This document shows, piece by piece, positions 1 through 64,000 of a stretch of DNA of 64,000 bases. The notes under the pieces were generated by a model. The model saw only the letters and a program-made list of their open reading frames with translations, had not been told where the DNA came from and ran no database searches. The DNA lies in contig NZ_JADBEB010000001.1 of NCBI RefSeq assembly GCF_014874095.1, positions 1,364,001-1,428,000 of the forward strand, in the 5' to 3' direction. Made by a program: the position numbers and the translations under genes. Every line of letters begins with the position of its first letter. Position 1 is the stretch's first letter. Source of the stretch: Plantactinospora soyae (lineage in GTDB: Bacteria; Actinomycetota; Actinomycetes; Mycobacteriales; Micromonosporaceae).

Positions 1-248
1 CCGTCGGCCAGCGCCGCCCCCACCTCGTCGTACGTCCCGAGATGGGTCCGGGTGGCGGCACCCGTGGCGGCCAGTGGAGCCGACCGCAGGGCGAGCACCG
101 CGTGCACGGCGTCCCCGGGCAGGACCCGGAGCTGGCGGAGCAGGGGCCAGAGTCGGTGTCCATCGGGTGCACCGGCGGCGACGAGGATTCCGTCGACCCG
201 CCCGAGCAGGTCGGCGGCCGGATCGGCGAGCTGGTCGAGGAGGTCCAT
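1..248 (-). CDS. Hypothetical protein, 5' part only (runs off left edge)
   Basis: About 82 codons are visible before the gene leaves the window. Its ATG at 248 overlaps the TGA of the upstream gene (TGATG), so the two are probably translationally coupled. The visible N-terminus (MDLLDQLADPAADLLGRVDG) is acidic and rich in Leu and Ala, and I recognise no domain in it. It is third in a minus-strand run behind an EbfC-like protein and an EspC/WXG-sized protein, so it could be the effector of a type VII secretion substrate cassette. That role is inferred from position only. Confidence 0.55.
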   Translation of the reverse strand, partial: MDLLDQLADPAADLLGRVDGILVAAGAPDGHRLWPLLRQLRVLPGDAVHAVLALRSAPLAATGAATRTHLGTYDEVGAALAD

Positions 249-553
249 CACGCCTCCCTCGAGTGCCGGTGGTGGGCCGCGTCGTCGGTGTCCGCGTACT
301 CCTGGGCGGCGACCCGCAGCGCGGCGGCGGTGTCGGTCAGCCGCTCGGCGGTGGCCGTCAGCTCCCGGGCCCGGTTGTCGAGTGCGGTCAGCCACTGCCG
401 GTGCAGAGCCCGGCCGATCTCGCCCAGCCGACCCGGCCCGTCGGCGTGGAAGGCGCTCTCCCCCGGCCCGGAGTACGGCAGTCGGCGGGCGAGGTCGGCG
501 AGGTTCCCGCCCGCGCTGTCGAGCCGACCGGCGAGGTCACGAAGGCCGTCCAC
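248..553 (-). CDS. Small helical protein, EspC/WXG100-like type VII secretion substrate
   Basis: A 101-aa all-helical protein with a GTG start at 553, directly abutting the stop of the upstream EbfC-like gene (554-556). Size, Ala/Arg/Leu-rich amphipathic helices and the absence of a signal peptide fit the small ESX-secreted EspC/WXG100-like proteins. No clear WxG turn is present, so assignment to WXG100 proper is not supported. The tail (EYADTDDAAHHRHSREA) contains a YxxxD-like element, the usual type VII export signal. It overlaps the next gene by TGATG, indicating one transcript. Confidence 0.6.
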   Translation of the reverse strand: MDGLRDLAGRLDSAGGNLADLARRLPYSGPGESAFHADGPGRLGEIGRALHRQWLTALDNRARELTATAERLTDTAAALRVAAQEYADTDDAAHHRHSREA

Positions 554-880
554 TCAGGCCTCCGAGAGCCGGCGGTACTCGCCGAACGTCTCGACGTGCA
601 GCTTCTCCCGGGCCCACTTCGCGGCATCGTCCGCCGCCGTGATGGCGGCCCGGACCGATCTGGCCACGTCCGGCCCACTGCGCAGGTGCAGCGGACCCAG
701 GAAACGTACGTCGCTGACCGCACCGTCGGCGGTCACGACCAGCTCCACCAGCCCGTCCGGCGAACGTACGGTGACCTCGACCCGCCGGATTGCCTCGTCG
801 AACTGGGCCTGCAACGCCTCGATCCGCCGGTACCGTTCGATCGCCTCCTCGACCCAGGCCTGGTCGATCTCCCGCGCCAT
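554..880 (-). CDS. YbaB/EbfC-family nucleoid-associated-like protein
   Basis: A 108-aa protein starting MAREIDQAWVEEAIERYRRI. It shows the YbaB/EbfC layout: an N-terminal helix, a central beta-hairpin (VTVRSPDGLVELVVTADG, then VSDVRFLGP) and a C-terminal helix. ATG 880 is chosen because GGGAGGACC sits just upstream; the longer reading frame to 922 has no ribosome site. Actinobacteria carry many divergent EbfC-like copies next to ESX-type small proteins, and this context matches. DNA binding is known for the family and was not visible here as specific residues. Confidence 0.75.
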   Translation of the reverse strand: MAREIDQAWVEEAIERYRRIEALQAQFDEAIRRVEVTVRSPDGLVELVVTADGAVSDVRFLGPLHLRSGPDVARSVRAAITAADDAAKWAREKLHVETFGEYRRLSEA

Positions 881-1010
881 CGGCAGGTCCTCCCGTTTAG
901 CCCGATGCCCGTCGGCTACCACCCTCGCCGGGCGGGCCGGGCAGCGATCAGCTCACCCAATGTGCCAGCCTCGCTGCGCTACGGCACCGAACCGTACCGG
1001 CCGACCCATC

Positions 1011-1026
1011 CGAAGGGAACCCTTCG
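1011..1026 (-). terminator. Short hairpin downstream of holB
   Basis: CGAAGGG-AA-CCCTTCG is a perfect 7-bp stem with a 2-nt loop, about 140 bp beyond the holB stop on the minus strand. There is no T tract. The rest of 881-1163 holds only a partial direct repeat (GCTCGGCCGCYGGTGACGCGCG, two copies near 1083-1127) and no gene. Confidence 0.35.
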
Positions 1027-1163
1027 CCCCAAGATCTCCCTAATGATGCTGGGCGAGGGTCCAACCATCGATGAATGGCCCTGCTCGGCCGCTGGTGACG
1101 CGCGACGGCTCGGCCGCCGGTGACGCGCGGACGGATCGGCAGCCGTTGGTGGCGTGCGGGGGC

Positions 1164-2537
1164 TCAGCCGCGCCAGAGGGCCAGCATCATCGCCTCGACG
1201 GCGATCCGTGGCTTCACGTTGGTCTCGATGGCCGCCCGGCAGCCCAGCACCGCCTCCAGCCGCCGCAGGGTGCCCTCCGCCGTCCACTTTCCGGCTGCGG
1301 AGGCGGCCGTCGCGGCGACGTCGGTGTGCACCGGTGCGACCGGGGCCCGCATCGAGAGGGTCAGCACGTCCCGGTAGAAGCCGGCCAGATCCACCAGCGC
1401 CCGGTCCAGCGCGTCCCGCTGGGCCCGGGTGGCCCGGGACTTCTGCCGGCGTTCGAGGTCCTTGAGCTGTCCGGCGGAGCCCCGGATCGCCCCCGCCGCG
1501 CCGCGCCCGGTCCCACCCGCGCCGAGCGCGGTCTCCAGCGCGGCCCGCTCGGCGGCGTCCGACTCCACGACGGCCGACGCCGCCTCGGCCTCGGCCGCGT
1601 CGATCAGCGCGGAGGCGGCGTCGAAGCAGGCACCGATGCCGGAGAGCCGGCGGGGCAGGGCCAGCACCGCCTCCCGGCGCTTGCGGGCGTCCGGGTCCCG
1701 GGCCAGCCGGCGGGCCCGCCCGACGTGTCCCTGAGCCGCGGCGGCGGCCCAGGCCGCCACGTCCGGCGCGACGCCGTCACGATCCCGGAGTACGGCCGCG
1801 ACCGCGTCAGCCGGCGGCTGCCGCAGCGCCACCACCCGACACCGGGACCGGATCGTCACCGAGATGTCGTCCGGATGGGTCGACGGGGTACAGAGCAGGA
1901 AGACGGTACGCGGTGGCGGCTCCTCGACCGCCTTGAGCAGCGCGTTGCCGGCGGCCTCGGTGAGCCGGTCGGCATCCTCGATCACCAGTACCTGCCAACG
2001 GCCCCCGCTCGGGGTGCTCGCCGCCCGCAGCACCAGGGCCCGCATCTCGCCGACCCCGATCGAGAGCCCCTCCGGAACCACGAACCGCACGTCGGCGTTG
2101 GTACCCGCGAGGGTGGTGTGGCAGCCGGCGCACTCGCCGCAGCCGGTACCCCGGACGCATTGCAGGGCCGCCGCGAACGCCCGCGCCGCGACGGACCGAC
2201 CGGAGCCGGGCGGCCCGGTGAAGATCCAGGCGTGCGTCATCGCGCTTCCGTTGGACGCGCCCGGCTCGCCCCCGCCCGCCGGGTCCAGTTCCCCGGCCGA
2301 CTCCCCGGCCAACTCCGCGTCCAGCTCTTCGGCCAGTTCCGCGTCCAGTTCCGCGTCCAGTTCCTCGGCGAACTCCTCGTCCAGTTCCCCGTCCGCTGGA
2401 CGCGTCTGGGCCGGCGCGGTGGCTCGGAGCATCTCCTCGACCGCGGCGGCCCGGATCGCCTCGGCGGCAGTGGCGGCCCGACGGAGGACGTCGACCGCCT
2501 CGGGCTGCCCCACCAGTTCGGCGAAGACCTCCGGCAT
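1164..2537 (-). CDS. holB: DNA polymerase III subunit delta' (clamp loader)
   Basis: A 457-aa AAA+ protein. Residues 1-30 carry the clamp-loader start (MPEVFAELVGQPEAVDVLRR). The P-loop GPPGSGRS lies near 108-115, a four-Cys zinc module follows (CVRGTGCGECAGC), then Walker B-like LVIEDADRL and sensor region KAVEEPPPRTVFLLC. It loads the beta clamp onto primed DNA as part of the DnaX complex. An insertion of about 55 residues between the start and the P-loop is almost entirely repeats of the type ELDAELDAELAEELDAELAGE, likely an acidic coiled linker. The ATG overlaps the tmk stop (TGATG), a typical actinobacterial tmk-holB pair. Confidence 0.93.
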   Translation of the reverse strand: MPEVFAELVGQPEAVDVLRRAATAAEAIRAAAVEEMLRATAPAQTRPADGELDEEFAEELDAELDAELAEELDAELAGESAGELDPAGGGEPGASNGSAMTHAWIFTGPPGSGRSVAARAFAAALQCVRGTGCGECAGCHTTLAGTNADVRFVVPEGLSIGVGEMRALVLRAASTPSGGRWQVLVIEDADRLTEAAGNALLKAVEEPPPRTVFLLCTPSTHPDDISVTIRSRCRVVALRQPPADAVAAVLRDRDGVAPDVAAWAAAAAQGHVGRARRLARDPDARKRREAVLALPRRLSGIGACFDAASALIDAAEAEAASAVVESDAAERAALETALGAGGTGRGAAGAIRGSAGQLKDLERRQKSRATRAQRDALDRALVDLAGFYRDVLTLSMRAPVAPVHTDVAATAASAAGKWTAEGTLRRLEAVLGCRAAIETNVKPRIAVEAMMLALWRG

Positions 2538-5041
2538 CAGGGGTGCCGTTCGAGCTCGACGCCGCCCGCGCTACCACCCGTCCGCTCCCGGCCGGAGGCG
2601 CCATCGACGCTGTCTCCCGGTGCCCGACCGGGCCGGCCCACCAGCCGGGCCTGGGACGTCGGATCGTCGCCGTCGGAACCGGACCGGTCCCCGCCGCCCG
2701 GGGCAGGCTGGTCGTGGTGCACCCGACCGGCCTCGGCCGACCTCTCGACCTCGGCCGACCTCGCGGCCCCGGTCGACAGGTCCACGTCGTCGCGCAGTTC
2801 CGCCTCGGACAGCTTCGGCTGGGTCGAGGTGTCCGGCGGCCTCGCCGGCTCCGGATGGACGGTCGTCTCCGGATCGGCGAGCATGCCGGTCACCCGGTCG
2901 GCCACCGCCGCGGCGATCTCGTCGGCCGGGCGGGAGGCGTCGAGCACCAGATAGCGCTTGGGGTCGGCCGCCGCGAGGTCGAGGAAGGCGTCCCTGACCC
3001 GGTCGTGGAAGCTGATCGACTCCGCTTCCAGCCGGTCCGGGTCACCGCCCCGGGAGCCGACCCGGGCCAGCCCGGTCCGGGGCTCGACGTCGAGCAGTAC
3101 GACCAGATCGGGCTTGAGCCCGCCGGTGGCCCAGGACGACAGCCAGGAGATCTCCTCCACCGGAAGGGTCCGGCCGGCTCCCTGGTAGGCGAGGGACGAG
3201 TCGACGTACCGGTCGCTGATCACCACCGCCCCGCGGGCGAGCGCGGGTCGGACGACGGTGGCGACGTGGTGCGCCCGGTCGGCCGCGTACAGCAGCGCTT
3301 CCGCCCGAGGGGCCAGCGAGTCCGGCCCGGTCTCCCGGCCGAGCACCAGTCCACGGATCTGCTCGCCCACCCCGGTGGCGCCCGGCTCCCGGGTCGTCAG
3401 TACCTCACGCCGGTGCTGCCGGAGGGCCTCGGCCAGCCTGCCGACCTGGGTCGACTTGCCGGCTCCCTCACCGCCCTCGAACACCACGAAGGCGCCGGAC
3501 GAGGCGAACGGCTCGGCCGGGAAGAGCGGACGGCCCCGGATCGATCCCCAGAGATCGGGAAGTACCGGTACGCCCGGCTTGTCGTCCATCTGGCGGAACG
3601 CCTTGATCCCGGTGAAGATCCCGGCGGCACCCGCCACCAGCAGCAGCAACCGGGTGGACGAGACCGAGATGCCCAAGTCGGCGATTCGCAGTTGCCAGGA
3701 GCCGCCGACGCCGACCAGCAGGCTGCTCACCGAGATGGCCAGGATCAGCACCAGTCGGGTACCGGTCTGCACGACGGCGAAGACCCGGCCGCGCATCTCG
3801 TCGGGGATCTCCCCGCCCAGCAGGGTCGTACCGGCCAGGAAGGCCATCCCGGCACCGGCACCGACCAGCACCGCGCCGAGGATCGCCATGGAGAGGTGGA
3901 TGGAGCCGGCCAGCACCAGCACGGAGGCGCTGGCCAGCACGATGCTCATGCCGAACCAGCGGCGCCGGGACATCTCCCGGACGATCATCGGCCCCAGCCC
4001 GATGCCGAGCGACAGGCCGAGGAAGATCGAGCCGAAGAGCAGGTAGAACGCCGCCTCACCGGCGGCCAGCGACTTGGTGAAGAAGTTCGCCGTACCGATC
4101 ACCACGCCGCCACCGGCGAACGCGCCGAAGATGCCCAGCACCAGGCCCCGGACCAGCGGGGTCTTGCCGATGAACCGCCAGCCGTCGACGAACTGCCGCA
4201 GCATGCTCTGCTCGACCCGTTCGGCCTGCCCGGCGGCCTGTTCGACGCTCTCCCGACGCCCGCGCCGGCCGCTGATCTCCCGGATTCCGAAGAAGACCAC
4301 CAGGGCGGTGGCGAGCCGGCTCAGTGAGTTGAAGTAGAGCGCCAACTGGGTCGGATCGGCCAGTCCCTGCGGTGGACCGCCGGACGCGGCGCGCACGCTG
4401 CGGTCCAGCACCGCGGCGCCGACCGCGGCCAGCACCGGGGTGAGTCCGTAGGTGGTGATCAACGTGAGCTGGTTGGCCACCTCCAGCCGGCTCCGCGGAA
4501 TCAGGTTCGGAACCGCGGCCTCCTTGGCCGGGATCCAGATCAGCGTGACCGCCTCGATCAGGAAGGTGGCGACCGCCGCCCAGCCGACGACCAGCCCGCC
4601 GCCGATGTCCAGCAGGGCGGCGAGCGGGATCGAGGCGAAGAGTACGAACCGCAGCAGGTCACAGATGACCATGGTGATCCGCCGGTCGAACCGGTCGGCC
4701 AGTACTCCGGCGACCGGGCCGAGCACCAGGGCCGGAAGCAACCGGACCGCGATCACGCCGCCGAAGGCGAGACCCTTCGCGGTGTCGCCGGTGACCTGGC
4801 TGGAGGCGAAGACCGAGGTGGCCAGCAGGCCGAGCCAGTCACCGAACGAGGCGGCCCCGAGCACCAGCCAGAGTCGGCGGAACGGACGGATCCGCAGGAC
4901 CGACCGCAGGGCCTGGTATCCGGTCCGGTCGACCGGACTCGTCGCGGGCGCGGGCGTGGACGTACCGGACGGTGGCGCTCCGCGCCCCGTGCCACTGTCT
5001 TTTTCGTCGATGGCCGTACCCCTCCGCACGCCGCCCGTCAC
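2537..5041 (-). CDS. tmk: MFS transporter-thymidylate kinase fusion (dTMP kinase)
   Basis: An 834-aa fusion. Residues about 42-485 form an MFS permease of about 12 helices, with the inter-helix signature ADRFDRR. Residues about 515-720 are a complete dTMP kinase: P-loop EGGEGAGKST, the TREPG motif, and the DRY-type ISDRYVDSSLAYQG. The last ~110 residues are an acidic low-complexity tail. The kinase makes dTDP and the permease substrate is unknown. GTG 5041 is preferred because GGGGGGAG lies 4-5 nt upstream; ATG 5095 is the alternative, and the longest frame (5245) would overlap the divergent gene at 5192. It is the upstream partner of holB. Confidence 0.88.
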   Translation of the reverse strand: MTGGVRRGTAIDEKDSGTGRGAPPSGTSTPAPATSPVDRTGYQALRSVLRIRPFRRLWLVLGAASFGDWLGLLATSVFASSQVTGDTAKGLAFGGVIAVRLLPALVLGPVAGVLADRFDRRITMVICDLLRFVLFASIPLAALLDIGGGLVVGWAAVATFLIEAVTLIWIPAKEAAVPNLIPRSRLEVANQLTLITTYGLTPVLAAVGAAVLDRSVRAASGGPPQGLADPTQLALYFNSLSRLATALVVFFGIREISGRRGRRESVEQAAGQAERVEQSMLRQFVDGWRFIGKTPLVRGLVLGIFGAFAGGGVVIGTANFFTKSLAAGEAAFYLLFGSIFLGLSLGIGLGPMIVREMSRRRWFGMSIVLASASVLVLAGSIHLSMAILGAVLVGAGAGMAFLAGTTLLGGEIPDEMRGRVFAVVQTGTRLVLILAISVSSLLVGVGGSWQLRIADLGISVSSTRLLLLVAGAAGIFTGIKAFRQMDDKPGVPVLPDLWGSIRGRPLFPAEPFASSGAFVVFEGGEGAGKSTQVGRLAEALRQHRREVLTTREPGATGVGEQIRGLVLGRETGPDSLAPRAEALLYAADRAHHVATVVRPALARGAVVISDRYVDSSLAYQGAGRTLPVEEISWLSSWATGGLKPDLVVLLDVEPRTGLARVGSRGGDPDRLEAESISFHDRVRDAFLDLAAADPKRYLVLDASRPADEIAAAVADRVTGMLADPETTVHPEPARPPDTSTQPKLSEAELRDDVDLSTGAARSAEVERSAEAGRVHHDQPAPGGGDRSGSDGDDPTSQARLVGRPGRAPGDSVDGASGRERTGGSAGGVELERHP

Positions 5042-5191
5042 CGGGCTCCCCCCGAGCACTCTAATCGCGGTGACGATCCACCCCGACCCCGACATTCCCC
5101 GGAGCCGGAGCCCGGGGGCGGTGTCGAGGGTACGGCGACACGAATACGCGAGATGGTTTCGCATTATCGCCGTGAGGGTTAGCGTGCTCGA

Positions 5192-6412
5192 ATGGCCACC
5201 GAACGCGATACCCTGCGCAGACGCCTCGACCGGGCGACCGCGCACCTCGAACCGCCCATCGCCGTGGTGGACCTCGACGCCTTCGACGCCAACGCCGGCG
5301 CGCTCATCACCCAGGCCGCCGGCAAGCCGGTCCGGATCGCCAGCAAGTCATTGCGCTGCCGAGCCCTGCTCGGCCGGGCGCTGGCCGAACCCGGCTGGCG
5401 CGGGGTGATGACGTACACCCTGGCCGAGGCGATCTGGCTGGTCCGGACCGGTGTCACCGACGACGCGCTGGTCGGCTACCCCACCGCCGAACGGCACGCG
5501 CTGGCCGAACTGGCCGCCGACGCGGGCCTGGCCGCCGCGATCTGCCTGATGGTGGACAGCACGGCCCAACTCGACCTGATCGACACGGTGGCCGCTGCCG
5601 GTCGACGGGCGGAGATCCGAACCTGCCTCGACCTCGACGCCTCCTGGCGACCGATGGCCGGTGCCTTCGGCGGTCGGCTGCACGTCGGGACGCGCCGGTC
5701 ACCGGTGCACTCGGCCGGCGCGGCGGGTGCGCTGGCCGCCGCGATCGGGCAGCGGCCGGGCTTCCGGCTGGTTGGCCTGATGTCGTACGAGGCCCAGATC
5801 GCCGGGCTCGGTGACGCACCACCCCGACAGGCGGTACGCGGCGCCACCATCCGGCTGCTGCAACGGCACTCGTACCGGGAACTGGTGCACCGGCGCGCGG
5901 CGGCGGTCGCGGCGGTACGCGAGCACGCCGACCTGGAGTTCGTCAACGGCGGCGGCACCGGCAGCGTGGCCCTGACCGCGGCCGACCCGGCGGTGACCGA
6001 GATCACTGCCGGATCGGGGCTGTACGGGCCGGCGCTGTTCGACGCCTACCGCACCTGGCGTCCGAGGCCGGCGGCGTTCTTCGCGCTGCCCGTGGTGCGC
6101 CGGCCCACCGCCAGGATGGCGACCCTGCTCGGCGGCGGTTGGGTCGCCTCCGGACCGGCGGACCCGGCCCGGCTGCCCACCCCCTGGCTGCCCTCCGGCC
6201 TGCGACTGACCGGTACGGAGGGCGCGGGCGAGGTGCAGACCCCGGTGACCGGAGTCGCGGCGGAGTCGTTGCGGGTCGGCGACCGGGTCTGGTTCCGGCA
6301 CGCCAAGGCCGGCGAACTGGCGGAACACGTCGGCGAACTGCACCTGGTCGGAGCGGACCGGGTGGAAGGCACGGTGCCCACCTACCGCGGCGAAGGCCGC
6401 GCCTTTCTGTAA
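5192..6412 (+). CDS. PLP-dependent fold-type III enzyme (D-threonine aldolase/D-serine deaminase-like)
   Basis: A 406-aa protein with an alanine-racemase-type N-terminal TIM barrel. The Schiff-base lysine is probably K52 in RIASKSLRC. VVDLDAFDANAGAL and VNGGGTGS (phosphate binding) are typical of the DSD1/D-threonine aldolase branch, and the C-terminal beta domain contains HAKAGELAEH, with a His resembling the metal-binding position of D-serine dehydratases. It probably acts on D-amino or hydroxy-amino acids; the substrate cannot be read. No ribosome site precedes the ATG and TAGCGT lies about 5 nt upstream, so the transcript may be leaderless. It converges on the TetR gene. Confidence 0.78.
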   Translation: MATERDTLRRRLDRATAHLEPPIAVVDLDAFDANAGALITQAAGKPVRIASKSLRCRALLGRALAEPGWRGVMTYTLAEAIWLVRTGVTDDALVGYPTAERHALAELAADAGLAAAICLMVDSTAQLDLIDTVAAAGRRAEIRTCLDLDASWRPMAGAFGGRLHVGTRRSPVHSAGAAGALAAAIGQRPGFRLVGLMSYEAQIAGLGDAPPRQAVRGATIRLLQRHSYRELVHRRAAAVAAVREHADLEFVNGGGTGSVALTAADPAVTEITAGSGLYGPALFDAYRTWRPRPAAFFALPVVRRPTARMATLLGGGWVASGPADPARLPTPWLPSGLRLTGTEGAGEVQTPVTGVAAESLRVGDRVWFRHAKAGELAEHVGELHLVGADRVEGTVPTYRGEGRAFL

Positions 6413-6459
6413 GGAAGGGCCCCTTCCTATCGCTTTCGGTAGAAGAAGGGGCCCTTCCT
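6412..6459. terminator. Long hairpin between convergent genes (AAGGGGCCCTT element, copy A)
   Basis: AGGAAGGGCCCCTT (6412-6425) pairs with AAGGGGCCCTTCCT (6446-6459), a 14-bp stem. The intervening 20 nt can extend it with TATCG/CGGTA. It begins on the last base of the upstream TAA and separates two convergent genes, so it can terminate both. A related copy lies at 47069-47113. Confidence 0.75.
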
Positions 6460-6480
6460 AACACCTCACCCGGGCCGGAG

Positions 6481-7125
6481 CTAGCCGGCCGAGGGTGCGG
6501 CGTCGACGTGTCGGTGCAGGTATTCGCGGATCAGCGCCGTCGCCTCGGTCAGCACCTTCTCGTCGCCCTCCGGATCTCGCCGGAACGCCAGTTTGATCAG
6601 CGCGTCGGCGGCCTCCACGGCGATCTCCAGCGCGAACCGCAACCGGGGCGCGTCGGCGGTGCCGAACTGCTCGACGAGTACCCGGGCCAGCTGTTCGGCG
6701 ATGACCCCGTTGTTGTCCCGGTCCTCGTCGAGCAGGTGGACGTCGACCACATCGCCGAAGTGCAGGGTACGGAAGCCGGGAACCCGGCGGTGCATGGTGA
6801 TGTACTCGTCGATCGCGGCGTCGACGCCGTCCCACCAGTAGGTCAGGTCGCCCCGGGAGAACCGGTCGCCCAGCCGTTCCAGGTACGCCTCCATGTTGCG
6901 CAGAGTCAGTGCCTGCACGATCGCTCGCTTGTCGGGAAAGAACTGGTAGACCGACCCGATGGCAACGCCCGCGCGCTCGGCGAGCAGGGTGGTGGTCAGT
7001 CCTTCGTAGCCGACCTCGTCGACTATCTCGGCGCACGCGTCGAGCATGCGCTGGACCCGAGCGACGCTGCGGCCCTGCACCGGGACGCGGCGCAATGGAC
7101 CGGATGTGGCGGTTGACGTGGACAC
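6481..7125 (-). CDS. TetR-family transcriptional regulator
   Basis: A 214-aa repressor-type protein. Residues about 17-65 form the TetR helix-turn-helix: RMLDACAEIVDEVGYEGLTT, then LLAERAGVAIGSVYQFFPDK with the recognition helix GSVYQFF. Residues 75-205 are the helical ligand/dimerisation domain. The GTG start at 7125 follows AAAGGGAG. It is transcribed away from the FAD oxidase gene at 7322, and the roughly 200-bp divergent spacer holds repeated sequence, so the oxidase is its likely target. The inducer is unknown. Confidence 0.9.
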   Translation of the reverse strand: MSTSTATSGPLRRVPVQGRSVARVQRMLDACAEIVDEVGYEGLTTTLLAERAGVAIGSVYQFFPDKRAIVQALTLRNMEAYLERLGDRFSRGDLTYWWDGVDAAIDEYITMHRRVPGFRTLHFGDVVDVHLLDEDRDNNGVIAEQLARVLVEQFGTADAPRLRFALEIAVEAADALIKLAFRRDPEGDEKVLTEATALIREYLHRHVDAAPSAG

Positions 7126-7217
7126 TCGTCGCCACTCCCTTTCGACGGGATGAAGGTTACTAGGCGTCGCGGATTTCGAAACGCTACCCGTACTAACGAG
7201 CCGGGTGGATATGCGGT

Positions 7218-7282
7218 ATTTACTCGCCGTGACGATCCTGATTTACTCGCCCTGGCACACCGTGACGTGAGGGTGATTCACG
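7218..7282. promoter_or_regulatory. Divergent regulatory region with repeats (tetR/oxidase)
   Basis: ATTTACTCGCC occurs twice (7218-7228 and 7241-7251; 23-bp period, about two helical turns) and CGTGA...TCACG forms an inverted repeat at 7266-7282. All lie between the divergent TetR and FAD-oxidase starts. They are candidate operator half-sites for the TetR protein; no promoter hexamers are convincing. Confidence 0.45.
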
Positions 7283-7321
7283 TTTATCCATCGGTGGCCT
7301 GGCCGTTCCAGGGAGGGTCAG

Positions 7322-8641
7322 ATGAACGGGCGTACCGCACCACCCGATGTCACCTCCTGGTCGAACTGGGCCGGCAACCAACGCACCGACGCCACCGCAC
7401 TCCGTCCGGCGGACCCGGACGAGGTCGCCGGGGCGGTCCGGGCCGCCCGAGCCGCCGGTCGACGGATCAAGCCGGTCGGCAGCGGCCACTCCTTCACCGC
7501 CATCGCCCGCGCCGACGACCAGTGGATGGACCTCGGCGCGCTGGCCGGACCGGTACGCGTCGATGCCGACCGCCGACTGGTCACCGTACCCGCCGGGATG
7601 TCCCTGCGATCACTCAACGAGTTACTCGCCAGTCACCGGTTGGCGCTGGCCAACCTCGGCGACATCGACGCGCAGACGGTCGCCGGTGCGATCTCCACCG
7701 GTACCCACGGCACCGGCGCCGGCTACGGCTGCCTCTCCACCTTCGTCGCCGGGTTGACCCTGGTGACCGGGACCGGGGAACTGATCACCTGCTCCGCGCA
7801 GGAGCACCCGGAGGTCTTCGCCGCCGCCCGGGTCGGGCTCGGCGCGCTCGGCGTCCTGGTCGAGGTGACCCTGCGCTGCGTGGACGCCTTCGTGCTGCGC
7901 GCGGACGAGCGCCCGGCGCCGCTGGCCGAGGTCCTCGCCGAACTGCCGGACCTGGTCGGCGGGAACGACCACTTCGAGTTCTACTGGTTCCCGTACACCG
8001 ACCGGGCGCAGGTGAAGATCAATAACCGGGTACCCGCCGACGACCGGCCACTGCCCCGGTTCCGCAGCTGGCTCGACGACGACTTCCTCGCCAACTCCGT
8101 CTTCGCCGGTGCCTGCCGGCTCGGCCGGGCCGCCCCGGCACTGGTCCCGACCATCCACGCCGTCTCGGCCCGCGCGCTCACCGCGCGGAGCTACACCGCG
8201 AGGTCCGACCGGGTCTTCTGCACGCCGCGCCGGGTCCGGTTCGAGGAGATGGAGTACGGCCTGCCCCGCGCCGCCCTGCCGGAGGCGCTCGCCGGGCTGC
8301 GTCGGGTGATCGAGGAACTGCCGTTCCGGGTGCTCTTCCCGGTCGAGGTCAGGTTCACCGCGCCGGACGACATCTGGCTCTCGCACGGCTACCAGCGCGA
8401 GTCGGCGTACGTCGCCATCCACCAGTACGCCGGGATGCCCGCCGAGCCGTACTTCCGGGCGTTCGAGCAGGTGGCGATGGGGCTGGCGGGTCGGCCGCAT
8501 TGGGGCAAACTGCACTACCGGGACGCGGAGTCGCTGCGTCCGGTGTACCCCCGGTTCGCCGACTTCCTCGCGGTCCGGGACCGGCTCGACCCCGACCGGG
8601 TATTCGCCAACTCCTACACCGAACAGGTCCTCGGCGACTGA
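7322..8641 (+). CDS. FAD-dependent aldonolactone/alditol oxidase (D-arabinono-1,4-lactone oxidase family)
   Basis: A 439-aa VAO-type flavoprotein. The N-terminal FAD domain has PVGSGHSF with H56, the usual covalent-flavin histidine, and the second FAD element DIDAQTVAGAISTGTHGTG. The C-terminal ALO domain includes a final HWGKLH (residues ~399-404), the canonical active-site signature of gulonolactone and alditol oxidases. It oxidises a polyol or sugar lactone with O2, giving H2O2. AGGGAGG precedes ATG 7322. No signal peptide is visible. It probably answers to the divergent TetR gene. The choice between alditol oxidase and lactone oxidase is open. Confidence 0.87.
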   Translation: MNGRTAPPDVTSWSNWAGNQRTDATALRPADPDEVAGAVRAARAAGRRIKPVGSGHSFTAIARADDQWMDLGALAGPVRVDADRRLVTVPAGMSLRSLNELLASHRLALANLGDIDAQTVAGAISTGTHGTGAGYGCLSTFVAGLTLVTGTGELITCSAQEHPEVFAAARVGLGALGVLVEVTLRCVDAFVLRADERPAPLAEVLAELPDLVGGNDHFEFYWFPYTDRAQVKINNRVPADDRPLPRFRSWLDDDFLANSVFAGACRLGRAAPALVPTIHAVSARALTARSYTARSDRVFCTPRRVRFEEMEYGLPRAALPEALAGLRRVIEELPFRVLFPVEVRFTAPDDIWLSHGYQRESAYVAIHQYAGMPAEPYFRAFEQVAMGLAGRPHWGKLHYRDAESLRPVYPRFADFLAVRDRLDPDRVFANSYTEQVLGD

Positions 8642-8697
8642 CCGGAAGCGACGGAAAACCGCTCGAAGCGGCCGGGCGGTTGCCGTATACAGGCCCG

Positions 8698-9639
8698 GTG
8701 ACCCCTTCCTCCGCCGCACGGATGCGGCCGTACTCGGACGCGGACCTGCCGCGCCTACAGGAGACCTTCGCGGCCTGGATCGCCGAGGCCGGGCGGTGCG
8801 GGTACGACCACGTCGGCGAACTGCCGCACCGGATCTACGAGAACCTCCGTGGTCGCCGACCGGTCGGTGAACTCGTCCAGATCTGGGAAACCGTCGACTC
8901 GGAGATCGTCGGTCTGGCGATCAACCTGCGCTTCGGGGCCTCGTTCGACGTCTTCACCGCGCCCGCGCTGCGCGGCACCGACGCCGAACGGGAGATGCTC
9001 CGGGTGGCGTACCGGACGACGGCCCGGTACATGGCCGGTGACGAGCCCGGAGAGTACGTCCTGACCGACGTCTTCGATCGCGACGGAACGCGGATCCGCC
9101 TGCTCACCGACCTCGGCTTCGCGAAGTTCCGGACCTGGGACGAGGTGACCGTCCGGGATCTCGCCCAACCGGTCGCCGAAGCGGTGGTGCCCGACGGCTT
9201 CGTGCTGCGTACCGCCCGACTCGCCGATGCCGAGCAGCTCGCCGCCGCCCGCAACTCCGCGTTCGAGGCGGACTGGACCGGACCGACGTACCGGGCGGCG
9301 GTGATGACGAAGCCCGGGTACGAGCCGGAGCGGGAGATCGTCGCCGAATCCTCCGACGGCCGGATCGCGGCGTTCACCGTCTACTGGGTCGACGGGCGCA
9401 ACCGGACCGGGCACTTCGAGCCGGTCGGCACACACCGGGACTTCCAGCGGCTCGGCCTGGCCAGCGCGGTGATGCGGGACGCGATGCGCCGGATGCGGGC
9501 GGCCGGGACGGCCACCGTCACGGTCAACTACAACGCCGACAACCTGCCGGCCCAGCGGTTGTACGCCTCGCTCGGCTTCACGAAGGAGTACGAGACGTAC
9601 GGCTTCCGCCGCCATCGCCCCGGCCCAGCGGACGCCTGA
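8698..9639 (+). CDS. GNAT-family N-acetyltransferase (tandem GNAT domains)
   Basis: A 313-aa protein, about twice the size of one GNAT domain. The second half is a clear GNAT fold with acetyl-CoA loop THRDFQRLGLASAVM and C-terminal NYNADNLPAQRLYASLGF; the first half (SDADLPRLQETFAAWIAEAG...) is a degenerate copy, as in many actinobacterial tandem GNATs. The substrate is unknown. GTG 8698 is chosen because TATACA lies 7-12 nt before it and no Shine-Dalgarno exists, suggesting a leaderless mRNA; ATG 8722 is the alternative. It converges on topA. Confidence 0.82.
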   Translation: MTPSSAARMRPYSDADLPRLQETFAAWIAEAGRCGYDHVGELPHRIYENLRGRRPVGELVQIWETVDSEIVGLAINLRFGASFDVFTAPALRGTDAEREMLRVAYRTTARYMAGDEPGEYVLTDVFDRDGTRIRLLTDLGFAKFRTWDEVTVRDLAQPVAEAVVPDGFVLRTARLADAEQLAAARNSAFEADWTGPTYRAAVMTKPGYEPEREIVAESSDGRIAAFTVYWVDGRNRTGHFEPVGTHRDFQRLGLASAVMRDAMRRMRAAGTATVTVNYNADNLPAQRLYASLGFTKEYETYGFRRHRPGPADA

Positions 9640-9747
9640 CCGGCCGGCGGCCAGGGCGGCGGTCACCGCTCGATCCGGCGCGGCCGGCAGACAGTCGCCC
9701 GAGTCGGCTCGCCCCGCCTCGGGTCGGTCAGCCGGTCAGCCAGCCAG

Positions 9748-12603
9748 TCAGTCGGTCGGCTCGGTGGAGGCCGTCGCCTTCTTCGGCGCCGCCTTCTTCG
9801 CCGCCGTCTTCTTCGCAGTCGTCTTCTTGGCCGCCGTCTTCTTGGCGGTCGCCCCGGTCTCACCGGCCGCCTTCGTGGCCTTCTTCGCCGGAGCCTTCTT
9901 CGCCGCCGCCCGCTTACGCGGTGCCGGACCCTTTGCCCGCTTCTCAGCGAGCATCTCCGACGCCTCCTCCAGGGTCAGCGCCTCGGGAGTCTGGGCGCGG
10001 CGCAGCGACGCGTTGGTCTCCCCGTCGGTGACGTACGGCCCGAACCGGCCGTCCTTGATCACCAGCGGCTTCTCGGTCAGCGGATCGGGGCCCATCTCCC
10101 GCAGCGGAGGCGCCGCCGCCCGGCGCTGCCGGTTCTTCGGTGCCGCCAGCAGGGCCAGCGCCTCGTCCAGCGTGACCGTGAAGAGTTGCTCCTCCGACTC
10201 CAGCGACCGGAAGTCGTCGCCCCGCTTCACGTACGGGCCGTAGCGGCCGTTGGCGGCCAGCACCTCGGCACCGTCCGGCCCGACCCCGACCATCCGGGGC
10301 AGGGTCAGCAGGCGCAGCGCCTCCGCCATCGACAACGACTCCGGCGACTGGGAGCGCAACAGTGACGCCTTGCGCTCGCCGCTGGAGACGTACGGGCCGA
10401 ACCGGCCGGACTTGAGCACGATCGGCTCACCGGTCTCCGGGTGCTCGCCGAGCTTGCGTTCCCCGCCACCGCCGAGGAACAGCTCGTGCACCTTCTCCGG
10501 GGTCAGCTCGTCGGGCGCCACACCCTCCGGAATCGGGGCCCGGTCACCGGCGGCGCTGCCGTCGTCACCGGTACCCGCCTCGCCGGCACCGTTCTCGCCG
10601 GCATCCCGGGGCTGGCCGCTCGGCTCCGTACCTGGCAGGCCCCGTTGCAGGTACGGCCCGTAGCGGCCGACCCGGACCACGACGTCGCGCCCGTCCTCGT
10701 CCTGGAACAGCGGGATCGAGTTGACGCTGCGCGCGTCGATCTCGCTGAGGTTGTCGGTGACCATCTTCTTCAGGCCGCCGGACTTGGCGACCGACTCGTT
10801 ACCGGCGGAGTCGCTGCCGAAGTAGAAGGAGGTGAGGAAGTCCACCGCCGCGTGGTCACCACCGGCGATCTCGTCCAGCTCGTTCTCCATCGCGGCGGTG
10901 AAGTTGTAGTCCACCAGTCGCGGGTAGTGCCGTTCCAGCAGGCCGACCACGGCGAACGCGAGGAAGGACGGGATCAACGCCTGGCCACGCTTGGTGACGT
11001 ACCCCCGGTCCTGGATCGTCTGCATGATCGAGGCGTACGTCGACGGGCGGCCGATGCCCAGCTCTTCCAGCGCCTTGACCAGCGACGCCTCGGTGTACCG
11101 GGACGGCGGCTGGGTGTGGTGCCCGGTCGCGGCGAGTTCGTCGGCGGTCAGCGGCTGGTCCTTGACCAGGTTCGGCAGCCGCCGCTCGGCGTCCTCTGCC
11201 TCGGCGTTCTCGTCGTCGGACGACTCCACGTACGCCCGCAGGAAGCCCGGCTCGGTGATCGTCTTGCCGGTCGCGCCGAAGTCGGCCTCCTCGCCGGAGG
11301 TGGAGACCGCCCGGATCCGCACCGAGACGCTGGAGCCGACGGCGTCGGTCATCTGGGAGGCGATGGTCCGCCGCCAGATCAGCTCGTAGAGCTTGAACTC
11401 CTCGCCGGAAAGCTCCTTCGCCACCTCGCCCGGGGTCCGGAAGTTGTCGCCCGCCGGCCGGATCGCCTCGTGCGCCTCCTGGGCGTTCTTGACCTTGCCG
11501 GTGTAGCGGCGTGGCTCCGGCGGCACGTTCCGCTCGCCGTACAGCTCGGCGATCTGCCGACGGGCGGCGCTGATGGCCGTCTCGGACAGGTTCACCGAGT
11601 CGGTACGCATATAGGTGATGTAGCCGTTCTCGTACAGCCGCTGTGCGGTACGCATCGTCTGCTGCGAGGAGAACCGCAGCTTGCGAGCCGCCTCCTGCTG
11701 GAGTGTGGAGGTGATGAACGGCGCGTACGGCCGGCGCCGGTAGGGCTTCTCGTCCACCCGGGTGACGGTGAACGGCCGCCCGTCGAGCCGGGCGGCCAGG
11801 CCCCGGGCGCCGTCGGCGTCGAGATGCGTCACCCCGGCACCGGGCTTCACCCGGCCGGTGGTCGGCTCGAAGTCCTTACCGGTGGCGATCCGGTCCCCGT
11901 TCAGCGCCACCAGGGTGGCGTGGAAGGTCCGGGGGCCCTCACCGCCCGCCCTTACCGCCAGGGTGGCCAGGATGTCCCAGTACTCCGCGCTGCGGAACGC
12001 CATCCGCTGCCGCTCGCGCTCGACCACGATCCGGGTGGCGACCGACTGGACCCGCCCGGCCGAGAGCCGGGGCATGACCTTCTTCCACAGCACGGGGGAA
12101 ACCTCGTAGCCGTAGAGCCGGTCCAGGATCCGCCGGGCCTCCTGGGCGTCGACCAGGTCGCGGTCGATCTCGCGCGGGTTGGCCACCGCGGCCTGGATCG
12201 CCTGCCGGGTGATCTCGTGGAAGACCATCCGCCGGACCGGGACCTTCGGCTTCAGCGTCTCCACCAGGTGCCAGGCGATCGCCTCGCCCTCGCGGTCCTC
12301 GTCCGTGGCGAGGAAGACCTCGTCGACCTCCTTGGCCAGCCGGGTCAGCTTGGTGATCTGCTGCTTCCGGTCCGGCGAGACGACATAGAGCGCGGTGAAG
12401 CCGTTGTCGACGTCGACGCCGAGCCGGGCCCACGCCTCACCTTTGTATTTGGCGGGCACGTCGGCGGCGTTGCGGGGCAGGTCACGGACGTGACCCAGGC
12501 TGGCTTCGACGACGTACCCCGGGCCGAGATAGCCCGAGATCGTCTTGGCCTTCGCCGGTGACTCGACGATGACCAGACGGGTGCTCCTGGCGTTACTCGG
12601 CAC
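9748..12603 (-). CDS. topA: DNA topoisomerase I
   Basis: A 951-aa type IA topoisomerase that relaxes negative supercoils. The TOPRIM domain starts LVIVESPAKAKTISGYLG and carries acidic ATDEDREGEAIAW; the active-site tyrosine is Y331 in ITYMRTDS. The C-terminus holds repeated FGPYV modules of the actinobacterial type (LKSGRFGPYVSSG, IKDGRFGPYVTDG) and ends in a Lys/Ala-rich tail of repeated KKTAAKK units, as in Streptomyces and Micromonospora TopA. The GTG at 12603 follows CAGGAGAGAC; the longer frame to 12648 lacks a ribosome site. This is an essential housekeeping gene. Confidence 0.95.
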   Translation of the reverse strand: MPSNARSTRLVIVESPAKAKTISGYLGPGYVVEASLGHVRDLPRNAADVPAKYKGEAWARLGVDVDNGFTALYVVSPDRKQQITKLTRLAKEVDEVFLATDEDREGEAIAWHLVETLKPKVPVRRMVFHEITRQAIQAAVANPREIDRDLVDAQEARRILDRLYGYEVSPVLWKKVMPRLSAGRVQSVATRIVVERERQRMAFRSAEYWDILATLAVRAGGEGPRTFHATLVALNGDRIATGKDFEPTTGRVKPGAGVTHLDADGARGLAARLDGRPFTVTRVDEKPYRRRPYAPFITSTLQQEAARKLRFSSQQTMRTAQRLYENGYITYMRTDSVNLSETAISAARRQIAELYGERNVPPEPRRYTGKVKNAQEAHEAIRPAGDNFRTPGEVAKELSGEEFKLYELIWRRTIASQMTDAVGSSVSVRIRAVSTSGEEADFGATGKTITEPGFLRAYVESSDDENAEAEDAERRLPNLVKDQPLTADELAATGHHTQPPSRYTEASLVKALEELGIGRPSTYASIMQTIQDRGYVTKRGQALIPSFLAFAVVGLLERHYPRLVDYNFTAAMENELDEIAGGDHAAVDFLTSFYFGSDSAGNESVAKSGGLKKMVTDNLSEIDARSVNSIPLFQDEDGRDVVVRVGRYGPYLQRGLPGTEPSGQPRDAGENGAGEAGTGDDGSAAGDRAPIPEGVAPDELTPEKVHELFLGGGGERKLGEHPETGEPIVLKSGRFGPYVSSGERKASLLRSQSPESLSMAEALRLLTLPRMVGVGPDGAEVLAANGRYGPYVKRGDDFRSLESEEQLFTVTLDEALALLAAPKNRQRRAAAPPLREMGPDPLTEKPLVIKDGRFGPYVTDGETNASLRRAQTPEALTLEEASEMLAEKRAKGPAPRKRAAAKKAPAKKATKAAGETGATAKKTAAKKTTAKKTAAKKAAPKKATASTEPTD

Positions 12604-12972
12604 GTCTCTCCTGACCTCACTCACGATATTCGCCCCTGCGGACCGCACTGTCCGCTCGGCTCAGCCGGCGGACCCCCGCCGGCCGGTGGCCGGACGTCCA
12701 ACGTAACGCGCTGCCCGACTCCAGGGTTGCGCGGGCGGCGAAGAGTCCCGCTACGCTGCGGTGACGTCGGGTGCAACAACGCCGGGCGGGCGGTCATGCC
12801 GGACGGCGACACCGTACACCCACCGTCGATCGACGCGCGGCCAACCGGACAGATCCAGTCTCCCCCAGTACATCATCAATAGGATGATTCGTACAAATCC
12901 GACGACAGCTGTCCGGGATATGACACCGATCGATCCGATGACCGCCCGATCGACCCTCCCGGCCGGCCGTGA
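12604..12972. other. Intergenic region upstream of topA
   Basis: No gene seen. It contains ATCATC-aatag-GATGAT (12872-12888), the only AT-rich inverted repeat in the interval and a possible regulator or promoter element for topA, whose start is about 270 bp away on the minus strand. Confidence 0.3.
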
Positions 12973-13917
12973 TCACGCTACGCCACCGGGCCACTGCGCT
13001 GGCGGCGCGGCCGGTGGCCGGTCCCCCACCAGCTCCGCGAGTCGGGCCAGCCGGCGCCGCCCGGTGATCCGGTACCCGGGACCGCCGGCTCCCGGATCGA
13101 GCAGCACCCCGGGCAGACCGATCGCCGCCAACGCGGCACCGACCGCCTCCCAGCACCCCTCGTCGGCCGGGCCGAGCCGGAGCACGAACCCGAGCTGCTC
13201 GGCGCGACCCGCCGCGGCGGCCCAGAGCCGGAGCCGGGGACCGTTGAGGAAGAAGCCCGGCGGCGGGCGCTTCGCGGTTCCCCGCAGCCAACTCGCGCTC
13301 AGCGGCGCGAGCCGGGTCGTGTACGACGTACGCACCCCGTGCTGCTCCTCCACCCGACCGATCCAACTCGCGCTCAGGCCGCGTCGGGCCAGTTCCGCGA
13401 CCAGGACGTGTACCCGCCAGGCGGCGTCGACGACGATCGAGACCCGGGCCGTGCCGCCCATCCGGACCACCTCCCCCGGCCCGGCGAGCAGTCCGGCGAG
13501 GTCGCCCGTGGCGGGGTCGTTGGCCTCGACCCCGAAGAGGGAGAGCTGCCGGACAGCCGGCCGGTCCAGCACATGGGTCACCCCGGACACGGCGGCGATG
13601 ACCGGGCCCACCGATCCCGGATCCGGAACGGCGATCCCGGAGGTCGGCACGGCAGCCGGCACCGGGCTCGGCTCGGCAGTCGACGTGGAAATCGGCTCGG
13701 CCGTCGGCGCGGCGGACTCGACCGTCGATGCGGGAGTCGGCTCGGGAGTCGGCTCGGGGGTCGGCTCGGGGGTCGGCTCGGGGGTCGGCTCGGGGGTCGG
13801 CTCGGCCTGGGTCGCCAAGGTCGGCGGGGTGGCGAGCGGGACGGCGGAAGCGGGGATCAGTGCGGCCGGGTCGGTGGACTCGGCCGAGGTGGGCGGGGTG
13901 GGCGGCGTCAGCGACAC
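12973..13917 (-). CDS. Hypothetical protein with PTPE-repeat N-terminal region
   Basis: A 314-aa protein with a GTG start at 13917, overlapping the 3' end of the lipoprotein gene by 10 bp. Residues ~1-100 are Pro/Thr/Glu/Ala-rich, including six consecutive PTPE units. Residues ~110-300 are a conserved-looking alpha/beta region with two similar halves (GVTHVLDRPAVRQLSLFGVE...ARVSIVVDAAWRVHVLVAEL; then LRLWAAAAGRAEQLGFVLRL...YRITGRRRLARLAELVG). I do not recognise the family. No signal peptide or TM is evident. Coupled to the lipoprotein, it probably shares its transcript. Confidence 0.7.
   Translation of the reverse strand: MSLTPPTPPTSAESTDPAALIPASAVPLATPPTLATQAEPTPEPTPEPTPEPTPEPTPEPTPASTVESAAPTAEPISTSTAEPSPVPAAVPTSGIAVPDPGSVGPVIAAVSGVTHVLDRPAVRQLSLFGVEANDPATGDLAGLLAGPGEVVRMGGTARVSIVVDAAWRVHVLVAELARRGLSASWIGRVEEQHGVRTSYTTRLAPLSASWLRGTAKRPPPGFFLNGPRLRLWAAAAGRAEQLGFVLRLGPADEGCWEAVGAALAAIGLPGVLLDPGAGGPGYRITGRRRLARLAELVGDRPPAAPPAQWPGGVA
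13735..13805 (-). repeat. 12-bp tandem repeat encoding (PTPE)n
   Basis: About six copies of the 12-bp unit GTCGGCTCGGGG (plus strand) lie inside the preceding gene, the last ones identical, so the array is probably length-variable. It encodes a flexible Pro-Thr-Pro-Glu linker. Confidence 0.85.
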
Positions 13918-14450
13918 TCCGGAACCTCGTCGAAGGCCCGCTTCAACTCCACCGAGTCCAACTCGCTGGTGTCGAGCGAACTGGACTCGTACTCCTGGTT
14001 CAGGGTGTCGACCGCGGTCTTGACCCCGTCGTAGAACACGCTGGCCTGCCCGGTACCGAGCCGCTCGATCGCCGTGCCGGCCTTGCCGTACGCGTCCCGG
14101 ACGGCGGTCAGCGAGGCGAGGAAGCCCTGGGACACCGCCGCACCCTTCTCCGCGTCCGGTACGCCCGCCGCCGCCACCTTCTGTCTGGCGGTCTCGCTGG
14201 CCAGCTCCGCCCCGCGGAGCAACCGGACCAGGTTCTCCTTGGCCTGCGCCGGGCTGGTCTGCGCCGTCATCTGCTGCTGGGTGCTCCGGGTCAGCGTCCC
14301 GATCTCGGCCCGCCACGGGGCCAGCGCCGCGCAGACCGCGGCCGCCCAGGCCTGCGGGGACGGCCCCCCGGCACAGGCCCCTACGAGCAGGGCGATGGTG
14401 CACAGGACCGCCGTGAACCTTCCGGCGCCTGCCGCGCGGGGCGTACGCAT
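13908..14450 (-). CDS. Secreted lipoprotein, unknown function
   Basis: A 180-aa lipoprotein. It starts MRTPRAAGAGRFTAVLCTIA and has lipobox LVGAC, so acylation is expected at the Cys near residue 26. The mature part is helical with WAAAVCAALAPWRAEIGTL and a four-helix pattern (SETARQKV, AYGKAGTAIERLGTGQ). ATG 14450 has no ribosome site; TACGCT about 10 nt upstream could serve as -10 for a leaderless message. The longer upstream frame has no signal-peptide logic. It is coupled to the PTPE-repeat protein by a 10-bp overlap. Confidence 0.75.
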   Translation of the reverse strand: MRTPRAAGAGRFTAVLCTIALLVGACAGGPSPQAWAAAVCAALAPWRAEIGTLTRSTQQQMTAQTSPAQAKENLVRLLRGAELASETARQKVAAAGVPDAEKGAAVSQGFLASLTAVRDAYGKAGTAIERLGTGQASVFYDGVKTAVDTLNQEYESSSLDTSELDSVELKRAFDEVPECR

Positions 14451-14577
14451 GCGTTGCAGCGTACGGGTTCGAACCGACTTCACGAGAAGGGTAATTGGTC
14501 GGCCCTCTCCAGAACGGTCCCCTGACCAGCCAGAACGGCCGACGGTGGAGATCTGAGGAACGGTCACCTGGGAAGAC

Positions 14578-14616
14578 GGATCCGGGCCCGACGCCGTAGA
14601 CGTCGGGCCCGGATCC
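14578..14616 (-). terminator. 16-bp perfect hairpin after hppA
   Basis: GGATCCGGGCCCGACG and its exact complement flank a 7-nt loop, 13 bp beyond the hppA stop. No U tract is present, as is common in actinomycetes. Confidence 0.85.
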
Positions 14617-14628
14617 ACTCCACACCGA

Positions 14629-17022
14629 TCAGGCGTTGACGGTCTGCGGCTGCTGGTCCGAGCTGCCGCTGCCGGCACCACCCTGGTTCGGGTCGGAGTC
14701 CGACATCGCCACCGGCTTACGCTTGCTGAACACCACCGCCGCGACGATGATCAGGGCCGAGACGACCGCGATCCCGATCCGCAGCGGAGTGTTCTTGTCG
14801 TCGCCCACGCTCCAGGCCACCACGGCCGGCGCGATCAGCAGGGACACCAGGTTCATCACCTTGATCAACGGGTTGATCGCCGGGCCGGCGGTGTCCTTGA
14901 ACGGGTCACCGACCGTGTCGCCGATCACCGTGGCCTCGTGCGCGGCCGAACCCTTGCCGCCGTACGCGCCGTCCTCGACGAGCTTCTTGGCGTTGTCCCA
15001 GGCACCGCCCGAGTTGGCCAGGAAGACCGCCATCAGCGTGCCGGTCCCGATGGCACCCGCCAGGTACGCGGCCAGCGCACCCGGGCCGAGCCCGAAGCCG
15101 ACCGCGATCGGAGCCAGGATGGCGAGCAGACCCGGGGTCATCAGCTCGCGCTGGGCATCCCGGGTGCAGATGTCCACCACCTTGCCGTACTCCGGCCGCT
15201 GGGTGCCGTCCATGATCCCGGGCAGCTCGCGGAACTGCCGGCGTACCTCCATCACCACGGCACCGGCCGAGCGGGAGACCGCGTTGATGGCCAGACCGGA
15301 GAAGAGGAACACCACCGCGGCACCGATGATCAGGCCGACCAGGTTGCGCGGGTTGGCCACGTTCAGCGCGGCGAGGATCTCGTCGCCCACGTTCTGCACC
15401 CCGGCCGTGACGTACGACGCGTCGAGCGTGTCGATGTACGACCCGAACAGCGCGGTCGCCGCCAGTACCGCCGTGGCGATCGCGATGCCCTTGGTGATCG
15501 CCTTCGTGGTGTTGCCGACGGCATCCAGCTCGGTGAGCGTGCGCGCACCATGCTCGTCGATGTCGCCGGACATCTCGGCGATGCCCTGTGCGTTGTCGGA
15601 GATCGGCCCGAAGGTGTCCATCGCGACGATCACGCCAACGGTGGTGAGCAGGCCGGTACCGGCCAGCGCCACCGCGAACAACGACAGCGTGATGGAGCTG
15701 CCGCCGAGCAGGAACGCGCCGAACACCCCGGCGGCGATGAGCAGCGCGGAGTAGACCGCCGACTCCAGGCCGACGCTGATGCCGGCGAGGATCACGGTGG
15801 CCGCGCCGGTCTGCGAGGACTTGCCGATGTCCTGGACCGGCCGCCGGTTCGTCTCGGTGAAGTAGCCGGTCAGTGCCTGGATGGCGGCGGCCAGCACGAT
15901 GCCGATCACCACCGCGCCGATCGCGATGATCCGCGGGTCCATCGGCTCGGCGTCGCCAGCGGCCAGGCCGAGGCTCTCCCGCCAGGTGTCCCCGAGCATC
16001 TCGGCCCAGGTGGCCGGCAGATAGACGAAGGACATCACCGCGACGAGAATCGCCGAGACCACGGCCGAGGCGTAGAACGCCCGGTTGATCGCGGTCAGGC
16101 CGGACCGGTCCGAGGCGCGCAGCCGGGTGATGAACACCCCGAGGATGGCGATGAGCACGCCGATGGTGGAGACGATCAGCGGGAAGACCAGCCCGTGCTC
16201 GCCGAAGGCCGCCCGGCCGAGGATCAGCGCGGCGACCAGGGTCACGGCGTACGACTCGAACAGGTCGGCCGCCATGCCGGCGCAGTCACCGACGTTGTCG
16301 CCCACGTTGTCCGCGATGGTCGCCGCGTTGCGCGGGTCGTCCTCCGGGATGCCCTGCTCGACCTTGCCGACCAGGTCGGCGCCGACGTCCGCGGCCTTGG
16401 TGAAGATGCCGCCGCCGACCCGCATGAACATCGCGAGCAGCGCGGCTCCGAAGCCGAAGCCCTCCAGTACGGTCGGCGCGTCGCCCTGGTAGATCAGGAC
16501 GACCGCGGCCGCCCCGATCAGGCCGAGCCCGACCGTGAGGAAGCCGACCACGCCACCGGTACGGAAGGCGATCTGCATCGCCGCCTCCCTACCCCCCTGG
16601 CGTTCCCGGGCGGCCGCTGCCACCCGGAGGTTGGCCCGGGTGGCCAGTGCCATACCGGCTCCACCGATGAACGCGCTGAACACGGCGCCCACCACGAAGA
16701 AGCCCGAGCGGCCGATCTTCACCAGCGTCTCGCTGCCCTCGGTGTCGTGCACGGGCAGCAGGAACAGCAACACCACGGCGAGCACGACGAATATGCCGAG
16801 GGTTCTGAACTGGCGGAGCAGGTAGGCCGAGGCGCCCTCTTGGACGGCACCCGCGATCTCCTGCATTTTGTTGGTGCCCTTACCGGTCGCCAGTACGGCC
16901 TTGGTCAGGGCGGCGGCGAAGCCGAGCGCCACGAACGCAATGACCGCCGCCACGACGACGTATGACAGGTTCTGACCAGTAAGGGACAGCCCGCCACTGT
17001 CTGGGGCCGCTACTACGGACAT
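14629..17022 (-). CDS. hppA: K+-insensitive pyrophosphate-energised proton pump
   Basis: A 797-aa integral membrane H+-translocating pyrophosphatase with about 16 TM helices. The PPi/Mg site DVGADLVGKVEQGIPEDDPRN is followed by the NVGDNVGDCAGMAADLFESY motif. The GNTTKAITKG motif carries Lys where K+-dependent enzymes have Ala, marking the K+-independent class. It couples PPi hydrolysis to proton export. ATG 17022 has a strong ACAGGAGGACATAG ribosome site. A Gly/Ser/Gln-rich C-tail is cytoplasmic. Confidence 0.95.
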   Translation of the reverse strand: MSVVAAPDSGGLSLTGQNLSYVVVAAVIAFVALGFAAALTKAVLATGKGTNKMQEIAGAVQEGASAYLLRQFRTLGIFVVLAVVLLFLLPVHDTEGSETLVKIGRSGFFVVGAVFSAFIGGAGMALATRANLRVAAAARERQGGREAAMQIAFRTGGVVGFLTVGLGLIGAAAVVLIYQGDAPTVLEGFGFGAALLAMFMRVGGGIFTKAADVGADLVGKVEQGIPEDDPRNAATIADNVGDNVGDCAGMAADLFESYAVTLVAALILGRAAFGEHGLVFPLIVSTIGVLIAILGVFITRLRASDRSGLTAINRAFYASAVVSAILVAVMSFVYLPATWAEMLGDTWRESLGLAAGDAEPMDPRIIAIGAVVIGIVLAAAIQALTGYFTETNRRPVQDIGKSSQTGAATVILAGISVGLESAVYSALLIAAGVFGAFLLGGSSITLSLFAVALAGTGLLTTVGVIVAMDTFGPISDNAQGIAEMSGDIDEHGARTLTELDAVGNTTKAITKGIAIATAVLAATALFGSYIDTLDASYVTAGVQNVGDEILAALNVANPRNLVGLIIGAAVVFLFSGLAINAVSRSAGAVVMEVRRQFRELPGIMDGTQRPEYGKVVDICTRDAQRELMTPGLLAILAPIAVGFGLGPGALAAYLAGAIGTGTLMAVFLANSGGAWDNAKKLVEDGAYGGKGSAAHEATVIGDTVGDPFKDTAGPAINPLIKVMNLVSLLIAPAVVAWSVGDDKNTPLRIGIAVVSALIIVAAVVFSKRKPVAMSDSDPNQGGAGSGSSDQQPQTVNA

Positions 17023-17476
17023 CTATGTCCTCCTGTACCGAACACTCGCGCCCGGCCGGCGGACGAACCGGCCAGACGTCTCCACGCGTGGAGCGACAAT
17101 TAGCAAGCGCGTCGCCGACCCATCGCCGGCGGAACCGACGGCGCTCACCGCCGGAGCAGGAGCGGGACCAGCACACTTGCTGATAACCCCGGGTACTCTA
17201 GCGGTCCGTCGTGTTGGAGGTCACACAGAGGACCCGCCCCGTCGCGATGATCTTCATCGCTGTGTTAGCGCCGCGGCTCTGGTATCACGCGAGATCGACT
17301 CGGCCGGCACCCCGCCGTCCACTCCACTGGCGACACGTGATCGCCTCACCAGGCGGTGGGTGGGCCGCTCACCAGGCGGCGGGTACGCGGCCCTGCCAGG
17401 AGGCGTGCGCGGCTGCCTGGCAGGCGGCGGGTGATCGGTTCGGCGGGCAGGCGGGTGCCCGGCTCGGCTGGCGAAG
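17023..17476. other. Intergenic region upstream of hppA
   Basis: No gene is supported; the one open frame on the plus strand (17177-17434) has unnatural composition. A 17-bp direct repeat, CTCACCAGGCGGYGGGT, sits at 17345-17361 and 17368-17384. The hppA promoter must lie here; I see no clear hexamers. Confidence 0.35.
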
Positions 17477-17911
17477 TTACCGGCCGAGCGGCCAGGCCAT
17501 CCGTACCTCGGTGCCGACGCCCTCGTCCACCGGCCGCACCTGTAGGTCCTCGACGAAGCCGGCCAACAGGGCGAACCCGACGCCCACCGTCAGCGCCTCG
17601 TCGGTCAACGACTCGTCGGCCAGCTCGTCCGGCGGCAGCGCGGCCAGCCCCAACCCGGCCTCGATCGGCGCCCGGTCGATCACCCGGACCGTGTACGTCG
17701 GCCCGTCCGACATCTCGACCATGACCAGCTCGGTCAGCCCGTACTGGCGGTGCAGGGCGACCGCGCGGGCACAGGCCTCGCCGATCGCCAGCCGTACCTC
17801 GTCGAGCAGTTCCTCGGCGACGCCGGCACGCCGGGCGACCGCGACCCCCACCAGCCGGGCGGTACGGACGTGAACCGGTGCCGGGGTGAACGACAGTCTG
17901 ACTCTCGACAT
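17477..17911 (-). CDS. ATP-binding anti-sigma factor, ApgA-like (HATPase_c)
   Basis: A 144-aa GHKL-type ATPase of the RsbW/SpoIIAB class, encoded 19 bp after the BldG-like gene as in Streptomyces. ATG 17911 follows GAGGCG. The N-box region reads LDEVRLAIGEACARAVALH: the Asn normally coordinating Mg is replaced (EACARA, not EACTNA). A G-box-like TVGVGFALLAGFVEDLQV is present. It should bind the STAS protein next door and possibly a sigma factor; kinase activity is uncertain because of the N-box change. Confidence 0.82.
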   Translation of the reverse strand: MSRVRLSFTPAPVHVRTARLVGVAVARRAGVAEELLDEVRLAIGEACARAVALHRQYGLTELVMVEMSDGPTYTVRVIDRAPIEAGLGLAALPPDELADESLTDEALTVGVGFALLAGFVEDLQVRPVDEGVGTEVRMAWPLGR

Positions 17912-17930
17912 CACGCCTCGACCGTCGACA

Positions 17931-18287
17931 TCACTCGCCGGAACCGGACGGATCCGCGCTGATCGCGGCGTCGACCGTGGCGTAGATCGGGAAGACCTGG
18001 TCGAGGGCGGTGATCCGGAAGATCTTGAGCAGCGGCTCCTTGTCACAGATCAGTCCGAAGCTCCCGTTGACGGGACGCAGCCGCTTCAGCGCTCCCACCA
18101 GCACGCCCAACCCGGTCGAGTCGAGGAAATCCACCCGCCCCAGGTCCACGATGATCCGGCGGGCCCCGCCGTCGATCAGTTCGACGAGACGTTCGCGCAG
18201 TCGGGGGGCGGTGTAGACGTCCACCTCGCCGCCGACCTCCAACACCGTGTGCTCACCGATGGTGCGGGTCGTCAGCGACAGATCCAT
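17931..18287 (-). CDS. bldG: STAS-domain anti-sigma factor antagonist (BldG-like)
   Basis: A 118-aa STAS protein. The phospho-site region is [13 protein letters not shown], with S57 matching the phosphorylated serine of Streptomyces BldG. It begins [20 protein letters not shown] behind AGAGGAGGAC. In Streptomyces the orthologous pair controls development and stress sigma factors; that role here is by homology. Order (helicase divergent, bldG-apgA, hppA) matches the Streptomyces neighbourhood as I recall it. Confidence 0.87.
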
Positions 18288-18414
18288 CAGTCCTCCTCTG
18301 ACCGCCAGGAACGCTCCTGGGCATCTAACCATCGACCAGCGGGCCGCGCACCGACGGTGCACCCACCGCTACCCGGCTTTCCGACGCCCGTACGACAGTG
18401 CGAGAGTGCAGGGC

Positions 18415-20928
18415 GTGACGTCGCCGCCAACAGTATCGGCCGGTACCGGCGCCGATCGGCCCCGGGCGGCCGACGGTCCGGACCCGGACGAACTGTTGAC
18501 CCGGCTGGCCGCCCGCAGCGCCCGCAATTCGGCCGGGGACCCGGTCACGCACGTCGAGCGGCTGCCCGCGCGTACCGGCGTGGTGGCACCATGGCCGGAC
18601 TGGGTGCCGGCGAAACTGCGCGCGGCCCTCGCCGACCAGGGCGTGGTCGCGCCGTGGCGGCACCAGGCGGAAGCCGCCGAGCACGCGTACGCCGGCCGGC
18701 ATGTGGTGATCGCCACCGGAACCGCGTCCGGAAAGTCGCTCGCCTACCAACTGCCCGCCCTGGCCACCCTGCTGACCGACCCCCGGGCCACCGCGCTCTA
18801 CCTGGCGCCGACGAAGGCACTCGCCGCCGACCAGTTGCGGTCCGTGGCCGGCCTCGGCCTCGACGGGGTACGACCGGCGTGTTACGACGGCGACACCCCG
18901 CGCGCCGAACGGGACTGGATCCGGCAACACTCCCGGTTCGTGCTGACCAATCCGGACATGCTGCACCACGGCATCCTCCCCGGACACGCGAAGTGGTCCG
19001 GCTTCCTGCGCCGATTGGCGTTCGTGGTGGTCGACGAGTGCCACACCTACCGGGGAGTGTTCGGGTCACACGTGGCCCACGTGCTGCGCCGGTTGCGCCG
19101 CCAGACCGCGCGCTATCCCCGTACCCCGGGACAGCCGGCACCGGGCCCGACCGCGTCCCCGCTGCGCCTGCCCGCGCCGCGGCCCGGGTCCGGCCCGGCG
19201 CAGGGCCCGGTGTTCGTGCTGGCCTCCGCGACGTCCGGTGACCCGGCGACGGTGGCCGAGCGGCTGATCGGCCTGCCGGTCAGCGCGGTCACCGAGGACG
19301 CCTCGCCGCGCGGCGGGCTGACCTTCGCGCTCTGGGAGCCGCCGCTGCTCCCGCCGGCCTCGGGTTCGGAGCCGGCCGACCCCGGCACCGGCGTCGACCC
19401 GGACGCGGAGTTCAACGCCGCACCGGTACGCCGCTCGGCGTTGCGGGAGACCGCCGACCTGCTCAGCGACACGGTCGCGGCCGGGGTACGGACGTTGGCC
19501 TTCGTCCGATCCCGGCGTGGTGCGGAGGTGATCGCCACCACTGCCCGGCGGTCCCTCGACGAGGCGGTGCCGGGGCTGGGCAGCCGGGTCGCCGCCTACC
19601 GGGCGGGTTACCTTCGGGAGGAGCGCCGGGCGCTGGAGCAGGGACTGCTCGGCGGCGACCTGCTCGGGCTGGCCTCGACCAGCGCGCTGGAACTCGGCGT
19701 CGACCTGGTCGGCCTGGACGCGGTGCTGATCTGCGGCTATCCCGGCACCCGGGCCTCGCTCTGGCAGCAGGCGGGCCGGGCCGGGCGATCCGGCCGGGAG
19801 GCGCTCGCCATGCTGGTGGCCCGGGACGATCCACTGGACACCTACCTGGTGCACCATCCCGAGGCGCTGTTCGGCCGACCGGTCGAGGCCGCCGTACTCG
19901 ACCCGGCCAACCCGTACGTGCTGGGGCCGCAACTGTGCTGCGCGGCGGCCGAGTCCCCGCTGACCGCCGCCGACCTGGAACTCTTCGGCGAGGGCGCCAA
20001 GGAGGCGGTGGAGGCGCTGGTGGCCGGGGGCGCGCTCCGGCGCCGCCCCACCGGCTGGTACTGGCGACACAGCGGGCGGCCCGAGGTGGACCTGCGAGGC
20101 ACCGGCGGTGCGCCGCTGGACGTGGTCGAATCGTCGACCGGGCGGCTGCTCGGCACGGTCGATCCGGCGTCGTCCCACTTCCAGGTCCATCCCGGCGCGG
20201 TCTACCTGCACCAGGGCGTGTCGTACGTGGTGGACGACCTGAACCTCGACGACGGGTGCGCGCTGGTGCACGCGGAGGAGCCGGACTGGTCCACCCATCC
20301 CCGGGACGTCACCTCGCTCTCCGTCGTCTCGGTCCGGTCCTACCGGGACGCCGGGCCGGTCGGGCTGTTCCTCGGCGAGGTCGACGTGACCAGCCAGGTG
20401 GTGTCGTACCAGCGCCGACGGCTCGCCTCCGGCGAGGTGCTGGACACCCGACCGCTGGACCTGCCGGCCCGGGAACTGCGTACGGTCGCGGTCTGGTTCA
20501 CCGTCTCGCCCCAGGCGCTGGCGGCGGCCGGAGTCGAGGTGGCCGACGTACCGGGTGCGCTGCACGCCGCCGAGCACGCCGCGATCGGGCTGCTGCCGCT
20601 GGTCGCCACCTGCGACCGCTGGGACATCGGCGGGCTGTCGACCGCCGCCCATCCGGACACCGAGGCGCCCACGGTCTTCGTCTACGACGGTCACCCGGGT
20701 GGTGCGGGGTTCGCCGAGCGGGCGTACCACGCGGCGGCGGCGTGGCTGGGCGCGACCCGGGACGCGATCGCCGAGTGCGGCTGCGAGACCGGCTGCCCGT
20801 CCTGCGTCCAGTCCCCGAAGTGCGGAAACGGCAACAACCCGCTGGCCAAGGCGGAGGCGGTCCGGGTCCTCGACGTGGTGCTGACGAACCTCGCGAAGGT
20901 CACCCCGACAGAGCCGCCCGGAAACTGA
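18415..20928 (+). CDS. DEAD/DEAH helicase with DUF1998 (MrfA/Hrq1-like)
   Basis: An 837-aa SF2 helicase. The P-loop TGTASGKSLAYQ is near residue 101, motif II DECH is at ~206, the helicase C-terminal domain has SALELGVDLVGLDAVLICGY and QQAGRAGRSGR, and the DUF1998 region ends with four cysteines (CGCETGCPSCVQSPKCGN). The architecture matches MrfA/Hrq1 helicases, which repair crosslinked or mitomycin-damaged DNA. GTG 18415 is chosen (GTG 18406 is in frame too); there is no strong ribosome site. It is divergent from the bldG-like gene. Confidence 0.88.
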   Translation: MTSPPTVSAGTGADRPRAADGPDPDELLTRLAARSARNSAGDPVTHVERLPARTGVVAPWPDWVPAKLRAALADQGVVAPWRHQAEAAEHAYAGRHVVIATGTASGKSLAYQLPALATLLTDPRATALYLAPTKALAADQLRSVAGLGLDGVRPACYDGDTPRAERDWIRQHSRFVLTNPDMLHHGILPGHAKWSGFLRRLAFVVVDECHTYRGVFGSHVAHVLRRLRRQTARYPRTPGQPAPGPTASPLRLPAPRPGSGPAQGPVFVLASATSGDPATVAERLIGLPVSAVTEDASPRGGLTFALWEPPLLPPASGSEPADPGTGVDPDAEFNAAPVRRSALRETADLLSDTVAAGVRTLAFVRSRRGAEVIATTARRSLDEAVPGLGSRVAAYRAGYLREERRALEQGLLGGDLLGLASTSALELGVDLVGLDAVLICGYPGTRASLWQQAGRAGRSGREALAMLVARDDPLDTYLVHHPEALFGRPVEAAVLDPANPYVLGPQLCCAAAESPLTAADLELFGEGAKEAVEALVAGGALRRRPTGWYWRHSGRPEVDLRGTGGAPLDVVESSTGRLLGTVDPASSHFQVHPGAVYLHQGVSYVVDDLNLDDGCALVHAEEPDWSTHPRDVTSLSVVSVRSYRDAGPVGLFLGEVDVTSQVVSYQRRRLASGEVLDTRPLDLPARELRTVAVWFTVSPQALAAAGVEVADVPGALHAAEHAAIGLLPLVATCDRWDIGGLSTAAHPDTEAPTVFVYDGHPGGAGFAERAYHAAAAWLGATRDAIAECGCETGCPSCVQSPKCGNGNNPLAKAEAVRVLDVVLTNLAKVTPTEPPGN

Positions 20929-20955
20929 TCGCGGATAGTCGGTATTCGCATGTAT

Positions 20956-20998
20956 GGATCTGAGTAGATCCGGTTAAGTTAGTCTGGGAGCGCTTCCA
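20956..20998. promoter_or_regulatory. Inverted repeat plus CebR/LacI-type operator-like box
   Basis: GGATCT-gagt-AGATCC (20956-20971) is a 6-bp inverted repeat just past the helicase stop and could end that transcript. Fourteen bases on, TGGGAGCGCTTCCA (20985-20998) differs at one base from TGGGAGCGCTCCCA, the CebR/CelR operator of cellulose-utilisation genes in Streptomyces and Thermobifida. It lies 24 bp before the small gene at 21022. Confidence 0.55.
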
Positions 20999-21021
20999 CG
21001 GATCCGCCTGAGGAGGACGTC

Positions 21022-21231
21022 GTGGCCGACACCATCGCCGAGACCGTCGAACTGCTGTACACCATCGACCAGGCACACCTCACGGTCGATCAGCAGATCG
21101 CTCTCTCCCAGGCGTACGCGGCACTGGCCCAGGCCGAACGCCTGGACCAGATCCACCAGATGTTGCACAGCATCCACCAGGTGCTCAACAGCTGGGTGGT
21201 GCGGCGGGCCACCGAGGGCGGCGTCCGCTGA
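21022..21231 (+). CDS. Small conserved-looking protein, unknown
   Basis: A 69-aa soluble helical protein (starts MADTIAETVELLYTIDQAHL; later LDQIHQMLHSIHQVLNS) with regularly spaced Leu/Ile/His, likely a short coiled coil. GAGGAGGA precedes the GTG start, and a CebR-like box lies immediately upstream. I do not recognise the family. Confidence 0.7.
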   Translation: MADTIAETVELLYTIDQAHLTVDQQIALSQAYAALAQAERLDQIHQMLHSIHQVLNSWVVRRATEGGVR

Positions 21232-21447
21232 ACCGGCCGCGCTGAACCGGCTGCACCGAACCGGCTGCGTGGCCGAACCTCCGGTACCGAAGGTTCCGTT
21301 CCTCCGACACCGCCGCAGGTCACGCCGTCGATCGCGCGGGCCTGGCCGGGGCGCGGGGCGGCCGGCACCTACCGGTCCGGCACCTACCGGTCCGGCAGCC
21401 CGAGGCCGACGGACCGGTAGGACCCACCTGATCGTGGATGATGCGGA

Positions 21448-22146
21448 TCAGCCGGATACGGAGAAGCTGTTAGTCACGAAGTCCCGGCCGCCGGCCGCCG
21501 AGGTGATCTCGTAACCAAGCTGGACGTCACCGATCGTGACGTCGCCGAACCAGCCACGACTGCGGATCCAGGTCGCGATCGCCCGGATGTCGACCGTGCC
21601 GGCGTTGGTGTTGCTGGTACGGATGAACGAGTAGACCTGGTTCGAGCCGTTCGAGCCCCGGTAGATGTCCCAGGAGTGGCCGCCGACCGACGCGGTGACC
21701 TGGAAACTGCCCAGCGGCCCGACCGGCCCGTACTTGTTCATCCACAGCATGATCTCGTGGGCGTGGTCGGACGACCAGACGTCGTACACGGTGGTGAAGG
21801 CGACTCCGCTGGTCGGCACGGTGACGTTGAAGCTGCTCGTGACCGGGCCGAGGGCACTGACCCGTCGCCCGATGTAACGGGTCGCGTTCGGGTACGACTT
21901 GATCCCGCCGGTGTTGGGATGGTTGGCCCAGACCCCCCAGTTGCTCGGCGAGTTGGCCCAGATGGTCTGCGAGCCGTAACCCGAGCCCCAGATGTTGTTG
22001 TACAGCGTGTAGCCGCCACTGGACCAGGTGCCCCAGCGGTCGCTGGAACTCCAGACGGCCGCCTGGGCGGGGACGGGTGCGGCGGTGACGGCGAGCAGCG
22101 CGGCGAGGGCGAGGGCGCCGACCGTCAGACGGGCGGTACGCAGCAC
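21448..22146 (-). CDS. Secreted glycoside hydrolase family 12 endoglucanase
   Basis: A 232-aa secreted protein. The signal peptide (VLRTARLTVGALALAALLAV...APVPAQA) is cleaved near residue 30. The mature enzyme is a single GH12 beta-jelly-roll, with putative nucleophile E131 in HEIMLW and acid/base E213 in GYEIT. It cleaves beta-1,4-glucan (cellulose or mixed-linkage). There is no carbohydrate-binding module. GTG 22146 follows AAGGAGGT; the upstream frame is leader. A palindrome overlapping its predicted promoter suggests sugar-responsive repression. It is divergent from the FN3 protein. Confidence 0.88.
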   Translation of the reverse strand: MLRTARLTVGALALAALLAVTAAPVPAQAAVWSSSDRWGTWSSGGYTLYNNIWGSGYGSQTIWANSPSNWGVWANHPNTGGIKSYPNATRYIGRRVSALGPVTSSFNVTVPTSGVAFTTVYDVWSSDHAHEIMLWMNKYGPVGPLGSFQVTASVGGHSWDIYRGSNGSNQVYSFIRTSNTNAGTVDIRAIATWIRSRGWFGDVTIGDVQLGYEITSAAGGRDFVTNSFSVSG

Positions 22147-22316
22147 GATGACCTCCTTGTCGACCCGGCGGTACGGATGCCGGGATAGCCGGAGCGGCCG
22201 GAGCGGGTTCGACGGTCGGGCGAGCGTGCCGGGTCGGCTGACCCGGGCGGGTCGACCCGTCGATCCACTTCGGCCGAGGCGGGGCAGAGGGCGCGCGCGA
22301 CATGGCCTCATCCGAA

Positions 22317-22345
22317 AATTTAGTTTTGGTTCCAAACTAAGTCAA
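22317..22345 (-). promoter_or_regulatory. GH12 promoter with palindromic operator in the spacer
   Basis: On the minus strand TTGACT (22345-22340) and TAAATT (22322-22317) are 17 bp apart. The spacer is a near-perfect palindrome (22320-22340; arms TTAGTTT/AAACTAA) in an AT-rich patch, resembling ROK- or MarR-type operators. It predicts a 5' leader of about 160 nt before the GTG at 22146. Confidence 0.6.
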
Positions 22346-22385
22346 TAGATGTACACCGATCACATTCGGGCGAAGCCGCGCCCAG

Positions 22386-22425
22386 TGCGATCGCATTGAC
22401 ATGCCCAAATGGCTGCTCATAGAGT
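22386..22425 (+). promoter_or_regulatory. Promoter for the FN3 protein, with TGCGATCGCA palindrome
   Basis: TTGACA (22396-22401) and TAGAGT (22420-22425) are separated by 18 bp, upstream of the GTG at 22507. The 10-bp perfect palindrome TGCGATCGCA (22386-22395) touches the -35 box and could bind an activator or repressor. Confidence 0.55.
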
Positions 22426-22506
22426 GGGTTCCCCTCACCCTCCGTAACTTTCCGGCTCCGTCTCCCCATCTCCTCCCGTCTCCGTCTCCGAAGGCAGGTC
22501 GTCGCT

Positions 22507-23823
22507 GTGACCACGCCCGTCAGCACGACGGCGGCTCGCCGCCGGCCCGCCCTCCCGTACGCCGCGATCGTCATCCCCCTCGTGCTGGCCGTGACCACCG
22601 CCAGCGTGGTGCTGCCGGTGACCGCAACGGCGGCCGTACCCGACGGTCCCGCCGCCGTTGCGGCGGCGCCGCTGCTCGGTGACGACTTCGAGGACGGCGA
22701 CGCGTCGGGCTGGTCCACCTCGGGCGGACAGTGGTCGGTGGGTTCCGACGACTCACGGGTGTACCGGCAGCGCGGCGGAAGCGGCAGCGCGAGCGCCCGA
22801 ACCGGCGATCCGACCTGGACGGACTACACGGTCACCGCCCGGATCAAGCCGACGACCCTCCGGCCCGGCCGCTCGACGATCGGGGTGCTCGCCCGACTCC
22901 AGTCGAGCACCAGCTACTACTACCTGACGCTGCGGTCGGACAACCAACTCGAACTGAGCAAACTGGTCTCCGGCCGGGTCACCTCGCTCGCCACCGCCCC
23001 GGCCACGGTCACCCTCGGCACCTGGCACACGCTGCGGCTGGCCGTAACCGGCAACTCGCTCGTCGGCCAACTCGGCACGGTGTCGGTCAGCGCCACCGAC
23101 GGTCAGTTCGGCGCGGGACGGATCGGGCTGGTCAGCACCTCCGCCGCCGGCTCGTTCGACGACGTACTGGTGGAGCCGCCCGCGCCGGCACCGGACCGGG
23201 AACGACCCAGCACGCCCGGCAGGCCGCAGGTCCTGGAGGTCGTACCGGGGGCGGTGACCATCACCTGGCCGGCGTCGACCGACAACGTCGGGGTGACGCA
23301 GTACTACGTCTACCAGGGTGACCAGTTCTACACGCAGTGGATCGCCCGGATCGTCCCGGACAACAGCCCACTGACGCTACCCATCGGCGCCACGGCTGCG
23401 AGCAGCCACTTCTCGGTCTCCGCCCGCGACGCGGCCGGCAACACCTCGACGATCTCGTCCCGGATGACCGTCTCGCAACCGCCGAGCTTCCCCCGCAGCG
23501 GCGACAACACCGTCCCGCCCACCGCACCGGGACCGCCCACGGTGCTCGGGGTGACCGCCGAGGGCTACCGCCTCGGCTGGGAGCCGGCAACGGACGACCT
23601 GGGCGTCGTCGAGTACCACGTCTACCACGTGTTCAACGTGGACGAGATCCGGGTGGAAGCCAAGGTCACCACCAACACCGCCGTCATCGTGCCGCGCGGC
23701 GGCTACGAAACGGTGCGGATCGTCGCGTACGACGCCTCGTGGAACTCCAGCAGCAGCGTCACGGTCCAACTTCCCCCACCACCGACCCCGTCCGCCCTGC
23801 CGCCAGGGCCGCCGGCCAGGTGA
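22507..23823 (+). CDS. Secreted protein: concanavalin-like domain plus two fibronectin III domains
   Basis: A 438-aa exported protein. The signal/anchor helix spans ~17-45 (YAAIVIPLVLAVTTASVVLP). Residues ~60-220 form a laminin-G/concanavalin-like beta-sandwich (DDFEDGDASGWSTSGGQWSV...GRIGLVSTSAAGSFDDVLV), as in 3-keto-disaccharide-hydrolase-like domains. Two FN3 repeats follow, each introduced by TPGRPQVLEV / APGPPTVLGV and with PATDDLGVVEYHVYH. The tail is Pro-rich. It is probably a polysaccharide-binding accessory of the divergent GH12 enzyme. No catalytic residues are identifiable. Confidence 0.75.
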   Translation: MTTPVSTTAARRRPALPYAAIVIPLVLAVTTASVVLPVTATAAVPDGPAAVAAAPLLGDDFEDGDASGWSTSGGQWSVGSDDSRVYRQRGGSGSASARTGDPTWTDYTVTARIKPTTLRPGRSTIGVLARLQSSTSYYYLTLRSDNQLELSKLVSGRVTSLATAPATVTLGTWHTLRLAVTGNSLVGQLGTVSVSATDGQFGAGRIGLVSTSAAGSFDDVLVEPPAPAPDRERPSTPGRPQVLEVVPGAVTITWPASTDNVGVTQYYVYQGDQFYTQWIARIVPDNSPLTLPIGATAASSHFSVSARDAAGNTSTISSRMTVSQPPSFPRSGDNTVPPTAPGPPTVLGVTAEGYRLGWEPATDDLGVVEYHVYHVFNVDEIRVEAKVTTNTAVIVPRGGYETVRIVAYDASWNSSSSVTVQLPPPPTPSALPPGPPAR

Positions 23824-23866
23824 ATTCCGCTCGCCCGCCGATCCGTCAGCCGGCTACGGTCACCCG

Positions 23867-24409
23867 GTGGTCACGTTGTCGCGGCGGTACCGCTACGTCG
23901 GTCCGGCCGAGATCCTGGCCGGGATAACCCCCGACGGCGCCGGTACGCCGATCGCCGCAGCACGTGACTTCGCCGGCTGGGTGTCGACCGTACCGGCGCC
24001 GGACCTGGCCGAGCCGTTCACCTACGTGGTCGACCTCGACGGCGTACTGCGGTTGGCGCCCCGGCGCAGTGAGCATGTCGCCTGCGCCGAGGGGCGGGAC
24101 GTGCTCGGCGCCGGAGAGATCGCCTTCGTACGCCAGCCGCCGGAAGAGGCGAGCCTCGGCGGGCTCGACTGGAGGGTCGACGAGGTCAGCAACCAGTCCA
24201 CCGGCTACTGCCCTGACCTGAACTCGTGGCCGGTGGTGGCCGCCGCTCTCGACCGGGCCGGCCTTGCCCACCCCGACGGCTTCACCGCTGGCCTCGTGTT
24301 CCGCCGCTGTCCGGACTGCCACCAGCGCAACGTGGTCAGGGACGACGACTTCGTCTGCGCGCTCTGCGGTGGAGTCCTGCCGGAGCGATGGAACTTCGAT
24401 TCCGGTTGA
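23867..24409 (+). CDS. Conserved actinobacterial hypothetical protein with zinc ribbon
   Basis: A 180-aa soluble protein. The N-terminal part has YVVDLDGVLRLAPRRSEHVA and EVSNQSTGYCPDLNSWPVV; the C-terminus has a zinc ribbon (CPDCHQRNVV, then CALCGG). I recall close relatives as uncharacterised proteins in Streptomyces and Micromonospora; the function is unknown. GTG 23867 lacks a strong ribosome site and the start may be leaderless. Confidence 0.7.
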   Translation: MVTLSRRYRYVGPAEILAGITPDGAGTPIAAARDFAGWVSTVPAPDLAEPFTYVVDLDGVLRLAPRRSEHVACAEGRDVLGAGEIAFVRQPPEEASLGGLDWRVDEVSNQSTGYCPDLNSWPVVAAALDRAGLAHPDGFTAGLVFRRCPDCHQRNVVRDDDFVCALCGGVLPERWNFDSG

Positions 24410-24411
24410 CC

Positions 24412-24699
24412 GCGGCCGGCCCCACTCCCCGATCCCGACTCCAGGCCGGCACGACGGTGACGAGCCGCTCCGGACCCGTCGGCAGCAACAGGCAGACCGC
24501 CTCCAGCACCCGACCGGAGTCGGTACGGCGTACCTGGAGCAGCACCTGCAACGCGGCGGCCACCTGGGCGTGCAGGGCCGGCCGGGGCAGCTCACCGAGC
24601 GACCCGAGCGTCCAACCGCGCCGGTACGTCCACCGGAGCGTTCGCGTGCAGGGTGCCCGCCCCGCCCTCGTGCCCGGTGTTCAACCCACACAGCAGGTC
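24412..24699 (-). pseudogene. 3' fragment of TadA/CpaF-type pilus ATPase, frameshifted
   Basis: Reading the minus strand from 24699, one frame gives DLLCGLNTGHEGGAGTLHAN followed by APVDVPARLDA, the conserved LNTGHEGGAGTLHAN block of TadA/CpaF secretion ATPases, then hits a stop. Shifting one base near 24630 continues with LGSLGELPRPALHAQVAAAL and VLLQVRRTDSGRVLEAVCLL, ending VTVVPAWSRDRG as TadA C-termini do. Upstream of 24699 homology stops abruptly. So a tad pilus locus once lay here and only the last ~95 codons survive, at the edge of the island. Reading across the frameshift is my own by-eye reconstruction. Confidence 0.75.
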
Positions 24700-24804
24700 G
24701 ATGTATCAGGATTTGAATAGCGGGGACTAGGACCCTGGCTCTAGTTGATCACCGTGGGTGTCGACGCGCGGCCGGGTTGTGACCACCGTCTATCCTGGTT
24801 GTTC

Positions 24805-25665
24805 GTGGGCAATATCGAGGTGGACCTGAACAACCCTGCCGGCCGGCTCCTCTGGATGCTCGAAGAGGCCAACAAGCAGCTTGAGCAACCAGCCGTCCGA
24901 GTTTGGGCCGACATCTTCGACGTCGACCCAACCGACATGGCTGGACTCATGCGGGGTATCGCTGACGTCGCCGCAACTGCCGCAGACGTCCGTACCCAGA
25001 TCAACGCCCTGTCGGACGACCCGCAAATCTTCCTCATGCACTACGGGGAGGTCGAGCGCACGGTCGCCAAGTTCCCGTATATGGGCAATAACCATATGAA
25101 CTGGTTCCTGTCAGACTTCCGAGACACCGGCCGATACTGCCTCATCCACTGCTCCACCCTCCTCACCCGCCGCCAGCCGGAGCCGCGACTGGTCGACGAG
25201 ACGATTCAGAACCTGGTCAACGAGATCCACTCCATCCTCCGCGCGGTGGAGCACCACGAGAACCTGGACTCCGAGCTGAAGGCGTTTCTCCTGCGACATC
25301 TGCTGGTCTTGAAGCGAGCCCTCGAAGACTTTCACCTGTTCGGATCTAAACCCGTCGAGCAGGCACTCGACGAGGCGGTGGGTGCAATCGGCCGCAAGCC
25401 CCACCTCGTTGAGCGCATGCGGCAGAACAACTATGTCTCGGCGTTCATAGCGCTGTTGCTGTCCGTGGATGTCGCTCTCGGCATGGCGTCGAACACCAAG
25501 GCACTCACGGCCTCCCCCGTGAACCCGCCGAGCCCATCGCCGGCCGTCGCGGAACTGGCTCATCGATGCGAGATCCGGATCATTGACCGGTCGGACGAAC
25601 GGGAAACGGCCGATGCCTACGACGAATTCGAAGATTGGCCAGCACCGGCAAACGCCGGCTCCTAG
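24805..25665 (+). CDS. Hypothetical protein, mostly helical
   Basis: A 286-aa soluble helical protein. Recognisable stretches include MLEEANKQLEQPAVRVWADIF, LSDDPQIFLMHYGEVERTV and a helix-rich centre (LKAFLLRHLLVLKRALEDFHLF). The C-terminus is a Pro-rich linker and acidic tail. I do not recognise the family. GTG 24805 is preferred (TATCCT about 9 nt upstream, leaderless type); an in-frame TTG at 24745 would add 20 unconvincing residues. A hairpin follows directly. Confidence 0.6.
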   Translation: MGNIEVDLNNPAGRLLWMLEEANKQLEQPAVRVWADIFDVDPTDMAGLMRGIADVAATAADVRTQINALSDDPQIFLMHYGEVERTVAKFPYMGNNHMNWFLSDFRDTGRYCLIHCSTLLTRRQPEPRLVDETIQNLVNEIHSILRAVEHHENLDSELKAFLLRHLLVLKRALEDFHLFGSKPVEQALDEAVGAIGRKPHLVERMRQNNYVSAFIALLLSVDVALGMASNTKALTASPVNPPSPSPAVAELAHRCEIRIIDRSDERETADAYDEFEDWPAPANAGS

Positions 25666-25676
25666 ACGGACAGAGA

Positions 25677-25704
25677 AAGCCCGCCCGGCGAACCGGACGG
25701 GCTT
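25677..25704. terminator. Hairpin between convergent genes
   Basis: AAGCCCG-c-CCGG-cgaa-CCGG-a-CGGGCTT forms a GNRA-type (CGAA) capped stem 12 nt after the stop of the preceding gene and 15 nt from the convergent membrane gene. Confidence 0.8.
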
Positions 25705-25718
25705 CCCCTCGATCATTT

Positions 25719-25958
25719 CTACTTCAGCCGCTTCCGTTTACCGGGCGCATTGGCCAAGATCAGGAAAGCGGCTCCAAGTGGCAAGAAAGACAGCCACCCG
25801 AGGCCCGCGTTCAGCCAGACCCCGAACGCCGCGACCAGCGTCAGACACAACCACCACCTCCGGTGTCCGAGTCCCGGCAGGAACGTAATCACCGCGAGTG
25901 CGCCAACCGTGCCACCGACCAACAACCAGAACGCGGAGTGCGGGTCCCCCGCGATCAC
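25719..25958 (-). CDS. Small membrane protein
   Basis: A 79-aa protein with two or three hydrophobic helices (FWLLVGGTVGALAVITFLPG; LCLTLVAAFGVWLNAGLGWL; SFLPLGAAFLILANA) and a basic C-tail KRKRLK. GTG 25958 overlaps the stop of the upstream gene by four bases (GTGA), so it is coupled. Small membrane proteins of this kind are common next to GntR repressors in actinomycete integrative elements; the function is unknown. Confidence 0.65.
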   Translation of the reverse strand: MIAGDPHSAFWLLVGGTVGALAVITFLPGLGHRRWWLCLTLVAAFGVWLNAGLGWLSFLPLGAAFLILANAPGKRKRLK

Positions 25959-26254
25959 GCAGCAAGCCTGATCATCTTGCGGTACTCGTCGTGGCCCTCC
26001 TCGTTCTGCTGGCCGGTCTTCTCGTAGGTGGCCTCCCAGATCTCGCCCTCCCGGAAGCCCTTCTTCTCGCCCCGGTTGACCTCCGAAACCCAGAATGTCG
26101 GCGCCTTCCCGAGGAAGCGTGGGTCGAACCAAACCCACTGCCCCGGGTTCTCCCGCGCCGTTGTGCACGCGGCCAACAGTTCGCCGGAGTCGCCCCCGGC
26201 GCTGCCCGACCTCCGGATCGGCGGCTGGTAGTCCACCGGCATCAGCTGAACCAT
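25955..26254 (-). CDS. Small hypothetical protein of an integrative element
   Basis: A 99-aa soluble protein beginning MVQLMPVDYQPPIRRSGSAG, then ENPGQWVWFDPRFLG and FWVSEVNRGEKKGFREGEIW. It follows GAAGGGAATTTTG, making ATG 26254 the likely start. Divergent from the GntR-type gene at 26301 and coupled to the small membrane protein downstream. No family recognised. Confidence 0.6.
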   Translation of the reverse strand: MVQLMPVDYQPPIRRSGSAGGDSGELLAACTTARENPGQWVWFDPRFLGKAPTFWVSEVNRGEKKGFREGEIWEATYEKTGQQNEEGHDEYRKMIRLAA

Positions 26255-26300
26255 CAAAATTCCCTTCGCCTTCGCCCGCGTACCTCGCAGGCGCACGGGA

Positions 26301-26540
26301 ATTAGCGAAGCAACCACATACATCCCCGACTACCAGCGCATCGCGGATGATCTCCGCGAACAGATCAAGGCCGGCAAGTTGAAGCCCGGCGACAAGCTGC
26401 CCAGCAAGCGGGAGCTGCGCGAGATCTACGGCACCAGCGCACAGCCGGTAGACGCCGCGCTGTTCATGCTGCGCACCGAGGGCTATGTGGAGGGTCGCCA
26501 GGGCAAGGGCACCTTCGTGACCGACAAGCGGCCGTACTAG
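26301..26540 (+). CDS. Short GntR-type HTH repressor (KorSA-like), non-canonical start
   Basis: About 79 aa, a winged-helix GntR domain with no effector domain: YIPDYQRIADDLREQIKAGK, LKPGDKLPSKRELREIYGTS, DAALFMLRTEGYVEGRQGKG, TFVTDK. Short GntR proteins of this type repress transfer genes of pSAM2-like elements. The frame is open back to a TGA at 26247 but holds no ATG, GTG or TTG before the HTH, so the start is placed at ATT 26301 only as the most plausible near-cognate; otherwise the gene has lost its start. Confidence 0.6.
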   Translation: MSEATTYIPDYQRIADDLREQIKAGKLKPGDKLPSKRELREIYGTSAQPVDAALFMLRTEGYVEGRQGKGTFVTDKRPY

Positions 26541-26919
26541 CGCCGACTACTCCTTGAGCGGCGGCACGCAGGGGATCCTTTTGCTGCTCTCGCCGAAGTC
26601 GCTCGGTCAGGCGCCAGTACAGCGACCCGTCGCGCAGTCGGTAGCCGAACCAGCGCGTCGTCGTGGACTACCAGGCGGACTCTCCGACAACTCTGCCGTC
26701 ACCCCTGCTGCCGCGGGTCCAGTGAGGCACGGGTCCGAGTTAGAGATAGCTATCAGCTCTCTACGGCGGAGACCAACGTATGAATCCGAGGCAGCAAAAG
26801 CTCAACCTCATACCCGTACCTCCATGGATCTTCATGGAGGGTGATGCACGCTGAACTCCCAAAGGCCGTTGACTTCTCATGATGGTAGCCCCGTTGACGC
26901 CGGCTGAGAGCATGGGCCG
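26541..26919. other. Gene-poor spacer upstream of the paralog array
   Basis: No intact gene. On the minus strand near 26560-26680 a frame reads TTRWFGYRLRDGSLYWRLTE, coding-like but without a start and probably a scrap. Two -35-like TTGACY hexamers (26869 and 26893) precede the first array gene and may belong to its promoter; matching -10 boxes are not clear. Confidence 0.35.
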
Positions 26920-27408
26920 GTGGACAACGTCTGGGTCGAGCTGGCGGGGTTTGTGTTTGATGCCGTGTCGGGGCTCGGGGCGATAGCGGCGCTGGTGATT
27001 GCGGTCATGGCCTACAAGGTGGCGAAGCGGCAGGGGAAGCAGACCTTTGAGATTGAGGTGCTGCGAGAGCTAGCCTTGATGATCGAGAAGGATCCAAAGA
27101 TCGGGATGAGGATCGTTGAGAGCGAGCCCGGGGTTCCACCTATCGCGGAGTCGGCTGGTGTTCGGCTCGCCCTGCTGCCGAAGCATGAGCTGCCGTTGTG
27201 GCGTGCAGTAATCCGAGGCTCGACTGATCGCGATCCGTATTCACCGTATCTAACAGGGACCAGGAATGCCGCTGTCAACTCTGCGTTGAATCGGTATCTG
27301 GGCCCCGGGTGGCTGGCTGAGCAGCGAACCGCCTCGGGAACCGCCGAGCTTATAACGCACTACCTCAACCAAGAGATCCTTGACGCGATCGAACGGAGGT
27401 CGCGGTGA
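26920..27408 (+). CDS. Array paralog 1: single-TM protein with conserved QGKQTFEIEVLREL motif
   Basis: A 162-aa protein, N-terminus out or in unknown, with one TM helix (~8-31, FVFDAVSGLGAIAALVIAVM) followed at once by AYKVAKRQGKQTFEIEVLRE. Later it has LLPKHELPLWRAVIRG, and it ends YLNQEILDAIERRSR. The same three blocks recur in the next genes, so this is first of a four-member paralogous array. No catalytic motif seen. The start is GTG 26920. It overlaps the next gene by GTGA. Confidence 0.7.
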   Translation: MDNVWVELAGFVFDAVSGLGAIAALVIAVMAYKVAKRQGKQTFEIEVLRELALMIEKDPKIGMRIVESEPGVPPIAESAGVRLALLPKHELPLWRAVIRGSTDRDPYSPYLTGTRNAAVNSALNRYLGPGWLAEQRTASGTAELITHYLNQEILDAIERRSR

Positions 27409-27959
27409 GCCTTGATCTGCTCGGGTTGATCATTGATTCTGTGGTAGGGGTGGCAGGCATCGCAGGGCTTTTAGTGGCTGTCCGGGCATATCGAGTTGCG
27501 GGCGAGTCGTACAGGGTCTCTAAGGGGCAGGCTCGGAACAATTTTCAGATCGAGATTCTGCGGGAGCTCATCCTGCTGCTCGACGGCGATGCCGAACTGG
27601 ATACACAATTAGCGGGTGACCATTGGTATGTTTCTCCCAAACTCAGCTCGATCAAGTTGAGGCTGAGTTTGCTGCCCAAAAACGAGCTGCCAGTCTGGCG
27701 TGTGGTTTTCTGCGGCGGTCGATATGAACTATCAGGCCCCTATAAATCTCCGACTGATCTGCGTTACTTCGACACCGACTGGCCACGTATGAGGGATATG
27801 GTGGTCGACTCCTTCATGAAGGCGTACCACTCGCGCTATGGCTCCGATAAACTGGAGGAGTTCGTTCTGGGTAATCCTGATGGATGGGAAAGTAGCGCTG
27901 CTATAGTCCGGACGATTTTGAACAAGGAGATCCTTGATGCGGTTGAGCGACGATCCTAA
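27405..27959 (+). CDS. Array paralog 2: single-TM protein
   Basis: A 184-aa paralog of the preceding gene with TM ~5-28 (LLGLIIDSVVGVAGIAGLLV), then AYRVAGESYRVSKGQARNNF and QIEILRELILLL. It keeps LLPKNELPVWRVVFCG and the C-terminal ILNKEILDAVERRS. It carries a six-residue insertion (ESYRVS) shared with paralog 3. GTG 27405 overlaps the previous stop, so it is translationally coupled. Confidence 0.7.
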   Translation: MSLDLLGLIIDSVVGVAGIAGLLVAVRAYRVAGESYRVSKGQARNNFQIEILRELILLLDGDAELDTQLAGDHWYVSPKLSSIKLRLSLLPKNELPVWRVVFCGGRYELSGPYKSPTDLRYFDTDWPRMRDMVVDSFMKAYHSRYGSDKLEEFVLGNPDGWESSAAIVRTILNKEILDAVERRS

Positions 27960-27962
27960 GAC

Positions 27963-28502
27963 TTGACGGCGGCTGAGACCATCGAGGGTGTGGATCGTGA
28001 CTGGCTTGATTATGCGACCTTTGGGTTCACCGTCGTGTCTGGGACGGGTGGGCTGGTAGGTCTGTTCCTGGCAGTGAAGGCGTACGGGGTGGCGCATGAC
28101 TCGTACAAGGTCGCGAGGGGCCAGGCGCGGAAGTCTTTTGAGATAGAGGTCTTGCGAGAACTGGATCGCTTGCTGCCGTTGGACGATAATTCCGTCCATG
28201 AAGATCCTCAGGACTGCTCATTCTTAGAAAGAATGATGTCAAGCGAGATCAGGAGCGGGCTGCTTCATATCCCGCCGAGCGAGCTTCCGTTTCTGGCGTA
28301 CCTGAACAGGGTTGAAGCAAAGTTGATGTTGGTGGTTGATCAGGACGCTGCGGTCAAAGAGCTGGATGAGCTTCTTGTAAACAGAGATCCTCACCTGGCT
28401 AATGATTCCGGTCGCGGGATCCTCAAACGGTTCAGATGGGCGCTAGTGGTTGGTCTAGCTCGCAAGGAGATTCATGCAGCGATCAAAGCGCGGATGGAGT
28501 GA
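27963..28502 (+). CDS. Array paralog 3: single-TM protein
   Basis: A 179-aa paralog with TM ~18-40 (TFGFTVVSGTGGLVGLFLAV), then AYGVAHDSYKVARGQARKSF and EIEVLRELDRLL. The central block is diverged (IPPSELPFLAYLNR) and the tail reads LARKEIHAAIKARME. TTG 27963 begins 3 nt after the previous stop. The N-terminus is longer than in its siblings by about 10 acidic residues. Confidence 0.65.
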   Translation: MTAAETIEGVDRDWLDYATFGFTVVSGTGGLVGLFLAVKAYGVAHDSYKVARGQARKSFEIEVLRELDRLLPLDDNSVHEDPQDCSFLERMMSSEIRSGLLHIPPSELPFLAYLNRVEAKLMLVVDQDAAVKELDELLVNRDPHLANDSGRGILKRFRWALVVGLARKEIHAAIKARME

Positions 28503-28530
28503 CCTTGACTAGGGGTGGGAACATCTAATC

Positions 28531-28905
28531 GTGGACAAGGACCTGTTTGGACTGATCTTGGATGCGACGGCGACGAGCGCCGGGGTGTTCGCGATGTTCC
28601 TGGCGCTCAGGGCATACGAGATTGCGAAGAGACAAGGCCGACAGAATCTGGAATTGGAGATCCTGAGAGATCTGGCGACGCTGCTGGGAGATCCGGGTAC
28701 AGAGTTTGACCACACACGAGCGCTGTCTTTGCTGTCGTTCATCGGAATGAGGTATAGGGAAGGTGAGATGTCTGCCTGGAGGAATAAGGTACAGGAGGGC
28801 TTCCGGAATGACTCGGGAGTGACCTGCGTCCTGAATAGAAATGAGTGGTACGAGTTGCACTCTGAGTTGATGGCAAGGGTCTGGTCGATAGTGGAGAATA
28901 GGTAG
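28531..28905 (+). CDS. Array paralog 4: single-TM protein, shortest member
   Basis: A 124-aa member: TM ~6-27 (FGLILDATATSAGVFAMFLA), then ALRAYEIAKRQGRQNLELEI with LRDLATLL. The central ELP block is missing or strongly diverged and the tail is short (LMARVWSIVENR), so it may be a truncated or minimal version. GTG 28531, 28 bp after paralog 3. Confidence 0.65.
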   Translation: MDKDLFGLILDATATSAGVFAMFLALRAYEIAKRQGRQNLELEILRDLATLLGDPGTEFDHTRALSLLSFIGMRYREGEMSAWRNKVQEGFRNDSGVTCVLNRNEWYELHSELMARVWSIVENR

Positions 28906-29227
28906 CAGGTAGGTCATGACGTACCCCCTCCCACACGCTGCCGCTGCCCCCGGGCTATCTTGTCCTAACTGTACAGTTGCCCCTCTTGCTGTACATCGAT
29001 GTTCCTCGAACAAAGCCCGCAAGTCTTGTACAGAATCTAACTCTGTAGTTAGGTGCTGTAAGCACTCCAACTCGTTGTCGAGATCACCGGGGATCCCCAG
29101 CTCCTCGACTGGCCTTCGAGGCATTTTTTCGTGGTCCTCGGTAGCCTTTCCGGAACACATCAACGGAATCTCGGTAGGCATAGCGACAACTGTATTGCCG
29201 TTACGTGGAACGGCCAACCGAGACGAT
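28906..29227. other. Spacer with palindromes, no secure gene
   Basis: Contains the perfect palindrome AACTGTACAGTT (28967-28978) and the inverted repeat CTAACT-ctgt-AGTTAG (29037-29052); their arms share CTAACT. They may be one regulator's sites. A minus-strand frame here (from 29217) looks mildly coding but continues antisense through array paralog 4 and is not accepted as a gene. Confidence 0.4.
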
Positions 29228-29869
29228 CTAGTTCATGACCCAGCTCGACAGCAGGTTCACGAAGAAGCCAGCAACCGCCCCAAAGACGGCACTCCAAATG
29301 GCCAACCGAATCCCCGACCGACGCGACTTCTCCATCTGTTCGTTGTGTACCGCCGTCAGCTTCTCTATCTCTTCCTTCAACTTTCGCTCGGTCTGGGCAC
29401 CGAGAAGCAGACCTATCTTGCGTGCCTGATCTTCGCTCAGGTCGGCGGCAGCCTGGGCGGCATCGGCCCGGCGCACAAGATCGTGTACCTCAGTCTCGAA
29501 CGCCTCCGCCTTGGCGCTGATCTGACGCATCTGCGTGACCGTCGAGGCGAGCGTGGCCGCTACGACCCTTATTTCGTCTTCTAGCGACGGCACCCGGACC
29601 GGAACGGTGGCCCGAACAGAGCCAACAGCGCTTGCCGCTTTGCTCTCGAATTCGTTGCGATCGCTCTCATGCTCCTTCCGCCGCATCATCAGCAGAACGA
29701 CGGCACCAACGCCCAATGCGGTCAGGAGCCCGCCGACCAGGATCACAAGCCACGGGCCAGGTCCGGGGTCCGACACAATGTAGTAGGGCTGAATGACCGG
29801 TTCCAGTGTGGGAGCGGGAGTGGGAATGGGAGTCAACGAACGAGATAACGGACCGATGAGGTCAAGCAC
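29228..29869 (-). CDS. Membrane protein with coiled coil and two TM helices
   Basis: A 213-aa protein. A Pro/Thr-rich N-terminus precedes TM1 (~42-62, WLVILVGGLLTALGVGAVVL). A cytoplasmic coiled coil follows (EIRVVAATLASTVTQMRQIS; DLSEDQARKIGLLLGAQTER; LKEEIEKLTAVHNEQMEKSR), then TM2 at the end (GIRLAIWSAVFGAVAGFFVN). Its plan of coiled coil followed by a C-terminal TM matches the two proteins encoded at 31012 and 31695. Function unknown. Confidence 0.65.
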   Translation of the reverse strand: MLDLIGPLSRSLTPIPTPAPTLEPVIQPYYIVSDPGPGPWLVILVGGLLTALGVGAVVLLMMRRKEHESDRNEFESKAASAVGSVRATVPVRVPSLEDEIRVVAATLASTVTQMRQISAKAEAFETEVHDLVRRADAAQAAADLSEDQARKIGLLLGAQTERKLKEEIEKLTAVHNEQMEKSRRSGIRLAIWSAVFGAVAGFFVNLLSSWVMN

Positions 29870-29939
29870 CGACGTAGGTTACGTCCGACGGCCGACTGCC
29901 ACCAGGCCCTCTCAAATGATCGTCATCAAGCTCGTCTGC

Positions 29940-30182
29940 TCAGGCCGGCCGGTGCGACTGGCCGGGCGACCATCGCAGGCTCTTTGTCACACCGGGACAG
30001 TCACTGTTGAGTCGGTGCTCCTCGTTTAGCAGCTCGATCTCGCTCTCCAACCAGGACAGCGCGTCATCCAGCGTCATGTCGTGGTGCTCCGTACGGCGCC
30101 GATACAGCAGATCAGCGACAGTGGCGAACGACTGCGCCGTCAGGTGCTTGATGGGATCGCAGAACTCGCGGGTCTTGGCCAC
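29940..30182 (-). CDS. Small soluble protein downstream of recombinase
   Basis: An 80-aa helical protein (MAKTREFCDPIKHLTAQSFA; TVADLLYRRRTEHHDMTLDD; ALSWLESEIELLNEEH) with a GTG start 14 bp after the recombinase stop, so probably co-transcribed. It could be a recombination directionality or accessory factor; nothing in the sequence proves this. Confidence 0.6.
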   Translation of the reverse strand: MAKTREFCDPIKHLTAQSFATVADLLYRRRTEHHDMTLDDALSWLESEIELLNEEHRLNSDCPGVTKSLRWSPGQSHRPA

Positions 30183-30196
30183 GCCGGCTCGCTCCT

Positions 30197-30916
30197 TCAG
30201 CCCGACGCCGCCCCGATCTCGTCGGCGTTCTTGAGAATCCGATAGACCGTGTTAGCTTGCCAGCGCCCACCGCGCTTGCCCAGAGTCCCCTGGTCGTTGA
30301 GGCGCGTTGCGATCGCGTTGTCGTTGACGCCCTCGGCTCGCCAGTCGCGCATCTGGGCAAGGACCCGCTGCTCAGCGTCGTTCTCGACCAGGTGGCCGTC
30401 CCCGTCGTGATCCCAGCCGTACGGCTCGCGGGCGTAGACCTGACCGGTCCGTCGCTTGTGCTTGAGCGTGTTGCCGGTCCGCTCCCCGATCAGCTCGCGC
30501 TCGAACTCACCCAGCAGGACGCGCAGCCTCGCGAAGAACCGCCCCATCGCCGTGGTCAGGTCGATGTGATCGTCCAGGGACAGCAGCCGCACCGGGTTCC
30601 GCCGGCCGTTCGGGATCATGCGGCGGATGAGCGTCATCCCGTCCTCGGACTCGCGGGTGAGCCGGTCGAGGTTGGTCACGATGATGATGTCAGCCCAGGG
30701 GTTGTGCTTGGCATCGATCAGGTCGCTGACCCGCCTGCCGTGCTCACGGTCGGCCAGCGCGGTCTTCCCGGAAACGTCGATGTCTTGGATGAACTCGACC
30801 AGGTCGTACCCGTAGGCGACGCAGGCCGCGGTGACCCGTGCGCGGTCGTCCTCCGGTCGATTCTTCTGGTCCTCGGTGGATACCCGTGTGTAGCCCACAG
30901 CACGGGGGCGAATCAT
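30197..30916 (-). CDS. Serine recombinase (resolvase/integrase type, medium length)
   Basis: A 239-aa recombinase. The catalytic Ser is S13 in GYTRVSTEDQ, and the resolvase fold continues with IIIVTNLDRLTRE and LGEFERELIGERTGN. Residues ~180-235 are a partial recombinase domain with ATRLNDQGTLGKRGGRWQAN and TVYRILKNADEIG. It lacks the zinc and coiled-coil domains of large phage serine integrases, so it is a resolvase- or transposon-type enzyme. ATG 30916 and GTG 30940 are both possible. It may have mobilised part of the island. Confidence 0.85.
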   Translation of the reverse strand: MIRPRAVGYTRVSTEDQKNRPEDDRARVTAACVAYGYDLVEFIQDIDVSGKTALADREHGRRVSDLIDAKHNPWADIIIVTNLDRLTRESEDGMTLIRRMIPNGRRNPVRLLSLDDHIDLTTAMGRFFARLRVLLGEFERELIGERTGNTLKHKRRTGQVYAREPYGWDHDGDGHLVENDAEQRVLAQMRDWRAEGVNDNAIATRLNDQGTLGKRGGRWQANTVYRILKNADEIGAASG

Positions 30917-30945
30917 GCCCGAATCGGCTGATACTCTCACAAATG

Positions 30946-30972
30946 ATTATACCAACCGAGCTATTGGTACAA
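30946..30972 (-). promoter_or_regulatory. Recombinase promoter with internal operator
   Basis: On the minus strand TTGTAC (30972-30967) and a perfect TATAAT (30951-30946) are 15 bp apart. TACCAA...TTGGTA (30950-30969) is an inverted repeat between them, well placed for repression. TATAAT is rare in this GC-rich DNA. Confidence 0.6.
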
Positions 30973-31011
30973 CGACGACTAATTGTCGCCCCGAGACGCC
31001 GACAGCCGGTC

Positions 31012-31593
31012 CTACTTGGTCAGCCACTCGAACAGGAAGTTGCCCGCCACGCCCAGCGGCACGGAGCCGGCCAGACCGAGTAGGAAGTACTGGATCTGCT
31101 GCTTCCTGCCGGCCTTGGAACTCTGGTCGATGCCAAAACTGATCATCCTGGTCGCCTCATCAAAACCTTCTCCGAGGGTCTTTACCGCCTCACGAACGCC
31201 CCGTTTGACCGTCTCGTCCACAAGCTTCTCGACTGTCTCTGCTTTGTCCCTATCCAGGGCGGCAAGCCGTTCATAACGAACAGCGTCGGCTCGGACTCGC
31301 TCAAGTGTCGCGTTGCGCATTTGCAGTTCAGCCTCAAGAACCGGCAGCAGCGCTGCAATCTCCTGTAGGTGTCCCTGAACCTCGTCGACACGCGCTGTTA
31401 ATGGATCGGAACTATCACTAGCCTTTTGGATGCGGCGTATAGCTTGTAGATTTCCAGCCCGAAGCCATACCTGTAGTGGCTGAAGAAGTGGACCTTGCCA
31501 ACTAACCCTGTACGACAAATCAGCCTCGGACAAGTCACACCGTGGTCCCGACTCTCGGTCCGTCTCATCCTCATCGCCGGCATCGCCTACCAT
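31012..31593 (-). CDS. Coiled-coil protein with C-terminal membrane anchor (paralog A)
   Basis: A 193-aa protein. ATG 31593 follows GGAGGTGGCGCG. A hydrophilic N-terminal half leads to a coiled coil (VQGHLQEIAALLPVLEAELQ; ERVRADAVRYERLAALDRDK; AETVEKLVDETV) and a single C-terminal TM (IQYFLLGLAGSVPLGVAGNF) ending FEWLTK. It is a clear paralog of the gene at 31695 upstream on the same strand. A tail-anchored topology is likely. Confidence 0.65.
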   Translation of the reverse strand: MVGDAGDEDETDRESGPRCDLSEADLSYRVSWQGPLLQPLQVWLRAGNLQAIRRIQKASDSSDPLTARVDEVQGHLQEIAALLPVLEAELQMRNATLERVRADAVRYERLAALDRDKAETVEKLVDETVKRGVREAVKTLGEGFDEATRMISFGIDQSSKAGRKQQIQYFLLGLAGSVPLGVAGNFLFEWLTK

Positions 31594-31694
31594 CGCGCCA
31601 CCTCCGCCCGCGCAGTTCCAATGTATTGGTCGCCTGTGTATCACGGAGAATCGAACGGCAGATACAGCCGTTCGTCCACTCAATGGCAGATGCC

Positions 31695-32183
31695 CTACTT
31701 CAGCCACTCCCAAAGGACGTTGGCGATCAAGCTCAGTGGGATGGCTAGCAGGCCAGCAAGGATGAAGAAGCGAAGCTGCTGCCGGCCGCCAGTCTTCGAG
31801 GTCTTCGCCAGTTCCTGGACCACGAGCGCCGTCGCCTCAGTGAGCGCGGTCTTCCGGTTCTCGTCCACGAGCTTCTGCACGGCCTCGGCGTGGTCCTTGT
31901 GCAGGGCGGCGTAGCGCTCGGTCTGCTCGGCCTCGGCCCGCAGCTCCTCGAAGGCGGTCTGCCGGACCTTCAGCTCGGCCTCCAGCTCGGGCAGCAGATT
32001 GGCAATGTCTCTGAGGTGGCCTTGTACCTTCGCGATGCGTGAGAGTAGCGGGTCGCGAGCGGCCCTTTCTCTGGCGGCGAACACCTCCATTAGCGTTCTT
32101 ACCTTCTCGGCGTCGCCATCGGTGCGCAATCGCAACGGCCTTGACCGCTGCGGCGGCGGACCGAGATCACCGTCAAAGACCAC
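31695..32183 (-). CDS. Coiled-coil protein with C-terminal membrane anchor (paralog B)
   Basis: A 162-aa protein matching paralog A through the coiled coil (VQGHLRDIANLLPELEAELK; EELRAEAEQTERYAALHKDH; AEAVQKLVDENRK) and the anchor (LRFFILAGLLAIPLSLIANV, ending LWEWLK). The N-terminal ~40 residues differ. GTG 32183 follows GCGGAGGTAGGCA. The two genes also have similar ribosome-site sequences, consistent with duplication. Function unknown. Confidence 0.65.
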   Translation of the reverse strand: MVFDGDLGPPPQRSRPLRLRTDGDAEKVRTLMEVFAARERAARDPLLSRIAKVQGHLRDIANLLPELEAELKVRQTAFEELRAEAEQTERYAALHKDHAEAVQKLVDENRKTALTEATALVVQELAKTSKTGGRQQLRFFILAGLLAIPLSLIANVLWEWLK

Positions 32184-32405
32184 TGCCTACCTCCGCTCGC
32201 GCCGGAGACAGGTGTACCACAGGCGGTCAAGCCACGGTCACGGAGAGCTTGATCAACGCCGAGGGGCCGGCACCGACGTACCGACCCCTGATCTTGATCC
32301 AATTGGAGAGAAGGCTCAGATCGCCGTGCGGCTTCTCCAGCTCTGAACGATCCGCCGGAACTCGATTCCCCTGCTCGGAGAAGGTTCAGGCGGAAGGAGC
32401 TGGAC

Positions 32406-32789
32406 TCAGGTCAGACTGAGAACCAGCCAAACCACCCCTGTAACCAACAGAGCTGCCGTTCCGCCGACAACCCCGTAGATGATCCTGTTCTTTGCTCTGG
32501 CGATGAGGCCCGAGTCTCCATCGGACCGCATGTAGGAGCTGCCGCCCGCAATCACCATCGACACAGCAATGAGGCCGATGGCAGCGGAGACGAGCACCAG
32601 TACCAAGTTGGCCTGGAAGAGGCCAGCGTCGACACCGCCGAGGTAGATGATCGCACCGGCGATGAGGTTCGCCAGCACGTTGATGAAGACGTCTCCGATA
32701 AAGCCTCGGGCCGCAGCTGCCGCTGGTGGTGGAACCGGCCGATGTTCGTGGCTTGGCCGCTCCACCACCTCGCTCTGCGTCCGCACCAC
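32406..32789 (-). CDS. Membrane protein with about three TM helices
   Basis: About 127 aa. A Pro/His/Ala-rich cytoplasmic start leads to three hydrophobic segments: FINVLANLIAGAIIYLGGV, NLVLVLVSAAIGLIAVSMVI and IIYGVVGGTAALLVTGVVWL. GTG 32789 is a guess; the frame is open much further upstream, but that part is antisense to the HTH gene at 32871. Unknown function. Confidence 0.5.
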   Translation of the reverse strand: MVRTQSEVVERPSHEHRPVPPPAAAAARGFIGDVFINVLANLIAGAIIYLGGVDAGLFQANLVLVLVSAAIGLIAVSMVIAGGSSYMRSDGDSGLIARAKNRIIYGVVGGTAALLVTGVVWLVLSLT

Positions 32790-32870
32790 GAGCTGCTGAC
32801 TCTGTTTACTGCTTCGTCGCAACGACCGCCCAGAGAAGGCGGGAGCGTGGCTTGCAGGCCAAGTTGACCG

Positions 32871-33208
32871 ATGGCGAAGGTGCAACCGATTAGGCCGGGC
32901 AGCATCAAGGGCATGATCCACACTCTGCCCGAGGTCGCCTGGATGACCGGCCTGTCGCTGCGGTCGATCCAGAGCGGCTGCCGCCAAGGACGCATCGAGC
33001 ACATCGCCAGGGGCAACGGCACCATACGCATCCGCCGGGGCATGACCGCGGAGTCCAAGTCGAGAAACTGCTCGCACAGCGGACGGTGCAGGCAACCTCG
33101 CCCCCGCAGTCTGAACCAGAGCCCCTCGGCGACCTGGCCGAGGCGATCGCCGCAACCCGGAGACGGCTGGCCCGCTACTCCGGGCGCTCGACTGGCCGGC
33201 GGTCCTGA
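32871..33208 (+). pseudogene. Excisionase/MerR-like HTH gene, frameshifted
   Basis: Residues 1-60 (PRPGSIKG-like start, then HTLPEVAWMTGLSLRSIQSG and CRQGRIEHIARGNGTIRIRR, GMTAE) form a helix-turn-helix of the excisionase type. After GMTAE the frame degrades, but skipping two bases (TC, near 33055) restores QVEKLLAQRTVQATSPPQSE and a natural end ARYSGRSTGRRS at a TGA (33206-33208). So a 2-bp insertion has probably broken the gene. It would control excision or a neighbouring promoter. Confidence 0.6.
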
Positions 33209-33209
33209 C

Positions 33210-33389
33210 GTGCCCCACTACGCGATGGACGATCCGCGCCTCCAAGAGGAAATCGAGCGGATCGCCGCCGGGACCGCCGCGAACTGGAAGGTCGACGACG
33301 AGATGTTGGCCCGCCTGTCCGTGCTGTTGAACCCGCCATCGCCGCCGCATGCACCAAGGGATGCTGACCCCGGCGGGCGACCCGCATGA
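33210..33389 (+). CDS. Small acidic protein after the HTH gene
   Basis: A 59-aa peptide with GTG one base after the preceding stop: VPHYAMDDPRLQEEIERIAA, then GTAANWKVDDEMLARLSVLL and a Pro-rich tail. Spacing suggests coupling to the HTH gene. It ends 30 bp before the left end of the IS701-type element. Unknown. Confidence 0.5.
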   Translation: MPHYAMDDPRLQEEIERIAAGTAANWKVDDEMLARLSVLLNPPSPPHAPRDADPGGRPA

Positions 33390-33418
33390 GTGTCCGATGA
33401 TTAACGCGAACAAGCTAG

Positions 33419-34861
33419 TACGGCAGTCGCCGTTCGTGAGGTGACCTCGGGTCCTGCCGGAACAGGTGCGGCCACCGCGTGATCGTCTGTGCGTTGTGGA
33501 CACAACATTCGATGCCGCGGTGGCCGCAGACCATAGCGTAGACGCTGCCCGGTGGCGGCAGATATCGGACCAGGTGATCGGCTGTTTCGCGGGCCGGTTC
33601 GCGCGCGTGGAGCCGCGCCGGGCGGCGGCCGGGTTTCGTCACCGCGCTGCTGACCGATATCGAGATCAAGACGTGCTGGCAGCTGGCGGAGCGGGCCGGC
33701 CACGCCCGACCGGACGCGATGCAGCGGCTGCTGTCCCGGGCAAGGTGGGATGCTGACCTGGTCCGTGACGACCTGCGTGCTCTCGTGGTCGACCGGCTCG
33801 GTGACCCCGACGGCGTCCTTGTGGTCGACGAGACCGGTGACCTGAAGAAAGGCGTGCACACGGTCGGCGTCCGGCGCCAGTACACCGGCACCGCGGGCCG
33901 GATCGAGAATGCCCAGGTCGGCGTGTTCCTCGCCTACGCCGGCCGGCACGGGCACACCCTGATCGACCGACGGGTCTATCTGCCCGAGTCCTGGACCAGT
34001 GACCGTGAACGTTGTGAACAGGCGGGTGTCCCCGACAGCGTCGGGTTCGCGACCCGCTCCCAGCTGGCTGACGACATGATCACCGCAGCGGTTAAGGCGC
34101 GGGTGCCGGCTCGGTGGGTCGCCGCGGACGAGGCATACGGCAACAACACCGCCCTGCGCGTCCGCCTGCGCGAACATGGTCTCGGTTACGTCCTCGCGGT
34201 CTCCCGCGACCACCTTGTGCCCCTCGACGGCGGCAAAACCCGCCGCCGCGCCGACCAGGTGACCGCCGAACTGCCGGCCACGACGTGGACCCGGCGCAGC
34301 GCCGGTGACGGGTCGAAAGGGCCCCGCTTCTACGACTGGGCCTGGCTCGCCGACGTGACCACTGACAACGATCCCGACGACGGCGGGCATCACAGTCTGT
34401 TGATCCGCCGCAACACCACAACCGGCGAGCTGGCGTTCTACCGCTGCTGGGCGCCCGGCCCGGTCACCCTTGCCCAACTCGTGCGGGTAGCAGGGATCCG
34501 CTGGACCGTCGAAGAATCGTTCCAGGCCGCGAAAGGGCAGGTCGGCCTCGACCAGCACCAGGTCCGCCGCTGGCAGTCCTGGCACCGGTTCACCACCCTC
34601 GCCCTGGCCGCCCTGGCCATCCTCGCGATCTGCGCCGCCGCAACACCCCAGCCACCCGACCAGTCCGACATGATCCGGCTGACCGTCAACGAGATCCGCC
34701 GCCTGATCAACGTCCTGATCAACACGCCGATCCGCAGCATCGCCCACCGTTTGCGCTGGTCACAATGGCGACGGCGACACCAGGCCCGAGCCCGGCGAGC
34801 GCACTACGCCCGCCGACTCACCCTCGAACTCCAGCCATGATCACAAACGGCGGCTGCCGTA
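33419..34861 (+). mobile_element. IS701-type insertion sequence with CTAG target duplication
   Basis: Terminal inverted repeats of 21 bp (33419-33439 and 34841-34861) begin TACGGCAG and agree at 19 of 21 positions. They are flanked by CTAG on both sides (33415-33418, 34862-34865), a 4-bp YTAR duplication as expected for the family. Length 1443 bp. It inserted between the small gene ending 33389 and the HTH gene at 34874. Confidence 0.87.
33496..34840 (+). pseudogene. IS701-family DDE transposase with a +1 frameshift
   Basis: The first ~50 codons (VDTTFDAAVAADHSVDAARW...) end in GGGTTTCGTC at ~33641; removing one T joins to the main frame VTALLTDIEIKTCWQLAER and then 33719-34840. The DDE residues are visible in VVDETGDLKKG, VAADEAYGN and ESFQAAKGQVGLDQ. 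Full length would be ~447 aa, normal for the family. IS701 elements are not known for programmed frameshifting, so the extra T likely inactivates it or is a sequencing error. Confidence 0.8.
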
Positions 34862-34873
34862 CTAGATGCTCCG

Positions 34874-35086
34874 GTGAACGATGATCGTGTGCTCATCCCG
34901 CTCGCCGAGGTTGCCGGCCGTACCGGCTGGTCGGAACGGTCGCTCCTCGACGACTGTCGCGCGGGTGTCATCGATCATGTCTGCCGCAAGGGCTCATACA
35001 GCTTCACGCGCTGCCAACTCGACGCACTGATCGCCCGTTACACGGTTGCCGGCTCCCCCGAGCCGGTAGACCGCAGCCGAGCGTGA
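34874..35086 (+). CDS. Excisionase-like HTH protein, possibly frameshifted at the end
   Basis: A 70-aa HTH protein (VLIPLAEVAGRTGWSERSLL; DDCRAGVIDHVCRKGSYSFT; RCQLDALIARYTVAG) similar in layout to the gene at 32871, with a GTG start 8 bp from the IS end. Shifting one base near the end (after VDR) gives AEREARELDEVISGTSAHLD, a better helical C-terminus, so it too may carry a small indel. Family: MerR/excisionase-type DNA-binding domain. Confidence 0.6.
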   Translation: MNDDRVLIPLAEVAGRTGWSERSLLDDCRAGVIDHVCRKGSYSFTRCQLDALIARYTVAGSPEPVDRSRA

Positions 35087-35188
35087 GGCGCGTGAGCTGG
35101 ACGAGGTTATCTCCGGTACATCCGCTCACCTCGACGAGCTACCAGGAGGTACCAGGCAGCTTTCGGGCAGACCCCCTTTGATGATGAA

Positions 35189-35809
35189 TCACAGATGCCC
35201 CTCGCTTCTCAAGCCAGAGGTTAGTTCCTCGTCGCCTAGGTGACCCGTCGGGCGGACCACCCCGGGCGGACACAGATTCGATACCGGCATGTCAAACCAC
35301 TGGGTGGCGACGATCGCGTTGTTCAGCACAATGCGCGCAAGCGACTGCCGCTGCTGCACTGTCTTCAATCGAGTCAACTCCACTGCCGGCAGCAGACCGC
35401 GGTTGCGGATCACCAGCGCGATCGCACACCCATCCGGGTCCATATGTTGCAGGAGTTGTTGGGCAGACGCCTGGTGGATGCCGAGGTTGAGCAAACCCAC
35501 GCCTACAACGTGGGTGGTGAGTGCCGGGTCGGCGGCGATCAGCCCGATGTGGTGTTCCTGGCAGGGAAGGCATTCGTCATACTTGGCCGCGATCGCGTCG
35601 AGGAACGGGCGCATGTTCATCGTCTGCATGCGTCCGCTGCTGTCCCTGGCCACGTCGTAATCGGCCGCGTAGATCTGGATCATTTCATGGTCGGCGCCGA
35701 CTGGTCGCGGATGGTTTGGGTGTGTGTCGGACGATGTTGGCGGCCGAGAGCAGGGCCGGGGGGCGACCTTGTTGTCGTAGAAGTCTGCTGGGAGGCCCGA
35801 AGAGGTCAT
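35189..35809 (-). CDS. Hypothetical protein
   Basis: A 206-aa soluble protein starting MTSSGLPADFYDNKVAPRPC. The core is helical: MRPFLDAIAAKYDECLPCQE, VGLLNLGIHQASAQQLLQHM, IALVIRNRGLLPAVELTRLK. No family recognised. ATG 35809 follows a GGAAAG-type site and the start of the gene is divergent from the TM protein at 35913. The CPxC-like pair (CLPCQEHH) might bind metal. Confidence 0.55.
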   Translation of the reverse strand: MTSSGLPADFYDNKVAPRPCSRPPTSSDTHPNHPRPVGADHEMIQIYAADYDVARDSSGRMQTMNMRPFLDAIAAKYDECLPCQEHHIGLIAADPALTTHVVGVGLLNLGIHQASAQQLLQHMDPDGCAIALVIRNRGLLPAVELTRLKTVQQRQSLARIVLNNAIVATQWFDMPVSNLCPPGVVRPTGHLGDEELTSGLRSEGHL

Positions 35810-35912
35810 GGATGCATCTTTCCGCTTCCGGCGGAGTCCATCAACGACCTGCGCGCAGTCGCCTACCCGACAACCACGTGACCCGCCCCCCGGCGCTGCC
35901 GGTGAAGCCCGT

Positions 35913-36626
35913 GTGAGGGAACCCGAACCACCACACAAGCGCAGCAACCTCTGGAAGCGGCACCCCAACGGTCTGTACGTGCCAGCCAACCATAAAGCGA
36001 GCCCCCCAGAAAACGGACGACCGGAGCGGCACAAAGTTACCGACTGGCTCCAAGGCATCGGGACGATGGTCGCGTCTGTCATCGCCGCCATGGCTCTCCT
36101 GGTCAGTGCGCTCGCCATGAACGACCAGCAGCGCATAAATGAGGAAACACGAGATCGAACAACGCGCCGATATGCTTCTAGGGTTACATGGGACACTGAG
36201 TTGAAGGACGCCGCCGAGATCTTGCACATTCACAATCGGGCGCCCGCACCCCTTAACTCGGTACAACTGGAGATGCGGGTACTCGATCTAAAGCAACCCG
36301 GGTCCCGTGGATCTGGGCCAATGCTCTTGGCACTGCCAGGAATTGTCATTCAGCCATGCTCGACCACAAGCTACAGCATCGACTACAGCGACAAACTAGC
36401 ATCCCACCTCACAAAGACTGCCGAGCCCGGCGTGATCGATCAGCCCTACATCGCTTCGTTTGTTGCGCTGTATTTCACTGACTTCTATGGAGATTGGCGC
36501 TTGCCCTCCGGGGAATCTGCGCAGTACAGCGACATCTCGGCTCTGTGGAAACTAATCTCTGGCGGGACCCTGAAAGAGATACCCAACTCGCATCGAGATC
36601 TTCCCGATTGCGGGGAAGGCGGCTGA
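35913..36626 (+). CDS. Single-TM hypothetical protein
   Basis: About 237 aa. The N-terminal ~45 residues are basic (EPPHKRSNLWKRHPNGLYVP), then one TM (TMVASVIAAMALLVSALAMN) and an outside/inside beta-rich domain of ~150 residues (EILHIHNRAPAPLNSVQLEM; PCSTTSYSIDYSDKLASHL; ALYFTDFYGDWRLPSGES). It resembles single-TM 'effector' proteins with a beta-sandwich but no known family is clear. GTG 35913 is the first sensible start. Confidence 0.55.
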   Translation: MREPEPPHKRSNLWKRHPNGLYVPANHKASPPENGRPERHKVTDWLQGIGTMVASVIAAMALLVSALAMNDQQRINEETRDRTTRRYASRVTWDTELKDAAEILHIHNRAPAPLNSVQLEMRVLDLKQPGSRGSGPMLLALPGIVIQPCSTTSYSIDYSDKLASHLTKTAEPGVIDQPYIASFVALYFTDFYGDWRLPSGESAQYSDISALWKLISGGTLKEIPNSHRDLPDCGEGG

Positions 36627-36632
36627 TCCTCG

Positions 36633-36839
36633 TCACTCACACACATCGGTGTCGCCCCGCCCGTGGCCCTCGCAGCAGTCCGGCCGATGCCCGTGCGCCC
36701 GCACCTCAACACCCCGCATCCGCCGATGCTCACCGGTCCGCTCATACAGGCAAGAACGCCACACCACCGTGCCGCCGGCCACCTCCACCTGCTGGCCCGC
36801 GCCCGGCCCGCCGACCAGCACCACCATCTCCGTGACCAT
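36633..36839 (-). CDS. Small protein with GGPxxG start
   Basis: A 68-aa protein, MVTEMVVLVGGPGAGQQVEV then GGTVVWRSCLYERTGEHRRM, His/Cys-rich at the end (CCEGHGRG). The beginning resembles the small protein at 42879 (VIVHLRGGPADGVVRDL), a type of short beta protein common in actinomycete mobile elements. Function unknown. Confidence 0.5.
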   Translation of the reverse strand: MVTEMVVLVGGPGAGQQVEVAGGTVVWRSCLYERTGEHRRMRGVEVRAHGHRPDCCEGHGRGDTDVCE

Positions 36840-36972
36840 GTGCCGCAGGGTAGCGGCAACGGGCGACGTTTCAGCAGGTCAGGCCGACAAAACGTGACCC
36901 ACCTGCACGTCGCACTGTCGGGAACTCGACCAGCAACCCCCGAGTTCGCCCCGTGCCACCGACAATTCCCCG

Positions 36973-37242
36973 ATGGGCAACATCGAATACGCGTACCTGC
37001 ACCTCTTCCCTCAGGGCACAGGCAGGCACCTCAAATACAAGGGCGAACTAGAAGACATGCGTGGTGTACAGAAGCTTCGCGGCGACAACTTCCTCGCGCT
37101 CCTGAATGCCGTCGGCGCCGAGCGGTGGACCGTCTGGAAGCGTGCCGACGACCTTGTTCCGCCAGCGATGTGGGCCCCGATCATTGACCGGCTGATGCCA
37201 AGCAGGCCTGAGTCGACCTGGACGTTGATCCTCCGCCGTTAG
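36973..37242 (+). CDS. Small hypothetical protein
   Basis: An 89-aa soluble alpha/beta protein: MGNIEYAYLHLFPQGTGRHL, LRGDNFLALLNAVGAERWTV, WKRADDLVPPAMWAPIIDRL. Composition is natural. No family recognised and there is no clear ribosome site (possibly leaderless). Confidence 0.5.
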   Translation: MGNIEYAYLHLFPQGTGRHLKYKGELEDMRGVQKLRGDNFLALLNAVGAERWTVWKRADDLVPPAMWAPIIDRLMPSRPESTWTLILRR

Positions 37243-37385
37243 GTTGCTACACGCCGGTCAAGTAGGTGTTCCCGCCACCGCCACGCCAACTCGACACACC
37301 CAGCACCAGCGAGAGCGAGACTCGCACCCTCCATCACCGCGAGCACAAACGCGACGAACCCCGTCCGGTACGAATGCTCGGCCAC
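37239..37385 (-). CDS. Possible small hydrophobic protein
   Basis: A 48-aa frame with one TM-like stretch (FVAFVLAVMEGASLALAGAG) and charged tail WRWREHLLDRRVAT. GTG start at 37385; the stop overlaps that of the convergent gene. Weakly supported. Confidence 0.3.
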   Translation of the reverse strand: MAEHSYRTGFVAFVLAVMEGASLALAGAGCVELAWRWREHLLDRRVAT

Positions 37386-37612
37386 CCGACTCGGGGACCC
37401 GGACGTCAGCGATTCACCACCCTGTCCACTTGAGGCGCCCCGCCTCGGCCAGGAAGGCTGCGGTGGCGTCCTCGTGCTGCTCTGTCATCCATGATGGTCA
37501 CGTCCACGGGAGTGGTGTACGACTTGCCCGTGCTGGGCGTGTTGCGTAGATGGGAGACGGCCACCGCGCGATCCTTCGAGACGGCTAAGTCAACAACGAA
37601 GGAGACAACGCG

Positions 37613-38117
37613 ATGGCCGCATCTGAGAGTGTGAACTCTGCTGACCTGCTACGCGAGCAGGTGGAGTCCGCCTTGCCGGACGTTGCGGACGATGGTGAAG
37701 ACGTTCGCGCAGGCGTTGATGTCCGCCGAGGCGGACGCGATCTGCGGTGCACCGTACGGACAGCGCAGCGAGGAGCGGGTCAACTCCCGCAACGGCTACC
37801 GGGCCCGGGAGTGGGACACCCGCGCCGGCACGATCGACCTGGCTGTTCCGAAGCTACGCACGGGTTCGTACTTCCCGGACTGGCTGCTGACCCACAGACG
37901 GCGTGCCGAACAGGCCCTGGTCTCGGTCGTGGCCACGTCGTACCTGCTCGGAGTCTCCACCCGACGGGTCGAAAAACTCGTCGAGCAACTCGGGATCAGA
38001 CAGCTGCCGAAGTCGCAGGTCTCGGAGATGGCGGCGCATCTCGACGCCCAGGTCGAAGCGTTCCGCAACCGACCCCTCGACACGGGGCCCTACACCTTCG
38101 TCTGGATGGACGCGCTG
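37613..38117 (+). pseudogene. IS256-family (mutator) transposase remnant
   Basis: The ATG at 37613 follows GAAGGAG and begins MAASESVNSADLLREQVESA. A small indel at ~37682 shifts into LRTMVKTFAQALMSAEADAI, then RVNSRNGYRAREWDTRAGTI and AVPKLRTGSYFPDWLL, typical of IS256. The frame continues to FVWMDALT, the first catalytic Asp, and then stops matching at ~38117, so about the 3' 60% is missing. Non-functional. Confidence 0.82.
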
Positions 38118-38181
38118 ACGACGGGCCAACGATCATCAACATCCTCGACGGGACGGCACGATCGTTGGGAAAGCCACCCCG

Positions 38182-38427
38182 ATGAACAATGGCACGCGGA
38201 TGGTCGGGTGCGACGATCCCCAGCTGCACGCGACCATCATCGCGGCCCCGGGTCACGGTCGGATCGTGTTCGCCACCAACCGCGCATACAACGTGGCCAC
38301 CATGTGCGCGTGCTGCAAATACACGATGGACGCTATCGATGGGTACGTGACCAACCGCAACGGCCGGGACGTCGTGGTGTGCATCGACTGGTGCGGCGGA
38401 CACGACGACGCGTGCGTGACGTTGTGA
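38182..38427 (+). CDS. Small Cys-containing hypothetical protein
   Basis: An 81-aa protein (MNNGTRMVGCDDPQLHATII; FATNRAYNVATMCACCKYTM; IDGYVTNRNGRDVVVCIDWC) with six Cys, including CACC. It lies just past the IS256 breakpoint and has a natural composition. It may be an intact small gene of the host element; unknown function. Confidence 0.5.
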   Translation: MNNGTRMVGCDDPQLHATIIAAPGHGRIVFATNRAYNVATMCACCKYTMDAIDGYVTNRNGRDVVVCIDWCGGHDDACVTL

Positions 38428-38489
38428 GCTGAACCCACCGACCCCCGGCCGATCGTGGCACCGGAGGTCGGAGGTAGTGCGGACTAGCG

Positions 38490-38774
38490 TCATGCCGGAC
38501 GTCGATACGAATCCCGGAGCAGCACCAGCCCGGCTACCTGTACGAAGACCTCCCGCCGGTCGAGCGCCTTGCCACCCGCGTCGACCACGTAGCCGGTGAG
38601 CCACAGCCACCCGTGGTACGTCGGCCGGGGGTCTACCGTCGCCACCCGCAGCATGAATTTCCGCCCGCCGCCGAACTGCACGCTTGCGCCAGCCCCCACG
38701 CCGACCACATCGCCCGTTACCGGGGTCCGGTTCACCAGTGCCGGCCCTGGTTGCGCATCTTGACCCGCTGGCAC
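38490..38774 (-). CDS. Small beta-rich hypothetical protein
   Basis: A 94-aa protein with a coding-like core FGGGRKFMLRVATVDPRPTY, HGWLWLTGYVVDAGGKALDR and REVFVQVAGLVLL. Divergent from the GntR-type gene at 38990, the same arrangement as 25955/26301, so it is probably repressed by it. The GTG start at 38774 is uncertain. Confidence 0.55.
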   Translation of the reverse strand: MPAGQDAQPGPALVNRTPVTGDVVGVGAGASVQFGGGRKFMLRVATVDPRPTYHGWLWLTGYVVDAGGKALDRREVFVQVAGLVLLRDSYRRPA

Positions 38775-38906
38775 GTCTCACCGCAGCGGCAGACCGTTCG
38801 GTTGTGGAGGGTGGACCACACCGGCCCGTGGCGGGTGACGATCCGTGCAGCCTCGTGTCGGAGCCACCTGATCCAGAACATCCGGACCTCCAGCCTACGT
38901 TACCTA

Positions 38907-38921
38907 GTACACGCCGTGTAC
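38907..38921. promoter_or_regulatory. Palindrome between divergent genes, candidate GntR operator
   Basis: GTACACG-c-CGTGTAC is a perfect 7-bp inverted repeat, nested within a second pair GTTAC...GTAAC (about 38899-38937). It sits between the minus-strand gene at 38490 and the GntR-type gene at 38990. Confidence 0.6.
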
Positions 38922-38989
38922 CCACCGTACCCCGTAACACCCTCCTGGATCACGTTCGTGTTTGCTATTGATCGTGGGAGGGGGCTGCG

Positions 38990-39211
38990 TTGGCAGAACC
39001 GATGTACGTGCAGATCGCTGACGACATTGCGCAGCAGATCGCCGAAGGAAACCTCAAGCCAGGTGAGAAGCTGCCCAGCACGGCGGCTCTACGCGCCAAG
39101 TACGAGGTGTCGGAGACAGTCATCCGGTTCGTCATGGTCAGGCTGAAAACCCAGGGCCTGGTGGACGGCCAACCCGGGCGTGGCGTGTTCGTCACGAAGC
39201 CTGCGGGCTAG
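38990..39211 (+). CDS. Short GntR-type HTH repressor
   Basis: A 73-aa winged-helix protein: MYVQIADDIAQQIAEGNLKP, GEKLPSTAALRAKYEVSETV, IRFVMVRLKTQGLVDGQPGR and GVFVTKPAG. It has no ligand domain, like the KorSA-type protein at 26301. TTG 38990 follows GGGAGGGGGCTGCG; ATG 39002 is the alternative. Its likely target is the palindrome upstream. Confidence 0.85.
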   Translation: MAEPMYVQIADDIAQQIAEGNLKPGEKLPSTAALRAKYEVSETVIRFVMVRLKTQGLVDGQPGRGVFVTKPAG

Positions 39212-39212
39212 C

Positions 39213-39323
39213 GCCGAGGTCCGCGACAGCAAGGATCAGGGCGGCCCGGTGCTGGCGTTCGATCCTGCGGCTTGGCGTACGTTCATCGCCTCCACCAGCG
39301 GAACAACTCCGCAACGGCCTTGA
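39213..39323 (+). pseudogene. DUF397 fragment
   Basis: Immediately after the GntR stop, the frame reads AEVRDSKDQGGPVLAFDPAA and WRTFIA, the C-terminal half of a DUF397 protein (partner of actinobacterial XRE regulators), with no start and no N-terminal half. It is a scrap left by deletion; homology ends near 39287. Confidence 0.7.
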
Positions 39324-39911
39324 TGATGTTGGGACGGTCCTTAGGATCGGACCCGCGCAAGGCCATTCGCGTGATGATGATCCGGCCAGCGACCGAGGCA
39401 GTGAAGGTCACAGCAAGGGCCCAGCCACCATGCGACGCAAGCGGTTCGAGAACTTGTAAAGTTCATCGGTCCCCCTCCCTGATTGGGCGGGGAGTACAGA
39501 ACCCAGCCCAACCAGTGCGAACACTGGTCTGGCTCAGTCCCTGACTCCGGCAACGGGGATCTCAGTGAATGTCTTAGATCAGCTTGTCCACCCGTGAGTG
39601 AACCCGCCAAGCCACCATGCACTTGAATATGCAGGCGAGCGCCCTAAACCAAACCTCCCTCAACAGCGACCCATCATCTCTGTCCTACGCCGGAGGCAGT
39701 CAGAGATCATCCACAATCCACACCAATCATGGGGATTGCAGGATGTAGTCGGCCATGTGAGCGGAACGTCTGCAAGAACGGACCGCCCGCCCCGGCAAGG
39801 CTCAGCCGGATCGCCAGGTCCGGCGAGCCGTCGACACCAGCTCGTCATGGTTCTCGTCGCGCCTCGCCACACCCTCCTGGTATCGACCCTTCTTCTTGCG
39901 TCGCCATTCCT
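39324..39911. other. Degenerate region without an intact gene
   Basis: On the minus strand, 39428-39284 encodes ALAVTFTASVAGRIIITRMA and ALRGSDPKDRPNIIKAVAEL ending FRWWRR without a usable start, apparently the end of a small membrane protein. The stretch to 39911 shows no coding signal I trust; 40025-39912 (minus) could encode a 37-aa peptide MQDPFNVTRIADMRAAIRET. Confidence 0.4.
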
Positions 39912-40180
39912 TCACGGCCAGGCCAGGGCACGGTGAGCTAAGTCGCTCTGCTCGCCGTTGAGTGGAGTCTCCCTGATGGCAGCCCTCATGTCGGCGATCC
40001 GGGTGACGTTGAATGGGTCCTGCATGTCAGCTCCAATGGATAGGCAGTGCGGCTTGCTCGGTGTGGACGCACGTGGTGAAGTCCGTCGGGTCCATGGCGT
40101 GGATCTGGTGCAACCGTTCGGACGCCGTCGGTGCGTGCGGGAACGGTTGGGGATCACCAGCCACACCGCCGAACTCGGAC

Positions 40181-40421
40181 TCATCTGAGCCGGTCGACCA
40201 ACGAGGCCAGGTACTCGGCGACTTGCTCGTGCTGGTTCATCTCAACCGCGGACTGCGGGGAACTTGTCGCCAAGCTCCTGCCGCTCGGCAGCGGCCTCCA
40301 CCGCCCGACCCTGCTCGCGCGCCTGGGCCTTAAGCGCCGTCTCCTCCAGCGAGGCGATCTCCCGATATAGATTGCCGAGTGCGCTTTCCCGCTCGTCCGC
40401 GTCCGCTCGCTCGTGAGCCAT
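40181..40421 (-). pseudogene. Small coiled-coil protein, frameshifted
   Basis: ATG 40421 after AAAGGACGAACTG gives MAHERADADERESALGNLYR, EIASLEETALKAQAREQGRA and VEAAAERQELGD. The zero frame then ends after KFPAVRG (stop at 40242). A one-base shift continues SSPQSAVEMNQHEQVAEYLA and SLVDRLR to a stop at 40181. The second reading looks like the real C-terminus, so an indel near 40262 truncates the gene to 59 aa. Confidence 0.55.
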
Positions 40422-40444
40422 CAGTTCGTCCTTTCATCTCGTGG

Positions 40445-40594
40445 TTAAGTCCAACCGCAATCAAGTGCCGCATGGGTTTCTGATCGGTATTCGCCCCGGA
40501 TAGCCGCAAGCACGTCAAGAGTCGTGAGCATTGCCTCCGAGATCTGAAGTCGTGTTTCTACCGGGAATTGAGTTAGCCGGCCACGTCTCCCCAT
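40445..40594 (-). CDS. Short ribbon-helix-helix-like protein
   Basis: A 49-aa protein with a good GGGAGAGGTG site and ATG 40594: MGRRGRLTQFPVETRLQISE then AMLTTLDVLAAIRGEYRSET. The strand-helix-helix order suits an Arc/MetJ-type DNA-binding fold. It is too short to be sure. Confidence 0.45.
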   Translation of the reverse strand: MGRRGRLTQFPVETRLQISEAMLTTLDVLAAIRGEYRSETHAALDCGWT

Positions 40595-40792
40595 CACCTC
40601 TCCCTCTGTTGGCGAACATGTGCCCAGCGTCGACCTCTGATCGATTGGCTGGATTCCGGTGGACCTCAGGTCAGGCCGGATATATACGGCGGGCAGGCCA
40701 CAGACCCGCAAATAACGCCGTCCCCACTATTTTCACACATGGCCCAGAAAGTCAATGGCGCTCGAAGCCATCCAGGGCTACCGTGTCCGGCC

Positions 40793-41593
40793 ATGACCGT
40801 CAGCGATACGGAAGCTCAGGCCCTGGCCGCGATGATGGGCCGACTCGACGTCGTTGAGTCTTGGGCCAAGGAGCAGACAGGGACCCCCGCACCGGGGAGC
40901 TCGCTGGCGGGTGACGACCGTAGGACACATCCTCACGAGGTGAGTCACGCAGCCATACAGTCGGTGGGTGCGGGGGTGGACCATCTCCATGCGCTCCGCA
41001 GAACGCTCACAGGGAGGGACCCTGCGCACGTCGCTCTACACACCTACGCGCCCTTCACCCTGATCCGAGCTGCACTTGAGAACGCTGCTGCGGCCGTCTG
41101 GCTCGTTGCACCAGCCGGACGACCCGAAAGGCTTACCCGTCGCCTCCGCCTTGAGATGAAGAGTCTCCAGGAGATGCAGCGCTTCTTCCGTGTCGCTGAC
41201 ATTCCCGGGTCGGACGAGGTACAACGGAGGCAAGATCGCGTTTTTGGGCTTGCTGATACCACGGGCATAGATCACGCCGAGCTAACGGCACATCTAACGA
41301 TCACGGAAGTCTTGAAAGAGGCGGAGAAAGTAGCCGGCCTGCGCGACGACAACGGCCAGCATTTGGCCGTGATCTTCTGGCGTATCTGTAGCGCTCTTGC
41401 CCACGGAGATAAGTGGGTGCTCCCCCTGCTCGACCTAGAAGTCATGGGGTCGTTTGGCCCTGGCGTCCACAACGTGCGAGTCAGCGCACCCGTCCCGCTC
41501 TTCACGGCGGGGGTCCATGCGTCGCTTGCGCTCGTCCACACCGCTCGACAGTTGTACGAACAACGTGCCGCTGCACCCTTCTCGGACGACTAG
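40793..41593 (+). CDS. Hypothetical protein with HEPN-like RX6H motif
   Basis: About 266 aa, all-helical. The segments PFTLIRAALENAAAAVWLVA and RLRLEMKSLQEMQRFFRVAD lead to FWRICSALAHGDKW, in which R and H are separated by six residues as in HEPN RNases. Similar uncharacterised proteins occur in actinobacteria. RNase function is inference. ATG 40793 (MTVSDTEAQ) is preferred; an upstream start at 40739 is possible. It is convergent with the PadR operon. Confidence 0.6.
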   Translation: MTVSDTEAQALAAMMGRLDVVESWAKEQTGTPAPGSSLAGDDRRTHPHEVSHAAIQSVGAGVDHLHALRRTLTGRDPAHVALHTYAPFTLIRAALENAAAAVWLVAPAGRPERLTRRLRLEMKSLQEMQRFFRVADIPGSDEVQRRQDRVFGLADTTGIDHAELTAHLTITEVLKEAEKVAGLRDDNGQHLAVIFWRICSALAHGDKWVLPLLDLEVMGSFGPGVHNVRVSAPVPLFTAGVHASLALVHTARQLYEQRAAAPFSDD

Positions 41594-41601
41594 TCCCCGA
41601 G

Positions 41602-41841
41602 TTACGGTGCGGGCAGTTCGGGCTGCTGAACTGTCGAGCGTCGGCCCTTCCGCTCCCACCTCCGACACCACCAGTCGAGCCGATGCCGTGAGTCCTGCGG
41701 GAACACCGTCTGCAACGCGGCAAGACCGACACCCCCGCCAATCGTTGCGGCGATCACCCACCAGGGCGCACCTGCCATGACCAGAGCCCCGGCGCCTCCG
41801 CTCGCTGCCAGCAGGCCAAGGGGTGCCGAGCGCGGGTTCAT
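41602..41841 (-). CDS. Small membrane protein of PadR operon
   Basis: A 79-aa protein with two hydrophobic helices (LGLLAASGGAGALVMAGAPW; WVIAATIGGGVGLAALQTVF) and a basic tail DWWCRRWERKGRRS. ATG 41841 overlaps the stop of the preceding gene (ATGA). Third gene of the PadR operon. Confidence 0.65.
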   Translation of the reverse strand: MNPRSAPLGLLAASGGAGALVMAGAPWWVIAATIGGGVGLAALQTVFPQDSRHRLDWWCRRWERKGRRSTVQQPELPAP

Positions 41842-42494
41842 GACCGGGCTCGTCGGATCGACGCGTCACGAAGCTCGGCACGGAGTTGCCAAGCCCGGTC
41901 GAACAACCTGATGGCGTACATTAACTGCTGAGTACAGGTTGCACCCGATCTGGCTAGTTCCCACAGTTCGGAACGGAACTCCTCGGCGTAACGTGGGCGA
42001 TTCGTCTCAGGCAGTATCCGTGTCAGGCCGGCAAGAATTTGAACTGCTGCGCGGTTGGGGCGCCAAATGTCGGTGTTAGCCTTTGCTTTCGGCCAACGTA
42101 GGCCCGAGGTCGCCTTTTGCTCATGGATCAGATTTAGAGTGCCGACAAGCTCCCTTGCATACTCCTCAGCCTGCGAAAGCGTAAATTTCGGAGCGCCAAT
42201 ATCTATATGCTGAAGCTCAAGCTCAAGCTTGGCGAGTTCCAGGCCAATAGTCTGGCCGAGGCGGACAGCAGCACCGAATGCAAACCTGGACTCAGCGGTG
42301 CTTGGCTCGATGCTCATTAACTGGGCTTCCAAGGCAGTTAGGTCATTGCCGACCCGGTTTAGATGACTAACGAGTGCCTTGCCTACAGCACCTTCAGCGC
42401 TGTCGGCGCGAGCAGCCTCGATGGCATGTGCTATCTGAATACTCTGTCCGAGGAGTCGCAGGCTCTTGTCACGACGGAGCACGATCTTGCTCAT
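41838..42494 (-). CDS. Helical hypothetical protein of PadR operon
   Basis: A 218-aa soluble all-helical protein (SKIVLRRDKSLRLLGQSIQI; ALVSHLNRVGNDLTALEAQL; LGQTIGLELAKLELELQHID; SQAEEYARELVGTLNLIHEQ). ATG 42494 overlaps the PadR stop by four bases. Unknown family; a partner or target of the PadR regulator. Confidence 0.65.
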   Translation of the reverse strand: MSKIVLRRDKSLRLLGQSIQIAHAIEAARADSAEGAVGKALVSHLNRVGNDLTALEAQLMSIEPSTAESRFAFGAAVRLGQTIGLELAKLELELQHIDIGAPKFTLSQAEEYARELVGTLNLIHEQKATSGLRWPKAKANTDIWRPNRAAVQILAGLTRILPETNRPRYAEEFRSELWELARSGATCTQQLMYAIRLFDRAWQLRAELRDASIRRARS

Positions 42495-42835
42495 CGCGCA
42501 CCGCCGAGGGCGGGATTATCAGTCCAGCCAGCCAAGCCAGCAAGGGGACTGCGCGCGTTGGCCAGGGCGTGACGAGCTTGCTCCGCACCGTCGGGACTCA
42601 GTCGGTAGTAGCGCCGGCGAGGCCGGCCCGCCTCGGCAGGGTTGACCTCCTCCCACCGAGACTCCAACCAGCCCAGTCCCTCAAGGCGGGCAAGGATGGG
42701 GTGCACCGTGCCGCTGGGCAGGCCGGCAGCTTCGCAGACCTGGAGCCCGTACATCTCGCGGGTGGGGTGCTCAAGAAGGCCACGAAGGACGGCCTGGGTA
42801 GGCATCGTCATCCGAAGGCCGCTGGGCTTGACCAT
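42491..42835 (-). CDS. PadR-family transcriptional regulator
   Basis: A 114-aa winged-helix regulator: PTQAVLRGLLEHPTREMYGL, QVCEAAGLPSGTVHPILARL, EGLGWLESRWEEV, AGRPRRRYYRLSPDGAEQAR. ATG 42835 lies 6 bp after a TAGAGT -10 box, indicating a leaderless transcript. It starts a three-gene coupled operon and probably autoregulates through the inverted repeat overlapping its promoter. Confidence 0.87.
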   Translation of the reverse strand: MVKPSGLRMTMPTQAVLRGLLEHPTREMYGLQVCEAAGLPSGTVHPILARLEGLGWLESRWEEVNPAEAGRPRRRYYRLSPDGAEQARHALANARSPLAGLAGWTDNPALGGAR

Positions 42836-42841
42836 AGTGGA

Positions 42842-42870
42842 ACTCTACCAAGCCCCCTAGGTAGAGAACA
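42842..42870 (-). promoter_or_regulatory. PadR operon promoter with inverted repeat
   Basis: TTGTTC (42870-42865) and TAGAGT (42847-42842) on the minus strand are 17 bp apart. CTCTACC...GGTAGAG (42843-42866) is a 7-bp inverted repeat covering both boxes, a likely autoregulatory operator. Confidence 0.65.
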
Positions 42871-42878
42871 AGCTATCT

Positions 42879-43115
42879 CTATTGATCGTTTTCCACCCGC
42901 CGGTCCGTCCGGACGTAGGTCATCGTCCAGGTCCCGTCGTCCGCCGGTTGTGGCTCCAACTCGTACAGGTGGTCCGTCTCAGGGGTCATACCCGGCACGT
43001 CGTTCCGCTGGGCCAGGATCCACTGCTCCGGCGGTCGCCCGTTGCTCCCGGCGGGCAGATCCCGAACAACTCCGTCAGCCGGGCCGCCTCGGAGGTGCAC
43101 AATCACGGTCGGCAT
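42879..43115 (-). CDS. Small protein with GGPxDG start
   Basis: A 78-aa protein MPTVIVHLRGGPADGVVRDL, PAGSNGRPPEQWILAQRNDV, YELEPQPADDGTWTMTYVRT. The GGPADG segment followed by a short beta domain is a recurrent pattern in small actinomycete mobile-element proteins; compare 36633. ATG 43115, ribosome site weak. Confidence 0.6.
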   Translation of the reverse strand: MPTVIVHLRGGPADGVVRDLPAGSNGRPPEQWILAQRNDVPGMTPETDHLYELEPQPADDGTWTMTYVRTDRRVENDQ

Positions 43116-44082
43116 GTATAGGTCTCGCAACACCTCAGCGGTAGCACATATGCGCTGGTGGGAGGGATTAAAACGGGGGGATGCCTGTTCCCTGAGGGTG
43201 AAGCTGTGCAACACTTCGGGGTGCATAGTGCATGCAGGCATGCAGCAGAGGAACCCCCGCCCCTGCTTACTAGGGCGCGAGGCGGAGGAACCCTCTCGCT
43301 GGAGTGGGCCCGTCGACCGGTAGGTCAGGCGGGTCCACACCCGTTTCCGGACGTGATCACGCCCAGGAGTGTCGCAACTGCCGTGAGCACCTTAAGGATC
43401 AAGAGGCTCACTTCGCCCACCTTCTTCCACCGGGTGCCGGTTTCAGGCGGTGGGCTTGGGATGGGTGCTCCCTGCGCATCAGGCATTCAGACCTCGCGTG
43501 ATCGAGTCGAGGGGGCGGCTGCCTCCCTCCGGATCGGAGACGGCGAAGTGCCCGCCTTGATCTCGATCAGTAGGTCGTCCTGCTTGGTGCTATCGAGCAG
43601 CATAGTCGCCCCGCCGGTCACGCCCGGTCGGTCAGCACCCGAGCGCAGCACCGAGGACCGACTTACCCACTTTGACGGGTTACGCAGAGTCTTTTCCACA
43701 GGGGCTTGACCAGCACAGATGTCGAATAGTTGGACGCTCCACTTCGTTATCCACAACTTCACCGAGGTCCCCAGGTCCACCACGACGTTGCCAACTCCAG
43801 AAACAGGACCAGCCCGAGACGGTCGCTCGCGGTTGGCGATCTGACCCGCCCAGCGGGTCGGAGGTTGCCAATCCGGACACGGGCCAAATCGATCCCCCGG
43901 TCAAATCGGCGACTCGCTCAGCGAACAACTCGGAGCCCTTTCCGGGCCCGGACAACGGGCATCCCACCCAGGTGTCTGATGTGGATCAGCGGCAGCGCCC
44001 GCGGGGTCTTGTAGCAGCGTGCTAAGGGTCCGCAGCTAGAGCTTGGCGGCACTGGGATTAGCCCACTAACAAGGGGATCAGT
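43116..44082. other. Long gene-poor region with repeats and a DnaA box
   Basis: No secure gene. It holds clustered GCATGC palindromes (43222-43245: TGCATAGTGCATGC, GCATGC), a consensus DnaA box TTATCCACA at 43747-43755 and several GC-rich hairpins. A minus-strand peptide from ~43603 (MLLDSTKQDDLLIEIKAGTS) is possible but weak. It could contain an origin or transfer site of the former element. Confidence 0.4.
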
Positions 44083-44256
44083 GTGCCCACACAGCTCCAG
44101 GCCGGCGCTTGGGTAGCCAGCGCTCTTGCCCTGGGATACTTCATCCTGGTCGGCATCATCGCGGTGCTCGCGTCGGCACACCCCGACCCCAAGCGACGGG
44201 TAGACGCGCGAGGGGTCCTGGACCTGTTACTACGGGCCAACCGCCGGAGACGCTGA
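44083..44256 (+). CDS. Small single-TM protein
   Basis: A 57-aa protein, VPTQLQAGAWVASALALGYF then ILVGIIAVLASAHPDPKRRV, one TM helix and a basic tail (LLLRANRRRR). AAGGGGAT precedes GTG 44083. Too short to be classified. Confidence 0.6.
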   Translation: MPTQLQAGAWVASALALGYFILVGIIAVLASAHPDPKRRVDARGVLDLLLRANRRRR

Positions 44257-44723
44257 GCGCTACGCAGAGACGCTGGGACCACCCGGACCCGTGGGACCTA
44301 CACACCCACATCTCCATACCCCGGACGGGGAACGGACCGGGGTACGCGGTGGCATCACGTCCTCCAGCGGGGGATCCGGCTCCAACGGATGGTCCGGTTA
44401 CCCGGCACACCTTGGCGGCCGAGCCACCCATCGGAAACGCCCCGAATGCCGAGCTGTGGATAACTGAGCCGGCTGTGGATAACTGCTCCCGGCCGAGTGG
44501 ATCTGCTAAGCGAACCGTCGCATTGCGGTACCAATCAGGCACTGGTCGCTGCGGCTTCCGCCGTACCCGGGAAGGGGTTTTCCGGGCGCGGGTGCGGGGA
44601 CGGCGCGCGGACGGCGGGCCCGGCGGGCGTCGGGCGGCGCCGCAAATATCCCCGGGCGCTACGGGTACGCGACCGCATGAACCATCCGCTTCCCGCAGGG
44701 AAGCCTTCAGGGGAGGAGCCGTC
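44257..44723. other. Right island edge with tandem DnaA-box repeat
   Basis: GCTGTGGATAACTG is repeated at 44453-44466 and 44472-44485; each contains TGTGGATAA, the reverse complement of the DnaA box TTATCCACA. Otherwise no gene. GC rises back to chromosomal level here. An open plus frame runs through into the hydrolase gene but has no start support. Confidence 0.5.
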
Positions 44724-45779
44724 ATGGCGCAGTCCGTGAGCACCGTCGTGCTGGAGCCGGCCGCGCAGGAGGTGGCCCGGATGACCGCGAACCCGCCGTT
44801 CCTGTTCCAACTCGGGCCGGAGAAGGGGCGGGCGAAGCTGGCCGAACTACAGTCCGGCAACACACCGAGGCCCGAGGTGGACATCGAGGACATCATGGTG
44901 CCGGGTGGCCCGTCCGGTCAGGTTCCCGTCCGGATCGTCCGGCCCAGGGGCGAGGGACCCCGGCACAACGGTGTGGGCGGCGGCAAACTGCTCGATCGGG
45001 TCCGGTCCGCCGCACACGAGATGATGCAACCGAAGGGGGTCGGCGGGCTGCTTCCGGCAGTGCTCTACCTGCACGGCGCGGGCTGGGTGTTCGGGGACTC
45101 CCACACCCATGACCGGCTCATCCGGGAACTCGCCGTGCAGTCCCACTCGGCCATCGTCTTCCCCGAGTACAGCCGGTCACCGGAGGCGCGGTACCCGACG
45201 GCGATCGAGGAGTGCTACGCGGTGGCGCAGTGGATAGCTGCCCAGGGCGGTGACTACGGCCTGGACCCCTCCCGGATGGCCGTCGCCGGCGACTCGGTGG
45301 GCGGGAACATGGCCACGGTGCTGACGATGCTGGCCAACCAGCGCAACGGCCCCCGCTTCGCCGAACAGGTCCTGCTCTACCCGGTCACCGACGCCAACTT
45401 CGAGACCGGGTCCTATCGGGAGTTCGCCGATGGTTACTACCTCGGCCGGGAGCAGATGATGTGGTTCTGGGACCAGTACCTGCCCGACCGGGCCGAGCGG
45501 TCGAACCCGATGGCGTCGCCGTTGCACGCCGGCATCGACCAGTTGAAGGGCCTGCCGCCCACACTGATCACGACCAACGAGGCGGACGTGCTGCGCGACG
45601 AGGGCGAGGCGTACGCGTCGAAGCTGCGTCAGGCCGGCGTTCCGGTCACCCTGGTCCGGTACCAGGGGATCATCCACGACATGGCGATGCTCGACTCGCT
45701 GGCCGGTACCCAGGCCGCCCGGTCCCTCACCGCCCAGGCCGCGATGACCCTGAACCGGGCCCTGCACCACGGCGGCTGA
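44724..45779 (+). CDS. HSL-family alpha/beta hydrolase (carboxylesterase-like)
   Basis: A 351-aa serine hydrolase. The oxyanion motif is HGAG (117-120), nucleophile S191 in GDSVGG, Asp D288 in TNEADVLRDEG and His H318 in GIIHDM. This is the hormone-sensitive lipase class, hydrolysing short-chain esters. There is an ~35-residue insertion (GEGPRHNGVGGGKLLDRVRS) before the HGAG strand. ATG 44724 follows GGGGAGGAGCC. Two hairpins end the transcript. No signal peptide is visible. Confidence 0.9.
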   Translation: MAQSVSTVVLEPAAQEVARMTANPPFLFQLGPEKGRAKLAELQSGNTPRPEVDIEDIMVPGGPSGQVPVRIVRPRGEGPRHNGVGGGKLLDRVRSAAHEMMQPKGVGGLLPAVLYLHGAGWVFGDSHTHDRLIRELAVQSHSAIVFPEYSRSPEARYPTAIEECYAVAQWIAAQGGDYGLDPSRMAVAGDSVGGNMATVLTMLANQRNGPRFAEQVLLYPVTDANFETGSYREFADGYYLGREQMMWFWDQYLPDRAERSNPMASPLHAGIDQLKGLPPTLITTNEADVLRDEGEAYASKLRQAGVPVTLVRYQGIIHDMAMLDSLAGTQAARSLTAQAAMTLNRALHHGG

Positions 45780-45917
45780 CCCACGATGTGTCCGGCGCCG
45801 ATCGCTGGAACCGGCGGCGCGGCCGGTGACTTCCCGCCTTGGCAGGGCACGACGGTTGCGTACGACCGGGGGTTGACCAGCGTCGAAGCGGACGTACCGG
45901 CGAGTATCCGGAAAAGC

Positions 45918-45984
45918 GACGACCCCCGTCGGGGGGAGACGGGGGTCGTCTGGGGTTCGGCTCCGGGGGGGTCGAGCCGAACCC
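45918..45984. terminator. Double hairpin terminator
   Basis: GACGACCCCCGTC and its complement (45918-45930/45938-45950, 13 bp) are followed by GGGTTCGGCTC and its complement (45953-45963/45974-45984, 11 bp), 139 bp after the hydrolase stop. Confidence 0.8.
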
Positions 45985-46130
45985 GCTCAGCGGTCACGGG
46001 GGGTGCGACCGCCGAGGTCTACCGAGCACAGAGGATATGAAAGTGTGTCGTAAATACAAGCATGCCTGAGTCGACCCGTATACGTCGAGTGGCGTTAACT
46101 TCCACTCCCTGCGAAAGTTTGCCTTCGCAG

Positions 46131-46146
46131 TGTGACAGTGATCACC
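46131..46146 (+). promoter_or_regulatory. CRP-like site upstream of HAD gene
   Basis: TGTGACAGTGATCACC matches the CRP consensus TGTGA-N6-TCACA except at the last base, 102 bp before the GTG at 46248. A second inverted repeat, TGCGAA...TTCGCA, lies just upstream (46110-46129). Confidence 0.45.
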
Positions 46147-46247
46147 AGGCGGGCTGATCAACCGATCAGTCGGTAACCGGTCGGCAGGTGCCAAAGGTGA
46201 CCCCGCGCACCCGGTGACCATAGACCATCCGGCTAGACTTTCGCGCC

Positions 46248-47048
46248 GTGGGCCGAAGCGCCGCTTTTTTCGATCTGGACAAGACCGTCATCGCCAAGTC
46301 GAGCGCGTTGGCGTTCGGTCGGCCGTTCTACCGGGACGGGTTGATCACGCGTCGAGACGTGGTCAAATCCGCGTACGCCCAGCTCATGTTCCGGCTGGGC
46401 GGCACCGACGAGCAGACGATGGCGCGTACCAGGGACTACCTGGCCGCACTCTGCAAGGGCTGGCCGGTGGACCAGGTCCGCCAGATCGTCGCCGAGACCC
46501 TGCACGAGCTGATCAACCCCTACGTGTACGCCGAGGCCGCCGCGCTGATCGAGGAGCACCAGGCCGCCGGGCGGGACGTCGTACTGGTCTCCGCCTCCGG
46601 TGAGGAGATGGTCCGGCCGATCGGCGAACTGCTCGGCGTCGCCGACGTCATCGCGACCCGGATGTCGGTGGTGGACGGGCGCTACAGCGGCGAGGTGGAG
46701 TTCTACGCCGCCGGGCCCAGCAAGGTCGACGCGGTCGGCGAGCTGGCCCGGGAACGTGGCTACGACCTCGACCAGTCGTACGCGTACTCCGACTCGGTCA
46801 GCGATCGTCCCCTGCTGGAGTGTGTCGGGCACCCGAGCGCCGTCAATCCGGACCGGGCACTGCGCAAGTTGGCCGCCGAGAACGGTTGGCCGGTACTGGA
46901 GTTCCGGCACCCCGTACCGCTCGGTCGGCGGCTCCGGGAACGTCCTGCCGTACCGGTCGCGGCGGCGGCCATCGGAGTCGGCGTGGGCGTCGCCATCGGC
47001 ATCGCCTGGTACGGCCGGCACCGCCGGGCCCGCGCCACCACCGCCTGA
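46248..47048 (+). CDS. HAD-IB family phosphatase (SerB-like)
   Basis: A 266-aa protein. The HAD nucleophile motif is FFDLDKTVIAKSSA, with D9 and D11. Motif II LVSASGEEMVRP follows, then a lysine-containing GPSKVDAVGEL and the acidic motif YAYSDSVSDRPLLE. Residues ~240-262 form a C-terminal TM helix (VAAAAIGVGVGVAIGIAWYG). It dephosphorylates small phosphates and is related to phosphoserine phosphatase. GTG 46248. Homologues sit next to tad pilus genes and acs in other actinomycetes, as I recall. Confidence 0.88.
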   Translation: MGRSAAFFDLDKTVIAKSSALAFGRPFYRDGLITRRDVVKSAYAQLMFRLGGTDEQTMARTRDYLAALCKGWPVDQVRQIVAETLHELINPYVYAEAAALIEEHQAAGRDVVLVSASGEEMVRPIGELLGVADVIATRMSVVDGRYSGEVEFYAAGPSKVDAVGELARERGYDLDQSYAYSDSVSDRPLLECVGHPSAVNPDRALRKLAAENGWPVLEFRHPVPLGRRLRERPAVPVAAAAIGVGVGVAIGIAWYGRHRRARATTA

Positions 47049-47068
47049 CCCGCTCGGCAAGAGTTAAC

Positions 47069-47113
47069 AAGGGGCCCTTCCTATACAGAAAACGATAAGA
47101 AGGGGCCCTTCCT
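47069..47113. terminator. AAGGGGCCCTT element, copy B, between convergent genes
   Basis: AAGGGGCCCTTCCT occurs twice (47069-47082 and 47100-47113) as a direct repeat; each is nearly self-complementary and the two can pair. It stands between the HAD gene and the Fic-like gene, matching copy A at 6412. Confidence 0.7.
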
Positions 47114-47118
47114 TGCAC

Positions 47119-47904
47119 TCAGGCGAGGGCCTCGTCGCCGATGGTGACCAGTTGGTCGGCGCCGATCTCGACGGCCGTGGCGTAGTGGCGCAGCCAGGAG
47201 CGGACCCCGTCGGAGGTGCCGGTGGCGAAGGCGCCGGCCGCGCCGACGTACTCCGGTTCGCGTTCCAGGTGGCCCAGGTCGACCGCGATCAGTCCGCGCG
47301 GGTCCAGACCGGTGGCGAGCAGGGTGAGCCGGGCGGCGGCCCGGGCGACCACCCCGGAGGGCCCGGCGAAGGGCCGTAACGCGAGCAGTTCTCCGTGCAC
47401 CACCGCGGCGAGGATCAGCGGTGACACCGAGGTTCCGCCGACGACCAGGCCGGCCAGGCCGTCCAACCGGGCGCTGAGCGCACGCAGTGCGATCGAATCT
47501 CCAGCCGGCGAGTCGACGCCGGGCTCGGGTGCCGGAATCGGACGGCCGAGTTCGTCCTCGGGTACGGTGCCCCGGGCCGCCAGGGTGTGCAGCTTGGCCA
47601 GCACCTGGCGGGGCGCCCTGGGCCACAGGTCGGCCAGCCCCGGCAGCGCACCGGCGACCCGCAGGGCGCCCTGTAGCACCGGATCGGTGACGGTGCCGGC
47701 CCGGACGGCCTCACGCTCGTGGACGTACCCCTCCAGGGCGGAACTGGCCACCGCGGACCGCAGGCTGACCTCGGCCGCGACCTGGCCACCCTGCCGGCGC
47801 AGCGCGCGGTGCCGCAGCGCCTCGTCGACCCGCTCGCGGGCCCGGTCCACGGCGGGTGCGATGTCGGCGAGGCTGAGCAGCGGGGCGAGCGGATCGGTCG
47901 GCAC
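47119..47904 (-). CDS. Degenerate Fic-like protein
   Basis: A 261-aa helical protein. SLRSAVASSALEGYVHE resembles the Fic inhibitory helix (S/TxxxE/N). The Fic core motif HPFxxGNGRxxR appears as LRPFAGPSGVVARAAARL, with the catalytic His replaced by Arg and GNGR by PSGV. So AMP-transferase activity is not expected. Streptomyces homologues near acs are often labelled oxidoreductase without basis visible here. ATG 47904 has no strong ribosome site. Confidence 0.6.
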   Translation of the reverse strand: MPTDPLAPLLSLADIAPAVDRARERVDEALRHRALRRQGGQVAAEVSLRSAVASSALEGYVHEREAVRAGTVTDPVLQGALRVAGALPGLADLWPRAPRQVLAKLHTLAARGTVPEDELGRPIPAPEPGVDSPAGDSIALRALSARLDGLAGLVVGGTSVSPLILAAVVHGELLALRPFAGPSGVVARAAARLTLLATGLDPRGLIAVDLGHLEREPEYVGAAGAFATGTSDGVRSWLRHYATAVEIGADQLVTIGDEALA

Positions 47905-48115
47905 TCTGCCACCGTAGTTCCCAGGGTCGGGACTCCCGTCGCCGGCGCGACCCGTTCGGTGCGGGGCCCGCCCGGCCAGGGGACCGGCGAGCGCCGGAAG
48001 TCGGCCATTCGGCGCGCGTCGGTGCCGGAGCGCTCCAGATCCCTCGCACCAGCCACGACACGCCGATTAACCTCCTACCGAACACACGTCACGCGACGCC
48101 TGAGGAGCCCCCACC

Positions 48116-50080
<1,965 letters not shown>

Positions 50081-50554
50081 CCGACCGCCTCGACGGCGGG
50101 GTGACCCGGGGGCAGACGAAAGCTGACCCGGGTCAGCCGGCGATTCCGCCACCACGAGGATGGGCGGGCCCACTGCGGGCCCGCCCATCGTCGTCACAGA
50201 GTGTGGTCGTCCGGACGCACCGTCGCCGGGAGTGGCCGCGTGCGTACGCCGTCGTCGTGCAGGTGGGTGGGCGGGTCAGCGAGCGGGTCCGGTTTCGGAC
50301 ACAGTGCTGTCCGCAACTAGACGTGCGACCTGCCGGCAAGGTTTCGACCGTGGCCGAATCGTGACATGCGCATACCGGAAAATAGATGCCCGTTAGAAAG
50401 TTTTCGCCCTGATTAGACGGGGATCGACCGGCCAGGATGGCGTGTCTGGCCCCCGTGACAGCATTCGATACATCTGCAAAGGTGGTGGCGTCTAATGACA
50501 GTGCCCGCCATGAGCCGGCCTGTTCTGTAACACTTCCACAAAGGAGGAGGACCT
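50081..50554. other. Intergenic region between acsA and the M6 protease gene
   Basis: Starts with the acsA terminator (GATGGGCGGGCCC-actgc-GGGCCCGCCCATC, 50159-50189). A possible promoter for the protease, TGACAT-17-TAGATG, is at ~50364-50392, leaving a long leader. No gene seen. Confidence 0.5.
50159..50189 (+). terminator. acsA terminator
   Basis: A 13-bp perfect GC-rich stem with a 5-nt loop, 79 bp after the acsA stop. Confidence 0.85.
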
Positions 50555-52888
50555 TTGAGGAGACGAGTCACGGCCGGCCTGGCAGGTGCCACAGCCGCGC
50601 TGTTGGCCGCCAGTGCGGTCGCCGTGCCGGCGTACGGCGCTCCGGCGCCGGCTCCGGCTTCCGTCGATCGGGAGCCCCAGGGAGCGGCCCACCGGGCCGA
50701 CAACCTGCCCGACCCATTCGCCGATCAGGAGCGAGAGGTCCGCAAGCAGGCCATCGCCGACCTGATCTCCGGCAAGGCCAAGCTGCAGACCCGGAACGGG
50801 TCAAAGGTCATCCAGGTCAAGGCCGACCGGTTCGTCGAGTACCAGCAGCCTGCGAAGGTCGACCCGATCTTCAGCATCCTGGTGGAGTTCGGCAACCAGA
50901 AGGACCCACGTACCGGCGGCACCGATGGTCCGCTGCACAACCAGATCCCCCCGCGCGACCGTGTCTACGACGGCAGCGCGACGGACGACAACAGCACGAT
51001 CTGGCGTTCCGACTTCAGCCGGCAGTCATACATGGACCTCTTCTACAGCACCAAGAAGGAGTCGATGCGGGACTTCTACCTGAAGCAGTCCGGCGGCCGG
51101 TACACGGTCGGCGGTGACGTCAGCGACTGGGTCTCGGTCCCGTTCAACGAGGCCCGGTACGGCAGCAACGAGATCGCCGAGCGGGACGGCTACTGGGCCT
51201 TCGTCAAGGACACCGCCACCGCCTGGTACGAGTCGCAGGTCGCGGCGGGCAAGAGCAACGCCGAAATCCAGACGTACCTGAAGCAGTTCGACATCTGGGA
51301 CCGGTCCGACTACGACAACGACGGCGACTTCAACGAGCCGGACGGCTACATCGACCACTTCCAGGCAGTACACGCTGGTGAGGGCGAGGAGGCCGGCGGC
51401 GGCGCCCAGGGTGCCGACGCGATCTGGTCGCACCGCTGGTCCGCGTTCACGGACCTGGCGGGTAGCGCCGGACCGGACTTCAACAAGCACGGCGGCGTGC
51501 AGATCGGCGACAGCGGGATCTGGATCCGTGACTACACCACGGAGCCGGAGAACGGCGGCCTCGGCGTCTTCGCGCACGAGTACGGCCACGACCTCGGCCT
51601 GCCCGACCTGTACGACACCCAGGGTGGCGACAACGGCGTCGGGTTCTGGAGCGCCATGGCCTCCGGTTCGTGGCTGAACCACGGCAAGGAGGACATCGGC
51701 TCCACCCCGGGTTACTTCGACCCGTGGTCGAAGCTCTACATGGGCTGGCTGAACTACTCGAGCGTCGACTACGACAGCGGCACCACGTACGCCACCCTCG
51801 GGGCGGCCGGTGACACCGACGGTCTCGCCCAGGCGGTCGTGGTGAACCTGCCCGACCAGGAGGTCAGCACCGAACTCAACACTCCGTTCGCGGGACAGTA
51901 CGAGTGGTGGAGCGGCAGCGCCGACGACCTCACGAGCACGTTGGCCCGGCCCCTCGACCTGACCGGAGCCACCACCGCGTCCATCAACGCGAAGGCCTGG
52001 TACAACATCGAGGAGGACTTCGACTACCTCTACGCGGAGGTGTCGACGAACGGCGGTTCCACCTGGACCCCGCTGGACCACCCGCTGATCGACGAGCCCG
52101 AGGTCGGCGGTACCCCCGAGAAGGGCATCGACGGCTCCACCGAGGGCGAGTGGATCGACCTCAACTACGACCTGGCGGCGTACGTCGGACAGACCGTCCA
52201 GTTCCGCTACCGCTACGCGAGTGACGCCGGAACGAACTTCGAGGGTGCGTTCCTGGACAACGTCTCGCTGGTCAAGAACGGTGCCGCGGTCTGGACCGAT
52301 GGTGCCGAGACGGTGGACCCGGGTTGGACCGCGGATGGCTTCACCCGGTTCACCGGCAAGATCGTCGAAGAGGTTCCGCAGTTCTACATCGCGGAGTACC
52401 GGACCTACTACGGGTACGACAAGACCCTGGAGACCGGCCCCTACAACTTCGGCTGGACGAGCACGCGGCCGGACTTCGTGGAGCGGTTCAAGAACCACCA
52501 GGGCCTGCTGGTCTGGTACGTGAACTACGCGTACGACGACAACGACACCATCGACCACCCGGGCTTCGGTCTGAACCTGCCGGTCGACGTTCGGCCGGGT
52601 CCGATCACGGTTCCGGGCGTTGGCAACATCACCAACCGGCGGGGCGGTTACGACGCCACGTTCAGCAGGTTCACCAAGCCGGCGCAGACGTTCCACCTGA
52701 ACGGTGTGCCGACCACGGTGCCGAAGCTGAACCCGGTGACGGTGTTCAACGACTCGCAGGCGGACCGCTACTGGTCCGCGCAGAACCCGATGAACTCGGT
52801 CAAGGTCGCCGGCACCGGCACCAAGATCGAGCTTCTGCTGGAGAACCGCCTGATCAGCGACCTGGCAATCATCAAGGTCACCAACTGA
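50555..52888 (+). CDS. inhA: Immune inhibitor A-type metalloprotease (M6)
   Basis: A 777-aa secreted protease. The signal peptide (RRRVTAGLAGATAALLAASA...VPAYGAPA) is followed by a propeptide. The zinc motif is HEYGHDLGLPD (341-351), and nearby GGGAQGADAIWSHRW and GVGFWSAMASGSW are typical of InhA peptidases; a jelly-roll/VEG-like C-terminal region follows. It cleaves extracellular proteins. TTG 50555 has an excellent AAAGGAGGAGGACC site. No LPxTG or TM is seen, so it is released. Confidence 0.9.
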   Translation: MRRRVTAGLAGATAALLAASAVAVPAYGAPAPAPASVDREPQGAAHRADNLPDPFADQEREVRKQAIADLISGKAKLQTRNGSKVIQVKADRFVEYQQPAKVDPIFSILVEFGNQKDPRTGGTDGPLHNQIPPRDRVYDGSATDDNSTIWRSDFSRQSYMDLFYSTKKESMRDFYLKQSGGRYTVGGDVSDWVSVPFNEARYGSNEIAERDGYWAFVKDTATAWYESQVAAGKSNAEIQTYLKQFDIWDRSDYDNDGDFNEPDGYIDHFQAVHAGEGEEAGGGAQGADAIWSHRWSAFTDLAGSAGPDFNKHGGVQIGDSGIWIRDYTTEPENGGLGVFAHEYGHDLGLPDLYDTQGGDNGVGFWSAMASGSWLNHGKEDIGSTPGYFDPWSKLYMGWLNYSSVDYDSGTTYATLGAAGDTDGLAQAVVVNLPDQEVSTELNTPFAGQYEWWSGSADDLTSTLARPLDLTGATTASINAKAWYNIEEDFDYLYAEVSTNGGSTWTPLDHPLIDEPEVGGTPEKGIDGSTEGEWIDLNYDLAAYVGQTVQFRYRYASDAGTNFEGAFLDNVSLVKNGAAVWTDGAETVDPGWTADGFTRFTGKIVEEVPQFYIAEYRTYYGYDKTLETGPYNFGWTSTRPDFVERFKNHQGLLVWYVNYAYDDNDTIDHPGFGLNLPVDVRPGPITVPGVGNITNRRGGYDATFSRFTKPAQTFHLNGVPTTVPKLNPVTVFNDSQADRYWSAQNPMNSVKVAGTGTKIELLLENRLISDLAIIKVTN

Positions 52889-52907
52889 TCCGGTAGTCGA
52901 CACGGCC

Positions 52908-52938
52908 GGGGCCGGAGGCGCATCGCGCTTCCGGCCCC
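52908..52938. terminator. Protease gene terminator
   Basis: GGGGCCGGAGGCGC and GCGCTTCCGGCCCC flank a 3-nt loop (13 of 14 pairs), 20 bp after the stop. A loose 17-bp tandem repeat (CTCCCGRCACCCGGCCAG) follows at ~52969-53005. Confidence 0.75.
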
Positions 52939-53032
52939 GGTCCGTTCTCAACTCCCGGCCCCCGATGCGCTCCCGGCACCCGGCCAGCTCCCGACACCCG
53001 GCCAGCTCCCGGTCGGCGGTGCCGCTCGCCGG

Positions 53033-54202
53033 TCAGAACGCCAGGTCGAGCCAGCCGTACCGGTGCGCGCAGGGAGGGCCGGCCGCGATGCCGAGCCGCC
53101 GGTCGTCCAGATCCAGCAGTACGGAGTAGACCGTCTCGGAGCGCTCCGGCACCGGCATCCGCTCGTCGACGTGCCGACAGATGCTCTGCGGAGAACTGGC
53201 GTGGTCCCGGAACAACGCGACGAGGTCATGGTCGCCCAGCTTGCCGACCGCCGCCTTCGCGGTCAGCAGGCGCCGGGCCCGGGCCGACCGGAACAGCGAC
53301 GAGCCACCCCAGTCCTTGATGGTGTCGTACACCGGCAGCGCCGTCTCCAGATGGTTCGCGTGGGTGATCAACCCGTCCACCGGATGCAGCCAGCCGACGT
53401 CACCGGGCACCATTTCGAGGTCGATCAGCTCTCCGCCCGCCTCGGCCGCCTGGCCCAGCAGCAGGTTGATCGAGCTGTTCCGGGTACCCCGGCACACCGC
53501 CTTCAGCCCCTCGGCCAGGCTGTCCGCCTCGAGCGCGGCCCGCAGCAGCACGTGGTACGGCACCCCCGGCTCGGCCCCGGCGTCGGGAAGCCCGTCCCGG
53601 TCGCAGCCGAGCATGTTCACGCAGACCCCGACGCCGGCCGAGTTCAGCCCGGTCTTGGCGAGCATGCCCGCCTCGGTCAGGGTCAGCACCGTCAGCCCCC
53701 GTTCGTCACGGGTGGCGAGCAGCAGCATCACGCCCCGCTGGTCGGGGTGCCAGTCCCAGTTCTGTCCGAGCAGCAGATGCCCGTTCCCGGTGTGCGTACC
53801 GAGGACACCGACGGAGGTGCACGCGCCGGCGCCGGCGTCCGGCGGCCGGGCGTCCACCGCACCGCGTACCCGAGGGTTGCCGTAGATCAGTTCGGTACGG
53901 GCGTTGAGCGCGTAGATCTCGTCGACCCGGACGTCGGCCCCCTCGGCGACCCCGTCGAGCATCTCGGCGACCCGGGGATGGTGCCGCCGGGTGGACTTCC
54001 CGAACGCGAGCCCCGCGGCGCGGACGGCGGCGGTGTCCAGCCCGGCCTCGTCCCGGAACCGGCCCAGGTAGAACTCCAGATTCGCCACGACGAGATCCCG
54101 GGCCGCGGCTCCGTATCCGGCGCCGCACTCCGCCGGACTGCCCTGGACCCGGACCAGGGGCACCGGCAGATCCGGATTGTTGATCCGACGTGCGGAAGTC
54201 AT
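53033..54202 (-). CDS. C45/AAT-type Ntn hydrolase (acyl-CoA:6-APA acyltransferase-like)
   Basis: A 389-aa protein. The N-terminal nucleophile lies at GACTSVGV, C128, where C45 proenzymes cleave themselves to expose Cys. It has the family features GNGHLLLGQNWDWHPDQ and INLLLGQAAEAGGELIDLE. Members hydrolyse or transfer amide bonds on small molecules; the substrate here is unknown. ATG 54202 is used because the frame upstream has no start support. It converges on the protease gene. Confidence 0.85.
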   Translation of the reverse strand: MTSARRINNPDLPVPLVRVQGSPAECGAGYGAAARDLVVANLEFYLGRFRDEAGLDTAAVRAAGLAFGKSTRRHHPRVAEMLDGVAEGADVRVDEIYALNARTELIYGNPRVRGAVDARPPDAGAGACTSVGVLGTHTGNGHLLLGQNWDWHPDQRGVMLLLATRDERGLTVLTLTEAGMLAKTGLNSAGVGVCVNMLGCDRDGLPDAGAEPGVPYHVLLRAALEADSLAEGLKAVCRGTRNSSINLLLGQAAEAGGELIDLEMVPGDVGWLHPVDGLITHANHLETALPVYDTIKDWGGSSLFRSARARRLLTAKAAVGKLGDHDLVALFRDHASSPQSICRHVDERMPVPERSETVYSVLLDLDDRRLGIAAGPPCAHRYGWLDLAF

Positions 54203-54369
54203 GCCAGAACGGTAGCCGGGCCGGAGCCGGGCGTCACCGGCGGACCTGATCCACTGGTCAGGAACCTCCGGGCAGCCCCTCACCCGAACCCGGGTGATAT
54301 CCCGGACGATCCACCGATCCACAGGTCGCGCCGGGTACCCGCACCCGGGATAGCCCTAGGCTGTGCCAC

Positions 54370-54441
54370 ATGACGGAGCGAATCGGCCAGTTCAGCGGTC
54401 AAGCTCATGACGACGCCGCGCGCAACGTGGTGCCGGCATGA
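54370..54441 (+). CDS. Leader peptide ORF (23 aa) coupled to the hydrolase
   Basis: MTERIGQFSGQAHDDAARNV then VPA, with ATG 11 nt after TAGGCT (-10-like) and its stop overlapping the downstream ATG (ATGA). This is the layout of a leaderless upstream ORF that couples translation. Confidence 0.4.
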   Translation: MTERIGQFSGQAHDDAARNVVPA

Positions 54442-55382
54442 GCGAGCGGAGCGAGGCCGGTAGGAAGTCCGTGGTCGACGAGTCCTGCGTACTGGTGGAC
54501 GGGCCGTGGACGCACCGGTTCGTTGGGGCCAACGGCAGCAGGTTCCACGTCGTCGAGGCGGGCAGCGGACCGCTGGTGCTGTTCCTGCACGGCTTTCCCG
54601 AGTTCTGGTGGGCCTGGCACGAGATGCTGCCGGCCGTGGCCGACGCCGGGTACCGGGCCGTCGCGGTCGACCTGCGGGGCTACGGCGCGAGCGACAAGCC
54701 ACCCCGGGGGTACGACGGCTACACCCTCGCCGCCGACGTGGCCGGACTGATCCGGGCGCTCGGCGAGCGTTCGGCGGTGCTGGTCGGCGCGGGGGCCGGC
54801 GGCATGATCGGCTGGACCGCCGCGGCCTTCCACCCGAGCCTGGTCCGCCGGCTGGTGGTCCTCGCGGCCCCGCACCCGCTGCGCCTGCGTGCCGGGATCT
54901 TCGCCGACCCACGCGGCCAGTTCGCGGCGGCGACGCCGACGCTGAAGTTCCAGATCCCCCGGTACGAGCACGTGCTCACCCGGGACGACGCGGCGCTGGT
55001 CGGCTACTTCCTGCGCAGGTGGGGCGGCCCCGACTGGGTGGACAGTGCCGGCTTCGACGAGTACGCGGACCGCTGCCGCCAGGCCATGCGGATCCCCCAG
55101 GCGGCGTTCTGCGCGATGGAGGGCTACCGGTGGGCGTTCCGTTCGGTGCTCCGCCTGCACGGCTACCGCTTCGTCAAGCTCATGCAGGAGCCACTGGTCA
55201 CCCCGACCCTGCAACTGCACGGCGAACTGGACCAGGCCTCGCTGCCGCGTACCGCTCAGGGCTCCAGCCGCTACGTACGGGCGCCGTACGAGTGGCGCCT
55301 GCTCGACGGGGTCGGGCACTTCCCACACGTCGAGGCGACCGATCTGGTGCTCGGCGAGGTGCTCCGGTGGGCGAAGTCCTGA
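54438..55382 (+). CDS. Alpha/beta hydrolase, epoxide-hydrolase-like but nucleophile absent
   Basis: A 314-aa alpha/beta fold. The oxyanion motif HGFPEFWWAWHEML and VAVDLRGYGASDKP are as in epoxide hydrolases, and the catalytic His is in GVGHFPHVEATD. The nucleophile elbow reads VLVGAGAGGMIGW: the Gly-x-Nuc-x-Gly position that should be Asp or Ser is Gly. So it may have lost hydrolase activity or use another mechanism. It is coupled to the 23-codon ORF before it. Confidence 0.8.
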   Translation: MSERSEAGRKSVVDESCVLVDGPWTHRFVGANGSRFHVVEAGSGPLVLFLHGFPEFWWAWHEMLPAVADAGYRAVAVDLRGYGASDKPPRGYDGYTLAADVAGLIRALGERSAVLVGAGAGGMIGWTAAAFHPSLVRRLVVLAAPHPLRLRAGIFADPRGQFAAATPTLKFQIPRYEHVLTRDDAALVGYFLRRWGGPDWVDSAGFDEYADRCRQAMRIPQAAFCAMEGYRWAFRSVLRLHGYRFVKLMQEPLVTPTLQLHGELDQASLPRTAQGSSRYVRAPYEWRLLDGVGHFPHVEATDLVLGEVLRWAKS

Positions 55383-55395
55383 CCCGTCCGGCCGG

Positions 55396-55758
55396 TCAGG
55401 CCCGGTTCTCGCGCAGGTCGGTGACCTCCGCCACCGGCGCCCAGCCCTGGTAGACCCCGAAGTCGAACGCCTCCAGCCCCATCGCCTCGGCGACCGGCCA
55501 GCGACCCCCCGTGTACTCGACCCGGAGCCAGTTGTCGTGCCGGGCGAGCACGATGAACGGCTGCCCCTGCCACGAGCACCTGGTCCGGACGTAGACCAGC
55601 TCGGCGACCTCGGCCACCGCCACCACCCGGCAGAACCGGCCGGGTCGGATCTCCTCGAAACCCTCACCCGGCTCGGGCTGGTAGAGCCGTACGTCGTCGC
55701 CGGCCGGACTGGCTTCGTACTCCTGCCCACGCCACTGGGCGACGTAGCCGTCGCGCAT
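55396..55758 (-). CDS. Small protein coupled to the SseB gene
   Basis: A 120-aa protein, MRDGYVAQWRGQEYEASPAG then RVVAVAEVAELVYVRTRCSW and YTGGRWPVAEAMGLEAFDFG. It starts with TGATG overlap at the SseB stop behind GGACGAGGAGG. Homologues of this type flank SseB in actinobacterial type VII loci; the family is unnamed to me. It converges on the hydrolase. Confidence 0.65.
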   Translation of the reverse strand: MRDGYVAQWRGQEYEASPAGDDVRLYQPEPGEGFEEIRPGRFCRVVAVAEVAELVYVRTRCSWQGQPFIVLARHDNWLRVEYTGGRWPVAEAMGLEAFDFGVYQGWAPVAEVTDLRENRA

Positions 55759-58727
55759 CAGTCCTCCTCGGCCCGACGCCAGACGGGTACGTCGCAGTCC
55801 AGGGTCGCCATCAGCCGTTCCGTGCCGTCGACACCGATCCGCCAGAGCTGGGTGTCGTGCGGCAGCCGAACGCTGTCCACCTTGAACTCCGCCACCACGT
55901 CGCTGCTCTCCCCCGGCGCGAAGCCGTTGCCCCGGAAGGGCGGTCGTTCGATCACCCAGCCCTCCATCGCCCGCATGGCGGCCTCGTTCTGCCCCCCGTA
56001 CGGGATGCGGTAGAGGCTGGGCCGGTAGGCGGGCCAGCGGAGCACGTAGATCTCGTCCGCGTCGCGGACGAACGGAGAGCCCGGGTAGCCGAGCCCGAGC
56101 GCGCCGTAGAACTTGGCCGGCGTACGCAGATGGGCGACCTCGGACGCGCGGTGCACGAAGCCCGACACCCGGTCGTAGCCCCGGTCGAGGTAGTAGGAGA
56201 GCTGACTCGGGGCGATCGTCTTCTGCATCATCGTCGGCCGTCCCGGATCCTCCCGGGCGGGCGCGTACGTCGACCGTGGCGCCTCCTCCTCGGTCGCCGG
56301 AGCCGCCTGCTCCCCGGTGTCGGTGTCGTCGCCGAGGCCCACCTCGGCGGCCCAGTTCGCCAGCGCGACGATCTGCCCACCGGGCAGCTTGGCCCCCACC
56401 GGTGTGCCCGGGTTCACCGCGAACGACCAGGTGTCGTCGGGCCACCGCCGGATCAACTGGGCGAACTTCACCGCGACCGTCTCGATCGGCGCCGCAAGGT
56501 GGTCACCGAGCCGCTCTGGCGAGGTGAACACGACGACGTACGTCTCCCCGTCCAGCGCCTCCGTACGCCACCGGAAGCCGTCGTCGCCGGGGCGGCTGCC
56601 GGACGCCGAGCGGACGTCGACCGGCAGCAGCACCCTGGCGAGCAGGAGGGTGGAGAGGAACGTGTCGGTACTGCCGTCGCCGGCCGCGTCGAGCAGGCTC
56701 CGCTCCACGTCGTTGGCCGGTACGAAGTCGGGCGGCAGCCGAGGGGGCGGCACCGAATCGGCGGTGGACGCCGGTGGGGCGGGGGCGGGTTCGGCCGGAA
56801 CCGGCTCGGTCACCGGCTCCGGCTCCGGCGCAATGGCGACCGGAGGATCGAAGACAGCCGGAGGATCGAAGACGACCGGAGGATCGAAGATGGCCGGCTC
56901 GGTGGGACCCGAACTGGTGAAGATCGGCTCGGTGGCGTCCGTACCCGTGGCGACCGGCTCGCCGACGCCAGCAGAGGTGGAGATCTGTTCGGTCCCGCCG
57001 GAGCCGCCGAAGATCGACTCGGCACGGGACGGCTGGCTGGCGACCGGCCCCGCGACGATCGGCTCGGTCTGCGCCGCCTCGGCGTAGGTCGGACCGCTCG
57101 ACATCCGCTCGGCGGGAGCCGCCTCGAAGGCGCTCGACATCCGCTCGGCGGGAGCCGCGTCGAAGGCGGTCGTCGTACCCTCGGCGGGAGCCGCGTCGAA
57201 GGCGGTCGTCGTACCCTCGGCGGGAGCTGCGTCGAAGGCGGTTGTCGTACTCTCCGACGAGCCGCCGGACCACGATTCGGCGACCGGCTGCCGGGAGACC
57301 GGGGTGAACAGGGAGGCCTCGGCGCGTTGGGCCGTCGGTGTCCAGGGTTCAGGTGCCCGGACCTCGGCCGGTGGGGCCTCCGGCGGGCGCGCTACCGGCG
57401 CTGGCTCGTCGACCGTCCGGGGCGCGGCCGATCCGGTGATCGGCGCGGTCACCTGCTGGTCCGTCGCCTGGCCGCCCGGCCCGTACCAGGCCGGTGGCGG
57501 GCCGGCCGAGACCGTACCGGACAGCACGGTGGATTCGCCGGAACGCGCCGACGCTTCCACCGGAGCCGTCGGGGTGCCGTTCGCGGCCTTCGACCCGCCG
57601 AACCGCCCTGGACCGGCGGGAGTCATCCAGCCGGCCGAGGTGTCCTCCGAGATCTGGCTGCCGAAGTCGTTACGCCGGTCGCCCCGGTCCGGCGTGGGGG
57701 CGATCACCGGCACGGTGGCGGGTGGGCCGCTCGACGGCGTTGGTTCCGGCTCTACCGCCGGGGCCAGCCGCGCCGGCTCCGCCAGTGACGAGAACCGCGT
57801 CGGCTCGGCCGGCGAGGAGAATCCCGTCGGCTCCGCGTGCGGGGAGAACCGCCTCGGCTCGACGCCCGACGAGAACGAGTCGGGTTCGACGACCGACGGG
57901 AACGACGCCGACTCGGCGCGCGACGGGAACGGCGTCGGGTCGGCGCGTGACGGGAACGGTGCCGACTCGGCGCGCGACGGGAACGGCGCCGACTCGGCAC
58001 CCGGGGAGAACTGCGTCGACCCGGCGGCCGGGGAGAACGACGTCGGCTCGTCTGCCGGCGCGAAGGTGGCCGGTTCGGGCGGTGACGAGTACGAGGCCAC
58101 CGGCTCCCTGGACGGCTCCGCCGGCCGGTACGGCACGCCGGGGGTCCGCGACGGTTCCGCCCTCGGGAACGGGGCGGCCGGCGTCCTCGGCGGCTCCGGC
58201 TGCGGGCGCAGCGGTCCCTCCGGCTCCGGTCGCGACGGCACTTCCGGCGCGGGACGCCGGGGCACGGATGCCGTCGCCCGGGCCCGGGCCGCCCGCTCGA
58301 CCTGCTCCAGCCGGGCCCGGGCGCCCATGCTGCGGCCGGGCAGCCGTACGTCGCCACGGGAGAGCTGGGAGACGAACCAGGCGGGCAGGTAGCCCTCGAT
58401 CGGCAGCCCGGGATTGACCGCGAGCCACCACTCCGGGTTGGGCCAGCCGGTGGCCAACTCGGAGTACGGCGCCCGTCGGGTGGATCCCGCGTTCTCGGCT
58501 AGGCAGGCGTGCAGGGCGGCGGTGGACGTGAATGCCAGCACGTGGGTCCGGCCGCCGGTGGTCCAGGTGCCCCAGCCCATCGGCGCGCGGCCGGCGAGCG
58601 CCTCGGCGGAGACCGGCAGTAGAAGATCGGTTCGAGCGAGAATACGAAAATAGAGTTCCTGGTCACCCGCCCGCAGTGCGTCCCGCATCGCGGCCTCGGT
58701 CTCGGTGGCCGGCTCCCATTCGGTCAC
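55758..58727 (-). CDS. SseB-family protein, large, type VII secretion locus
   Basis: A 989-aa protein. Two SseB-like modules (residues ~10-115 and ~690-790) and a unique C-terminal domain (~820-989; QLSYYLDRGYDRVSGFVHRA, TPAKFYGALGLGYPGSPFVR) are joined by a ~550-residue Pro/Ala/Ser/Thr linker with imperfect repeats (PFPSRAESA, SSLAEP, and TTTAFDAAPAEG). It has no TM. SseB-type proteins recur in actinobacterial type VII loci; the role is unclear. GTG 58727 is favoured over GTG 58733 by the GGGAGG spacing. Confidence 0.85.
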   Translation of the reverse strand: MTEWEPATETEAAMRDALRAGDQELYFRILARTDLLLPVSAEALAGRAPMGWGTWTTGGRTHVLAFTSTAALHACLAENAGSTRRAPYSELATGWPNPEWWLAVNPGLPIEGYLPAWFVSQLSRGDVRLPGRSMGARARLEQVERAARARATASVPRRPAPEVPSRPEPEGPLRPQPEPPRTPAAPFPRAEPSRTPGVPYRPAEPSREPVASYSSPPEPATFAPADEPTSFSPAAGSTQFSPGAESAPFPSRAESAPFPSRADPTPFPSRAESASFPSVVEPDSFSSGVEPRRFSPHAEPTGFSSPAEPTRFSSLAEPARLAPAVEPEPTPSSGPPATVPVIAPTPDRGDRRNDFGSQISEDTSAGWMTPAGPGRFGGSKAANGTPTAPVEASARSGESTVLSGTVSAGPPPAWYGPGGQATDQQVTAPITGSAAPRTVDEPAPVARPPEAPPAEVRAPEPWTPTAQRAEASLFTPVSRQPVAESWSGGSSESTTTAFDAAPAEGTTTAFDAAPAEGTTTAFDAAPAERMSSAFEAAPAERMSSGPTYAEAAQTEPIVAGPVASQPSRAESIFGGSGGTEQISTSAGVGEPVATGTDATEPIFTSSGPTEPAIFDPPVVFDPPAVFDPPVAIAPEPEPVTEPVPAEPAPAPPASTADSVPPPRLPPDFVPANDVERSLLDAAGDGSTDTFLSTLLLARVLLPVDVRSASGSRPGDDGFRWRTEALDGETYVVVFTSPERLGDHLAAPIETVAVKFAQLIRRWPDDTWSFAVNPGTPVGAKLPGGQIVALANWAAEVGLGDDTDTGEQAAPATEEEAPRSTYAPAREDPGRPTMMQKTIAPSQLSYYLDRGYDRVSGFVHRASEVAHLRTPAKFYGALGLGYPGSPFVRDADEIYVLRWPAYRPSLYRIPYGGQNEAAMRAMEGWVIERPPFRGNGFAPGESSDVVAEFKVDSVRLPHDTQLWRIGVDGTERLMATLDCDVPVWRRAEED
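57101..57250 (-). repeat. 36-bp tandem repeat in the SseB linker
   Basis: Four near-identical 36-bp units encoding TTTAFDAAPAEG-like peptides; the middle two are almost identical. Length variation between strains is likely. Confidence 0.7.
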
Positions 58728-58911
58728 GGCCACCTCCCTTTCGCCGAACAGGCCACAAGCATCGCGTACAACCTACAAGGTAGGTGCAAGATCACAATGG
58801 CTGCCTGGCGGTGGATGCCATGGCCGGCGATCCACCGATAGCATCCGGTGGGCGGTCCGTTCCGATTGCGAACCGACCCAATGGCGGACCGACCCGATTC
58901 GGAGGCGAGCG

Positions 58912-60144
58912 ATGCCTGGCCGCAGAATACGACTCACGCTGGTTGGCGTCGTCATCGCGGTGGCGGTTCCGCCGTTCGCCGCCGGGCCGGCCCTCGCGGC
59001 GGCGCTGCCACCGGCGGCGGCGCGACTCGCGTTGCCCGGCTGTGACAACGACGACCAATTGCCCCGGGCCGTCCCCGCCGTGCCGTGGGCCCAGAAGCGG
59101 TACGCCCTGGAACGGCTCGCCCCGTTGGCCACCGGGGCCCAGGTGACGGTCGCGGTGATCGATTCCGGTGTCGACAAGACGCACACCCAGATGAAGGGGC
59201 GGGTCCTGCCCGGACGGGACTACCTCGATCCCGGCCTCGACGGGAGCCGGGACTGCGCTCGGCACGGCACCGGTGTGGCGAGCATCATCGCGGCCACCCC
59301 GACCCGGGGCGTCGGCTTCCGCGGGGTCGCCCCGCAGGCGAAGATCCTGCCGGTCCGGGTCAGCGAGCAGAAGGTGATCGAAGGCAAGGAATCGGGAAAA
59401 ACCGCCGGCGTTGTGGCACTGGCCAACTCGATCCGGTGGGCGGTGGACAACGACGCGGACGTGATCAACCTCTCGATCGTCTACTACAAGGACAACCCCG
59501 CGTTGAAGAGCGCGATCGCGTACGCCGTCGAGAAGGATGTCGTGGTGGTGGTCGCGGCCGGCAACCAGAACACTGAGGGCAACCCCACCCCGTACCCGGC
59601 GTCGTACGACGGGGTGATCGGGGTCGGCTCGGTCGGCGAGGACGGCCAGGTCTCGGCCTTCTCCCAGCGGGGGCCCTGGGTCGACCTGGTCGCCCCGGGC
59701 GGCGCGGTGCTGGTGGCGGCGCCGGAGCGGGGGCACGTGGTGGACAACGGCACCAGCTTCGCCGCGCCCTACGTGGCCGGGGCCGCCGCACTGGTCCGGC
59801 AGTACTGGCCGGACCTGAACGCCCGTCAGGTGGCCGAGCGCCTCCTCGCGACCACCGACCCCGCGCCGGGCACCGACCGCGACGCCTACGGCGCCGGAAT
59901 CCTCAACCCGTACCGGGCGGTCACCGAGACCGCGGCGCCGGCCCGGCGGCCCGCGGCGGCCGGGCTTCCGCCGCACGTGATCGATCCGGCGGAGGTGGCG
60001 CGAGCGGAGCGCCGTGCGGTGACCCAGGAGCGGGCGCTGTGGGTCGCCGGTCTCGCCGCCGCGGTGGCCGCCGTCGCCCTGCTGCTCGCCGTCGTACTGC
60101 CGCGGGGCTCACGCCGCCGCTGGCGCCCCGCCGGCCCGGCGTGA
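58912..60144 (+). CDS. mycP: Mycosin (MycP), membrane-anchored subtilisin of type VII secretion
   Basis: A 410-aa S8 protease. The signal peptide (RRIRLTLVGVVIAVAVPPFA) precedes the catalytic triad D84 (AVIDSGVD), H118 (RHGTGVAS) and S282 (GTSFAAPYVAG). A C-terminal TM helix (~380-400, WVAGLAAAVAAVALLLAVVL) ends in a basic tail. Mycosins are required for ESX secretion. ATG 58912 follows GGAGGCGAGCG. Confidence 0.92.
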   Translation: MPGRRIRLTLVGVVIAVAVPPFAAGPALAAALPPAAARLALPGCDNDDQLPRAVPAVPWAQKRYALERLAPLATGAQVTVAVIDSGVDKTHTQMKGRVLPGRDYLDPGLDGSRDCARHGTGVASIIAATPTRGVGFRGVAPQAKILPVRVSEQKVIEGKESGKTAGVVALANSIRWAVDNDADVINLSIVYYKDNPALKSAIAYAVEKDVVVVVAAGNQNTEGNPTPYPASYDGVIGVGSVGEDGQVSAFSQRGPWVDLVAPGGAVLVAAPERGHVVDNGTSFAAPYVAGAAALVRQYWPDLNARQVAERLLATTDPAPGTDRDAYGAGILNPYRAVTETAAPARRPAAAGLPPHVIDPAEVARAERRAVTQERALWVAGLAAAVAAVALLLAVVLPRGSRRRWRPAGPA

Positions 60145-60257
60145 CCGCACACGCTCCGGCGTGACCCCGCCCAGCCGGCCCGACAAAAGCAGGAGCCCCG
60201 GAGGTGCCACGCGGTAGGCGTGGCAGCCCGGGGCAACCTGGATGATGCGGTACGGCC

Positions 60258-60551
60258 CTACTGGAACAGGCCGGTGTTCTTCTTTTCCGTGCTCACGTAG
60301 TCCGCGGCGGACTCGTCCAGCGCCATCTTGATGTCCCGCAGCATGTTCTGCAGGTCCATCGACGCCTGGCGCCACTTCGCCTGCCGAACCGCGTACGCCT
60401 CCTTGGCCTCGCCTTCCCAGGTGGAGACGAGCGGTGCCGCGTCCGACTCCAGCTGGTCCAGCTGCGAGTCGAGCGTGTTCAGCGCCTTTTGGATGTCCGC
60501 GCTTGCCTGCTGTAGCGCGGCGAAATTGACGACAAGAAGGCCGTCACCCAT
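60258..60551 (-). CDS. WXG100-family ESX protein
   Basis: A 97-aa helical hairpin with WEG at the turn (LVSTWEGEAKEAYAVRQAKW). Secreted as a dimer by type VII systems. ATG 60551 follows GGGGAGGGAAG. It is 22 bp after the second WXG100 gene, the normal EsxA/EsxB pairing. The C-terminal end DYVSTEKKN could contain the YxxxD/E export signal (YVSTE). Confidence 0.9.
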   Translation of the reverse strand: MGDGLLVVNFAALQQASADIQKALNTLDSQLDQLESDAAPLVSTWEGEAKEAYAVRQAKWRQASMDLQNMLRDIKMALDESAADYVSTEKKNTGLFQ

Positions 60552-60573
60552 CGGATCTTCCCTCCCCAGAGGA

Positions 60574-60906
60574 TCAGAGCGGCAGCGAGAGGCCGCCGGT
60601 GTTGGTCGCCGACATCCGGCTGGACGCCTCGCTGTCGGACGCGTCGTACTGCGTGCCAGAGGTACGGATCGCGGTCGCGGTCTCACGCAGCGCCCGGTGG
60701 ATCGTCTCCTGGTCCTGCCTCCACTGCTGCTTGACCGTCTCGAACGAGCGGCCACCAGCACCCTTCCACGCGCTCTGAAGCACCTCAAGCTCACTCATCA
60801 AGCTGGTCAGCATGCTCTGCAGCGACTGGTCGACCTGCTCGAACTTCTGGGCGGTCTGCTGCATCACTGCTGCTTCTGCCTGCGTCTGAGACACCCCGGA
60901 AGTCAC
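60574..60906 (-). CDS. WXG100-family ESX protein (first of pair)
   Basis: A 110-aa helical protein with WKG at the turn (VLQSAWKGAGGRSFETVKQQ), a variant of WXG. Its partner is downstream. GTG 60906 follows GAGGGAGCG. The pair is the likely secreted substrate of this locus. Confidence 0.88.
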   Translation of the reverse strand: MTSGVSQTQAEAAVMQQTAQKFEQVDQSLQSMLTSLMSELEVLQSAWKGAGGRSFETVKQQWRQDQETIHRALRETATAIRTSGTQYDASDSEASSRMSATNTGGLSLPL

Positions 60907-61142
60907 CCCGCTCCCTCACTCGTTGTAAACCCCGAGACGCCCATTGTGGACTCCCCGGTTGTGGCCGCTCCCTCTGTGGGTCACGGCACAGCATGGCGAT
61001 TACTCCCGTAGCCGACGGTAGCGGGCCAAGGCAAGGGTTGGATACCCCTCTCGGCCACCCTGTGGACAAACCGGCACCGCCGATGTGGCGGGTCAGCCGC
61101 CACCGCCGATTCTCCCCAGGCCCGCTCCTCGCCCACCACCGG

Positions 61143-62543
61143 TTATCCCGGGGACGCCGGATTGCGCGCCTTCTCGGGGTCCAACGCGGGCCCCTGCGGG
61201 ATGAGCGTGACCAGGTTCGCCGGCATCCGTACCCGCTTGGCGCTGGCGTACCCCAGATTGCCGAGCACGTCGGCGTTCGTCACCGGATGCCGCCGGCCCT
61301 GGTCGGTGATGACCGAGATCGCGCCGCCGGTGGCTCCCGGCGCGGCGGCGGCCTCGACCACGACGCCACGGCCGGCCTCCAGCAACACCTGGTCGGCGAG
61401 CGCACCGCCCTGCGACGACCGGGCGGTGGTCGGCGGCGGATCGGCGAGTTTGGACAGATCCGCGCCGACCCTGATGTTCTGCACGCCCCGGTCGTCCGGT
61501 GCGTCACCGCAGACCACGCCGCCCTCGGTGCTGGCCATCTTGGGCGTGGTCTCCGGTGCCGCCGCGTCGTCCTGCGGCACCAGGTCGCCCTGCTTCGGCA
61601 GCGCTCCGTAGTCGCCCTGGGAGAGCGGGGTCGCGTCATCTTGCTCGATGGCGTTGTCCGTGAGCAGCAGGTTGGCCTGTACCTCGGTGATGTTGTAGAG
61701 GCCGTCGCGCTTGGCCACCGCATACTGGCCGCCGCCGCCCTGCCGCTCGACCAGGAAGACCTCACCGATCTTCGCGTCCGGCACCGCGTCGGACGACTTC
61801 CCCGCGTCGGCGATCTCGATCCGGCCCAGGTCCGCTCCGGCCGGCAGCGCGTTGAGTAGAGCCGGCGCCACCGACACCTTCCGCACGCCGGCCCAGGCCA
61901 GTGCGTCGATCACCAGATCCTGGTCGCGGATCAGGTGCCGGCGGTTGTGCCAGACCAGATAGAGCTGGTTGTCGGGATGAAGGGCCAGCACACCCTCGTC
62001 GTTCAGGGGGCGCCCACCCGGTGCCTGCGTCCCGATCAACAGCGTCGACTGCGCCGACTGCGTGCCGTTGCCGGTACCCGGCTCGGAGCAGACCGTCCAT
62101 CCGGAGCCGATGAGGCGGTTGGTCGGCGGCAACGACTCGGGCAGATCGCGGATGCCCAGCAGCACCCCGCGCGGCTCGCCCTCCAGCGACTTGCGCGACA
62201 CCGAGACGGTCTTCGGACCGGAGCTGCCGATGATGAGCAGCGCGGAGGCGTAGTTGAGGACCGGGTGCAGCTTGTTCTCGTAATAGACGTACTGCGCGCC
62301 CGACTCCTTCTCGACGATGACCACCGACTGGTCTTTCCACTTGGCGGCACCCCCGCCGAGGAACACGCCGACCACCACGGAGCCGCCGATCGCGATCAGC
62401 GCGATCAGCACGCTGGCCAGGGTCGCCCCGGCCGCGCGCCGGAACGGCGACTGTGCGGGATCGGTCTCGCGCATCACCAGCGCGCCCACCACTCGCTGCA
62501 CCATGAACTGGTACGAGTGCAACTGGTCCTGCCGCGATGGCAT
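61143..62543 (-). CDS. eccB: Type VII secretion protein EccB
   Basis: A 466-aa membrane protein. The N-terminus PSRQDQLHSYQFMVQRVVGA is the EccB signature, followed by TM ~41-63 (GATLASVLIALIAIGGSVVV) and a large extracytoplasmic region (QYVYYENKLHPVLNYASALL; RVRMPANLVTLIPQGPALDP). EccB is an ATPase-linked core component of the ESX membrane complex. It is divergent from eccE. Confidence 0.93.
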   Translation of the reverse strand: MPSRQDQLHSYQFMVQRVVGALVMRETDPAQSPFRRAAGATLASVLIALIAIGGSVVVGVFLGGGAAKWKDQSVVIVEKESGAQYVYYENKLHPVLNYASALLIIGSSGPKTVSVSRKSLEGEPRGVLLGIRDLPESLPPTNRLIGSGWTVCSEPGTGNGTQSAQSTLLIGTQAPGGRPLNDEGVLALHPDNQLYLVWHNRRHLIRDQDLVIDALAWAGVRKVSVAPALLNALPAGADLGRIEIADAGKSSDAVPDAKIGEVFLVERQGGGGQYAVAKRDGLYNITEVQANLLLTDNAIEQDDATPLSQGDYGALPKQGDLVPQDDAAAPETTPKMASTEGGVVCGDAPDDRGVQNIRVGADLSKLADPPPTTARSSQGGALADQVLLEAGRGVVVEAAAAPGATGGAISVITDQGRRHPVTNADVLGNLGYASAKRVRMPANLVTLIPQGPALDPEKARNPASPG

Positions 62544-62644
62544 GCGGGCCCCCTCTCCGGTTGGTCCGGCCCATACGATAGGCCCCTGAGCGAATTGCGG
62601 GGGGCGGGCCCACGGGCGACGCCCATCCAGGGGAGGCTATCGCG

Positions 62645-64000
62645 GTGACGGTAACTGCGGCAGACAACAGGGCCCGGTCCGTCGTGACCGGAGGCAGCCG
62701 GATCGACCGGTCGGCACCGGCGCCGCTGCCGGCGTCGTCCACGCCGACGCGTTCCGGCCTGTTCGGCGTACGGGCGGGTCAGATCGTGGCGGCGCAGGTG
62801 GCGATCGCGCTGCTGATCGCCGCCTCCGACTACGGCGCACTGGCGGTGGTCGGAGCCGCGCTGGTCGCCGCCGTCCTGGTGCTGCTGACCTGGATCCGGC
62901 TGCGCCGACGGTGGCTGTTCGAGTGGATCAGCATCGGTATGCGGTACTCCTCCCGACAGCGGAACCTGCCGCCGTCGGCCGCACCGGAGAAGCTGCTCGA
63001 CCTGGTCAACCCCGGCGCCACGGTGGTTCCCGCCGATCTGGCCGGCGACGCGGCGTCGATGATCAGCGACGCCTACGGCCTGACCGCGGTGCTGGAACTC
63101 GGCGACCAGGTCGGCATGCTCACCGACGCCTCGCAGACGCTGCTCTCCCCGGCCAGCCTGCTTCCGGCGCCGAGCGCGGAGACCCCGCCGATGCGGGTCC
63201 AACTGCTCCTGACCGGTGCGCCGGCACCGACGCTGAGCGCGGGCGGCGGCACGCCCGCCACGTCGTACCGGCAGCTCACCGACGGGCGGTTGCTCGGGCA
63301 CGAGCGGGCGCTGCTCGCCGTACGGGTGCTGCGCGCCGACGGCTGGTCCGACGAGGATCTGCGACGGGCGCTGTCCAGCGCCGTACGCAAGGTGCGCCGC
63401 CGTCTCGCCCCGGTACCGACCCGGGCACTCGGCGAACGCGCCGCGCTCGGGGTACTGGCCGAGACGGTGCACCACGACGGTGCGCAGCCGGGCCGGGAGA
63501 ACTGGCAGGGCGTACAGCTCGGCGGGCTGGTGCAGAGCACCTTCCGGCTGCGTCGCTGGCCGGACCTGCGGACCGAGGCCGGCCGCCGGTTCGTACCCCG
63601 GCTGCTCGCCCTGCCGGCCACCGCGACCACGGTCTCGGTCAGCGCCGGGCCGTGGGCGGGCGCCGGCACCGACAACATCCGGGTGGACGTGACGGTACGG
63701 CTGGCCGCCGACAGCGCGGCCGCGCTCACCACCGCCGTCCAGGCGCTGCGCCGGATGCTCGCCGCCGAGCACGCCGGCGCCCGACGGCTCGACGGCGAAC
63801 AGCTCGACGGAATCGCGGCCACCCTGCCGCTGGGAGTGCTGGGGGCCGGGCCGACCGCTCCGGCGCCGGCCACCACCCTGCCAGCGTCCTCTGTGGACGC
63901 TCTGGACCTGTCCATCGGCTCGGCCGGGCTGATGATCGGCGCAAACCGGCACGGCTCGGCGGTGGTCGCCCGGCTGTTCCGCGCCGAGACCACCCGGGTG
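62645..64000 (+). CDS. eccE: Type VII secretion protein EccE, partial (runs off right edge)
   Basis: 452 codons are open to the window end. It begins VTVTAADNRARSVVTGGSRI, then two TM helices (~43-85: FGVRAGQIVAAQVAIALLIA; VVGAALVAAVLVLLTWIRL) and the EccE domain (LTAVLELGDQVGMLTDASQT; FRLRRWPDLRTEAGRRFVPR; SAGLMIGANRHGSAVVARLF). GTG 62645 follows GGGGAGG. It is the peripheral core component of the ESX channel; the C-terminus is outside the window. Confidence 0.88.
   Translation, partial: MTVTAADNRARSVVTGGSRIDRSAPAPLPASSTPTRSGLFGVRAGQIVAAQVAIALLIAASDYGALAVVGAALVAAVLVLLTWIRLRRRWLFEWISIGMRYSSRQRNLPPSAAPEKLLDLVNPGATVVPADLAGDAASMISDAYGLTAVLELGDQVGMLTDASQTLLSPASLLPAPSAETPPMRVQLLLTGAPAPTLSAGGGTPATSYRQLTDGRLLGHERALLAVRVLRADGWSDEDLRRALSSAVRKVRRRLAPVPTRALGERAALGVLAETVHHDGAQPGRENWQGVQLGGLVQSTFRLRRWPDLRTEAGRRFVPRLLALPATATTVSVSAGPWAGAGTDNIRVDVTVRLAADSAAALTTAVQALRRMLAAEHAGARRLDGEQLDGIAATLPLGVLGAGPTAPAPATTLPASSVDALDLSIGSAGLMIGANRHGSAVVARLFRAETTRV

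What the first reader, a model, noticed from the sequence alone, without database searches (positions are those of the whole stretch)
26920..28905. Four-gene tandem array of paralogous single-TM proteins
Four adjacent coupled genes share an N-terminal TM and then AY-x-[VI]-A...Q-[GA]-[KR]-x-x-[FL]-[EQ]-[IL]-E-[VI]-L-R-[ED]-L. Two also share [LP]LPK-x-ELP and a KEILDAxERRS-type tail. I know no named family like this. Tandem diversification within a mobile island is typical of defence, immunity or partner-recognition genes.
Basis: partly seen in the sequence, partly recalled or inferred. Interest (0 to 1): 0.72.

Follow-up and report, generated by a model that had tools for sequence, protein, structure and literature searches.

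The report
Tandem one-helix membrane proteins, unnamed family
Four neighbouring genes in an actinobacterium encode related, uncharacterised proteins that seem to hang from the cell membrane by one helix running on into the cell; the relatives found are rare and scattered, one of them in what looks like an integrated virus, so they may be cargo of mobile DNA whose job (perhaps protection) is still to be tested.

Summary
In detail: four adjacent genes (26920-28905, +) encode paralogous one-TM proteins; after removing the TM, no shuffle of 60 reached the real score in any of six pairs. They lie in a 19.6-kb island absent from 4 of 4 congeners with a contiguous site. Pfam and PADLOC gave nothing accepted for the four, nor PHROGs and NCBIfam for three of them. 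Relatives: 14 of 354 genomes of the same family, own included, one hit dropped by eye; 15 loci, two tandem. One lies in a Micromonospora costi prophage, about 0.9 kb from the holin gene. New: the stretch between TM and the F-E-L-E block has seven lengths in 19 sequences (12, 16, 19, 23, 26, 30, 40), all in two classes modulo 7 (Monte Carlo P 0.0004), with 1 proline in 589 residues against 109 in 2267 downstream. This suggests one continuous coiled-coil-like helix; the window paralogues come in a short and a one-heptad-longer form. Best reading: self-associating membrane-anchored cargo proteins with diverged cytosolic parts, possibly protective. Defence is not shown; no structure could be predicted.

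The parts
26920..27408 (+). Gene A, 162 aa: one TM, short form (12 residues from TM-exit Ala to Phe of FEIE), LLPKHELPLWR, tail EILDAIERRSR
27405..27959 (+). Gene B, 184 aa: one TM, long form (19 residues), LLPKNELPVWR, tail EILDAVERRS; start overlaps stop of A
27963..28502 (+). Gene C, 179 aa from TTG, or 170 aa from GTG 27990: one TM, long form (19)
28531..28905 (+). Gene D, 124 aa: one TM, short form (12), shortened cytosolic part
24701..44325 (.). Strain-specific island: collinearity with congeners stops at 24699-24701 and resumes at 44326-44329 (44712 in G005); they hold about 2 kb of other DNA here
   Evidence: in G001, G003, G004, G005; G002 and G006 are not contiguous across the site, and G006 has one 156-base match (72%) to 38526-38681
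30197..30940 (-). Serine recombinase, C-terminal part short (Resolvase 2.6e-27; Recombinase positions 3-52 of 102)
26734..26770 (.). Imperfect inverted repeat upstream of A (13-nt arms, 77%), possible operator, untested
26819..26840 (.). Perfect 8-nt inverted repeat, loop 6, upstream of A, untested

Best explanation
The array is a set of four diverged copies of a small actinobacterial family of N-out, C-in single-TM proteins. A short N-terminus is outside; the TM helix leaves the membrane and continues without a break as a coiled-coil-like helix into a conserved F[EQ][IL]E.LR[ED]L block, followed by a divergent cytosolic part with an LLPxxELPxW element and an EVxxAIxxR-type tail. The helix pairs chains in parallel (inferred), and the diverged cytosolic parts each engage a different partner (inferred). 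The short (12) and long (19) forms, one heptad apart, would favour pairing of like with like (inferred). The genes travel at least partly as cargo of phages and integrated elements; the most likely service is protective, such as exclusion of a competing element at the membrane (inferred). Shown: family, topology signal, length rule, mobile setting of about half of the loci. My estimates: family and topology 0.9; continuous helix 0.8; self-association 0.6; protective cargo 0.3.
For: Paralogy. Full-length homology of the near group (A3, 7 rows) and part of the wider group (A5, 7 rows): hhalign probability 99.3%, E 2e-20. Topology: one TM, net charge -1 or -2 before and +2 to +4 in the 20 residues after it, in 7 of 7 near members. 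Helix: the 19 family sequences give the same lengths in four MAFFT modes; seven distinct lengths in two classes mod 7, P 0.0004, while moduli 3-6 and 8-11 give P of 0.36 or more; proline 1 of 589 against 109 of 2267, Fisher 3e-10. Control: the next interval, F to W, falls in six residue classes mod 7 in the same 19 sequences. Mobile setting: island absent from 4 of 4 congeners; a virion-protein gene, a holin gene and a phage-type regulator around the M. costi member; serine recombinases within about 3 kb in the window, L054 and L056; L055 and L057 share four gene pairs, and L057 has a primase/helicase-like gene; a transposase related to one in the window beside the G432 pair.
Against: In 7 of 15 loci (L047-L053) no mobile-element gene was recognised, though only two genes per locus were scanned, and some flanks look like ordinary chromosome (MFS, DprA, dehydrogenase). 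No PADLOC hit to the array. No match in 72,556 plasmids with five queries or in 50,697 phages with four. Four viral-contig scans: two found the same M. costi locus, the wider-group profile found none, the fourth was for another family. The length rule proves neither a dimer nor a function and rests on 19 related sequences. L120 and L124, distant relatives, were left out of the count because their anchor moves with the alignment mode (16, 18 or 23), and 18 would break the rule. The tree places winC and winD poorly.
Confidence: 0.32

Rival explanations
1. Tandem immunity array: each membrane protein neutralises a different variant of an antibacterial toxin, as strings of tsaI or esaG genes do in Staphylococcus aureus.
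For: Tandem, diverged copies with a conserved N block and variable remainder; the S. aureus precedent is in the abstract of PMC9484751.
Against: No toxin gene recognised among the neighbours scanned, and for secretion only two weak matches below cut-off in the window (VirB8 0.012; T4SS_pilin 0.0059); most relatives are single genes; a prophage lysis-module position is unusual for such immunity genes (recalled).
Confidence: 0.15
2. Element-control proteins: membrane-tethered sensors or tethers that regulate the element itself (lysogeny, excision, replication), the helix passing a membrane signal to the cytosolic part.
For: Length rule like that of coiled-coil signalling linkers (PMC6798134 passages); placement near recombinases or a regulator in some loci.
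Against: Too few residues outside the membrane for a sensor domain, no effector domain recognised inside; neighbours differ from locus to locus.
Confidence: 0.2
3. Relics: non-functional genes in a decaying island rich in transposase fragments.
For: Transposases and a short recombinase in the island; D is shortened; B and C fail the host-trained codon score and all four have low third-position GC, 0.61-0.72.
Against: Four open frames; in all six pairs position-3 differences exceed those at positions 1 and 2, and about half of identical residues have changed codons; length rule kept across genera.
Confidence: 0.15

Closest known systems
DUF6082 (PF19560), actinobacterial one-TM proteins
   Same: N-terminal TM, basic juxtamembrane stretch, small remainder; 2 of 13 rows of A6 carry a 21-residue insertion after the TM
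   Different: Different conserved blocks; profile comparison gives probability 0.8%
Coiled-coil linkers / signalling helices of sensor histidine kinases
   Same: Helical linker whose length shows seven-residue periodicity (PMC6798134, passages read)
   Different: No kinase, PAS or other signalling domain found here; steps of 4 modulo 7 are also used
T7SS immunity strings tsaI / esaG (PMC9484751, abstract read)
   Same: Tandem strings of non-identical paralogues
   Different: No toxin partner seen; sequence relation not tested; here most loci are single-copy
Phage superinfection-exclusion membrane proteins (recalled)
   Same: Small membrane proteins carried by prophages
   Different: No PHROGs match at or below 0.001 for 10 proteins tested

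Membership tests
DUF6082 (PF19560) | Profile match over gathering score | tested here: not met
   Best weak match 14.9 bits against 26.7 for G432b; array proteins none
DUF6082 (PF19560) | Profile-profile homology | tested here: not met
   hhalign probability 0.8%
Known anti-phage systems (PADLOC 2.0.0) | Model match of array proteins | tested here: not met
   0 families for each of 4 proteins at E up to 1
Known anti-phage systems (PADLOC 2.0.0) | Protection against phage | not testable with these tools
   needs a bench test
Phage protein families (PHROGs v4) | Significant match | tested here: not met
   10 proteins run, 3 of them window genes (none matched); best E 0.0012, for the doubtful member L034
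Prophage conversion (moron) genes | Location in a prophage outside the structural operon | tested here: inconclusive
   Looks met at 1 of 15 loci, L046; neighbours of the window array were not run against PHROGs
Coiled-coil membrane linker proteins | Length variation keeping heptad or stutter register | tested here: met
   19 sequences; two distant relatives left out as undecided
Coiled-coil membrane linker proteins | Experimental or predicted coiled-coil structure | not testable with these tools
   structure prediction switched off
T7SS-type immunity arrays | Cognate toxin gene nearby | tested here: inconclusive
   none recognised, but most island frames are unnamed

The most novel reading that the evidence does not exclude
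A new family of phage- and island-borne membrane proteins in which the length of one rigid TM-to-cytosol helix, stepped in heptads, sets which paralogues assemble together, so that a tandem array gives several parallel, non-mixing membrane recognition complexes against rival elements.
Probability: 0.12. Interest if true: 0.68.

Novelty: new variant of a known kind. Interest (0 to 1): 0.42.

Why it matters
If right, it defines an unnamed membrane-protein family carried at least partly by actinobacterial mobile elements and gives a simple, testable sequence rule (seven-residue length steps) for a continuous membrane-to-cytosol helix, with natural short and long forms side by side in one operon. 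It would give a handle on unnamed one-TM proteins of actinobacterial islands and prophages.

Tried and rejected
DUF6082 as parent family: rejected by hhalign. Weak hits such as Pkinase_C, Gram_pos_anchor, archaeal histone and FeoB_C are far below curated cut-offs and were ignored; so was the one PDB hit, E 0.056. Search hits dropped before counting: G161, G273, G373 and G465, G576, G963 and G907 (L116, L117), which by reading share only a TM stretch and carry pentapeptide-like repeats; G196 (L017) and L115, L118, L119, L121, L122 as too weak; G521 (L129) was not examined. So one search had 8 of 397 genomes, of which 3 kept (own, G432, G312); one search had 15 of 354, 14 kept; one search had 9 of 394, 2 kept (own, and L120 by reading); one search had 4 of 33, 3 kept, none new. 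In some searches only the best 8-10 candidates per genome were scored. L120 and L124 (another family of the class, taxon not tested) were left out of the length count. L034 is kept but doubtful; without it six lengths remain, still in two classes. Gene conversion between paralogues: not supported, identical residues in the conserved block differ in codon in 67 of 139 cases (48%), against 73 of 120 (61%) after it; the same lean appears in the seven-sequence set that includes other genomes (55% and 65%). No tRNA or tmRNA in the window or in four congeners' versions of the site; no Rfam family inside the island at the gathering threshold, one (6C) about 1.6 kb to its right. A first genome-collection scan with A1 found no relative; the second, with A5, found three loci, all already known. 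Paper searches showed no description of this family in their listings; that speaks for those searches only.

Full report
Observation. The four genes are open frames in one direction with operon spacing. Gene A against the whole 9.7-Mb genome finds the other three and nothing else convincing; the 19-row profile agrees, its fifth hit being E 0.03. To rule out that a shared TM makes them look alike, I compared only the parts after the TM: in each of the six pairs 0 of 60 shuffles reach the real score. Third codon positions differ more than first and second in all six pairs, and about half of the identical residues use different codons, so these look like old duplicates under protein-level constraint. 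Identity is 47% up to LREL and 24% after it. Against this, a codon score trained on the window's long GC-rich frames accepts A and D but not B and C, and third-position GC is 0.61-0.72 (most frames called outside the island lie between 0.84 and 0.95); I read this as foreign origin, but it also fits decay.

Setting. Right and left flanks match all 7 genomes of the genus that were searched, own included. In G001, G003, G004 and G005 the flanks are separated by about 2 kb of other DNA where the window has 19.6 kb (24701-44325). G002 and G006 could not be read across the site. The island region has lower GC than the flanks and holds a short serine recombinase, a DDE transposase and a Mutator-family transposase fragment, and many unnamed frames. 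So the array sits in acquired DNA among decayed mobile genes. Whether the island is a prophage was not tested.

Relatives. The four array proteins have no accepted match in Pfam or PADLOC; three of them (D was not run) have none in PHROGs or NCBIfam. The family profile has one PDB hit, E 0.056, not credible. Gene B alone matches only its own genome among 151 genomes searched. A profile of the four (A1) found two near loci in another genus of the same family: a tandem pair in G432 and a single gene in G312. With these added (A3), 15 of 354 genomes of the family match at E up to 0.001; one (G576) I judge a different protein, leaving 14, own included, with 15 loci (the locus in G072 is doubtful). 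In a sample of 394 genomes of the class A3 finds only the own genome; the wider profile A4 finds 9 of 394, own included, of which I accept one distant relative, L120, by reading. A search with that protein matches 2 of 200 genomes of its family, itself included. Three loci have named records, Micromonospora costi, Paractinoplanes ferrugineus and Actinoplanes liguriensis (contig lengths equal those of G574, G490 and G501), so the family is Micromonosporaceae. The near group and seven of the wider group align end to end (hhalign 99.3%). The family is rare, patchy and not strain-private.

Anatomy. Each of the seven near members has one hydrophobic segment with net acidic residues before and basic ones after: N-out, C-in by the positive-inside rule (established knowledge). 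After the TM comes a stretch of presumed helix, the F[EQ][IL]E.LR[ED]L block, an LLPxxELPxW element, and a tail with EVxxAIxxR. Genes B and C, and G432a, carry seven more residues in that stretch than A, D, G432b and G312. In the 19 sequences the count from the TM-exit alanine to the phenylalanine of the block is 12, 16, 19, 23, 26, 30 or 40, identical in four MAFFT modes. These seven lengths fall in two classes modulo 7 (5 and 2), as heptad and four-residue (stutter) steps would give; drawing seven distinct lengths at random from 10-42 gives this 0.04% of the time, and moduli 3-6 and 8-11 give P of 0.36 or more. I noticed the pattern before testing it, so P is somewhat flattering. The next interval, F to W, falls in six classes modulo 7 in the same sequences. 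Proline is 1 of 589 residues from the TM exit through the block and 109 of 2267 after it. I read this as a continuous helix whose register is kept. The seven-residue dependence of coiled-coil linkers is known for histidine kinases (PMC6798134, passages read); the S-helix paper PMC1592074 was seen only in a listing.

Context of relatives. In M. costi (L046) the match at 7876-8364 (+) lies downstream of a gene with a virion-protein match and a holin gene at 6502-6969 (PHROG E 1e-27; similar to the holin of Actinoplanes phage phiAsp2 over 46% of its length at 49% identity, E 5e-4), with one opposite-strand frame between, and before an opposite-strand regulator with a PHROGs match of 3e-84; the same DNA is held as an IMG/VR contig of 112 kb. 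L054 and L056 have serine recombinases within about 3 kb. L055 and L057 share four gene pairs and L057 has a primase/helicase-like gene. The G432 pair adjoins a transposase related to one in the window. The G312 gene lies near a RelA/SpoT-domain protein that matches PADLOC candidate PDC-S33 and, by eye only, a transposase. So 7 of 15 loci (window, L023, L046, L054, L055, L056, L057) have mobile-element evidence from a call and L024 by eye; L055 counts only through its shared genes with L057. The other seven (L047-L053) showed none, but only two genes per locus were scanned. No gene family was shared by all neighbourhoods (simple gene calling, so genes may be missed).

Mechanism. What is shown is a membrane-anchored family with signs of one continuous helix and a diverging cytosolic part, found on mobile DNA in about half of the loci. 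What I infer is parallel self-association through that helix, one partner per cytosolic part, and a protective role for element or host. The tandem array would then hold several specificities, with short and long helices keeping complexes apart. The immunity-array and element-control readings remain open, and decay cannot be excluded without expression data. A weak, partial PADLOC match of the neighbouring protein at 29228-29869 to DruC1 (1.7e-4) is over a coiled-coil-like stretch and I give it little weight.

Limits. No structure could be predicted. The length rule rests on 19 related sequences; distinct lengths, not sequences, were counted to limit the effect of kinship. The anchor of L120 and L124 is unsure (16, 18 or 23; 18 would break the rule) and they were left out. 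The tree has few supported forks (3 of 16 inner branches starred), so the order of duplications is not resolved; A and B pair with 88/90 support.

Noticed in passing
31012-31713 and 31695-32183 (-): A second tandem pair of paralogues (43% identity over 131 residues, E 8e-33), coiled-coil-like with a C-terminal TM by reading, no accepted Pfam match; short match (34 residues, 51%) in an IMG/VR contig (L131); none in plasmids.
   Followed up: partly
29228-29869 (-): Protein with a hydrophobic stretch near each end by reading; weak partial PADLOC match to DruC1 (1.7e-4) and weak VirB8 match below cut-off; not clearly related to the pair above (E 0.076).
   Followed up: partly
45914-45986 (-): 6C RNA (RF01066), 68.8 bits, about 1.6 kb right of the island.
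   Followed up: no
24412-24700: About 290 bases conserved at 83-87% in four congeners, cut off at the island's left edge; looks like the remnant of a longer gene.
   Followed up: partly
L024 12509-13639 (-): RelA/SpoT-domain protein matching PADLOC candidate system PDC-S33 (1.9e-18), about 2.5 kb from the G312 family member.
   Followed up: partly
L049 9548-11410 (+): NB-ARC/TPR protein near the G667 family member.
   Followed up: no
L017 908-1417 and 1414-1983: A one-TM protein whose frame overlaps the end of a 169-aa frame in G196; TM region resembles the array proteins, relation unproven.
   Followed up: no
A6 rows L061, L074: Two DUF6082 proteins carry a 21-residue insertion after the TM, again a multiple of seven.
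   Followed up: no
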